From: Apostichopus japonicus
Lineage: Eukaryota; Echinodermata; Holothuroidea; Aspidochirotida; Stichopodidae
Length of the DNA stretch: 64,000 bases
Direction: 5' to 3'
Assembly: GCF_037975245.1 (NCBI RefSeq)
Contig: NC_092565.1
Coordinates: 10,281,499 to 10,345,498 of the forward strand
Shown: in pieces, positions 1-64,000 of the stretch
How positions within the stretch are numbered: the stretch's first letter is position 1
How the letters are laid out: every line of letters begins with the position of its first letter
Position numbers and translations under genes: made by a program
Notes under the pieces: model-generated
What the model was told of the DNA's origin: nothing
The model's database searches: none
The model's input: only the letters and a program-made list of their open reading frames with translations

Positions 1-475
1 TGGCAGTGACAGTTAACACTGAAGGGGAAAAAAATGTATAACTATATATAAATGTTATGAGCTTTGCCGAAGACAACACAAGGTTGTTCCTTATTTTGCT
101 TACTTGGTCAAATTCGTGAGTCATATGCCCTGGGGATATAAATTTCACATGAATACATCGAACGAATGTAGAGAAGCGCATGTCATTTACCTTATTACCT
201 ACACATTTTCCACTTCCCACCATAGTAAAGTCAATAAAATACTGCATTAATAATCTTTAAAGAAGATTTCTTCTCAACACTCTCTCCATCTTCTTCTCAT
301 TTACCTTACCCAAACCCCTTTGTGGCAATGAACGCTTCCCCTCTTGGTTATTAGCATATCAATAACACACATTATGAAAGTGTTCTAGTCCTAAGTATTC
401 GAAAAGAAATGTGTTTTCATGAAGAATTTAAGTTCTGCAACAATACATTTTGTACTCATGCATTGCATCGTATTA
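1..475. other. unassigned AT-rich sequence
   Basis: No open frame, repeat or RNA gene is supported here. A short pyrimidine-rich stretch lies near 265-310 (tctctccatcttcttctc). Confidence 0.5.
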
Positions 476-960
476 CAATGCATGGTATGGTGTATGGCAT
501 GTGGTATGACATGGTATGATATGGTGCGTTGTGTAATGGTGTGTCGTGGTATAGTTTGGTATGGTATGGTATGGTATGGTATGGTATGGTATGGTATGGT
601 ATGGTATGGTATGGTATGGTATGGTATGGTATGGTATGGTATGGTATGGTATGGTATGGTATGGTATGGTATGGTATGGTATGGTATGGTATGGTATGGT
701 ATGGTATGGTATGGTATGGTATGGTATGGTATGGTATGGTATGGTATGGTGTGATGTGGTGTGGTGTGGTATGATGTGGTATGGTGTGGTATGGTATGAT
801 ATGATATGGTACATTGTGTATAATGGTGTGTCATGGTATGTTTTGTTATATTATCTTATAGTTTGGTATGTTATGTTATGCTATATTATTATATTCCCAT
901 CACATCGCTTTGTATTGTATTGTACTGTATTGTATTGTATCGTATTGTATGTTTGACGCT
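476..960. repeat. (ATGGT)n pentanucleotide array with degenerate flanks
   Basis: Positions 561-750 are about 38 uninterrupted copies of ATGGT. Both sides decay into related words (tgtggtatgatatgg to the left, gtgatgtggtgtgg and tattgtattgtactg to the right), so the array grew inside an older degenerate tract. The long open frames on both strands (repeating MVWYG or TIPYH) are by-products of a 5-bp period and are not genes. Confidence 0.95.
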
Positions 961-2192
961 GCGGGTTCCAACTTAAATGCCACACATTACAGCTCCCTAT
1001 ATAACTCAGACTGCGCAGTCGTCATGCATTCCACTGCCGTTATGTTACGTTGAAAAAGAAAGTGTAAAATTTCTAGCAGAAAAACAGAGTGACTCAAGAT
1101 TTTACATAATTAAGACATATTCTTCCTCCATATCCTTTAAAATATAGCTTATCAACAGAACGTCTTTGTATTATTGCGTTTCTGTTCCAATAAATTCGAG
1201 TGAATAGTAACTTCCAGGCACGAATCAAATGAATTACACTTTTCTACTGAAACCTCAACTGGTTGCAATCTTCAGAGTTCCTGTTACGTGTCATACGCTG
1301 TAGGGTATAATCTAAACCTTTTTTGATGATTTGCAGCTGAATGTTCAGTTATATCTACAGAAAGTTAACGATTATGGTCAACGTAGACGAAGTAAATTCA
1401 AAAAAAAAAAAAAACCTTATTTGGTATATTTGAATTTCTTGTCAGAATGTTACAACCTTTTCACATCTTTGACGTTCAAGTGCCCCGCCCACCTGCATAG
1501 AATAATTAACCCTACCCAATGGCTACAGGCGTACGATTATATAAGGTACTATTGAATTATGTCAGAACTGTATCAACATGAACTGCATTTAGTTTGCGCT
1601 AGAGGCTCAGTAGATTATATTGATAAAACTCTCTATTTCGCGATAAGAATCGGAAAATGATCTTATGAAAGGTAGTAATTGTGACCATTATTTAATGTCT
1701 TGAAGGCATGAGATGGCGAAATGTTAAACGCTGTCACGAATGAAAGAAATGAAAATGGGACAGAAAGGGTTTGCCTCTTGTGTATATGATGTAGCTGTCC
1801 GATAATATATGGGTTGAAGGTGAAGAAATTGCTTTTAGTAGTAGAATACATGCTCTTAACTTTGTACAGTTTGTAATTTGTACAATTACGGACTGACAAA
1901 ATTGAATGATCGCTCTAACTTACATGAATCACTTACTCCAATAATAGTCAAGAGTTGGTCGATTGGTAGCCCAAACGTTCACATGAATCTTTTGCGAAGG
2001 AGAATCATAATCGAACCATTATCACCGGTCTTTGGGATAGAGGCACTTTGGATGAACAACTTTTAAATACAGTTGGTTCAGTAAATTCATATAAGCAGAT
2101 GGCATAGAATGTTCTGTCACGTCTAATTATTACATCATCGACCCACTTCTGTTTTAATGTTTATAGGTTTCTTTGTAATACATGGGTGTTGA
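961..2192. other. unassigned sequence
   Basis: Apart from a 13-A run near 1401 nothing is recognisable. Open frames are short and of low complexity. A run of 11 G follows at 2193-2203. Confidence 0.45.
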
Positions 2193-3464
2193 GGGGGGGG
2201 GGGCGGCGCTGAATCGAGAATATTAGTTTGATTGCTTAACGTTACCTAATACTGAAATCATTGCGTGTCATTGCGTGATTGTGAGGTAAGGTTGTCAATC
2301 ACAATAACTCCATCCACTGGTTGGGCGCCATTCCAGCCTAACCCTTGCATTTATGTACATTATTTTAAAGATGCCGGAATAGCTATAGTTTACATTTGTC
2401 TATACTAACAGTCATGTTATCTCTTGGGCGGGACTATGACACAATATCAAGACTTAAATTCTGCAAAAATGTCATCCAATAACATGTTGTTGTACTGAGT
2501 GCTAGCTCAATGCAGACCTCGATCTGTATAGTGTTCATGAAGCAGACGATCATGTGTAATTCATGTCAGTGTCATCTACATGAGACGAACATATCTGATT
2601 TCATCTTACATTCTTCACCAATTATGTACGAGGTAGGGGTGTAGAATGGTATATGGGCCCTGTGACGTATGCTATGTAAATCATAAACCCACTGTTGTCG
2701 ATCCGAGACAAATGGTATGATATCATCATAGGTTATAAAAATAGAACATTACGACATTTGTTTCATCGATGAAAGTAGCGGAGAGTTTTCTCGCCTTGTA
2801 TGTTCGTACGAAAACTTTGAAGTTCATATTAGTTGCCTTCTTTCTTTCTTTCTTTCTTTGATGATCATGTTTTCTTCGTTATGATTATTTTTTATGAAAG
2901 GACACAGAAAAAGAAATTGGCAACATTTTCTTGCTGTGTACTAAAAGCATGTGTGAAGCACTGACAAACCAGGGGATAATAGGCGCAAATGATTATATAT
3001 TAGTATCGACAGTGCAAAGCTATACGGTGAAAATAATCAGTGCGAACAGACGAACATTGTTTTGCTTTGCGGTGTGTTTTTGTCATGTCTTTGTTTTTAT
3101 TACTTCCTCCACGAAGATAATACTGTCGCAATACAGTTAATAGGCCTATACTTTGCCAGTTTTGAGACAGCTTTAACTATAGCGTGCCAATAGGTTAGTA
3201 GATTACATCGATCTTAACATGCAAGATGAAAATGATCTTTAATTTCTGCAATACGTCAAGTAAACGTTTTGATACGTTGCCATTGACTTTTCAATAGCTT
3301 GCTTCATTATGCAGGTATTAGTCATGTTTATTTTGGAATCAGTTGATTCCATAACGTGACTGATGTTTGTACATATAGCATGCCAAATAGCAATACAATG
3401 ATGTCATAACGTTTGTCTGCTATATACGCATTGTCGATAGAATCTACCAGGGAACCTGTTGTTT
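2193..3464. other. unassigned sequence with short (TTTC)n
   Basis: It begins with the G run. A small TTTC microsatellite lies at about 2839-2859. No supported gene. Confidence 0.45.
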
Positions 3465-3479
3465 CTACTGGCATGTGGT

Positions 3480-3695
3480 ACTGGCAACCGCGATACAAAA
3501 TTTAGCCGAAGTTAAAACAAATCCGTCGTTGTAATCTCCAAATTTTACGTTTCCCGAAATGTCGACAACGCGTTTCCAGGTATTTTTGTGCTGCTCGTTG
3601 TCGGACTGCGAGAACGCGTTCTCGTCGATTCTGGAACGCAAGAAGAAAAGGGATAACTTGTCTCGTAATTTCCTCGATGCGTTGATGAAGTAGAT
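3480..3695. other. possible coding block, strand unresolved
   Basis: This GC-richer block is open in several frames. The minus frame gives a charged, non-repetitive peptide (for example SRIDENAFSQSDNEQHK and VKFGDYNDGFVLTSAK). A plus frame from an ATG at 3559 gives a 44-codon ORF ending at 3693 (for example LERKKKRDNLSRNFLDALMK). Neither side has a convincing splice-site pair, so strand and reality are uncertain. I recognise no family. Confidence 0.15.
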
Positions 3696-4929
3696 GACAC
3701 ATTGCCTAATATATCGCATGGGCAATTATTAGTCAAAGATAACTTAACCTCATGAGTACTTCTTGGATAAGTTTTAAGATACCATATCGGTCTGTACACG
3801 TACCTGCATATACATACAAGTTCGGTTGGCCTGGTCTGGTGTATAATTTGTAATTTGTCTATAATACTTTCATTAATTATTATGAGATTAATACCCATCT
3901 TCAAAAGAAAGCTTACCTCTAAGCGTTTTCTTCAATCAGCCGGAAAAGTGTTTACACACGATGGAATGTAGCCTAGGCTATATGTATAACCCTGCATGAA
4001 ATTCCGTTTTTCAAATAACGGGAAAAACTAATGTCTAAATGGTCTACGAACGGTGTCTGGAACGACAATGGGAGTATAGGCATGTCAACTTAGCATGCAA
4101 GTTCTCAAACGACGAATTGTTTAATGAAAACGAAGACGCTACAGTTATCGATCATTATGCCAGTTTGTACGTGTTGTACGTGAGCTAGTTGGAATTTGTC
4201 TAATTCAAGGTCAGGAGAGGGAACACAAAGACATCGTATTATGTTTCTTAAACCTTGACTTTACCAATTACGATCTTGACACTTGTATCATTTTAACCGC
4301 TTGATGACCCTATACATGTATTTTTTTTTTCCTCTGATGGGGTACTCGCTACATGAGTAGCCTCCTACTGCTTAATTAATTCCCAAGAAAGTTATTGTTA
4401 CGTGTCTTTCGAATTTTGCCATTTTCAAAAGTAATTTATTTTTTTCAAAACTCTTCTTTTAACTTGCGAAATATTTCACCGGTATTTCACCTTAACGAGG
4501 CATGGTTTTCCTGCTACTATACATGAGCTGCTATACATTAACCTTCACATAGTCGTTCATGTGGGGATTGTAAGTGCAATAGGTTTTGGTTTAAGAGAAA
4601 CTTCCAGAAGAGCAAAATAATCTTCTTTTCCCACGTAAATACCCGGGAGATAGGGCAAAGAGACAGCTCAGTCTTAATGAAGTGCTGCCAAAAAATCCGC
4701 TGGACTCAGCTATAAACACCTATGTGGTTTACTCTTAAATTCAATATATAGGCATTATCCGGTTCACCCTATATTGTGTACATTTTTTCAATGATGTAAG
4801 GGAGAGATACGTTATGTTTGCGAGAATCGAATTATATATATTCTGTTTTCTTCACCTCTCTAAATGGACACCGTTATCTGCGAGTGATAAGATTGGTAAG
4901 CCTATATACGATAAAACAAACGCCCTTAC

Positions 4930-5150
4930 CAACCTCTTCCACTCGTTCACACCCCTTCTTCCGTAAATCAATACCTGCATATCTGTTCATTCGGTCCCCA
5001 TATTTATCTTTTACCCGGAAAGGTCCTTGAAAGCACTCTACAATCTCAAACTTATTTGGTTTTTGCCAAGTCACTTTTAATTGGTGAAGATCGTTAATCA
5101 ACTTCAATCTTATTGTCAGAAGTAGTTGTTGGCAGCAAGGTTTGGTCAAA
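4930..5150 (-). CDS. candidate internal exon, unknown protein
   Basis: On the minus strand a 221-nt open block is bounded by an acceptor-like TTGGTTGGCAG and a good donor-like G|GTAAGG. It encodes about 74 residues of mixed composition, including KPNKFEIVECFQGPFRV and KYGDRMNRYAGIDLRKK. It would begin after a phase-2 intron and end in phase 1. The exon-like block at 7701-7909 on the same strand ends in phase 2, so the two could be joined. I do not recognise the protein. The evidence is only splice signals, phase and composition, so this is a prediction. Confidence 0.25.
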
Positions 5151-5584
5151 CTGCCAACCAAACAAATTTGGCGATATTCGGTGAATGGGGGGGGGGGGGG
5201 GGTCTGTTGACTTTATCTGTTTACAACCGACATTATATTGTCCAGGATGAATAATCTTTAAGGAGCTTCACGTACAATTTCGTTTTGAATTAATTTTACT
5301 ATATATAATTTAAAATTAGTTTAAAATAATGTTGCGTTTACTTTTTCGACTGTCACAATGTTATATTATCCGAACGGGTTTGTATTTATGTCTTCTTTTT
5401 GTACAACTATAAACGATGAATTGTAGAATCTGTAACATTGTCTCTCAAAAATCTTTACCGTCATTCCTCATTAAACTTTGGTGAAAACATTTCATGGTAT
5501 AAGGTATGGAAACTCCCGATACACGTTGACGAATCATAGTTTGTTCATCTGCCAACGTAGCTCTATAAGACCGTCGTCCACATA

Positions 5585-6080
5585 TGTGCATATGGCTTGA
5601 TTAGTTTGTACTGCATGTGAATAAGAGACAGCCATTAATCAGTATAAACTGAATTGTGTTAAAACACAGTAACACATGTAAGACCTGTCAGCATATGCTC
5701 TACTGTGCACCCAATGTACATGGCTTGATCAGTTTGTATTGTGTATCAGAGACTACCGTTAATCAGTATAAACTGAATTGTGTTATCACACCGTAACACA
5801 TGTTCGACCTTTCAGCAGATGCTATAGTGTGCACCCAATGTACATGGCTTGATAAGTTTGTATCGTGTATCAGAGACTACCATTAAGCAGTAAAAACCGA
5901 AGTGTGTTATCACACCGTAACACGTGTTAGACCTGTTAGCAGATGCTACCGTGCACCCAATGTACATGGCCTGATCAGTTTATACTGTGACTATAAGAGA
6001 GAACCGTTAATCGGTATAAAAATGAAGTGTGTTTATAACACCGTAACACATGTTAGACCTGTCATTAGATGCTACTGTGG
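5585..6080. repeat. tandem repeat, ~124-bp unit, about four copies
   Basis: The words 'catggcttgatnagtttgta', 'ttaatcagtataaactgaa' and 'cagcagatgct' recur in order. The gcttgat/gcctgat anchors are near 5590, 5719, 5843 and 5966, so spacings are 129, 124 and 123 bp. Copies differ by substitutions and small indels, so the array is moderately old. The 60-codon ORF across it is incidental. Confidence 0.85.
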
Positions 6081-6174
6081 ATAACTTACTAACATACGAA
6101 TTTATTACTTAAAGGCTGTTTCAACTGATGACTGGTTAGGAGTTTCATCAACTATCCCTATGTTTCACTAATTA

Positions 6175-6505
6175 AGATGCTTCCAATTGCACATTTTATG
6201 CGTTTTGCAGAGTTTTGCAGTTTGTGAAGTGTCATGATCCACTTTCTGTTAAAGTATGGACGGAATGATTGGCGAAACCTTTATAGTAGTCTGCTGGTCA
6301 GTCCAGTCAATCATTAAGCATATGATTGTGTGTTTAGTATTTTCTGTTTGTAAGGCCTTCTCAGTACTAGCGACTGGTCATAAATGTAACACATGTTAAG
6401 AATGTATAAAACACATCAGTTTCAACTGATTAACGGGTACTCACCTTTATAGTGTGAACCGATAATAAGACCACGAGAATCGGGTGGATCGGCCGCAGAT
6501 TTTTG
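6175..6505 (+). repeat. dispersed repeat, copy 1
   Basis: This stretch matches, in reverse complement, 44575-44845. Shared blocks in order include 'agatgcttcnaattgca', 'tcaatcattaagcatatga', 'ttgtaaggccttctcagta', 'acatgttaag' and 'gggtactcac'. Two diverged copies in opposite orientation 38 kb apart indicate an interspersed element. No terminal repeats or coding capacity are visible, so its class (SINE, MITE or other) is undetermined. Confidence 0.75.
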
Positions 6506-7471
6506 TTGAGAAAATTGAAAGCTATAAAGGATAAGAAACAACTGTTTGTTGTGTATTTGAGTTATTTAGACAGAATTAGTGCTGCGCTAATGACAAACTG
6601 TAAAAAGAATATATGGCGTCGTGTTGATGAGTGTGTAACGCGACGAAAATATTAAAACAAGACAATGGGAAAGATAGGCCTATTAATAAACTAAGCTTGT
6701 AAAATTATTATGATACAGAACTTGGGATAAATCATATTTTAGGTTTAGTTTAGTGTGATAAAACGATTAAGACATAGACGAAACATAAGTATAGTTTAGC
6801 TTGAACAAGACTGATTGTATATCCATGTTATCATGACACGACGATGAAACCCGGAGAGGTCGAATCAGTGTCATCTTCGACATGTGACGTCAGTAGTTAT
6901 AATACGCGAAGACACCATCATAGTAGCTTGCTGAGATGAAACGCACCGTGCTTTGACAAGGTGCCAATCGTCAGGTTCATTGAAAGTATTAAATTTATAG
7001 TTCTGTTGAATACGACCCGCCTTTTTCTTTTTCTTCGTAATATTTTCTCCGCTGGTAGGCTAGACTACAAGGAAAACAAGTCCTGATACAAAGAAACGTT
7101 TTGTAAGTAGTACTTTTCCTAGGTTACCTGGAATTCAAGAGATATATATTATGAGTAAAGAAATATATTATTTGGTTGGTTTTGTCCATGCTGCCCGTCA
7201 CTAATTGTTATCCTTACAGAATAAAAAAAATGTAAAATAAATAAATAAAACGGGTCAGTATTTAAAGTATACGTTAGGGTTTTTGATTGAAAGCAGTATC
7301 CAACGCAGAGAAACATGAAAACAGAATAAAGATAAAGTTGGTTGCAATTAGTGTCACAAAAGATGAATTTATACTACAATATAAGTCTGTTTCCTTTCAA
7401 AGTATCGACATCCACTTTGCCAGTTGATATGATACCAGACGCAGTCTATAACTCTTTCGTCTAAGGCTCTT
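6506..7471. other. unassigned sequence
   Basis: No gene is supported. An isolated palindromic TGACGTCA (CRE-type word) lies near 6886-6893, with no promoter context. Confidence 0.45.
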
Positions 7472-8757
7472 TGTTATAACCGTTAAACATTACCAACCGG
7501 TTTAACTAAGGCTTAATATTTCCTGGTCCAAATTTTGTGAAGAAGGAAGTAAATAAATACATAAAAAACACTGAATACTCATCTAGCTTATTGTGCTCGT
7601 ATGAAACATTATCTGAGAAGCATATACTCAACATTGATCAATGTAATATAGAGACATGTGATGTACAATATCCCTAAACAGCTTTAAGAAAATCATATAC
7701 CTTTGTGGGATATAAAACGTCCAATGATCCTTCGCACAAAAGACCGGAGACTTAAGCAAGTCTAGAAATGTGACATCATCGAGCAGCATATAATTGAATT
7801 TGTATGGGTATGTTTGATTTATTTCAATATTTACTTTCTGTGTATAGGATTTGTTATGGTCCAGTATTGGCAATGGTTTTAATGCCAACACTGTATATAA
7901 ATATTCATCCTGAAAAGAACAGACGTGGCACCCTAATACCACACATCGACAAAAAAGGCAGCTCTCTGGCATGGCTTACAAACTATAATAAAATAAATAG
8001 AAAATTCACATATTCTTACTTTAAATATTCTTTATGTTCTACCTTTTTCGTGCTGTGATTTTACTAAATTATTTAAAACAAACTGTAATCAGAAACTTGA
8101 TTACAAACCAGTGAGAATAATTGTTATGACCTTTAGTAGTCATGATGTTGAGTGCATTTTGCCAGAGGGTACTGAACATCTCATGTTACACAGAGTTCTT
8201 CAGTTTAGGTTACGTCTTTGTAATTATTACTATGGTCTTTGTTTGCGGGGGAAGTCCAGTTTTATTGGAACCAATTAGTCCCCGCCGTTAGTGCAGAATC
8301 TAATTTTGCAATCAAGATATAACGGTAATTACACAAAACATCCCGAGTGAAAACTGCAGATACAATACTGCCGTGTTTTTTTTTTGGCAACATCACACTC
8401 TTATATAGTTTTCAATATTCCGTAACATTATCATAACATTTCGCGTATGCATAAGCGTCCATGCAGGTATAAATGATAGCATATCCCTTGATCCCCACGA
8501 TGCTTGCTGGTGTGACAAGGAACGACAACGACATGAAGGAAAACGCAATTAATTAACAAAAAGGTTCAAGAAAGAAAACAACTTATTCCTTATTCTGGAG
8601 TGATTCTCGACTTATATGTTCACTCGACTTATCTGTTCAGATTAGATTATTCACTTTCTACCAATCAGAGTATAGTTTCAATAGTTAATTTATATATCAC
8701 TAAGTATGGCAACCAATCCTATAACACTAGTTCGCCGGGAGAGGTAAATATTAAAGG
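7472..8757. repeat. 1286-bp direct tandem duplication, copy 1
   Basis: This segment is followed immediately by a second copy at an exact offset of 1286 bp. Base comparison at the edges places the start at 7472 and the internal junction at 8757/8758. I found no difference between copies, including an equal 10-T run near 8376 and 9662. No terminal inverted repeats or target duplications are seen. It is either a very recent tandem duplication or an assembly artefact from two haplotypes. Confidence 0.95.
7701..7909 (-). CDS. candidate internal exon (in duplication copy 1), unknown protein
   Basis: On the minus strand a 209-nt block runs from a strong acceptor (TTCTTTTCAG|GATGAA) to a donor (CACAAAG|GTATATG). 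It is open in phase 0 and ends in phase 2. It encodes about 69 residues of globular composition, for example LALKPLPILDHNKSYTQK and YKFNYMLLDDVTFLDLLK. I do not recognise the family. Its phase fits the candidate exon at 4930-5150, which would be the next exon downstream. Splicing in both duplicated copies in series would shift the frame, so at most one copy should be used. Confidence 0.3.
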
Positions 8758-10043
8758 TGTTATAACCGTTAAACATTACCAACCGGTTTAACTAAGGCTT
8801 AATATTTCCTGGTCCAAATTTTGTGAAGAAGGAAGTAAATAAATACATAAAAAACACTGAATACTCATCTAGCTTATTGTGCTCGTATGAAACATTATCT
8901 GAGAAGCATATACTCAACATTGATCAATGTAATATAGAGACATGTGATGTACAATATCCCTAAACAGCTTTAAGAAAATCATATACCTTTGTGGGATATA
9001 AAACGTCCAATGATCCTTCGCACAAAAGACCGGAGACTTAAGCAAGTCTAGAAATGTGACATCATCGAGCAGCATATAATTGAATTTGTATGGGTATGTT
9101 TGATTTATTTCAATATTTACTTTCTGTGTATAGGATTTGTTATGGTCCAGTATTGGCAATGGTTTTAATGCCAACACTGTATATAAATATTCATCCTGAA
9201 AAGAACAGACGTGGCACCCTAATACCACACATCGACAAAAAAGGCAGCTCTCTGGCATGGCTTACAAACTATAATAAAATAAATAGAAAATTCACATATT
9301 CTTACTTTAAATATTCTTTATGTTCTACCTTTTTCGTGCTGTGATTTTACTAAATTATTTAAAACAAACTGTAATCAGAAACTTGATTACAAACCAGTGA
9401 GAATAATTGTTATGACCTTTAGTAGTCATGATGTTGAGTGCATTTTGCCAGAGGGTACTGAACATCTCATGTTACACAGAGTTCTTCAGTTTAGGTTACG
9501 TCTTTGTAATTATTACTATGGTCTTTGTTTGCGGGGGAAGTCCAGTTTTATTGGAACCAATTAGTCCCCGCCGTTAGTGCAGAATCTAATTTTGCAATCA
9601 AGATATAACGGTAATTACACAAAACATCCCGAGTGAAAACTGCAGATACAATACTGCCGTGTTTTTTTTTTGGCAACATCACACTCTTATATAGTTTTCA
9701 ATATTCCGTAACATTATCATAACATTTCGCGTATGCATAAGCGTCCATGCAGGTATAAATGATAGCATATCCCTTGATCCCCACGATGCTTGCTGGTGTG
9801 ACAAGGAACGACAACGACATGAAGGAAAACGCAATTAATTAACAAAAAGGTTCAAGAAAGAAAACAACTTATTCCTTATTCTGGAGTGATTCTCGACTTA
9901 TATGTTCACTCGACTTATCTGTTCAGATTAGATTATTCACTTTCTACCAATCAGAGTATAGTTTCAATAGTTAATTTATATATCACTAAGTATGGCAACC
10001 AATCCTATAACACTAGTTCGCCGGGAGAGGTAAATATTAAAGG
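8758..10043. repeat. 1286-bp direct tandem duplication, copy 2
   Basis: Second copy of 7472-8757. It ends at 10043/10044, where copy 1 runs into copy 2 (ggtgttataacc) but copy 2 runs into unique sequence (ggtacaatattt). The only shared base beyond the unit is one T, so breakpoint homology is minimal. Confidence 0.95.
8987..9195 (-). CDS. candidate internal exon (in duplication copy 2), unknown protein
   Basis: Identical twin of the exon-like block at 7701-7909, with the same acceptor, donor, frame and phases. Being 1286 bp upstream in the direction of transcription, it would come first. Its phase-2 end does not fit the phase-0 start of the twin, so a transcript should skip one of them. Confidence 0.25.
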
Positions 10044-12703
10044 TACAATATTTTTAAATCACATATTCATAATTTGTTCATAACTGCAAAGTATTGCTCT
10101 AAGTCACCGTATATTATGCATAGCGAAAGGGAAAAAAAGAAGAATTTCTTCATTTCAGCTGTTGTTTCAGATGGTTGTTTTCTGATTGCAGAAATTGAAA
10201 ACTCAAAAAGGACACTTTAAATTATCAAATTAAGCGTTGATGTTTGGGTCAGCAAATTAAGAATTAACACTAGCAATCCAAATAATCAGAGATTCAAATG
10301 TCTCTACAACAAGTACCAGTCATAAATATTCTGTATTCTTTTGGAAAATGTAGTTATACATCGTGATATCTTTGTCTCGTTGATGTCAACTGTAAAATCT
10401 TGCAAAGGGGGGGGGGGGGGGTGTTCAGGACCGCTATAAAAGGAAAGCGATAACTCGCTCCCTTTGTCTTTTACCCATTAAAAGCATTTTCTGTTGGCTA
10501 AAGTTGATTGCTAGTACAGAATTGCTGAAAATTTTCTGAATCTAACTGTCAAAACCACATCCTCAATGCATTTTGTATTGCGAAGATATAAACTTTTAAC
10601 GTTTACTAGTGATATTTTGTAAATGCATCTGGCAACATCAGAATAGATGATGTCATAAAGGGCAATTCAGCTGAAAATGTCTTTGTTTTTATTTTTTAAT
10701 TTGTCAATCATTTGTTCACAACAAACAAACAAAAGAGTTATATAATTAAGATACATTTTGAGGAAATTCTAAGTACAGAGAACTTTGACAGCTATGCAAA
10801 CATTCCAAATGTCTCAGGTTTCAAAGATAAATCAAACAAGAAGATTATAATAGCCTTAGTAAAGCTTCCAAAGAGCATTTGCCCAGATGACATCACATAC
10901 CCCCTGCTGTGATCCAACTTTCTGGAGTAGTTGAAGGTTAAGCCAGTCAAAATAGGTTACACTCAATCAAACACATCTAAAGTTAGGGGCATGATGAGAT
11001 GGGGGCTCCAACTATCAGTGTCGAATAGTTTTGTCTTCAATATATAAGTTTCACATTGTTTGTGACCAGAATACTACATTTAGTGATGCTCAACATATTG
11101 TTAGAATTCATGTAACTGCTGGTTCGAAAGATACCCTGTATCATACATAATCCGATTGAGTTGGTTAATGTCGTTGCTCAACTTCACACGACTGGCAGAA
11201 ACGACCTTCTTCAAAACATCGATAAACAAGAGTGGAGCCAAATCAATTACCTTCGAGATATTGAGTTCTTGCCCTTGTAGAAATTTATATGACGTCATAC
11301 GTTATATCCCAAGATCCCCGGGGACTTTTGATAAAAAGATTCGATTCTCTTTCAAAGAGTAACGCTGTCGATTGTAATCTTGATGACATCCACAGAGGTT
11401 GTCAGAAAAGAGAGAAACAAAATCGATCAAGGTCGTGGTATCTACAATGGAATCCCTTCCGTAAATTGTATTGAACGCATGGTTACATCATGATAATCTG
11501 TAAATATTTTGAAGACCAGTATTGTTACTAGAGGCAATGTCCTTTAAACAATAAAGCAAAGAATTATGTTTCGAATAAGGTTCAAGTATCAAGTTGCGTC
11601 AAACTTTTCAATAATCGCAGACGACGCAAACGAATACTTACACAATGATGATGACAGGATCACACTGCAGAAGCTTATGTTCTGTATTCCAATTATCGAA
11701 AGTGCCAAAGCAGTGATTTGATGATACCAAACAAAGTTCGAGTGACTATAGATAAAATAGAGTATGTTACTATATGGCTCTTTTGGCTTGGGCAGCCAAA
11801 AACAAGGGGGAAAAGGAAGCTTAGTGGGTTTATGGTCTATGTAATCTTCTTCTTCTCTGCGAGGAAAGCTTAAAGAACCACGATTAAATGTCTACATTGC
11901 ACAAACACATATTCTGTATTCCAATTATGAGAACACAAACTTACCAAGTATGTGATGTGAGACGAAGGATCAATCGACAGGTGTAGACCCAGTTAAACAC
12001 CTAATTTATAGCCTATACTACATATGCATCAGAATAAACCATTTCACGTGTATAATTTCCTTCCGTTTGCTCCGTTGGAAGACCACACACTCCCGAATGG
12101 GAGTCGGCTTCAACAACCCCAGCGTCACACACCGACCCTACTTTGTAAACTTCCCGGATCCGCCCATGATTATATATAACTACATCAACTAAGTTAACAT
12201 GCATCCCAATGTGGGGTACACGCGTGGCGGACATGAAAGTGGTGAAACCATCAGGAGCAACATCATTTCAAACATTTTCTTGTCCTGTCGTTGCGTTTGT
12301 CAAGCATAAAATCCATCTTTAGCAAATTGTTGTTGTTGTTTTTTTTTTTTTTTTGGTTGTCAGAGATATACGGTACCCCTCTTCGTGATTTATACACTGC
12401 CTATAGGACAAGGGAGAGATGGAAATTTAGACTGTCATAGATGAGTAACGGTTATATATTCTAACGCCGAGCTTGGTCTTTAAGTCGAGCATTAACCTTC
12501 TCCAAACAGACTGTCATTTGCGATAGGCCTACGCTGAAAGAAACCATTATCTTAATTTCTTTGTATGTTTCTCTCCATGGATTGCGTGCATCATGTTTCT
12601 TTTATTGTTATCATCCTCTGCTTTGAAAGGTGGCCCATATAGGTCATGTAGTCTATTAATAGTCAACGTCACCCTGAGTCGCAGCCCATGTTGAGTAAAA
12701 AAA

Positions 12704-12708
<5 letters not shown>
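10044..12708. other. unassigned sequence
   Basis: A 15-G run lies at 10407-10421. Minus-strand open frames at 11101-11298 and 12013-12234 have plausible composition but no convincing splice context or family. Confidence 0.4.

Positions 12709-12752
<44 letters not shown>
12709..12752. repeat. (AT)n microsatellite
   Basis: About 22 uninterrupted AT dinucleotides. Confidence 0.95.
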
Positions 12753-12756
<4 letters not shown>

Positions 12757-15700
12757 GGCCTTTTAGAAGATTTACGTTAAACAGGTTAAATTGGTATGAC
12801 TAGATGGCTTAAAAATATTATTTTTGATGACAGAGCAACTCCAGGATATCACCACATGTGGGATTCCAGTCCTCTCGAAAAACAGAAGAAGACACACACG
12901 TCAATGCTCCCACAAAGTGACGGCTAAGCCGGTTTTTCCCCCCTTTAAAATCTTGATATTTGAACTTAAGACTTCAGAAAACCATCGCAATTGTGACTGA
13001 TCAATTGCACGCACAGCAATAAGTGTCTCTGTTTCAGTAGCTTGCATATTGTCCCCATATGACAACACCATGCATATAAAATTCGGAATAGGTGGCGTTT
13101 CAGTCAGTTTACCCAAAGGTTTGTAGTAACAAGAAATGACTCATTCAACGGCTTGCAAACCATTACCATTTTATTTGTAAGCCTACTTTAGAAAGTATAA
13201 GTTGACAAAAAACATTTCTATGATGGCGCTGAACAGATTTCAAGCAGCACCATATAAATTTGTATAAATGATGTGAAGTATTCCAGTTTTTCAAACAAAG
13301 ATATTATTTGTTTCCTTTCCACACATCCACCAAAATGATACCAATAGTGGTAGCCGAGTCATCGTTTGTTTCTCTTTCTTGTCACCAATAGACAAATGGA
13401 CAGAACGTGACTAAAAGAGATACAAGTCCAAGCTTTGACCTTGGTTTTTAAATGTCATTACCTCACGAAATTGAACAGTAGCTGTAGATGGTGGTAGTGT
13501 CCGCTATGGTTTGAAATTTATTCACTTTTCTGTGTGAACGTGACCCTTTCACCTAACAATAAAGAAGTGACACGAAGACGATTAAGTTCAAAGTTGGTGT
13601 CCTCACCGTTCATTGTACATTTACACTAAACTCTCTTTTTTGATGTGTCTTTTTCTCGGTAGGCTACTCTATATGTTTGTTAGTTATAACCAGTGGAATG
13701 TAGCTTAAACGTACGTGTATCCTTATAACATGAATATTCATAAACTAGACAGTATAGGTCTAACACATATCCAATGTCAAGTAATGCTGACGAAGGACTT
13801 ATGCATGCAGGGGACAGAAAAATTCCAATACATTTAACAGTACTCCTCTAAAAACAAAATATCCAGAATTCGTAAGCCATGACGACGTCGGATAATCCTT
13901 CAGGTCTAAATTATGTTAAAAATCCATTAATCAAATGTGCAATATTGTGTTCATTCGAACACCACATTCGATTAAACTATACACCACTAAAGTATGAAAT
14001 AGAAAGGCCAACATCTCTTGCTACTTTACAATACATTCTTAATGTTTTAATTGAGTTGATAGTCGTTTTTTCCTGTCTCTGATGAACTTTGTGTAGCTTT
14101 TGAGGAGTTGGCTGAATGGCCTGTTTGCTAGACTTAGTATTTCACCTGCCTTATTTTGTAAGTCGCTTGTGTCAAGGGTCATTATCTATGTCTATAGACG
14201 AGAAATGGTAAATATAAAGCGTACTAGTCGATTTGGCAATTTGTTTCTCATCTATAGACCTACTGCAACTTCCTGAAGCTAAGCCTAACAACACCAACTA
14301 TTGATTGTCATGTTTCATTTGCACCTTGGATGCATGTTATACAACTCAAATAATTGCCTAATTAATTGGTGGTAGGCTACATTTACTTTGGACAAGTATG
14401 CCAAAAACGAATGTAATATTTTCCAGTGACGCCCAGGCAATTAAGACACATACCGATTGCATCTCCACTGGCTTCGACCCCAGCCCACCGCTCAAGGCGT
14501 GATATGGTATACTGCCCTAGACGATTCCTCAAATGGTATATCCTCCTGTGTTGATAATTAGTGGCGGTCTGTCTATTGCGTCTAAACTTATAGAAGCCGG
14601 TGCTACGAGTTACTGCAAATTTATTAGGTTGTTAAGACCGGCAAATGAGATGAAACTGCTATATATCCAGCGGTCACCGACATAACCCTCTACGTCCACT
14701 TAAAAAGTCATATCCAGGGTCGGCCTTAAGTTGCTCATCTTAAATGGTGTGGCTTCTATAACAATGTACTGACACGAAGACGTGGGACAGATACGGAAGG
14801 GGCAATGACTTATAGCTCCATCCACAATCACCATCCCTAATCAAACCCCTTCATGAATTTGGCTGATAGAATTTATGCACTTCGTCTTCCACCTGTCTCA
14901 ACATAGCTGGCTGCTACCCCCCTCCTCCTCCCCCTCCCATACCTCTCTCACCTCCATTTGTCCCCTCCTCTTATCTATTTATCAGTATTCATGTCATTCG
15001 GCTGCTCTTTGCTGCGTCCAATTCCTTCGATATATACTTTTTTTTGTGTGATCACGTATAAATAGGTTTCACTTGCCGGCAAGCTATGAGCAATACATCA
15101 GTGTTCCTGAATTCACTAATACTAACAGCTGAAGTGACCGAATCTCAATAAATTGCGGTACATTGATGTTGTTTTCCTTTAATCAAACCTTTGGAATAAC
15201 TTTTGAAGAATGGTTACGGTAATGCAGTTGAACTTCACATCATGTGAACTATGTTCAAAGTAGGGTCTGTCTTTGAATACTTGGCCTACATATCGTTATA
15301 ACAGATAATTTAGAATAATTATCGCCTGTTCGAGACTCTAGCTGTGCTTTACGTGCTTCAGTTACGGCATTTAGGGCGAGCATTCAATTGCAATCAGATT
15401 TCAGAAACATGCATTCAAAGGTAGACGGCCCTGACCTGTATAATATGATGACATATTTCATTCAGATTTGTGAGTTGTTAAAGGTCGATCAACTATTCGT
15501 TCGTATCTTTGGCCACATTTAGGAAGCACAGAACCTATATGAGCTGTTTTTTGAGTGATGCTACCAAATTTCAAGAGCATACAGGGAGAGGGGCTATATA
15601 GTTATAGGAGACCGACCTAACATATGAGGACTTTGTTGATTCCCCTGTAGGAACGGTCAAAAACAAACAAAACGTTATCATCGGATTCATAAGATACACC

Positions 15701-18700
15701 TCAATGCTTTTATGATCTCCTTCGTCTTACTACATATAGAGTGTATCAACATATGTGCCTCTCATATGACCTCAAAATGTCATTAGAGCAAAACGTTCGC
15801 AAGTAATCTCAATTCAAAAGTTCTGACTTGAAGTGCGTCTTGAAAACTGACGTTGAAGATATGTTTACTTGAAGCTGTTATATCAACAGCGTTTTTGCAT
15901 CGAAGTAACAAAATGGCATGTATAAGGTAGTTCGGTGGGTAGTATTTTGTATGGTATTGTATCAACGTACACATCTGGAACGGATCAACATACACTTTCG
16001 AGAAGTCAACATGGAACTTGATCTTTACAGTTGAAATGTACAATTACGTTGCTGCAACGTTATAACAACAACCTTAAATCCTGTCGCTGCTGAGTACTCG
16101 GTATCAATGCAGCAAAGACAATACATAGGGTAACCAATATTTTGATCTTTTCAATATAACTAACTTATATATGTTCAAAAAAGGAGAGAATTCATGACAA
16201 CGTCTCACGTTTCTTATCAGATGACTGATGACCGATACGCAAAGGAGTGCAAACTGTTTACGTCTTTACCTTTTACACATTAAATTGTTTTTATCTCTGA
16301 CAACAGTGACTGTGGCACTCTTTGTTATACTTATGTATTAATTAAATGGCAATTTTGGCCACTTCCCTATAAAGATGCACGATCACAAGTTAAGAAACTT
16401 CTTGGAAAGAAGGTTAGTACACCAGTTTTGTCATGCTGGTCTTTCAGCATTAGTACATCAGATGTAAAAGAAAGTTAGGTCAGAAGCCTCCGGACAATCC
16501 CAAAATCTGTCTAGATAATTCTCATTAAATGGTGGCTTTGCCCACTGCGATTCCTCAACCTTACACGGTCGGTAACGGTGGAGAGGAGCGTTACGTGACC
16601 CACTGGAAATCAACTACCCGCTGAGATCCTGCTGGATGATTTGTAGGATAATAGCGATCATTAGGTCACTTTTGTATGATATCACTTTGCGGCTGATCAA
16701 AGAATCTCACTGTCGAATGTCTTGGATTTCAGATCAACGAAAATTGGAACACGTCGATAACTTGCAAGAGGTGTCATGTGTTCCAAACGGTGCATCTGTT
16801 CAAGGCGCTTTTGTCAAGATTTTGATGACCGATCGGCTTATGGATACAAGTCTGTCGTAGCAATTATTTGATTTTTCATGAGGTGATATTAATTATATAA
16901 AATGGTTTAAAACAAGTGTTTTTGTGATGAGAATATGCTAAGGCCATACTAGTCTGTCTCAAGACAGGTTTGCAGGAGACATCCCCCCCCCCCCCCCCAA
17001 TACGATCTAATATTCCCACTTTGTTTCTTTTTGACGTTCAAATCTTCGTTGGGAGTTAAAGGCAATGAAGACTCGCCCAAACAGCGTGCCGCCAACTTTA
17101 AAAGTTAACTTTCCGTTTCTTGCAAGTGAAGTTTATTTCTTGTCGCTACAACATGCAGACAGTATATTAAACGTGATACCTTGTTATCTTTAGCTGGACC
17201 TGAGATGTCCATCGCTGTATCTTTTGTACACTGGGCTGTGGGTATTGACCGCAGCTGTATGTATTGACTGTACACTAGTGTCTAATTACCGACGATAGCA
17301 AGCTGTGTGTGTATTTTTGGGATCGATGGTGGTGTTTAACACTTCTGTTACACCTCATTCGAAACTAGGTCAGATTACCGGCATGATACGTTTCTTTTTG
17401 CGCGAGTCTTTACACCCTTTAAGTCATTGAGACGAATCTAATGCTAAAGTTTGAAACATTTATCACAACTTGTCAGTATGTGCCCAAGTGGGAACTTTCT
17501 TTTAAGGAATGAGCGTTCTCAGATCCTCGCTTCAGTACTTATACGTAGTGGACTACTGAATGGATCTCATGATTCAGCCGTAATTCTATTCACATTCATA
17601 TATCTTTTTATTCGCCAATATACACTTAGAAAGTGGAATACAAATCATGCTGCATGCACTTTGCCTACTGTAATACCGGACCGTAACTCATGACGACATG
17701 GTATTGACAAATCAGTCTAGAAATCATATTGAAACGGCGCCTGCAACATAACAAAAACCCACGTGTATAAACAATCATAAATATCATGTGACTTTCCTCC
17801 ACAAGATCATGTCATTAACCGGCCTCTTGTCTTTTCTTTACTATGACAATGTTTCCTCTCGGTAGCGAATCTATCTGCCAAATTAAATTCTCTGTGACGT
17901 CCTTAGATCTTCAATACGTAGCTCATTTAATTACTTTTAAATTCATTCAATTTACACACAATTCGTCGGTGGTCCTAGGTCGTCCAATGAAGCTTCATGC
18001 CCTGTTCCAGGGTAACGTCTGACACTTTCCCAGGTCAGTGGTAAATGTAAAGCCATTGCTGTAGCGTTTGATTATAATGCTCTATGGATACCATGCCAAG
18101 ATACCTACCACGCGGTTGCGGCGGCGTATTTGGCAGCCATTGATTTCAACTGATGACACCGCGTACTCATGCAGACGATATCTGTCTAAAAACTATGCTT
18201 GAAGATGTGATCAGTAATTCTTTCTAAATTTTCATTTCTTTGTTGGTAGAAGGATATCAAACAAAACAGAACTATACGTAGTTCATTCTATCACGGCCAT
18301 TTAGCAGTCAAACTTTACAAACATGCACCAAGCACTACTGAACATTTTAGAAAGTATTGCTAGGTGCAAAGTGATCTCGTGACGGAGAATAACACAAAAG
18401 AAAGACAAGTTTTGATATGCTCTGTTTGTGTAAAACATTTATTGAAGAAGTAAAGTTATGAGGAACCGATAGTTTGTACATGAAACCACATTGCATTATT
18501 CCCCAATCGGTATTGCTAATAATACTATTAATACTTATTTCATACGTATCATACTTATTTGGGTATAACGCTAATTAGCAGATACCCTACAGGGTGTCTG
18601 TCAACTCCCGTTATGATGGTCAATACAATCACACCTACAGCTAATCTTATAAAGAGAGAGAGAGAACACGTACATGATTTGTGTCAGAAATTTATCTCTT

Positions 18701-21234
18701 AAATATGTTTGAGATGTCACTCAACTATATTTTTGTTACCCGTAATAATATTTTTGTTACCCGTAACATTTTAAAGGAAAGATAAATCTGTTACGTGGAC
18801 GTCGTGCGATAACTTTTGTCGCTGATCATTATTTGTGGCAATTCGTTACACAAAACGAGTTTTAGAATAATCAACAGCAAGTGATTGTTTATTCTTTAAT
18901 GATATTGTTGAGTATATTGTTCCTCTGACCTTCATGAACTATTAAAGACCATCTGTATAACCCTCAGATTTTTGCATGCTGTTTAATTACTGGAAGTTTT
19001 CAGTAGTACTTCTCTGATTCTTCGTATTACTCCCATCCATTGGAGAGGGTAAAAAGAAAGACCAAATAATTCTTAGCGAGGTAAACAACTTTGGCAATTA
19101 AATGCTTTGCTAAGTTGGTTAATAAGGGTGATCATTATCCGCCTGTGTAGCATATTTTGGGCTAATACTGATGACCATAAAGCAGATATATACACTTATA
19201 ATTTGTAGGCTATTTTGTCGCATTGCTCATGTTGAACATTTCAAATACCGCACTGAAATACACTTATCTATAATGGTTTCAGCTATGAACAAAACAAGAG
19301 TGTTTTATTGGTAGTATCCCTGAATGAGAAAAAGATAGGAACGGCTGGAGGTGATGTACTAAGTCACCCCATCGATGTTATTTTGTTCAACATCTTAGAA
19401 TGAGACAAGGTAACTTTCTCATCGCTGACTGATCCCGCGTACTGAAGAACATGTGTTCATCTGTGTGCCTAAAATTGGTCATCGCAACTGACGCTACGGC
19501 GTACAGCCTGCGTGGTATCGTCTTCTGCACCTGTGCTTCAGTTAGAATGGTGGTGTACTATAAACACAGAGGGTGGCCTAACCAGACCTGTCAAATTCAT
19601 TCAGTGCGACTTTACTTTGGTCATTAGGACCAATGCCAACAGAAGGCAGTAGTTGGTTACTATACACTCTCTCGAGAGCTGAAAAAAAAATTGAGATTAC
19701 ATCTCGAGGACGATGTTTGATGAACACACTGAGATGGTTGTAATTGCAATGAACACTTTCATTAATGAGTGTCGCATCGTGAAAGTATACGAGGGGTCGG
19801 GGTTGTTGCAGATGCCAATTTATACATGTGCTGATTTGTGAGTTAATGCACTTTTTGGTTTCTTGAAATGATTGGCATTTCGTGACCTACGTTTAGTAAT
19901 TAATACTTTTGTAGGCTTGACTTGCATGTAACTCACTTATGACAAAACGCTATTGGTTTGTGCTTCTTTGTATGTTTCGTAAGGTAAGGTATCTCCCTAT
20001 AGGGTCACTGATTGTATGTCGCTGATAAATGACAGCAAATTTAACAAAGCACATTAGTGAAAATAACACATAGGAAGGGTGAAACCAAAAGGTGCTTTAT
20101 GTGCATATATATCTATCAAAATATCTATCAATACATCTATCAATATATCTATCAATAGACGTTTGATAAAATACGTTCTTTGGCGTTTACGATGTCGGTA
20201 TATGGTTGTCTTTTTTTTCAGCTTTTAACACTTCCAATAAATATGTCATGCAAAACACGTGAAAATTAACAAATTGTTCCATCTCGTAGCTTCATAGGTT
20301 GTTGAGCGAAAACATATTTAGAGTTGTTTATGTGATTGCGCAAATAATTCTGCATGGTAATATTTAGACAATATGTAAATAATTGCTTTGTTTTCCTTAA
20401 TCATATTTGCAATGATTATCTGATTGTTTTTTTTTCTTTTCTGAAAGGCTATGCATGTTGGCAGTATGTTACAATATAGAACAAAGACAGTTTCATGCTG
20501 TGATTATGTACAACATCACAGATTCTTTTTCAATATATTTTGTTCCAAAACAAATAAATATATTTCAAACTTTTGTAGATCATCAACGGAACAAGATAAA
20601 AAGACAGGGGTTGAACCAATGGGTTTCTTTTTGCTTGTTCTCTTTTACATATTTATTAATCCTCAGACTTCGTTTTACCGAAAATATACCTCCAGTGAAA
20701 CCTTTGCAATGTACATATGGATTAATAGAGGGAGGTACACATAAATAAAATGAACCCGTAACAAGTAAGCGCAACTCTGGAAACTCCCTATCACAACAAA
20801 GACCGTTGAGTGGTCGATATATCTCGACATGCATTGACACAAATATGCAGAGAGACACATAACTTCAACTTTTGTACATCTTGGTAATTTCCTCTTAAAA
20901 CCAGCAGTGAATGTTGACTCATGATTCTATTTCTCGATATGTTAAATCACCTTACGAGACATCGATACAGTAACTTCTTCACCTCATCTGGAATTTGAAC
21001 TGTTTACTCAAAGTAAAGTTCCAATATGAAAGAGTTGCATCATGTGTATAGTAATCCATTTTTATCCTTCAAATAAAGACCTTATAGATACAATTTTGTC
21101 GTCAAGCAAGGTCAACATAACTTAACATCACGTACTAACAATCCAGTTTATAGTATATACTGTATAGTGTACATGGGGCGATACGTTGTCTTAAAACTTC
21201 AAATCAAGCCATATGTCGATGGAAATGTTTATAT
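12753..21234. other. long intergenic stretch, no supported gene
   Basis: About 8.5 kb with only short, low-quality open frames. Small landmarks are a C-rich tract at about 14918-14940, 16 C at 16983-16998, a short GA repeat near 18650, and four copies of a 12-bp ATCTATCAATAT-like unit at about 20110-20156. Confidence 0.45.
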
Positions 21235-21731
<497 letters not shown>

Positions 21732-24700
21732 CTTTGGTTTCCGATTTTAAAACCAAGATGGTGCCAAAATTGCATTGCCCGGAGATATTTTCTTGAGATA
21801 GTCGGCAGCAAGAAAGAAAAAATTGCTGTTTTCTTATCCAAAACAAATAAAAAACAAGTGGTTCGAAATAGGGAACCTGTTGACAAGTCTCGGAAAAAGC
21901 AGCACGACGTTCTATCAACAGCCTAAAGAATAATGTTGCATCAGGAGTTACGGTCTTCAAATTGCAAGCAAATAGATCATGTTTAGTATGAAATAAAATT
22001 AATCATCTTCTGCATTTTCCTGGAACGCGAAAATAAACAGTAACAAAAATACATGTCCAACATTTTCTTACATATATTAACAGCAATTTTCGTCCCCAAG
22101 CAGGCTTAAGAATAATTACAATTATTGAGTTACAAAGTGATGTACCCAAAACAAGTCCACCTATTTCACTCAACATATTCCACTTACTTTTCGGACTGTA
22201 TCGAATGAGGAGTTCTATCGAGACTAGTTTATTTCTCCCTTAAAAGTTCAATCTTATTACTGCATTCAGTTGTGTTGTGCCATGGGGAGGTGGAGGAGAT
22301 GGGGTGAGAGGTGGAGACGCACTAGGCCCCGGAGCGTAAGGGGCCAGAGTAGCCTACTCAACACTACTACATGAGCTGGTATAGTCCAACTGAACGAAAG
22401 TGTGTGAAATCATGCCTATATCGATACGATGTATAGCAGATGCCTGTTTGGCTTAGATATACTGCAAGATGTTTCTTTCGAGTACATGAGTACCTTTCAT
22501 AACAGAATTCAACATGTCACCTTCACCCTGCAGAATTAAGGCATCAATATTCTTGTCAAGAAAGCCTGCTCTCCTTTATTTTGTTCATATCGTAAGAAAA
22601 AAACGACCGAAGTTGTTGATATATGCTTGGTTAACAACAAGAGCAAAACATTTCTCAAACTTCATGTAAAAACATAATCTCATCTTTCAGTAGTCAAAAA
22701 TAAGGAAAATTCCCCTGGATTATCCTAAATTAAAAGGAAGAAATCTTTTGAAGCCTCATATATATTTCGAACGAAGTCAACTTATTTTTTTTTTTACTGC
22801 TTAAGGGGACCTGTTTATTATAAGCAATAATCTTTATCAAACCGAGTAGTTGGTAGTCAGATTTGTTTCTACTTGAAAGCAATTCGAATAAGATTAAAAA
22901 ACCCTTGGCTGTCGAGAATACATGTTATGTACATGCAGCCTTACACAGAAAACAGACCAGTTTGATAACTCAATTTAGTTTTCTCTCCCCTCTCTATTTT
23001 AATAAATGTACCATCTCGTTACTTACCTCTGCCCAAATTGCCGATTCCGTATTCTTCATGTTGCACATTGACACCCCCCCTTTATTGGGGGGGGGGTTAA
23101 TAAATATTTCTGCTTATTGGCGCAGAATGTTTGATGTATCTTTGCTTAGTTGATGGCTGTCAAAATTGCAGGGCTTCTGGCAGTTTGTCATGTTTAAAAA
23201 AATGTTTAAAAAAATTAATTATATGCGTACGAAAGTCACCTTTACCCCATAACTTTACCGCGGTTAGCTAAACAGACAACCTCTATGGAGGAATTTGGGT
23301 CTGTTGGTATTCATATACATTATATCCCATATTATATACCCCGTTCCATCTCGTTCAACTATACATAATCAATTCCTATAGTCAATTCCTTTTGATAACC
23401 GTTGGCTCATGAGTAACAGGACACAAAAACTGTTTCATGACCACTGACTTCTTTAATAGCGCCAACAACTCAATCTATTAATGGGGGCGCTATACAAAAC
23501 ATCCCTTACGGCATATTTGATGCTGAATGTTTTCGTGCGGTTGTTACCTTGCGGCGATATCTTATTAACATATCCGAGCAGAGCACTATCAATTTAAATG
23601 AGCGTTAATGTGGTTAGTGTGTGTCGCACATTTTCATTGTGAATGTGAACAATGTTATTTTGAAATAAAGATGTCAGTATCAAACATATTAGAAACCTCT
23701 ACATTAAAATGTTATTATCTTCAAATGAGATACATGGTATAACCTATAAAGATAGATATTACAAAGTGAATGGGTTCTGCTGTGTTATTTTTAGATGTTA
23801 CCTCTTTACATATCAAAGCCTTGGGAGACTAGTCATTTCCCTTGTCTGTTTTTTCCTTGAGGAGGATGGTGTGAGGTACAATGGGGTTGGGGTGGTCTTA
23901 CATTGGATGTTCTCAGGGGGGGGGGGGGGTGAGAGTTGATTTGGAGTGCGTTAGGAGGGAGAGGTGTTTAAAGCGGAGTTGCATGACATCGTTAGACACC
24001 TTTCCGCATATGGAAAAAATGATGGTGGTAAGGCTTGCTTTTCTATTAAGTATCAATGGTTCTGTTTAGCATGACCTGTCCAAGGTAGCTTCTCTGCTTT
24101 TGTACGGTTATTCGCTGTAAAAACATTGCAACGAAATTATTGGCGAAGAAGGCTGTATTTCATATTTAGTGAGAAGCTTCAAAAAGTGTGGTGAGGAAGA
24201 AGGTGGAAAGCCGGCTGGGTTTGGGCTCCATTCCCAGCACAATGTTTATTGTGTAGTTGCCCACGTCTAGTTGAGCAGTATGTAACGTTTTCAGTAAGCT
24301 ATCCCAATCGGTGTTGTATATTCCCCTTGGTAGTTCAAGTAATCTGAGGTACATGAAATTTAAACATGATCATTTGACATGATCGGTTGACATTCTTTTA
24401 AACTGCTAATTCAAAGGATCCAGTTGAAAATTGAATAAAAAGATCAGGAGGGGTCAACCATACGCTCGTCAACACTATTAAAAGTTGGGAAAGATACCAA
24501 TTTGCACCCCCCCCCCCCTCACTAATTATACACCTTTGATGGTTTGCCATGTGGGAAAAGTGGGATCAAAAGGTCTAACTTAGGAGGATCATTCCCCTCT
24601 CCAAAAAACGAGAATATAACCCACAAAAGACTGGTTAACAGCTTCACTACGAATAAGCATATTGACAGTGTCCCGGTGTGTGGCAATTGACACGAACCGG

Positions 24701-25696
24701 TAATAAAGTGTAATTTTACCTTTACGTTCAAGTTGTTAACACAAAGGTTAACTTAAGAATATCAAGTCATTTTACCCACCATTAAATACGTTTTTTTTTC
24801 TCAATTAGCAGTATGCGATAAAAAAGGGCATCTAACTGTTATTCTACGACCAATGGCGAATGTTAATTTATGGTGTTACGTACGCTTACGTCCATAACGT
24901 TCTGTTATTTTCACAGAACGGACGGTGACTGTTAACGTGACTGCGTATTCTAACTAACGATATCCTGCCATTTTAGATTTAAAACACTGTTATAATGTAC
25001 AAACGGGGTGCCACAGTAATAGTATGTCAAAAGTTCACCTTCAATGTACTGGTTTTCTCTTTGTTTGTTAATAGTACATATGCTATGTAAATAATATAAC
25101 ACTATAAGATAAAAATATATAGTGAAAACCCAATGTAAATATGACTGACTGACGGAGAATAAATTGACTATCGTACTTTTTTGAGTGAAAGATAAATAAA
25201 TAGTTGTTTAACCAATATTTCGAAGGTACGTGCAACCTCGTGCTGAATCGATCGTTTCCAGCCTGAGGAACATGATATTTTGTCAATATGGAAAAAAAAG
25301 TGCAAGGGATTTCTGAATCGCAGCACGATGATGTGATATATTCATGATGATGCCAATTTAACAGCTCCATCATATTATGCTATACCGGATGAGATGTGAT
25401 TTGTCATTGGCAATATGTATTAACTTTTACACTGGCAATGTAAGTACGGTTCCTCGCAATCTGATTGCAGATTTACAGTGGTCGTCATTCCATTGTAGCT
25501 TCACACAACGTATTTAATACAGATAGTCAGACCAACGTGCTTTCTAACGAGCAATGTATTTAAAATATAAATGATATTAAAATACAGCCTGCACTAACTA
25601 TATATGCTGTCAAGATTGTTCCATTTTTCTTATTCTTTGAATGATACTGTCAAAAATGTGGTTGAATATAAAGTAGAATGAAACTTTGTTTTATAG
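21732..25696. other. unassigned sequence
   Basis: About 4 kb without a supported gene. G or C runs lie near 23085, 23918 and 24508. Confidence 0.4.
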
Positions 25697-25880
25697 AACA
25701 GCGACAAGGTGGAGCATAAAATGTTCAAATGTCACATCACGATGTTATTTTGTTACTTTTCCCGGAGAAGCGCCAGAAGTTCCAGGTTGTTATCATGGCA
25801 ACACTGATGATAGCACTTGTCAGCAAATAAGAAACACTTTTTACGGTGTTTACAATTTACAATCTTTTGTCCAATTCTAA
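25697..25880 (+). CDS. candidate terminal exon, small Cys-containing peptide
   Basis: An acceptor-like TTTGTTTTATAG precedes a 184-nt open block ending in TAA at 25878-25880. It encodes about 61 residues with four cysteines (CSNVTSRCYFVTFPGEAPEV, GCYHGNTDDSTCQQIR), which would suit an extracellular domain. Possible ATTAAA poly(A) words follow within 40 bp. No family is recognised and no upstream exon was found. Confidence 0.2.
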
Positions 25881-26342
25881 CCAACTTTTGCAATTAAAAT
25901 ATGGGAATTAAAATGTGTATATAGCGCAGATGGTTTGTCATACTATATAATCATTTGATTCCGCTGAACTGTTATAACCCTTCTACATTATCTGAGCATA
26001 TAGGGAAAATAATTATACAGAAAATTGCATTTTCTTTCTGGAGAATGTAAAACGGGGTGAGTCACTATAAAAACGATGATAGTTGAAACGATGTTGAAAA
26101 TATAATATTCCTGGATTGAAATTTATAAAGATTTAATTCAACCAATGTAAAAAAGCTATGCCAATACTCACTGCACAGATCATTGACAAAATGTGTGTCT
26201 GTGTGTTAGAGAAGGAGATACCATAATATTTCTGAAATGTTTATTAAATGAACTCTTCATAAGTCGATTCAAATACCTTTAATTTGATTCACAATACAAC
26301 ATAATTTGTTCTAATAGTCTTCATCAGGGATTAGTTTGACAT

Positions 26343-26529
26343 GTGATATACAGAGTACTCATAAAACAGTCTGTTCTGCTTTTAAAGACTAAAGCAAATA
26401 AAATTCATGTAAACCGAATCAATCAATATGAAGGAAGTTACTGTGTAACTTATTGTACGCAAACATTACCTTTCGCTCCTTTCGGTTTTGGAAATATAGT
26501 TGTCAATATAGCGAATGCAAATTTATCAA
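26343..26529 (+). CDS. candidate exon ending at a strong donor
   Basis: An open block, possibly from the ATG at 26343, ends at ATCAA|GTAAGTG, a near-consensus donor. The later part reads YEGSYCVTYCTQTLPFAPFG, non-repetitive and secreted-like. The left end is uncertain: an internal acceptor such as TTTTAAAG near 26386 is also possible. No downstream exon was identified. Confidence 0.2.
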
Positions 26530-26579
26530 GTAAGTGATCAATCTATATTATCCATTGCTTTTGTGAAAAATATAAACTT

Positions 26580-27172
26580 TTGGTGTTGTAAATTTAAAAA
26601 CAATAAGTTGTAAAGGATGCAAATGTCCGCTTTGGAGAACACAAAACCCTTTTTCAAGAAATCGCTTCTCTACATTCAACAAAATGATAGAAACAATGTG
26701 ACAGTCCCAGAACAGAAGATCTAAAGTTTCTCCATGAACTTAAACTTAAAAAAGGAAAGAAAGCAATGATAAGACATAGGTCAGTGGTTCTCATAGTATA
26801 TAAGCGCCGATTGGTATCTAGAATGCCGCCAGTGTAAAAGCCGAAACGGAAAGTAGTGTCAAAATAATGTAGGCGTCTCTTACTGCATCTTATAAGGGGT
26901 GGGGTGGGGTAGAGTCTGAAAGAGGTACGCACAAGTTGTGACATAGTAAATGTCTTATATTATATTAAGGTTCCTGCAAAGTTGGAGTAATATCCATATA
27001 GATTCAGCAAAGTTGCAATATTTCTTGTTCTTCGTATTGAATTTCTACGAAACTCCGTCGTTACCTTTTTACCTTTGGGAAGAGAGACGAAAGGGAATGG
27101 GCGGCAAATATATGATTGCCTCCAGCTCCTGGGATCCTGATATTCTATGACTGGAATAAACAAGTTTACTAA
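26580..27172 (-). repeat. 3' flank of GT31 gene 1, paralogous to 3' flank of gene 3
   Basis: Read on the minus strand, this follows the stop codon of gene 1 and aligns for about 0.5 kb with 41600-42115 after gene 3. Shared blocks include 'tttatagttagta', 'caggatc', 'gcaggaacctta', 'acttgtgcgtacct', 'gacctatgtcttat' and 'gtgttctccaaag', in the same order with small indels. The duplication unit linking genes 1 and 3 therefore extends beyond the coding region. Gene 2 lacks this flank. Confidence 0.8.
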
Positions 27173-29119
27173 CTATAAACATGTTTCCTTGTTTTTATAT
27201 TTTAACCAGATGTATTTTAAGGAGATTGGAGTCTTGAACCCATGGAGCGTTAATGTATCTGGGTTTTGTAGGATGCATTTCTGCTTGTTAAATGATACTT
27301 TAAATCCCTTAAAATTGATCGGATGAACACCGATCTGTTCTGTAAGCATACCTTGGAAAGCGTCATCGATTGAAATTAGGGGAGTACTCAAAGACTTCTT
27401 AAACAACTCCGGTATGATATCATTGGATATAACATAAGAACCACCAGAGCAATACAACGGATAGAAATCTCCTGCAAAATAACTTTCATTGACGTAATAT
27501 CGACTCTTCGGATTCGATATTCTTGGACTGCCGGCCATGCTGCTTCCAACAAAGAATCGAGACATTTTCTCTTTGCCAGCTTTATCGGAAGTTTCTAACA
27601 AAAATCGTATAACATTTCTCCAAGCAACAAACATGTCCTCGTCACCTTTGTAAAGATATGCCGCGTCGGAGCAGAATTCAGTGGTCCATTTTAGACCTAA
27701 GACAACCTTTAGGGTTAAATTTTTGAAAGATTCCTGAAAGTTACCTTGGACTATGTCTCCGTATTTCTGTGCCTCTTTAGCCACCAATTCTTGAGTCATA
27801 GCTTCCTTCTCTCCTTCAACTTTACCAAGTATGAAGACATAGCGAACATTGCGACCTAAGAAGAGATGCTGCGAGCCCCACGTTTTACGTATCGCATTTC
27901 GTTGTTTGTAATTCCTTACATGAGAACTTATCAACGAAACGACAAACACGTTGTAATTTTTGTCTTTGACAGATGAACATAAAGTTTCGTTATTGTGAAG
28001 ATATTGTAAAACTTGATCGAAATATCTTTCGTTGTTAGTTTGTTTCGGTACGACCACATCGATGTCTGGAACTAAACATTTTCTAAGCTGCGTTGTATTC
28101 ACTAAGGCTTTCCATTGGATTTTGGGATCACTGATGTAAGTAAAAGTTGACATGGAAAGTCGCACTTCACAGGAGTGTATGTTAGGTTCCAGAGCCTGCG
28201 ATCCAAAGGAAGGGTCTAATTTGGTATTGATGTGAGTTTTACTTGCAAGAATTCCAAGAAAAACATCTGGGAATTTAATGAGAGTCTCGTTACGAGCAAA
28301 GAATAATACGTCTCTTACAGATGATGCAGACAATACAAAACCATTGTCTAAAGAACAAAAGTCTGGATATTGATCATCTTTGAATTCTTCACGACTAACA
28401 TAAAACGGACTTTGTTTATCCCTTACTGGTTTCATTCCTGACCTTAAAAAGCCCCGCCATATTCTCTTGTCACCATTATTTCTGTATGCCAAGTGCCTGT
28501 AAAGACGAGGGATATTCACGTATGTGTCATCCGTACCAATATATACGTCTACGGCAGATGGACAAGATCTGATCACGGAATAAAGTGAAAACAAAACTTT
28601 TATACTTTTCATCTTCGGGTTATCTTCAAAGTTGCCAATAACAACATCTCCGAACTCCTTAGATTCGTGTGTTGTAGTTTCATTGTCCACAATACCATTA
28701 GTATACTTTCCTCCCACAATAAACCAGAGGATAACATGCTCTGTAGACACAAGGGTTGAATTTGCCCATGTTCTTCTTATTGCGTCTCGAATACTACGTC
28801 TCGAAGGATGAGATAATACACATAAAAGTAATGTTGGCTTCTTGTCCCTGCAATCATCAAATGGTTTTGTAGATCCGATTGTTTGAAAATACTTCTTAAA
28901 CAAGTGATCGTTTTTGAATCTGTTGTTAGCCCAATCATCGCTGGTATCATCTCCTTCATGCCAAAATTTGAGGTCATAGATTTCTCGAAGGTACTTTGGC
29001 ACTTCTTTTAACTTGGATAAAGGTTGTTGGTTGCGTATGAACGTATATAAGTTGATCGCCTCCAAGCTACATATAAACACCATGCACGCGAAATAAAATC
29101 TTCGAACAGAGACTCGCAT
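27173..29119 (-). CDS. two-domain GT31 glycosyltransferase-like protein (gene 1)
   Basis: An intronless 648-codon ORF. Residues ~8-28 form a hydrophobic signal-anchor after MRVSVRR, as in Golgi type II enzymes. Domain 1 (~96-345) has RRSIRDAIRRTW (107-118), IGTDDTYVN (194-202), YPDFC (251-255) and FPDVFLG (283-289). Domain 2 (~389-630) has RNAIRKTWG (407-415), NFQESFKNLTLK (460-471), KGDEDMFV (491-498), YPLYCSGGSYVIS (553-565) and IDDAFQGM (584-591). These are the ordered motifs of GT31 beta-1,3-Gal/GlcNAc transferases, present twice, so the protein is about double the usual length. Domain 2 keeps D-x-D and the acidic pair; domain 1 has TDD and PD instead. I infer that domain 2 is catalytic and domain 1 degenerate or regulatory. 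Several N-x-S/T sites (ANST, NETT, NETL, NLT) fit a lumenal location. Donor and acceptor sugars cannot be read from sequence. Confidence 0.88.
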   Translation of the reverse strand: MRVSVRRFYFACMVFICSLEAINLYTFIRNQQPLSKLKEVPKYLREIYDLKFWHEGDDTSDDWANNRFKNDHLFKKYFQTIGSTKPFDDCRDKKPTLLLCVLSHPSRRSIRDAIRRTWANSTLVSTEHVILWFIVGGKYTNGIVDNETTTHESKEFGDVVIGNFEDNPKMKSIKVLFSLYSVIRSCPSAVDVYIGTDDTYVNIPRLYRHLAYRNNGDKRIWRGFLRSGMKPVRDKQSPFYVSREEFKDDQYPDFCSLDNGFVLSASSVRDVLFFARNETLIKFPDVFLGILASKTHINTKLDPSFGSQALEPNIHSCEVRLSMSTFTYISDPKIQWKALVNTTQLRKCLVPDIDVVVPKQTNNERYFDQVLQYLHNNETLCSSVKDKNYNVFVVSLISSHVRNYKQRNAIRKTWGSQHLFLGRNVRYVFILGKVEGEKEAMTQELVAKEAQKYGDIVQGNFQESFKNLTLKVVLGLKWTTEFCSDAAYLYKGDEDMFVAWRNVIRFLLETSDKAGKEKMSRFFVGSSMAGSPRISNPKSRYYVNESYFAGDFYPLYCSGGSYVISNDIIPELFKKSLSTPLISIDDAFQGMLTEQIGVHPINFKGFKVSFNKQKCILQNPDTLTLHGFKTPISLKYIWLKYKNKETCL

Positions 29120-29700
29120 ATTGGTATTCTATTAAAGTTATATACTATACAATTACCTCAACAATATTTAAGGTTCTATAAGTCTATGCACTGAACGTAC
29201 GATGCGAAAACATTTCTGTGAAGTTCATCAACAATTTATTTTCAAAATTGTCTTTTCGACTGTCATGTTAGTACTACTATGCCACGATGTATAGACAGAA
29301 ATATGTCGGTATATTTATATAATTATATATATATATATATAATTATATATTGATAAACAAATGATATTTATACATGTAACCATGAAGCGAAAGAAGAAAC
29401 AAAAGCAATAAATATATTTTCTCTGAACTGAGAGTTGTGTTGCACTTAAAAAATGTTATACGAAGAACAATAGGTATTTATCTTTGCCCTTGTATATCCA
29501 GGCATTTATATTATATTACTCATTAGCTCACGCCTGCACAAAATGTCGCCGAAGTGTGAATTGATTGTCATGCAACCTTCCCTGTTAAGTTGACCTTCGT
29601 AATTATTTTGTGTTCACCTGGCTACCACCTGTTACCTGTCCTCCACAGTTTCTGTTAATCAGTAATTTTACATTTTCTTCGATATTGGTGATATAAATTG
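29120..29700 (-). repeat. left arm (non-coding part) of inverted repeat upstream of gene 1
   Basis: Reverse complement of 30631-31276 in blocks: 'aatattgttgaggtaattg', 'ctctgaactgaga', 'cctgcacaaaa', 'gttaagttgaccttcgta', 'ggctaccacctgtta' and 'gatattggtgatataa'. The repeat then continues through the coding regions of genes 1 and 2. The arm also holds a short AT tract at about 29324-29342. Confidence 0.85.
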
Positions 29701-30630
29701 TTGCCGAAATGGAAAATTGATAATTCCATATAAAGAGTCAACGTTTCGAGATCAAACAGCCCAAAATTGTAATATAAAACGTCAAGCAACTGTAGAAATT
29801 TGCAGATCTTAAGTTGAAATTTTGAAAGTTTCATTTGGGCTATGAACCGTAACATCTACCAAAATAATTAATTCTTCTGGGTGAATACCCCAAGCCCCAT
29901 CTGTGTTTTTTCTTCTCCCTCACTTTTGGAGAGCTTCCTATGCGAATACTATGCATTTTGGACCCTACCGGATCAAGCGAGTGACAATTAGACCAAAGGG
30001 AAATTATTATAAAGGTATGAGTTGACCCAAATTCTCATTCTTCGTTCTTTTGTTTGTTGACATACTTTTCTCCAATGGCTTTCTGCCAGATTATTTAGCA
30101 GATATAGGCGTATAGGCGTATATAGAGCTGTCTTTTGGTATTAATGGATATTGAATTTTGTCAGTAATATGGAGATGTTAAATGTAAGAGTGAAAGTTGA
30201 AGATTTCCACATATTTTCTACAAAATCAGCAAAAAGAAAAAAATTAAATAACGAGAACCTGTGATTAACAGAATAATTCTTTTTTGAAAAATAAATATCC
30301 TATCTTTGGGACCAGAAAAGGGCGGGGGAAGGTAGATTTTTTAACTCACTACAATTTTAATGATATACCTCAGGAATGAAATAATCAGATGCTTATACGT
30401 TCAATCAAACCGGAGCCAAACTCGGGAATTTTGGCATTCCAAGGGGGAAGGCTAAACATTTGACTAACTCATGGAACTTCCCCTTCTACTGTATAATATC
30501 ATCACGTTAGTGAAGGTCTTTTTTGTTTATTTGTCCCATCTCTCAACCCCAATACCCAGACCACCCCTCTCCTCCTTCCCTTCCCCCCTCCGTCACTCCA
30601 TGGGGAATTTTTTTAATATGCCCTGCAGTT
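29701..30630. other. spacer between inverted-repeat arms
   Basis: About 930 bp of non-paralogous sequence separates the arms. It holds no supported gene. A C/T-rich stretch lies at 30540-30600. Confidence 0.55.
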
Positions 30631-31276
30631 TTCAATATTATATCACCAATATCGATGAAAATTTATAAAAGCTGATTTACTGAAACTGTGTGGGACAGTT
30701 AACAGGTGGTAGCCAGACGAACACATAAGTACGAAGGTCAACTTAACAGGGATAGTTGCACGACCACCAATTCACACTTCAGTGGCCTTTTGTGCAGGCG
30801 TGAGATCTTGAGTTATATAATACATATACCCGGATGAAAAAGGGCAAAGATCAATACATATTGTTCTTTGTATAACATTTGTTTTAATTACATATACTCG
30901 GATATTAAAATGCAAAGATCAATACATATTGTTCCTCGTATAAAATTTGTTTTAAGTGCAACATAAATCTCAGTTCAGAGAAAATATATATATTGTATCT
31001 GTTTCTTCTCTCCCTCCATGATTACATTTATAATTATCATTTCTATATCAGTAAAGAAATATTTCTGTCTTTAGTATCGTGTCATCGTACCGTAGTACTT
31101 CCGAGAACATGACTGTCAAATGTATAGATTTTTCGTTACGAAATTACAATTTTGAAATAAATCGTCGATGAGCTTCACAGAAATGTTGTCGCATTGTACG
31201 TTCAATGCATAGACGTATAGAACATTAAATATTGTTGACGTAATTGTATAGTAAAGACATTTGATAGAATACCAAT
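30631..31276 (+). repeat. right arm (non-coding part) of inverted repeat upstream of gene 2
   Basis: Counterpart of 29120-29700. It carries an extra internal tandem duplication of about 67 bp near 30821-30955: 'gcaaagatcaatacatattg' occurs twice, while the left arm has the equivalent only once. Immediately before the ATG both arms share 'tagaataccaat'. Confidence 0.85.
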
Positions 31277-33229
31277 ATGCGAGTCTCTGTTCGAAGATTT
31301 TATTTCGCGTGCGTTGTGTTTATAGGCAGCATGGAGGCGATCAACGTATTAACGTTCATACGCAACCAGCAACCTATATCCAAGTTAAAAGAAGTGCCAA
31401 AGTACCTTCGAGAAATCTATGACCTCAAATTTAGGCATGATGGAGATGATACCAGCGATGATTGGCGTGAATGGGTTAACAACAGATTCAAGAACGATCA
31501 CTTGTTTAAGAAGCATTTTCAAACAATCGGATCAACAAAACCATTTGATGATTGCAGGGATAAGAAGCCAACATTACTTTTATGTGTATTATCTCATCCT
31601 TCGAGACGTAGTATTCGAGACGCAATACGAACAACGTGGGCAAATTCAACCCTTGTGTCTACAGAGAATGTTATTCTATGGTTCATTGTGGGAAGAAATT
31701 CTATCAATGGTATTGTGGACAATGAAACTACAACACACGAATCTAAGGAGTTCGGAGATGTTGTTATTGGCAACTTTGAAGATAACCCGAAGATGGAAAG
31801 TATAAAAGTTTTGTTTTCACTTTATTCCGTGATCAGATCGTGTCCATCTGCCGTAGACGTATATATTGGTAATGATGACACATACGTGAATATCCCTCGT
31901 CTTTACAGGCACTTGGCATACAGAAATAATGGTGACAAGAGAATATGGAGTGGCTTCTTAAGGTCAGGAATGAAACCAGTAAGGGATAAACAAAGTCCTC
32001 TTTACGTTAGTCGTGAAGAATTCAAAGATGATAAGTATCCAGACTTTTGTTCTTTAGACAATGGTTTTGTATTGTCTGCATCATCTGTAAGAGATGTATT
32101 ATTCTTTGCTCGTAACGAGACTCTCATTAAATTCCCAGATGTTTTTCTTGGAATTCTTGCAAATAAAACTCACATCAATACAAAATTAGACCTTTCCTTT
32201 GGATCGCCGGTTTTTAGCGGTAATTTACCCCATTGTACTGTGCGTCTTTCAATGTCAACGTTTAGGTACCAAAGTAACCTGCTAAATCACTGGCAAGCCC
32301 TCGTTAATATCACAGAGCTTAAAAAGTGTACAATTCCTGATATTGATGTAGTCGTACCGAAGCGAACTAACAACGAAAGATATTTCGATCAAGTATTAAC
32401 ATATCTTCACAACAACGAAACTTTATGTTCATCTGTTCATGACGAATATGCCAACGTTTTTGTCGTTTCGTTGATTAGTTCTCATGTAAGGAATTACAAA
32501 CAACGAAATGCGATACGTGAAACGTGGGGCTCGCAGCATCTCTTCTTCGGTCGCAACGTTCGCTATGTCTTCATACTTGGTAAAAAGGAAGGAAAGAATG
32601 GAGCTATGATACAAGAATTGGTGGCTAAAGAGGCACAGAAATACGGAGACATAGTCCAAGGTAACTTTCAGGAATCTTTCAAAAATTTAACCTTAAAGGT
32701 TGTCTTAGGTTTAAAATGGACCACTGAATTCTGCTCTGATGCGGCGTATCTTTACAAGGGTGACGAGGACATGTTTGTAGCTTGGAGAAATGTTATACGA
32801 TTTTTGTTAGAAACTTCCGATAAAGCTGGCAAAGAGAAAATGTCTCGATTCTTTGTGGGAAGTAAAATGAGAGGCAGTCCAAGAATATCAAATCCAAAGG
32901 ATCGATATTACGTCAATGAAAGTTATTTTGCAGGAGATTTCTATCCGTTGTATTGCTCTGGTGGTTCTTATGTTATATCCAATGATATCATACCGGAGTT
33001 GTTTAAGAAGTCTTTGAGTACTCCCCTAATTCCAATCGATGACGCTTACCAAGGTATGCTTACAGAACAGATCGGAGTTCATCCGGTTGATCATAAGGGG
33101 TTTCGAGTTCTGTTCAAGAAAGGCTGTTTCTTACAAAGTCCAAAAACACTAACGCTCCATGGGTTTAAGTCATCGCAATCCTTAAGAAATATCTGGTCGA
33201 AGTACCAAGAGAACGAGAAATGTATATAA
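31277..33229 (+). CDS. two-domain GT31 glycosyltransferase-like protein (gene 2)
   Basis: An intronless 650-codon paralogue of gene 1 in opposite orientation, 2157 bp away head to head. The same layout holds: signal-anchor ~8-28, GT31-like domain 1, then domain 2. Differences include a three-residue insertion (DWREWVNN) near residue 64, IGNDDTYVN in place of IGTDDTYVN in domain 1, and a diverged inter-domain stretch (GSPVFSGNLPHC, YQSNLLNHWQALVNITELKK) and C terminus (KGCFLQSPKTLTLHGFKSSQ). Domain 2 keeps KGDEDMFV, YPLYCSGGSYVIS and IDDAYQGM. The first ~300 residues and the core of domain 2 stay very close to gene 1. The probable role is Golgi beta-1,3-linked sugar transfer. The intact frame and conserved motifs argue against a pseudogene. 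Confidence 0.88.
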   Translation: MRVSVRRFYFACVVFIGSMEAINVLTFIRNQQPISKLKEVPKYLREIYDLKFRHDGDDTSDDWREWVNNRFKNDHLFKKHFQTIGSTKPFDDCRDKKPTLLLCVLSHPSRRSIRDAIRTTWANSTLVSTENVILWFIVGRNSINGIVDNETTTHESKEFGDVVIGNFEDNPKMESIKVLFSLYSVIRSCPSAVDVYIGNDDTYVNIPRLYRHLAYRNNGDKRIWSGFLRSGMKPVRDKQSPLYVSREEFKDDKYPDFCSLDNGFVLSASSVRDVLFFARNETLIKFPDVFLGILANKTHINTKLDLSFGSPVFSGNLPHCTVRLSMSTFRYQSNLLNHWQALVNITELKKCTIPDIDVVVPKRTNNERYFDQVLTYLHNNETLCSSVHDEYANVFVVSLISSHVRNYKQRNAIRETWGSQHLFFGRNVRYVFILGKKEGKNGAMIQELVAKEAQKYGDIVQGNFQESFKNLTLKVVLGLKWTTEFCSDAAYLYKGDEDMFVAWRNVIRFLLETSDKAGKEKMSRFFVGSKMRGSPRISNPKDRYYVNESYFAGDFYPLYCSGGSYVISNDIIPELFKKSLSTPLIPIDDAYQGMLTEQIGVHPVDHKGFRVLFKKGCFLQSPKTLTLHGFKSSQSLRNIWSKYQENEKCI

Positions 33230-34119
33230 AATGACATATTGAATTAGTAATGATTCCACAGTTTACTCGATAGTTGATTGTTATGTTGTGATTTATGCCG
33301 TAATAAGACGAGAACAGCAGAAAATTTGTTATACCTTAAATCAACTTTTCGATTATAATACGTAAATCGTTCTATACCAACTTAGTTGATACTGAAATCC
33401 TTTTACAATGAACTCCATTAGCTCGATTAGCCAATGGTCAATCCAGTAATGAAGTACAACAAAAGTAAACAATGTGATTTTGTTTGTTTTCTAATCATTC
33501 TGCTTTAATTTAATTTTTTATTATTAATATACTAATGTGCTTAAATCTTGTTGCCAAAATATGACCGACCACACATTATTTTGCTGGGTATTCTTTATTA
33601 AATAATTCCAGGAAGGTATTTCATTTTGAAGAACAGCAGTCATTGTGTTTTGAGCTATATCTCGTCGATTTGATCAATTTTTCGACTAAACATTAGAGAC
33701 TGTTTAAAATTCGTATGAATATACATTGACATAAACATTAACACCGTTGACATCCATTGATTACACTCGCAAAGATACATTCAAACCTAATCAATGACGT
33801 GCGCAATAGCGTGGAGTAAAGTGCCCCCACCCCTCCCTCAACTCCAGTCGCATGAGAACCGGCTGATCCAGTATTTGCTCTATACAAGAAGGGGAGACAA
33901 AACTTTATTGCTCTTAACTTGCTATACTGAAAAGCTGAAAAGGGTCATCGGTTCTTCAGCCCAGGCTTAAACCAAAAGGGTTTCTGGTTTTCCGACTCAG
34001 ATATTGTCCGCATAATGACGCATTTACATTTTGAGCAATAGATCACAATATTGTTATGCCTGTTCAAGGTCCGAATTGACCTCAAGTATTTCTTCAACGT
34101 ATTTCTTCCTTTATGTTGA
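33230..34119. other. unassigned sequence 3' of gene 2
   Basis: No similarity to the 3' flanks of genes 1 and 3 was seen, so the duplication block ends at or near the stop codon here. No gene is supported. Confidence 0.5.
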
Positions 34120-34820
34120 TGAGTCTTTGTGGGTCCTGTGTGGAATATTGGTGGGTTCTTTGAGGGACTCACACAGTGCCAGCCTGGGCAGTGCACATGT
34201 GGCCCAACTAACCCACACATGGCCTGTCGGGGTCAATTTGGGCAACCTTTGTGGGACCTACACGGTTTTTTCCACCAGACCCATTTCGGACTCATGTTGG
34301 CATACCCAGTTGGGAAAATGTTGGGTCTTAAATGTGCCAGCTATGGGCTAGAACTGTTGGGATATATATATATATATATATATATAGGCTATATATATAG
34401 GCTATATATATAGGCTATATATATATATATAGGCTATATATATAGGCTATATATATATATATATATATATGGGTCCTATCTAGGTCACAAACAACATATT
34501 AGTGTGTTCTTTGTAGGGCTTACACAGCTCAAAACCATACAGCCCACATAGGACCCACCTGGGCAAACTCTATGAGGCCAAAACGGAAACCCCCATGGGT
34601 TCTACACAGTTTGTCTGCATGCCTGGTCTGTCTTGGTCCCATGTGGGTTAACGTTCACTGGGTTTTGTGGGTTATATGGCCCCAAGTAGGAAAATCTGTG
34701 TGACATACTTTAGGGTCCTACACAGACCCCATATGTGCAACCCTTTTGGGATAATAATGGTTCCTGTACAGCTAATATAGGTCTGAAATAGGCAACCCGC
34801 CTGGGCAAAACTCTTTGGGA
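34120..34820. repeat. degenerate GGG-C-TACACAG repeat tract with AT/AGGCTATAT core
   Basis: The word GGGNCYTACACAG recurs in diverged form (agggactcacacag, gggacctacacgg, agggcttacacag, gggttctacacag, gggtcctacacag) among many tgtgggtcc, ctgggcaa and cccacat words. An (AT)n block with four 'aggctatata' inserts sits at about 34360-34470. It looks like an old decayed minisatellite. The 91-106 codon ORFs across it are incidental. Confidence 0.6.
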
Positions 34821-34939
34821 TATGGATATTGAAAGAAAATTGACATTACCTAGCCCTCGGCATTGGAACCAAAAACTATACTTCCCAGCAACTCAAAAAC
34901 TGCAATGCAGGCTTTCAAATTAACAGCAATATAACTGAG

Positions 34940-35115
34940 TACGAGTATGATCAGATGTGACACTTACATTGACAGGAAGTCCACTTAAAACTTTCTGAAC
35001 ACGATTAGCAAATACGTATGTGCGTTCCTGATCAGTTGTGACAAATACTGTGAGAGAAGGTCCACTTCAACTTACTGAACACGATCGGCAAATACATATA
35101 TTCGTGCCTTGAATA
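34940..35115. repeat. tandem duplication, ~83 bp
   Basis: 'tgatcagatgtgaca ... gtccactt ... ctgaacacgattagcaaata' at about 34947 is repeated from about 35030 with substitutions (tgatcagttgtgaca, gtccacttcaactt, ctgaacacgatcggcaaata). Confidence 0.75.
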
Positions 35116-35264
35116 CAGTATAGGCTAAGTGAGCGATGTGTAAGTTCTCTATTCTTTCTGTGCAAGGAAGTTTGACACTATAACTAGGTCAGTAGCAAAC
35201 AAATTACATAAAAAGTGAAAAAGTTAATAATCAGAACCCCTTATGCGAACTTTACTAGCCTCCA

Positions 35265-35740
35265 TGACAAAAGCACATGGGGCCCATATGTATCTTACCT
35301 GGTATTATCATAGTGAAAGCCAATGTGGAGCCCATATTTTACCCACATGGAACACGACTGGGCATCCCTTGGTTTACCCGCCCTAATTTGCCCATGTCAA
35401 AGCCATGTAATACTACATATGGAACTCAGTCATCCCAGAGTTAGCCCACATTAGTTTACTCATCGTAGCCCGCATTCAACCCACATTAATTGTGCATAGG
35501 CCTTGCAGTTAGGCTAAGCAAGGATGCCATAGTTAGCCTACACATCTTTGCCCAAACATGTTTAATTAATGACAAATATAACACGGAGCCCTAGTAGTAT
35601 ATCCATGGTTAGCACCACGATGCAAATGGCTTTCACCATCAATTGCCCATGTATATCTTACATTTCAATCACTTGTAACACAACTGGGCAGGCCTTGGTT
35701 TACCCACACTAATTTGCCCACATTGGGCCACAAGGTTGTG
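35265..35740. repeat. degenerate CCCACAT/CCCATGT word-rich tract
   Basis: Words such as 'gcccatat', 'acccacatgg', 'gcccacatt', 'ttggtttacccrc' and 'taatttgccca' recur irregularly. 'gggca..ccttggtttacc' occurs near 35350 and 35685. It is probably the same or a related decayed repeat as 34120-34820. Confidence 0.45.
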
Positions 35741-36943
35741 ATGGCTTGATCGGTGGGGGTCCCTCATCGACCTCCCACACCTGGACTCCAATACCTTTTA
35801 TTTGATGTACATGGGAAGACCATTGCCGGTCAACCATTAACCCCTGCTTTAGGATCATGATTTTTTTTTTTGGGGGGGGGGGGGAGTTTTCAGAGATTTT
35901 CTTACACTTGGCACATAAAGTCGGAGAAAATTGGAAGAATGAGAATTGTTTTGTTTTTTTAGATAATAAAATAAAATGAGTAGGTTTCTTCTTGAGCATA
36001 TATAACAATTAAGTGCATTGTGTCGATCTATCTGTGATGACTGTGCAGATGGCAATTTTCTCGCTTATATATACGCTAACCTTTATCTAAGCAGTGCAAC
36101 TGCATAAACAGGTGGATTGCTTCCATCAAGGAATCACCCACCAAACCAGTCAATACAATATTGACTACGGCGGCAAAAACAGAAAATAAACTTGAACAGC
36201 GCCGTCTGTTTGTTACTTGGCTACTGTAATGCATTCCTGCACTGGATTTGTAAAGGTAACTACCACACATGTTTACTCTCTTTAATTACAGTCACAAAAG
36301 GAAATAGTTGTGTTTCAGGGGATTGTTTACAGATAGTCTGACATAGAACTGTGAGAATGCGTTGAAGTGCCAGTAATTTCCAGACGTAACATTTCAGTAT
36401 CTAAAGTATGGTTGTGTTGAATGTTGGTGTTGCCTAATATGTCTTTCGCAGAGGTCAATTGGGATAAAAAAAGAAAGAAAGATGAATAAAATAATGATTG
36501 ACAAAAGACTGCAGAATTATCTAATCCTGTCTTTCAGGTGAACCATTTGTTCGGACATTCCTTGACAAATTTAACCTTTCAGTTTACTAATTTCCACTGT
36601 GCATATACATTCCCTTTGTTCAGAACGTATGTAGAGTCAGTGACGTACCAGGCGTGGGGGGGGGGGGGCAGGGGAGTGCAATGCCATGCCACATATTGAT
36701 CATATTATCAGTTTTAAGCTTTGCCAAAGTGTGCACTCGTTGCTGGATCCTATAACTTCTTCACATTACTTTAACTTTGACGAGTCAGTAACAACATACA
36801 ACCATAGAGGTAAAACCTCCGTGATTCAACCATTTCATGTGTTGCATCCATTTCCTATTGAAAGGACTCGTAATACCCACTGGAATACCCATACTGGACG
36901 TAACTCATCGTCATGACCACGTGATTATACACTCTCGATGTTT
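35741..36943. other. unassigned sequence
   Basis: A T/G run at about 35861-35883 and a G run at about 36656-36668. No gene is supported. Confidence 0.45.
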
Positions 36944-37184
36944 GAGAGTTGGGCTTGAGAGTTGGGCTTGAGAGTTGGGCTTGAGAGTTGGGCATGAGAG
37001 TTGGGCTTGAGAGTTGGGCTTGAGAGTTGGGCTTGAGAGTTGGGCTTGAGAGTTGGGCTTGAGAGTTGGGCTTGAGAGTTGGGCTTGAGAGTTGGGCTTG
37101 AGAGTTGGGCTTGAGAGTTGGCTTGAGAGTTGGGCTTGAGAGTTGGGCTTGAGAGTTGGGCTTGAGAGTTGGGCTTGAGAGTTG
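36944..37184. repeat. 15-bp minisatellite, about 16 copies
   Basis: Unit GAGAGTTGGGCTTGA. One copy has GGGCATGA and one has lost a G (14 bp); otherwise the units are identical, pointing to recent homogenisation. The minus-strand ORF (SPTLKPNSQAQLS repeats) arises because 15 is a multiple of three. There are no spacers, so it is not a CRISPR-like array. Confidence 0.95.
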
Positions 37185-37716
37185 ATCAAGTTGTGCACTT
37201 CAAGCTCTTCCTTGAGTAACTTCTCTTCAGCAGCACATGTCGGAATCTTTACATGTTGTTGAAGCTGAATAACGAAGCCAGAAAGGAGAAGTCAATATTT
37301 GCATTCACAAAGTCATCGAAAGGTACATATTACTGGGATGAAATATTTCCTTCAGTTTACCACGGAAACTAAGAACTCAGTAAATCAATATCTAAACTGA
37401 ATGTCTCATCGCTATCCCTGCTTCGCGTGCTTTGTCATAGCAACGTAGTTAAACGATCAAATATACAACTACCACGGACAACAGTGTCTTGTGACTACGG
37501 TCTTATTTATCACCCGATACTCGAACAGTAGTTACTGTTCTAGCTATGAGAATCGGGTGTATTTATCGATTACGCTATTCCTTCTCTGACAAATTTCAAT
37601 CGCAATAAATAAACGAGTTCGGAGATTACCCTGTGCGCGCGGTATTCATGTCCGCATATATGTCGGTAATTTATTCATCTCATTGTTACACATCCGGGCA
37701 ACGTTTCCATTGTGAA
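37185..37716. other. unassigned sequence
   Basis: No gene or repeat is supported. Confidence 0.45.
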
Positions 37717-37780
37717 GTCAACCAGCGCATCTTGTTTCGAATTGGAAAACAAAGGCAATTCCATGCAGTAGGCTTTGGAC

Positions 37781-37870
<90 letters not shown>

Positions 37871-37900
37871 TGTCCAAAGCCTACTGCATGGCTTTGGACA

Positions 37901-37966
<66 letters not shown>

Positions 37967-38031
37967 TGTCCAAAGCCTACTGCATGGAATTGCCTTTGTT
38001 TTCCAATTCGAAACAAGATGCGCTGGTTGAC
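37717..38031. mobile_element. perfect 68-bp inverted repeat enclosing (AT)n arrays
   Basis: The left arm 37717-37784 (gtcaaccagcgcatcttg ... ggctttggacaatt) and right arm 37964-38031 (aattgtccaaagcctactg ... cgctggttgac) are exact reverse complements. Between them are two long AT tracts separated by a third, partial copy of the arm end (aattgtccaaagcctactgc then ggctttggacaatt). A transcript would fold into a long perfect hairpin. It may be a MITE whose palindromic core expanded, or a fold-back produced by inverted duplication around an AT microsatellite. Another AT tract follows. Confidence 0.85.
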
Positions 38032-38580
38032 TATATATATATATATATATATGTTTAATATTGTGCGTCCATCGTGCCCCACGTAGGCTAACATGTCCAC
38101 TTTTAAAAAGTGACTTCAAGCGCAATGTTGATGTTGGTACCTCGGCGTTATAGACCGTTAAAAAAACACGACCTTCAGTGCAGGTGGTATTACTATACCA
38201 CCAATGAGGTTTTGGAAATGACGTTTGTCCTGGTAGATTCATCAATTGAGGTGATTAGATAATTATGCAAAACATAACTTTACGGGAAAACAGTGCACTT
38301 TTATGAACTCAAATGACAGGTTTACAATGTATTGGAAATTCGTCGATGACAAATGGAGTTCACATCACTAAAAGGGCCACATGTGCATTTAGAGGGGGAG
38401 GGGGGGGGGCATTTGAGCATTGGAGTGAAGAGCCGTTTTCATGCATCGAGGAACATTGTTGGAAAATGTGTGTTAAGAGAGATTAAGATTCAAATGACCA
38501 AAACATCTAGTTCTTCGTGGGAAATTTGATGTGGGAAATTGAAAGTAACATAAAAAATGGGCATAATGGCAGCAAACCGA

Positions 38581-38584
<4 letters not shown>
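38032..38584. other. unassigned sequence
   Basis: A short (AT)n continuation to about 38052 and a G run near 38395-38409. No gene. Confidence 0.45.

Positions 38585-38663
<79 letters not shown>
38585..38663. repeat. (AT)n microsatellite
   Basis: About 39 uninterrupted AT units followed by acacacaca. Confidence 0.95.
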
Positions 38664-38673
<10 letters not shown>

Positions 38674-39133
38674 TATGTGTGTGTAGCTAGTATTTACGGG
38701 GAAATTATCATCGCTCTTCCTTTGACGACTCGTAGTGAGTTTGTAATTTTAGTTGTACTTAGCGTAGGCTGCCTTCAACTAGCAACGATGACAATTTATA
38801 GCATCAGTGATCTGGGGAGTTGATGATGTATATGTTTCTTTAGTAAGCGCGTTACGTAATAAAAGGAATTTGCTATAGTATCCTCTTGTGTGCCCTTTTC
38901 CCTATTACCTTGACTTCCGTTGGTAACCGTTCATACCGTATTACAGTACAATGCAGCAGATAATTTGCTGTCTTTCCTTGGTTTATATCAAGTTAATGGC
39001 TTCAATATTTTTGACAACGGATCGATCGATTCAATATGCCTAGACAGTACTTGCTTTGACAAAGCCTTTCCTCGGCCTAGCGAAGAACTCAAACTAGCAT
39101 TGATCGTCGACATGGCGATTATTAAATACATAT

Positions 39134-39134
<1 letters not shown>
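38664..39134. other. unassigned sequence between AT tracts
   Basis: No supported gene. An open frame across part of it continues into the AT tract and is not convincing. Confidence 0.4.
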
Positions 39135-39652
<518 letters not shown>

Positions 39653-41599
39653 ATGAGAGTCTCTGTTCGTAGATTATTTTTTACATCTATTCTGTTTTTA
39701 GCTAGCCTTAAGCTAATTACTCTTTTCACGCTGCTGAATCATTATGAGAGTTTTTCCACGTTCAAAAAGATGCCTCGCTATCTTCAAAAAATTTATAGCC
39801 GGAAATTTTGGCAAGATGGAGATGAAGTTTGGCGTGATTGGGCTAACGACAGATTCAAAAACGATCACTTGTTTAAGAAGTATTTTCAAACAATCGGATC
39901 AACAAAACCCTTTGATGATTGCAGGGACAAGAAGCCAACATTGGTTTTATGTGTATTATCTCATCCTTCGAGACGTAGTATTCGAGACGCAATAAGGAGA
40001 ACATGGGCAAATTCAACCCTTGTGTCTACAGAGAATGTTATCCTATGGTTTATTGTGGGAGGAAAGTATACCAATGGTATTGTGGACAATGAAACTACAA
40101 TACACGAATCTAAGGAGTTCGGAGATGTTGTTATTGGCAACTTTGAAGATCACCCGAAGATGGAAAGTATCAAAGTTTTGTTTTCACTTTATTCCGTGAT
40201 CAGATCTTGTCCATCTGCCGTAGACGTATATATTGGTACAGATGACACATACGTGAACATCCCTCGTCTTTACAAGCACTTGGCATACAGATACAATGAC
40301 GACAAGAGAATATGGAGTGGCTTCTTAAGGTCAGGAATGAAACCAGTAAGGGATAAACAAAGTCCGTTTTACGTTAGTCGTGAAGAATTCAAAGATGATC
40401 AATATCCAGACTTTTGTTCTTTAGACAATGGTTTTGTATTGTCTGCATCATCTGTTAGAGACGTATTATTCTTTGCTCGTAACGAGACTCTCATTGAATT
40501 CCCAGATGTTTTTCTTGGAATTCTTGCAAGTAAAACTCACATAAATACCAAATTAGACCCTTCCTTTGGATCGCAGGCTCTGAAACCTAACATAAACACT
40601 TGTAGAGTGCGACTTTCCATGTCAACTTTTACTTACATCAGTGATCCTGAAAAGCATTGGAAAGCCCTAGTGAATACAACGCAGCTTAAAAAATGCTTAG
40701 TTCCAGATATCGATGTGGTCGTACCGAAAAAAACTAACAACAAAAGATATTTCGATCAAGTTTTACAATATCTTCACAATAACGAAACTTTATGTTCATC
40801 TGCAAAAGACAAAAATTACAACGTGTTTGTTGTTTCATTGATAAGTTCTCATGTGTCTAACTTCGAACAACGAAATGCGATACGTGAAACGTGGGGCTCG
40901 CAGCATCTATTCTTGGGTCGCAACGTTCGCTATGTATTCATACTTGCTAAAGTCGAAGGAAAGAATGAAGCTATGATACAAGAATTGGTGGCTAAAGAGG
41001 CACAGAAATACGGAGACATAGTCCAAGGTAACTTTCAGGAATCTTTCAAAAATCTAACCTTAAAGGTTGTCTTAGGTTTAAAATGGACCACTGAATTCTG
41101 CTCTGATGTGGCGTATCTTTACAAGGGTGACGAGGACATGTTCGTAGCTTGGAGAAATGTTATACGATTTTTGTTAGAAACTTCCGATAAAGCTGGCAAA
41201 GAGAAAATGTCTCGATTCTTTGTTGGAAGCAAAATGGCCGGCAGTAGAAGAATAGCGAATCCGAAGAGTCGATACTACGTCAATGAAAGTTATTTTGCAG
41301 GAGATTTCTATCCGATGTATTGCTCTGGTGGTTCTTATGTTATATCCAATGATATCTTACCGGAGTTGTTTAAGAAGTCTTTTAGTACTCCCCTTATTCC
41401 AATCGACGACGCTTTCCAAGGTATGCTTACAGAACAGATCGGGGTCCATCCGATTCATTTTGAGGGATTTAAAGTATCATTTAAGAAGCAAGATTGCATC
41501 CTACAAAACCCAGATACATTAACGCTCCATGGGTTCAAGACTCCAATCTCCTTAAAAGACACCTGGTCAAAATATCAAAACAAGGAAACATGTTTATAG
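39653..41599 (+). CDS. two-domain GT31 glycosyltransferase-like protein (gene 3)
   Basis: A third intronless ORF, 648 codons, same two-domain layout. Residues 1-7 match the other two (MRVSVRR). Residues 8-66, covering the membrane anchor and stem, are diverged (LFFTSILFLASLKLITLFTL). From RFKNDHLFKKYFQ (67) onward it closely matches gene 1, including the inter-domain part (LSMSTFTYISDP, ALVNTTQLKKCLVPDIDVVV) and C terminus (ILQNPDTLTLHGFKTPISLK). Domain 1 carries IGTDDTYVN and FPDVFLG. Domain 2 carries KGDEDMFV, YPMYCSGGSYVIS and IDDAFQGM. By family it is a Golgi beta-1,3-glycosyltransferase. The different anchor and stem could change Golgi sub-location or complex partners (inference). Confidence 0.88.
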   Translation: MRVSVRRLFFTSILFLASLKLITLFTLLNHYESFSTFKKMPRYLQKIYSRKFWQDGDEVWRDWANDRFKNDHLFKKYFQTIGSTKPFDDCRDKKPTLVLCVLSHPSRRSIRDAIRRTWANSTLVSTENVILWFIVGGKYTNGIVDNETTIHESKEFGDVVIGNFEDHPKMESIKVLFSLYSVIRSCPSAVDVYIGTDDTYVNIPRLYKHLAYRYNDDKRIWSGFLRSGMKPVRDKQSPFYVSREEFKDDQYPDFCSLDNGFVLSASSVRDVLFFARNETLIEFPDVFLGILASKTHINTKLDPSFGSQALKPNINTCRVRLSMSTFTYISDPEKHWKALVNTTQLKKCLVPDIDVVVPKKTNNKRYFDQVLQYLHNNETLCSSAKDKNYNVFVVSLISSHVSNFEQRNAIRETWGSQHLFLGRNVRYVFILAKVEGKNEAMIQELVAKEAQKYGDIVQGNFQESFKNLTLKVVLGLKWTTEFCSDVAYLYKGDEDMFVAWRNVIRFLLETSDKAGKEKMSRFFVGSKMAGSRRIANPKSRYYVNESYFAGDFYPMYCSGGSYVISNDILPELFKKSFSTPLIPIDDAFQGMLTEQIGVHPIHFEGFKVSFKKQDCILQNPDTLTLHGFKTPISLKDTWSKYQNKETCL

Positions 41600-42115
41600 T
41601 TAGTACACAGGATCAGGATCGCATGTGCTGGAGTTATTCAAATATTCACCCCCCCCCCCTCTCCCCCCCCCCCCAACTTAGCTGGTCTGCAGAGATATTA
41701 CCACAATTTGCAGGAACCTTACTATTATATAAAACATTTGCTATGTCATAACTTGTGCGTACCTTATTCAGACTCTATAACACCCCCTCTCTCTCTCCCT
41801 TAATTTAAGAAATGCCGTGAGCGATGCCAAGATTATTTACACTATTTTCAGTTTCAGTTTTTACAGAATTCTATATACCAATTTGCGTTAATATACTATG
41901 AGAATCACCGACCTATGTCTTATTTTTTATTTAATTTTTTATTCAAAATTCATGGATAACTTTAGATCACCTGGTTTGGAACTGTCACATTGTTTCTCCT
42001 GTTTTGTTGGATGTAGGGAAGAGATTTCTTGGTAATTGTTTTGTGTTCTCCAAAGAAGACATTTTGTTATGTTTTAAACAATAAATTAAGCATCCTTTAC
42101 AACTATTGTTTTTTT
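41600..42115 (+). repeat. 3' flank of gene 3, paralogous to 3' flank of gene 1
   Basis: Aligns in blocks with the reverse complement of 26580-27172 (see that entry). The gene 3 copy has lost about 27 bp shortly after the stop codon and has gained a C-rich tract at about 41650-41672. Confidence 0.8.
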
Positions 42116-42622
42116 TATCGTTAACATGAAAAAACAATGCCTTATATCTATTTGTGATTTTACTTAAATGTTTAAATTCGCATTCGCTTTTCACAAGTAT
42201 ATTTTCAAGTCGAAATTTTATTTTGCATACAATGACTTACGCACAAACTTCCCTCATTTTGATTGATTCTAGTTATCTGAATTTATTTGTTTTTAGTCTG
42301 TAAAGGCGGAAAAGACTGTATCTCAATACTCTGCATATCACATGTCATTTAATTTAAAATTATTCTAAAATAAAGTTTGGATGAAAAGCCTAGTTAATAT
42401 TCAGTACTTTAATTAAACAACTGTTCGTCCTTGTTCTTATAAAACAACAAATCGTACTGAGCCTAATGAACAAGTACATGAAGATTCTAGAGAGAACGAC
42501 AGCTAACTAATGAAATAATCGAGTTTTAAACAAGTTTTTAGTTTTCTTCTTCTTTTCCCTATAAATTTGTAAAAAGGTGATGACAGTTCTGTTGGTGATA
42601 TAGATTATATATATATATATAT
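42116..42622. other. unassigned sequence
   Basis: AT-rich, no gene supported. It ends in a short AT tract leading into the GATA array. Confidence 0.45.
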
Positions 42623-43857
<1,235 letters not shown>

Positions 43858-44574
43858 TAGATATTGATATAGATATAATATATATATATATATTGATATA
43901 TATTGATATATATATATTGATATATAGATATATATTTGTGTGTGTACGTGTGTGCGTGTGTGAGCGTGCTATTAATAATTTTGTATTCAAGTCTTTGAGT
44001 TGAGAATTTTTAATGTTGACATCATAAATTGACGTATATATAGTCTTACTCTGTAAACAATCACGTGATATTCGATCGATTTTTCAGTGATAACCTCCGC
44101 CACGTAGCCTGCTTGCTGCAAAACCTAGGCTTTAGATAACAGGAAATGTAAAAGGGATTTTAGAAGTTTCGAAAATTCAGTATTTTCCAATACATTTATC
44201 AGTATAGTCCAATATTCACATGACATGAAATTCATATTTACAGATGATATTGTACTCTCTCTCCACCTCTCTCTCTCTCTCTCTTTAATAATTAGCTGTT
44301 AAAATATGGAACAGGTGTGTCCAGGTTAGTTGATAACCTATCTTTTCAATAATTCGTTCGTTAATTAATTTTTATAAAACTATATAATGTCATTTTTTAT
44401 CTTTTTAAGATCTATAATGTTATCTAATTACAGGGCATGAGGCTTTATTAAATATTTGATATTCCTGATTTCTCTACTCCTGCAGTATTTACACAATCGA
44501 AGCTTTAGGAAGTATAATCAAACGAGAATATGGACAGGTGTACTTGTAGGTAAACGTACATTGCAATTATCCAA
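43858..44574. other. unassigned sequence
   Basis: Begins with degenerate TATTGATATA repeats and a GTGTGTG stretch. A (CT)n microsatellite lies at about 44255-44285. No gene. Confidence 0.45.
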
Positions 44575-44845
44575 TTGCAGCCGATTCTTATGTCTTTATG
44601 ACTTAAGCGTGATGAACTTGTGAGTACCAGTTAGTCAGTTACAACGGATGTGTGTTCTAATTCCTTAACATGCGTTACATTAATGACCAGCTGCTGATAC
44701 TGAGAAGGCCTTACAAACAGATAATACTAAACACACAATCATATGCTTAATGATTGACTTGACTAACCAGACTAGACTCTACTTAAGGTTTCCCCAATAA
44801 TTTCGTCCACGTTTTGTAAATCTGCAATTTGAAGCATCTTTTACA
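44575..44845 (-). repeat. dispersed repeat, copy 2
   Basis: Reverse-complement relative of 6175-6505. The best shared block on this strand is 'acacacaatcatatgctta' followed by 'atgattgac'. Copies have diverged by substitutions and indels. Confidence 0.75.
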
Positions 44846-46630
44846 AGGTATACTTTTAGTAGTCAAACATAGGAACAGTTGTTTACACTTCTAACCATCA
44901 GTCATTATAACCATTAGTCATTAACTGGGGTGAGGGGGGGGGGGCTGTGTAGAAGTATGTTATGAGCTATGCATCTCATCTCAATTCGAAACACCTGTAG
45001 ACCTACCCTTCTGCATCCCCCAACCCCCCCCCCCCCCTCCTTCCACGAAAACCCTATGCCGACCCCCTTATATAGCTTGTTTTGATGTGTTTCAATTAAA
45101 CTACATAGGGCAGGTTTAATGCATACATAATTACCCATAATGTACCTGTACTATTCATGAAATATGAGCCTACACCCAACCGTTCCATATTAAGGTTCCT
45201 GAGACCATTTCTGGAAAGTTTTCAACAATTTTACCCCACTGTAAAGTTTGCAGGCAGTTGTAGTGACCCATCAAGGATCAGATGTGTAGAAGCAGGGCTT
45301 TATACTCAATCGTCAATAAAATCCCATTTCTTCCTTTGTTATTCACTTGTGCTAAGGACTGGTAGTAAGGTGTAAATATAAGGAACATCTGTAAATGCTG
45401 CAGTTCCTCTGGTTTCATCTTCTGGATCACCACATGGCTGCATATATCCCTTTGCCGGTCCATGGAACACATATATATATATATATATAACTGTGTATCC
45501 CCTTATGCAGTCAGACGTATACAGTCCTTAGATTTTTTTCTTCTTGTCATTCCACTGAGAAGAGATCATGCATGATGCTAAATAACTTTCATTGTATAAA
45601 CAATATTTCCTGATCAAACTTTTCGAATATACCGTCTACTAAAAGTCTGTCACTAGTATGTCATGTTTCAGCAAAATCTTGGGTAAAATGTTCTTACTTT
45701 GCTCAGGGGCGGATTGTGATACCAGCTTACTGGCTCGGAAACAGGGCGCCGCCAGATTGCAAAGTCGACAGCGCCGATATCCTTTCGGTCGCGAAAAGCT
45801 GCTAGTTTTACCCGAGGAGACACTTTAAGACCTAGTTCATCACCCAACCACCCCCGGCCCCCCTACCCCACATCTCCCTTGATAATGATTGCAATTGGCG
45901 AAGTTTTGTATCCGCCCGTTCTTGCATAATTAGGCTTGACTAAATTTCATAACTATATCATGTTTAATTGAGTGTTCATCGTTTGCACGGAACTTCCTAT
46001 AATACATGTAGTGAGGCGGAAGGAGATTTCGAAAGGTTGGGATGGGTAGGGGTGAAGCGGGCTTTTGGTTGGTTCGGGCAGAGTGGGCGGGGTCGGGGTT
46101 GAGAGAGGGATAATATAGAGATTGACTGTGGATCATTTTGACCTCTAATTGTAGGCTTTGGTTAAGCAGAACTATATATCAGGGCGCATATAGGGGTAAT
46201 GGTTGTTCTTTTATTTTACAGTCTCAAACCTATCTATATGCTATAGGAGATCAGTTTACAGTTTAACTGTCTGTCCCATTTTAAAATTTCACAACTTTCA
46301 CACTGAACAACAACAACAATAAAAATGTGTCATAACGATAACACCCAAAATAACGAGCTGAGAGTATATATGTGTAATATTTTCAGCTTATTAGCATAAT
46401 TTATTCTAGCAAAGCAACACAATATTTATTCATATTTGTTCGAATTTCAATGCAAATGCTTATAATTTTGTGCTCCTGAGACTTAAAGGGCGTTCTCCTC
46501 TACTGATTGAAGCCCTATAGAGGGCATTTTAAGCCCCTTCATGACCATCTAATGATCAGATCATTTGTTTTTCAAAGGCTAAAAGGTCAGGAAAATAAAG
46601 TACCGAGAATAAATTATTGAAGCTGAGAGC
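44846..46630. other. unassigned sequence downstream of actin
   Basis: G/C runs near 44935 and 45023 and a short AT tract at about 45471-45489. No gene supported. A ~75-bp block near 46490-46560 resembles, in reverse, 55330-55400. Confidence 0.4.
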
Positions 46631-47240
46631 ATTTATTCACGATTGCAAACGAACAAATACGAAAAAAAAAAGAAAAGAAAAATATAGGAAAAATATAACT
46701 GAAAAAACAAATGACAGGTTTTGGACAGAAAACTTTTCACGAAATTACAACTAAAAAGACAGTTATTTCCTTCATTTTCCTTCAATAGTTTTTCCCCCCG
46801 TAAGACATTGATGACAAAAACATTTATGCTGTGGTGTAACATATCATGATACAAAAAAAAATACAATGGTTCCGTTCCGTAAAAATGAAAAAAAAAAAAA
46901 AAAAACATGAGAAAAATTCGGGATATGGCAGATTATTCATGTGTGCGTCTTTGTATTCGAGAATAAATAGAAGGAAGAAAGTGACAAAAATATTATCATA
47001 TTCGGACGGAAGTGAGATCCAATAATTGCACTGTAAAAACCTTCAAAATCATGCTAAGTATCTCTAAATCTACCTAGAAAGTCAAAGGTCAAACAGATCT
47101 TCCGTACAGAAGGGGATGTGTATGATAGGTTTAAAGAAGATTCCAACTAAAGGAAACACTTTAAGTTCTCATCTTAGATCTAGTGGATCGGCTGGGGCTT
47201 CTTTTTGTTTTTCTTCTTCCCATTTTTGGATTTTATATTA

Positions 47241-47246
47241 TTTATT
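47241..47246 (-). other. candidate poly(A) signal of actin
   Basis: AATAAA on the minus strand, 181 bp past the actin stop codon. A second AATAAA lies at 46632-46637, so the 3'UTR could be about 0.2 or 0.8 kb. Choosing between them needs transcript ends. Confidence 0.4.
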
Positions 47247-47426
47247 TGTTTGTTTGTTTGTTTTCATTTGATTGATGTCAGCTAAACAGTACAACTTAAC
47301 ACTGAACTATATTAGTGACATTTGCGAATAAAGTTTGGTAAGGGTCCTTTCTTAGCCAGCCGTTGGGCTCGTCTTGCTCTCTGTGTAAATATTGTATCTT
47401 TGATGTTAGCTTGATGTTTAATTAAT

Positions 47427-52813
<5,387 letters not shown>

Positions 52814-53866
52814 CTACAAAGAAGAAAGAAAAGAAAAGAAGAAAATATTAATACATTTTTAAATATTTAAAAGGGCAAAAATATTTGTTGTTGACATTCA
52901 TTTGATGTTTAGACCTATGTTAACTTTTATCATTTGAATGATGGCATGAATACATACTATTAGATAAAGTTAAGCCCCGCCCATACATCCATTACGCAAT
53001 ACCTAATTGGTTTGAGTATAATCGACCTATGATATAAACAGACTGTGGTTCCGACCCTGATTGGCGTGCCTTTCATTTAGTAGAAGGAATGCAAGGAAAA
53101 GAAGGGAGTGGTACAAAATTTGACAAGTTCGTAAAAATTACTTAGAGGTGGGAACAAACTTCAATTGTACTTGGAAACAATATCTTACCCAAACATTTCT
53201 TTAAAATTGTTATATGTGTATACTATGTGTCTTAGATATAGAGCTTGTATAAGTCCTGGTAAAGGTTGAGCCATATAATGGTCTCTTCAAATTAAACCAA
53301 TGAACTACAATAGTATAAAACCTATTTTGAAAGATAATGACGATTGTTAGTGAAACTAAATGACCGATTCAGTTACTGTATAAACATTTGTTATATAAAA
53401 TGTCATTTTACATGGAAAATGGTCATAATTACTTACTGAGAAGCCCAATTCTACATGAACACATTTTGTACTGCATTGTGATCCATATACATGCACAGTT
53501 GCTATCTCCCTCTCACCCAAACCTGCCCCTCCCCCTCCCGCCTCGCCCTCCCCATCACTTAGAAAATACCGAAGAACGATACCTATAACTAAGCGCAGTG
53601 AAATAAAGTTTAAATGATCACGTATAAAGGCTATATTCTTCAACTTTTACTGATTTACTGATGAAAAATATATATTTATATAATCACTACCACTGTTCCT
53701 GAGTTTATGTACAGACTGTTTAAAATATCTCTTCTATACACTATAGAGCCTAAAGATCCATTATGCCAAAAGTTATATGAGTTAAATAATCTTTTGTAAG
53801 TTCTATATCACAACTCACAATATTGAATAGAAGTAAGAAAGAAATTAATTATATTGAGTAGCTTAC
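52814..53866 (-). other. actin 5'UTR intron
   Basis: 1053 bp between donor AAGG|GTAAGC and acceptor TTTGTAG|AG. Leader introns are common in deuterostome actin genes. It is inferred from signals, without transcript data. Confidence 0.65.
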
Positions 53867-53912
53867 CCTTCAGAAGGAATATGTCCAGGCCGTGCTTTCT
53901 GACGGTGAGTGA
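53867..53912 (-). other. actin non-coding first exon
   Basis: Predicted leader exon about 46 nt long, from a start roughly 30 bp past the TATA box to the strong donor at 53861-53866. The exact start site is not defined by sequence alone. Confidence 0.55.
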
Positions 53913-53935
53913 ATCGTTGACTCCTTGGCGAGAAC

Positions 53936-53943
53936 CTTTTATA
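53936..53943 (-). promoter_or_regulatory. TATA box of actin
   Basis: TATAAAAG on the minus strand, about 70 bp upstream of the first-exon donor, suitably spaced for a start near 53905-53915. Confidence 0.75.
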
Positions 53944-53984
53944 CGCCGCTCCTTCTACACATCACCCACGACATATGACCGTGT

Positions 53985-53994
53985 CCAAATTTGG
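53985..53994. promoter_or_regulatory. CArG box (SRF site) upstream of actin
   Basis: CCAAATTTGG is a perfect palindromic CC(A/T)6GG, 42 bp upstream of the TATA box. SRF control through CArG boxes is established for actin promoters in animals. Functional use here is inferred. Confidence 0.7.
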
Positions 53995-56900
53995 GTATAC
54001 CACATCCCCCATGCAAAACCTACATGGTATCCTTCAGGCTCCTTACACGGGTGAGCTTGGCAAGTGCAACATTCGAATCTTGATTCTAGTGACCTCGGAT
54101 ACGAATGTCAACTCTCTCATGAATATGCAATGCAGGCGGTCTCGTCTAAATGAGCCCTAGATTATGCAGTGACACGTTTAAGCTCGTGTCCGTAAATGGC
54201 AAGGTGCCTATACGTCGAGCGGTCGGATCGTCAGTACAGACGCTAGTACAGAAATGTTTAGCGGTTACATATAGACTACCTCATCGGTCGAAATGATGAA
54301 TATTCATTAAGTAACCTTTGCGACTTTTTCTTCCCTGGGGAGAATAATTGGTTCCGACAAAATAGGGTCTCTCATAATGACGCATGGAGGAATTTCTTCA
54401 ACTAGCATATAGGTGTTTGGTATTTAATCAGAACACATTTCCCATTCTCTGAAATATTTTTCTCTCTGTCTCTCATTCGTTGACCATAAGGTTTCGGGAG
54501 AATCCCGTTACTTCAGTGTATTTATGCTGCACATGGTGCCCATGCATTCGTCGTAACGCTAGATTGACTAGCGTATTAATTGAGATAATCCTATAAGATA
54601 TGTGTGACCTAAGATAGTTCTTTAATGGTTGCAAAGGGAATGGTTCAGAAATGAGGTCTTGCAGGCAGTGAAGATGTAGTTTGAGTATCGATAACGTGTA
54701 GGCTGAGTATAAGGTATCATACTATCCTATATACGTAAAGTGGTAGGCTATACTGAGCGGATCTACGGCTTGCAACACGAACTTGCGAGGAGAATGTTTA
54801 AATGGACATACTACCACTGTATCTGCTCCCCCACCCCCCCACACCCTCCCGCCGCTTGGTATAATTCACCATTCGCCTTATCTGGCAAAGTTTTTATGTG
54901 GAGCTAAATATATTTTGTTGAACAATTTCATCTCAAAACAATAGTCCTATAACATCAAGAATATTGAAAACTTGAAACATGAAATACGCCCAAAATAATT
55001 CCCAAATAATCACTCTAAAATTAAACAGTCATATTGACACTATATATAGCCGTATGAGCACGCAAGTATATATATTATTGCACCTTCTGAAACTGGTACT
55101 CATATATCTGTTCAATGTTAAAACACACTGGGCGAGGGCGAATAGTATTGTCATAAACGGCACAGCTCAACTGCGCATGCTCGTCGTCTTGTACAGTGAT
55201 ATAGGTACGGAACCATTTAGTTTGAAGAAAGGCCCCAGAATAGAACTAACACTATAAGTTTATGTACAATTCCGTACTTAGCGTCTTTATAAGGTGGTAG
55301 AAAGGTTATATTTAGAAGCCACAAGTATATTTTAGAAGGGGCGTCAGATGGTCATGAAAAAGTGAGGTCGCTTGGAACCCTTTAATGGTGTAGAGGAGCG
55401 ACACTAAGCCCCACCCCAACCCGTCCCACATCCGCCCAATGGCAATCTACACCTCATATCGTCAACATTTTAGACCGGAATTTATCATATACGCCTATAT
55501 ACCAGTTGTCATATTTGGCTCACTATACGAGTTCTGCTCTTTTGTTGTACCAGATTTTCCTTATGCATTGCGCGTCAAAAATTAATTAGATATTGTACTG
55601 CAATGAAGCCACATATATGCCACCGTAGGGTGGATGTTTTGTAAAGTATAACATTTCCCTATGGAGATCATCAGGCCTACATATTGACCTATACGCGTGC
55701 ATGCCTGCGGTAATAAATACACATATACTTATTTGTAGATGTGGTCAGTTTTGCCTCTTATTAGTTTAAGTCGAGGGGGTACGTTAAGGGGAGGGGTTAA
55801 GATTTCTGTTTCTGGTGAACGCAGGGAATTCATCTTTATTCTACATGGAGAAATGCGAGAACTCTTCTTCTCGATGCCACTGATTTCCTATTTTGTTTAT
55901 GTAATATTTACGCCATATATAATAACAAAAGTGAGGGTAATGTACGGTGCTATTTATGCTAACATTGTGGATAACGTCCGATTGATACGCCTAACTATTT
56001 ATGGAAGTCTGCTATGACTTCTGTTAACCCACCCCCCCCCCCACCCCACCTTCCTCCTCCCCTAGCCCAGCCACACCCCCTTCACTTTCAGGATGTATGT
56101 TGTACAAAACTAAGACCTCTGTTAACGTTATACAAACTGAGGTATATATAGTAAAATAATGTTCCAGTCACCACCTTATTTCAGTATTGAGAGTGATCGA
56201 TAAATCGTGTATTATATATTAACACTATACTGTGGCCTATATTAACCCATGCGTTAGTTTGACAACCCATCGTATGTCAAATATCCATTAATAAATGAAA
56301 AAAAAACTTTTTTTAAACGATTTAGGCTATATTTGTGTCCGCGAAGGTAACAGTTTGACAAGAGTGAGCAAATATAGTCCTACAGCTATAAGAACTCACA
56401 AAACACCATGCAGATTACATAACAACCCTACACACTGCATGTATACAACATGTAGGGGCCTATATAATATTCTCACCTATATGACATACACGTTATATAA
56501 ACTTGATACGAGCATGAATATATACACTGAGGGGATATGAAATGCACTTGTGTATCAGATTGCACTGATAAAAGGTTACGATATAAGCCTATACGAACGT
56601 ATCAACATATTTGAAGATGGCATTCCTACCCGACGGGGTTTGGTTAATGAGCCCGCACAATATACTGCAGTATATAGGCGAGGCGGTATTGCGCCGGAGT
56701 ATTATAACATGAATAATTTTACAACAGTTTAACTTTAACAGTATTCCTGATATCGGTTAAGTTGTCAACTCAAGATCGCCTGGAATCTAAAGAATTTTAT
56801 ATACAGTCATCAGTGATTGCTTATAGTGCATTAAAACACATAAGTAACCGTTGATTTGTGTGTACGGTAGCCCACAATGGACGTGAAATATTTTAACGCA

Positions 56901-59085
56901 TGCACCGACATAACTATGTCGGCATACGCTGAAACAATGCAATGTTAAAGGTTTTAATACCATTACATCAACATATATTGAACTTCCCTTTTCATTTCTA
57001 AAGATCTAAAGATGAATATTTAAACTGGTTGTCGGACACCACCATTCATTTTCGATGGTACCCTTCTGATCAGAATGTCGACATACGGAGAAATTAAAAA
57101 TCTCCGGTAAGAATGTTAAACTAAATTACAACATTAAATGGTTTGCCAAAAACAATGTCCAGGTTATTTAAAAATCCTCCGAGAAGTTTGTTTATTTTCA
57201 ATTGAAATATCAGTACCTTTGGCGCCTGCATGTAAACGTAAAAAAATATTGTGCGAGCAGACAATATGGTACCAAAGTAGCGTCATTGAGCTACCGTACA
57301 TTTTAGCACACGCTTCTCGCTAATTTTTAATGCCATTGTAACCATAGCTGCGGGATTCCTTAGTCTCGGCTTATATACTTGGTGGTGTTGGCTTATATAC
57401 ATGGAGTCATCGTTTCTCAACAATTCTCAATTTCGAAGTAACATGAATAGCACTACTAAAGTGCATGCAGCGGTTTTGAGCATGAGAAATTCAAGTGATA
57501 TCAGTAAATAACAGTGACTTTTTAAGATGGGAAGTGGGTCAGCCAAACTACTTTGGATAAAGAAGTATAATAAAAATTGCTTGTTGCTTATTACAGGATA
57601 ATATTTCTTTGGCTTTCCTTGTTCCAGGAAATTCTTCTTTCATTTTTTACGAGCATTTGCAAACGTTGAGTATAGGTTACTACAGTTAGTAACTATTCAA
57701 CCCGACACACATCATTTTATTCTCAACCCTTTTCCAACCGCCTGTTTTCACTCAGAACCCTTGCTACAACACCAAACCAACCTTTCCTGCCAGGCTCACC
57801 TTTTTTTCCGATGCCAGGTAGTACTTACCGACCTTTATATTAAAGGCAAGGAGTCACCCCCTCCCCACCCCTTCCTTCTTCTTCCCCCAAATATATATCA
57901 ACAAACTAAATATTCATATCCGTATGAGTTTCACATAAGACAACGACTTCACAAATGTTTTGTGGAGACAACGGTACTAATACCCAGGGAAACTAACTAT
58001 TCAGAGAAACTGAAAAGAATGACTTTGATGAAAAGAAATTAATTCAACTTTGCAAAATAATTTTACTAACATTTTCTTTCGAAATAATTCGGCTACATTT
58101 GATCCCACACTTGCATACAAAATGATATATACTCCGGCATGGTACCAACCTACACGTCCTCTTGCAACATAGCCCTCGATAAGAAAGTCAGTTCAAAGGT
58201 CATATCACCTATACACTTGTGCATAGTACATAGATGGCATTTGATCCTATGAGTTCACACACCCGCCCAAATGCCATCATGAATGATAAGGCATATATTA
58301 TTTGAATTGTAGGGGTTCTCCATTAATTTGGGCCCATAGAGAAACAATAGTTTGAGCATAAATATTATGCAATAAATGTGTAGAAAAAAAACCCTTAGAG
58401 AACTGACCTTATAAGCCTGTAACACTTCCATATATATCAGATGTACCTAATGCATATTAGAATCTGAGCTGAAAGTTGTTATTGTCTGGTATATTAGTTT
58501 CATAACTAGCCACTCTATCTTCATTGGAGGCGAAAATATATATTTCATATTTCGTCTATAGGGAATTTGAAATGGGCTGTTAAAATGTTTATTGAATATT
58601 TGTTGGAAGTGGAAATTGGTCATATTATGATAATACCCATACAGACGTTAGGACCTTCATGCAAAAATATAATTTATCTTCTATATAATTCTATTTAATT
58701 TATCTTAAATATAATCTATCCCTCTCAAATATACTAGACAGATTATTAATGGTAATTCATACATGCTAAAAATTGGATGAACCCAATAAATTGCGCCTTC
58801 CCGCGGTGTCTACACAATGAGTATCTCGAATCTGTAGTGTGATGACGTGTAACTTAATGTCATTGGTTCTAATCCAGTTTCAGTCATTTGTTTTTACTCC
58901 TTCAAAAATCAAGCCTATTAAGAACTTTCAGTGAAGTACTTAAATGTTGGGGGGGGGGTGAGGGGGGCTTTCTAGCAACTTTTAGTATAATAAACTTGCG
59001 GGGCAATTTAGGTGACACATTAAATATCAAAATCTGAACATAGATTTATGTAATGGATTCACTGAAAACTTAAATTGGTTCACCG
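53995..59085. other. intergenic, no supported gene
   Basis: The first few hundred bases are the distal actin upstream region. C runs lie near 54833 and 56030, and a G run near 58949. Open frames are short and show no family. A block at 55330-55400 resembles 46490-46560 in reverse. Confidence 0.45.
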
Positions 59086-59456
59086 ACTAACATAACGTTA
59101 GTCCATCTGGTGCCTCTCCCGACTAACATAGCCTTAGTCAGTTGCTATACCGACTAATTTATTCCTTAGTCAGTTGGATTTCTTAGTCGGTCATCTTAGT
59201 CCGTCAGCTTAGTCGATCAACAATTTCTTAGTAGGTAAATGTATATTAGTCAGTTACCTTGGTTGGTGACATTAGTCGGTCTTTACCGACTAATTTATAT
59301 GAGCCACCGACTAGTTTATAGCAGGTTTTACATTAGTCAGGATGGTGCCTCTCCCGACTAACCTTTCTTAGTCGGTATCGACTGACTAGTTGCACTGACT
59401 AGAATCACTGAAAGAATTAAACCCGACTAGTTTCACTGACTAGCATCACTGAAAGA
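59086..59456. repeat. cluster of ~20 CCGACTAA / TTAGTCGG words in both orientations
   Basis: Words such as ccgactaac, ccgactaattt, cttagtcggt, cattagtcag and actgactag occur about 21 times in 370 bp, in both orientations and at irregular spacing. A longer unit, 'tggtgcctctcccgactaac', occurs near 59109 and 59344, so part of the tract is a tandem or segmental repeat. Function is unknown. Confidence 0.75.
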
Positions 59457-60030
59457 AAAGAGAGCAGAAGAAACACAAATAATGTGTACGTTGGCAGTAT
59501 TTATTTCTGATAAAACTTCTGATGTCTACAAAGGCTGACTTTCGACAGATAGAGAAGACATCACTGTAAACAAAAATCTGAAAATATGATTTTATTCCAA
59601 CAAAGTTAAGACAAGTTAATGGATCAAACATGGATCGCAAAAGTATAGCACTGCACAATAATGCAAAGTTGAATCTTGGGCAAGGGTTCCTCATGACTTT
59701 CGTTTTAAAGTGGTACCCCAAATCGACACCAGTTAAGTCTTCACGAACAAAGAGTGTTTCTCTTAACTACAAATGGCCTCCCACTTGTCTTCAGGAAGCC
59801 AAAATCTGCACCATTATTGACCTGTGAACAGAAAATATGATATATGTGTAAGCACAGATACAGATATAGCACATGATAACTCACATTATCATAAACATAC
59901 ATTTACATTAAAATTTTATAACATATTGGGAGGTATACATTTAAATCTAGGTCCATCAAATTATAAGCCAGGAATAGCAGCTTTACCAAATAATTATTAG
60001 CTTTGCACAGCATAACACCAAGTTATTTTT
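59457..60030. other. unassigned sequence
   Basis: No supported gene. Short open frames on both strands look incidental. Confidence 0.4.
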
Positions 60031-61507
60031 CAAAGCTTAATAATTATGTTAATCATGTTAATAATGATCCCAATAGACCGGGAGCCCAGAGGGTTTGGTT
60101 AGCTGGGAAGGTAACCAATTGCCTTGTACATCACAATGTTCACAGTGCATTCCTGTATATGAAACCAGACGACTGGCAAACCGACTGTGGTGGGTGTGGC
60201 TGGGAGAGCAATTTTAAAGTCACCTAATAGCTAACCTAGATCAGCTTTCATGGTAACCACATCAAAGTAAGAACAATGTGTCAGGTATGGCCCCAAGAGC
60301 AACAAATGGCCATCGCCAGTAATTATTGGTGGTGGGGTACCCCTGCCAGTGATCAACAATTGACCCCTCAAGACTGACCTAGGTCAGCTCATGAGGTAAC
60401 CACTTGAAACCTACTGGAAAATGTTGGTTAGGACTTCAGATACAACTGATGGGCATTGCCAGTAATTTTTATTGGTGGGGTACCCCTGCCAGTAGACCCC
60501 CAATATGCCCAACCCCTCATTGACCTAGGTGAGCTCATGATTTGACCAGTTGAAACCTACAGGAAAATGATAGGTATCACTTCATATGTAAGGATGGGCA
60601 TTTCCAGTAGTTTATATTGGTAATTTGGTGGGCCACCACTGCCAGAGTCCGCCCATCCCTTACATATAGAATCCTGTCAATCATTTTCCAGTAGTTTTCA
60701 ACTGGTTAAATCATGAGCTGACCTAGATCAATGAGGGGGGGGGGGGCATTTTAGGGGTCTACTGGCAGGGGTACCCCACTAATATAAATTACTGGAAATG
60801 CCCATCCCTTACATATAGAGTCCTGCCAATCATTTTCCAGTAATTTTTCAACTGGTTATCTCATGAGCTGACCTAGGTCAATGAGGGAATGGGCATTTTG
60901 GGGGTCTACTGGCAGGGGTACCCCCCCCCCAATTTAAATTATTGGAAATGCCCATCCCTTACATATGAAGTGATACCATTTTACAGTAGTTTTCAACTGG
61001 TTACCTCATGAGCTAATCTAGGTCAATGGGGGATGGGCATTTTGGGGGTCTACTGGCAGGGGTACCCCACCAATAAAACTTACTGGCAATGCCCATCAGT
61101 TGTATCTGAAGTCCTAACCAACATTTTCCAGTAGGTTTCAAGTGGTTACCTCATGAGCTGACCTAGGTCAGCCGTGAGGGGTCAATTGTTGATCACTGGC
61201 AGGGGTACCCCACCACCAATAATTACTGGCGATGGCCATTTGTTGCTCTTGGGGCCATACCTGACACATTGTTCTTACTTTGATGTGGTTACCATGAAAG
61301 CTGATCTAGGTTAGCTATTAGGTGACTTTAAAATTGCTCTCCCAGCCACACCCACCACAGTCGGTTTGCCAGTCGTCAGGTTTCATATACAGGAATGCAT
61401 TGTGAACATTGTGATGTACCAGGCAATTGGTTACCTTCCCAGCTAACCAAACCCGCTGGACTCCCGCTCTACAGATCAGTGAAAATTTGACCAAACTTAT
61501 GAAGCTT
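60031..61507. mobile_element. ~1.5-kb fold-back (long inverted repeat) element with internal ~145-bp sub-repeats
   Basis: The left half 60031-60650 and right half 60650-61507 are largely reverse complements. Outer blocks 'gggtttggttagctgggaag', 'caatgttcacaatgcattcc' (reverse orientation), 'aaccgactgtggtgggtgtg' and 'gccccaagagcaacaaatgg' each have an inverted partner. Inside each arm a ~145-bp unit repeats (gacctaggtcagctcatgag ... ggggtacccctgccagt), about three times on the left (one degenerate) and four on the right. No protein is encoded. This is the architecture of fold-back transposons or hairpin-RNA loci. The family is not identified. Confidence 0.88.
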
Positions 61508-62653
61508 GCACGTAAATGATATACTAGACTGTTTTTTTTTTAAAACAGGTTATGTATCTTTAATATCATTAAACAGTTGGGTACAATAGTTAAACTCACT
61601 CTTCCATCTTTTTTCTCTATGGTACTTGTTCCTTTGCTTTTTGGACTCTTGGATAAACTCTTTTGTTCTGTGAAGGGTACCAATATATCATCTTAAAACA
61701 TGTCTTTAAGCCATATATAACACAGTTCTCCTCTTCTGTTGTTGCCTCCACACTGGTGTCGTACTACACAGGAAACCTCACCCTTGACTTAGATATTTGG
61801 CTTTTCAATTCCTGCTGGAAAAAAGAAACAGCAAAGTATTCATCATTTGAAAAAAAAAATTAAATAAAGTTGTCACCACAAAGTTATGTGAGATTTGCTT
61901 CCACTATAGTCTCAAAAAACAATCCCAAAGTTTGAAGCAGACTGTATAAAGCTGAAAATTTGAACGAGAGTGTCATCACCATTGCAACCAGAATCAAATG
62001 CCCAGAATACAGAGATAATAAAACATGGGCTAAATCTTTGTTTGTTTTTATGATCTTTAAAAATATAAAATTTTAGAAACAGAAATGCACTGAGCCAACT
62101 TATTTATAGGCCTAATCGTTTTCAGTTGTTATTTTGCTTGCTCACATAACAAGCCTGTTTAGACCTAGGCTAGAGGAGAATCAGTACTTTGTTACACTAA
62201 GTTTGTCTTTCGGTCGTTTGATTTAGTCTTACTAGTAGTACTAAAGTATATAATGGACCGGCGAAGACTAGAGAATACCCAGAGTTTTAGCAACTGCGTT
62301 AAACTGTATCATCTGATCTATTATTTACGTCAATGAGTTTCATTCAATCTAGGATCAAAAAGAAAAAACTAATTAATCTTAACCTTTAAACTTTGCTACT
62401 AAACAGATATGCTTGAATTACAAATAAATGTCAAAAAAACATCATAATCTACGAATCGATGCATATACATGTATACATATACATAAACAGAATAATTTGA
62501 ATTCGCGCAAGTGAACCCTGCACTACATTGGACAGAAAAAAAACGTGCAATTAGACCAAACTAAACATACTAAATTTTCCGTTACTTCTACATAAAATAT
62601 CAATACAAATACAACAACTTACTCTTTTGGCAGTATACTAAAAGCACATGTTA
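61508..62653. other. unassigned sequence
   Basis: No gene or repeat supported. Confidence 0.4.
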
Positions 62654-63314
62654 CAGGGATGTAAGTGCAGCCCCCAAAAAAACCCGGAAAACTATTCGGA
62701 GAAACCGGGGGAATGCCGTCCTAACACATCCTACTCCTAGCTCTGAATACTTACGCACTATCGTTATGTTGGCTAGCTCAAAAGTATTAGCGCTAACAGT
62801 AACACATCCTACCCCTTGTTCTGACTACTTACACACTATCGTTATGTTAGGCTAGCTCCAAGTAACGAATACGTCGCAGCGAAATCCGGAATAAAAAACA
62901 GTCTCACATTTGAAAGCGATCACGAATATCGACTATCATATGCGTATCCCGTAGATTTAGCCGCTCACAAATATCACAAGCGTTAATTCCGAAACTTATG
63001 TCGAGCACCAGCAGTTACGAATCAACGTGAATTAGGCAAGGTTTTTCAACGACAGAAATGAGCTATGGCGATTTGAAGTTCGCACGTACGCAACGATGTT
63101 CACATGGCACACACAATGTTGTACAGTGCAATGCGATGTGTAACAGGAAATGGTATTTTGCTTGATCGATGAGTGAAAATTGAAGTTAGCTTGCTGCAAC
63201 GGGCCAGGCATTTTTGCCGCGTTGTGTCTTTGATATTTGTACAATTTTGTGGAACTTTATTGGAATTAAAAAAAAACCGGATTACCGTAAAAATACGGAA
63301 GACTTACATCCCTG
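62654..63314. mobile_element. MITE with CAGGGATGTAAGT terminal inverted repeats (hAT-like)
   Basis: The left end CAGGGATGTAAGT at 62654-62666 is repeated exactly in inverse at 63302-63314. Looser similarity continues inward (runs of A or C and AAACCGG on the left; AATCCGG with a T run on the right arm). ATGTTA flanks both sides (62648-62653 and 63315-63320), a possible target duplication. CAGGG ends are typical of hAT elements, though those usually make 8-bp duplications. At 661 bp with no transposase it is non-autonomous. Confidence 0.6.
62722..62860. repeat. ~78-bp tandem duplication inside the MITE
   Basis: 'aacacatcctac' and 'actatcgttatgtt' followed by 'ggctagctc' occur from about 62722 and again from about 62801 with a few substitutions. 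Confidence 0.8.
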
Positions 63315-64000
63315 ATGTTATAATAACTTCAGACTATCAAGCTTTCCTGAGAAAAAACGGTTAATACTTCTTACAGTAAACAAGTCGACCGTGAAGGAAT
63401 GTCGCAATTGTTTCCTGGGCGTGACCGGAAATTAAATACTAAAAAATGATAAATGAAAAGGTTAAATAGAACTGAAGCGTGCATCCTGACTGCTCGCAAC
63501 ATATAATACCGTTGACTAGCCAACATAATTTGTTCAGCCTACTGTGACTGTACGTTTGAAGGTCTAGCCTTGCTTATTCAATATCACAAAGCCTACCCAT
63601 TTAGATTCACATGGGAAATTACAGGAAATCTTTACCAAATGAGTGTAGACTTCAAATAAACTATCGAGACTTATAGTTCCAGCATTTGTTTGGGAATAAA
63701 TTAGAAGATTATGTGCCACTGTTCAATCTAGCCCAATACACACATAAGACATTGTTAATTGGTGTTTAGAATGCACACTTTAGTGTTGAGAATGCACTGC
63801 AGTACCCAGTAGAAGCCTATAGGCTACTCACTGTCATTGCACTTGTGTATTGCGAAACGCCAGCGTGACAACGTTAGCGTTACACTTACCATAATACAGT
63901 ACTAGTGCCAGTGGCCTAACAATTAACTTTAATTTTACCTTCAAGTTAAAGGAATAACAGGTAGGCCGATGATGGCAGTTAATACCTCCATTCTTCTAAA
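63315..64000. other. unassigned sequence to window end
   Basis: No gene supported. Confidence 0.4.

Follow-up and report, generated by a model that had tools for sequence, protein, structure and literature searches.

A degenerate and an intact PF01762 domain in tandem in putative glycosyltransferases of Apostichopus japonicus

The locus and its genes

Three genes at one locus of Apostichopus japonicus each encode two stretches that match the glycosyltransferase model PF01762, the first with several active-site residues altered and the second intact. The question is what such a first domain does in front of the second. The window that we analysed is a stretch of 64,000 nucleotides of contig NC_092565.1, and the three ORFs in it, here called W27, W31 and W39, are intact and run uninterrupted from ATG to stop. 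The features are as follows, with bit scores for PF01762.

27173..29119, minus strand: W27 two-domain gene, single ORF, 648 aa; two PF01762 stretches, 236.8 bits
29036..29092, minus strand: W27 hydrophobic segment, residues 10-28, preceded by a basic N-terminus; same position in W31 and W39
28223..28789, minus strand: W27 domain 1, residues 111-299, 90.5 bits; degenerate in the residue table (TDD, PDV, no C-His)
27314..27907, minus strand: W27 domain 2, residues 405-602; landmarks intact in the residue table (DED, DD, C-His)
31277..33229, plus strand: W31 two-domain gene, single ORF, 650 aa, 237.6 bits
31616..32182, plus strand: W31 domain 1, residues 114-302, 90.2 bits, degenerate
31871-31879 and 32135-32140, plus strand: W31 domain 1 motifs, NDD and the PD of PDV respectively
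32498..33091, plus strand: W31 domain 2, residues 408-605, landmarks intact
39653..41599, plus strand: W39 two-domain gene, single ORF, 648 aa, 228.4 bits
39983..40549, plus strand: W39 domain 1, residues 111-299, 89.2 bits; degenerate in the residue table (TDD, PDV, no C-His)
40865..41461, plus strand: W39 domain 2, residues 405-603; landmarks intact in the residue table

Residues 10-28 of W27 are the 19-residue window of highest hydropathy (1.81, with 1.11 for the best later window) and are probably a type II signal anchor. By the same scan, all five two-domain proteins found in the genome have their hydropathy maximum in the N-terminal segment. Two of the five are encoded outside the window but still on contig NC_092565.1: L024, of 709 aa, lies about 17 kb beyond it and L012, of 720 aa, 7.7 Mb from it. 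The genome gave 23 intact-frame PF01762 genes, 18 single-domain and five two-domain, in a six-frame search that is biased toward genes with single uninterrupted ORFs. The preliminary description of this DNA had called the window genes intronless and had taken one domain to be typical of B3GALT and B3GNT proteins. The coding region is indeed a single ORF in all three, but this is ordinary, as it applies equally to the 18 single-domain genes that a search with this bias recovered. One domain is the rule in 18 of the 23 genes, and another branch of GT31 has a known two-domain protein, B3GLCT, described in PMC8233153.

Identity of the two domains

That each protein has two GT31 domains, as had been proposed, was confirmed by scanning the halves separately. 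PF01762, with a curated cut-off of 23 bits, matched domain 1 of the window proteins at 89-91 bits and domain 2 at 143-151 bits, and was above cut-off in all 10 halves of the five proteins (62-168 bits). The Fringe model PF02434 (cut-off 21 bits) was over cut-off in none of the 10, with sub-threshold matches in two, at 12.5 and 17 bits. At the sequence level the proteins match solved GT31 chains strongly. The AlphaFold2 models had a mean pLDDT of 28.2 for domain 1 (six-row alignment) and 28.5 for the full-length protein (three-row alignment).

In phmmer comparisons W31 domain 1 matched B3GALT5 (8e-26, 94.5 bits) better than B3GNT2 (7.8e-12, 48.7 bits), and W31 domain 2 matched B3GNT2 at about 1e-37 and B3GALT5 at 2e-36. 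In the case of L024 domain 1, B3GALT5 is slightly ahead of B3GNT2 (69.3 and 61.8 bits), and in the case of L012 domain 1 the order is reversed (B3GNT2 112 bits, B3GALT5 105 bits). A pairing of a B3GALT-like domain 1 with a B3GNT-like domain 2, as in a former two-sugar polymerase, was rejected, as L012 domain 1 scores higher with B3GNT2.

Active-site residues

We scored five landmarks in B3GNT2 numbering: D245, D247, an acid at D332, D333 and H376. The set is complete in all five domains 2, in 15 of the 18 single-domain genes and in none of the five domains 1. The C-His and the donor-site aromatic are gone from all five domains 1, as is the first acid of xED; four of them have also lost the first Asp of DxD, and in two the last Asp of DxD is replaced by His or Glu. 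The residues in domain 1 of W27, W31, W39, L012 and L024, in that order, are:

Position D245: T, N, T, D, N
Position D247: D, D, D, H, E
Position D332: P, P, P, P, S
Position F217: P, P, P, T, M
Position H376: S, S, S, R, G

All five retain the uracil contacts (Asp and Lys) as well as the catalytic-base Asp. The two contacts, D215 and K223, vary hardly anywhere, and their retention is thus weak evidence of UDP binding. A one-residue insertion ahead of the glycine loop is present in every domain 1 and in none of the 25 other rows of the alignment (23 genomic domains and two PDB chains).

The motifs first read from this DNA are present: DED with DDAFQG or DDAYQG in domain 2, and in domain 1 of the window proteins TDD or NDD where D-x-D was expected and PDVFLG where an acidic pair was expected. 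In the case of domain 1 the letters are right but no D-x-D is missing, as the motif aligns to D245-D246-D247 of B3GNT2 with only the first Asp changed and the metal-ligand Asp kept in the window copies; likewise PDVFLG has only the first acid of xED changed and keeps the catalytic-base Asp. The further claim of two complete landmark sets per protein is good for domain 2, but not for domain 1, which is without the C-His and the aromatic two residues past the uracil-contacting Asp. Judged by the alignment, the site of domain 1 is a standard GT31 site with residues exchanged, and the asymmetry of the two domains is genuine.

In B3GNT2, D245A and D332A reduce kcat/Km 14,100- and 3,680-fold, and the metal is ligated by D247 with H376 (PMC7948508). 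For B3GALT5, PMC11969544 describes contacts to galactose by Asp156, Glu242 and Tyr128, and to Mn by Asp158 with His285. The Glu at the D247 position of L024 domain 1 could be a metal ligand. A swapped first Asp is by itself no proof of inactivity, because some single-domain genes vary at the same positions: L023 has His at D245, L025 has Pro at D245 and Gln at the C-His, and L028 has lost most of them. In all five domains 2 there is Ser in place of K149 of B3GNT2, so that any donor assigned to domain 2 would be tentative.

Selection and origin

The core of domain 1 in the window copies has dN/dS of 0.27-0.35, with upper 95% limits all below 0.63, and of 0.27-0.34 by a second method; of the 2,000 codon bootstraps run for each pair, at most 0.1% reached a ratio of 1 or more. 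In the window copies domain 1 is therefore under purifying selection, and it is diverging faster than domain 2, with about 30% identity between the window copies and L012 for domain 1 against 48% for domain 2. The suggestion of selection for a pseudo-domain plus an active domain is in keeping with this, domain 1 being degenerate and conserved by selection and domain 2 intact. The argument first given for it, that the same changes occur in three paralogues, does not hold in that form: W27, W31 and W39 are mosaics with cores that look to have been homogenised by gene conversion, and they therefore amount to about one observation. The independent weight for the asymmetry comes from L012 and L024, and the losses in domain 1 recur in three lineages (the window copies, L012 and L024).

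The five domains 1 do not form one group in the best tree and do so in 2-3% of bootstrap trees, and the grouping is not rejected (p-AU 0.225); L024 domain 1 is on a very long branch. With so few bootstrap trees having the group, a single origin of domains 1 rests on the common insertion and layout. Grouping of domain 1 with domain 2, that is an internal duplication, is neither shown nor rejected by the trees (p-AU 0.417 and 0.382 in two analyses), and is recovered with support 57/10 once four long rows are left out.

Interpretation

We suggest, with a probability of about 0.68, that the two-domain proteins are beta-1,3-glycosyltransferases with an N-terminal pseudo-glycosyltransferase domain that supports domain 2. 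They would be type II membrane proteins of the B3GALT/B3GNT branch of GT31, probably located in the Golgi, with the C-terminal domain 2 as the putative catalytic domain. Domain 1 keeps the family signature, the catalytic-base Asp and both uracil contacts, but has lost residues with which B3GNT2 and B3GALT5 bind the donor sugar and complete their metal site. It would then be inactive, and would most likely serve domain 2 within the same chain, as a scaffold, an aid to folding or a module that docks the acceptor. A function of this sort is among those put forward for the N-terminal GT-like domain of B3GLCT. That a degenerate domain has been kept by selection suggests that it supports or steers its active partner. 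As a more speculative extension, domain 1 might keep a UDP pocket minus the sugar-holding acids and serve as an internal sensor of UDP, or as a module that holds the glycan, and in this way set the processivity of domain 2, in a GT31 tandem separate from B3GLCT.

An alternative is that domain 1 is an active transferase of altered chemistry, using another donor sugar and a weaker metal site or none, so that the protein is bifunctional. Such activity keeps some probability because the window domains 1 retain the metal-ligand Asp and the base, and all five domains 1 the base together with the uracil contacts; with the L024 Glu counted, four of the five have a possible metal-ligand acid. Purifying selection is as would be expected of an active domain, several GT-A clades are reported to have lost the C-His independently of one another (PMC7185993), and B3GLCT is described as functioning despite EDTA (PMC8233153). 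However, every one of the three lineages has three to four altered active-site positions, for the most part with different replacements, a pattern easier to reconcile with relaxation of a catalytic site than with a single newly specialised one, and domain 1 is the faster diverging of the two. We therefore consider this unlikely, and the different donor or metal use first put forward looks less likely than a pseudo-domain. The active-site losses and faster divergence could also mean that domain 1 is a decaying relic without a role, carried along by selection on domain 2, but with dN/dS well below 1 in its own core, and open frames in all five proteins across three old lineages, we give this little credence.

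B3GLCT, a human beta-1,3-glucosyltransferase with two GT31 domains that adds glucose to O-fucose on thrombospondin repeats, belongs with the Fringe-type model PF02434, and the profile matches reported above, PF01762 in every half, make it very improbable that the A. japonicus proteins are members of its family. The similarity is one of layout, with an N-terminal domain described as degenerate in PMC8233153. Joining of two single-domain genes by an assembly error, for which we found no supporting point, is hardly credible given the identical layout at five loci in three lineages with frames open throughout.

Comparison with known systems

B3GLCT is nonetheless the closest precedent. PMC8233153 describes an N-terminal GT-like domain with altered landmarks and a C-terminal active domain with the full set, reports that neither domain could be expressed alone, and leaves the N-terminal domain as enzyme, substrate recognition module or chaperone. 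It gives the N-terminal motif as EEE, in contrast to T/N/D-D-D/H/E in A. japonicus domain 1. B3GNT2 and B3GALT5 have the landmarks found in A. japonicus domain 2, but are of one domain only, without a degenerate copy in front. COSMC (C1GALT1C1) is described as a GT31 protein without the catalytic motifs that is a chaperone for an active relative (PMC7185993), but it is a separate protein acting in trans, whereas domain 1 is fused in the same chain. In CHSY1/3 with CHPF/CHPF2 an active subunit has a partner without catalytic residues that is thought to be stabilising (PMC12748766), but these are heterodimers with GT31 plus GT7 domains, and CHSY polymerises with two active sites. The likeness to polymerising two-domain synthases that had been drawn is not sustained, as such synthases use two complete active sites. 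In A. japonicus the landmark set of domain 1 is incomplete in all five chains, and polymerisation is not indicated. The domains of LARGE1/2 and COLGALT1/2 belong to GT families other than GT31. These proteins resemble ours in having tandem GT-A domains in a single chain, but PMC7185993 places the N-terminal domain of LARGE in GT8.

B3GLCT is described in PMC8233153, citing Petit et al. 2021, as unique in GT31 in having two GT domains, and among the open-access PMC papers listed in our searches none described a two-domain protein of the B3GALT/B3GNT type, which is no proof of absence. If our reading is correct, an animal genome has a second tandem of this asymmetry, within the B3GALT/B3GNT branch, and fusion of a degenerate to a live domain would be a repeated solution and not an accident. 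It would also provide a system for testing the role of a pseudo-glycosyltransferase domain by deletion, with the three mosaic copies and the two divergent proteins as a natural series.

Flanking sequence

Eight flanking stretches were searched for extra GT31 fragments and gave a single weak match and nothing else. Two flanks of W27 have inverted homologues elsewhere in the window:

29120..29700, no strand assigned: W27 upstream flank, inverted homologue of the W31 upstream flank at 30633-31276; blastn 85.5% for 27174-29700 against 33228-30633, genes included
26337..27015, no strand assigned: W27 downstream flank, inverted homologue of 41674-42347 downstream of W39; blastn 72.6%

The two-domain proteins and their relatives

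The preliminary description had placed three ORFs in the window, each with two GT31 domains, and all three are present at those positions:

27173-29119 (-), W27, ORF of 648 aa
31277-33229 (+), W31, ORF of 650 aa
39653-41599 (+), W39, ORF of 648 aa

Each has two PF01762 stretches, and when the halves are searched separately domain 1 (N-terminal) scores 89-91 bits and domain 2 (C-terminal) 143-151 bits, the cut-off being 23. The proteins start with a short basic stretch, and the top hydrophobic window is at residues 10-28, which matches expectation for a type II Golgi enzyme and suggests a Golgi location.

A profile search of the 35 contigs of this genome, 671,581,487 bases in all, gave 29 PF01762 matches, one of which, a 43-position fragment with internal stops, is excluded from every count. 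The remaining 28 domains belong to 18 genes with a single domain and to 5 two-domain proteins, although split genes may be absent from these counts as introns were not modelled. The two-domain proteins outside the window, both on C5, the contig that also carries the window, are:

C5:10.363 Mb, about 17 kb beyond the window end, L024, 709 aa
C5:18.007 Mb, L012, 720 aa

Active-site residues

All 28 genomic domains were aligned with stretches of the solved B3GNT2 and B3GALT5 chains. In B3GNT2 (PMC7948508), uracil is held by D215 and K223, the ribose by D246 and the metal by D247 and H376 (the C-His); the base is D333, while D245 and D332 lie at the catalytic site or by the donor sugar. The same paper gives a drop in kcat/Km of 14,100-fold for D245A, 3,680-fold for D332A and 15,800-fold for D333A, and equivalent residues serve in B3GALT5 (PMC11969544). 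We treat as complete a set with D245, D247, an acid at D332, D333 and H376. It is present in all five domains 2, in 15 of the 18 single-domain genes and in none of the five domains 1.

With regard to the single-domain exceptions, L023 has His at D245 (HDD, replacing the first Asp of DxD) and L025 has Pro there (PDD) and Gln at the C-His, both retaining xED. L028 (C22:4.619 Mb) has lost most landmarks including the C-His, with ECS as its DxD and ED retained, and is possibly a single-domain pseudo-glycosyltransferase.

Residues of domain 1 at five positions (B3GNT2 numbering)
D245: W27 T, W31 N, W39 T, L012 D, L024 N
D247: W27 D, W31 D, W39 D, L012 H, L024 E
D332: W27 P, W31 P, W39 P, L012 P, L024 S
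F217: W27 P, W31 P, W39 P, L012 T, L024 M
H376: W27 S, W31 S, W39 S, L012 R, L024 G

None of the five domains 1 has the acid at D332, and each of the other 23 genomic domains does (p 1e-5 by Fisher's test, or 5e-4 with the window copies as one row), and the C-His is found in 0/5 as against 21/23 (p 2e-4), these p values being a guide only because the domain rows are related.

Apparent mosaic structure of the window copies

Shared changes in three paralogues had been offered as a sign of selection, and as stated that argument fails, because the copies do not count as independent. Along them, synonymous divergence by Nei-Gojobori is uneven. Both cores are at 0.10-0.23, but the N-terminal 90 residues are at 0.74 for W27 and W39 and 0.09 for W27 and W31, the C-terminal tail is at 2.3 for W27 and W31 and 0.04 for W27 and W39, and the linker of W31 is at 0.68-0.72 from the other two. 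The contrasts are smaller by YN00 (0.36 for the W27-W39 N-terminal region, 0.54 for the W31 linker). Differences are clustered beyond permutation in all three pairs, total and synonymous alike (p <=0.0006, 5,000 permutations). The flanks are consistent with this, W27 having its upstream flank in common with W31 and a downstream flank in common with W39. In the segment 26337-42347, W39 and a head-to-head W27/W31 pair make up a mosaic, the 5' end and upstream side of W27 being W31-like and its 3' end and downstream side W39-like. W27 therefore appears mosaic and the cores of the copies homogenised, for which gene conversion would be the simplest cause. The argument is rescued by L012 and L024.

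Selection and origin

dN/dS of the domain cores (W27-W31, W27-W39, W31-W39)
Domain 1, Nei-Gojobori: 0.34, 0.27, 0.35
Domain 2, Nei-Gojobori: 0.31, 0.18, 0.32
Domain 1, YN00: 0.27, 0.27, 0.34
Domain 2, YN00: 0.43, 0.23, 0.34

For each window pair and core, no more than 0.1% of 2,000 bootstrap replicates over codons gave a dN/dS of 1 or above, and the low values for the domain 1 core indicate that it is constrained, within these close copies; the ratio cannot be relied on over short stretches (1.99, for instance, for the W27-W39 C-terminal tail). The window proteins share about 30% identity with L012 over domain 1 and 48% over domain 2, and with L024 about 24% and 34-37%, which indicates that domain 1 diverges faster than domain 2 over longer times.

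All five domains 1 have one extra residue directly before the glycine-rich loop, seen in none of 25 other rows (the 23 other genomic domains and the two solved chains). In the trees, bootstrap support is 96-99% for grouping domain 1 of the window proteins with domain 1 of L012, and 87-93% for a group made up of all five domains 2. The extra residue and these groupings favour a single old origin of the tandem. Against this, domain 1 of L024 is a long branch, and of 200 bootstrap trees only 2-3% unite the five domains 1; their grouping together is not rejected (p-AU 0.225). Topologies with domain 1 derived from domain 2 are not rejected either (p-AU 0.417 and 0.382). The trees omit L027, near-identical to L026, and the last tree also omits L024 domain 1, L026 and L028.

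Proposed function

On the residues present, domain 2 would most likely transfer sugar in beta-1,3 linkage, and domain 1 is most likely a pseudo-glycosyltransferase retained as a scaffold, folding aid or docking part. The main rival is a domain 1 active with another donor. D215, K223, D246 and D333 are retained in all five domains 1. Position D215 is acidic in all 28 genomic domains and K223 is Lys in 27 of them, the degenerate L028 included, so retention of these two residues in domain 1 may reflect structure and argues only weakly for UDP binding.

For the pseudo-glycosyltransferase reading the nearest model is human B3GLCT, which also has two GT31 domains, the N-terminal one with altered motifs. 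PMC8233153 leaves the function of that N-terminal domain open and reports that neither domain could be expressed by itself. COSMC and CHPF have the same division of labour, but in trans. The present proteins are not placed in the B3GLCT group, as PF01762 matches 10/10 halves and Fringe (PF02434) exceeds its cut-off in 0/10.

Where B3GNT2 has K149, each of the five domains 2 has Ser, and W31 domain 2 scores nearly equally with the B3GNT2 (133.6 bits) and B3GALT5 (129.1 bits) chains, so these comparisons point to no particular substrate.

Other features

At L036:3001-3129 there is a weak match (E 0.002), on the opposite strand, to the part of L012 around its N-terminal anchor, possibly a remnant copy. 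The window itself also has:

7472-10044, tandem duplication of 1,287 bases, 100% identical, which either arose very recently or is an artefact of the assembly
47430-49937 (-), actin gene, interrupted by introns, as all 4 open pieces scanned match separate parts of PF00022
42507-44083, very long tetranucleotide-type microsatellite, >1 kb by eye, translating as YLSI repeats
inside 391-956, 21195-21596 and 37609-39372, further simple repeats
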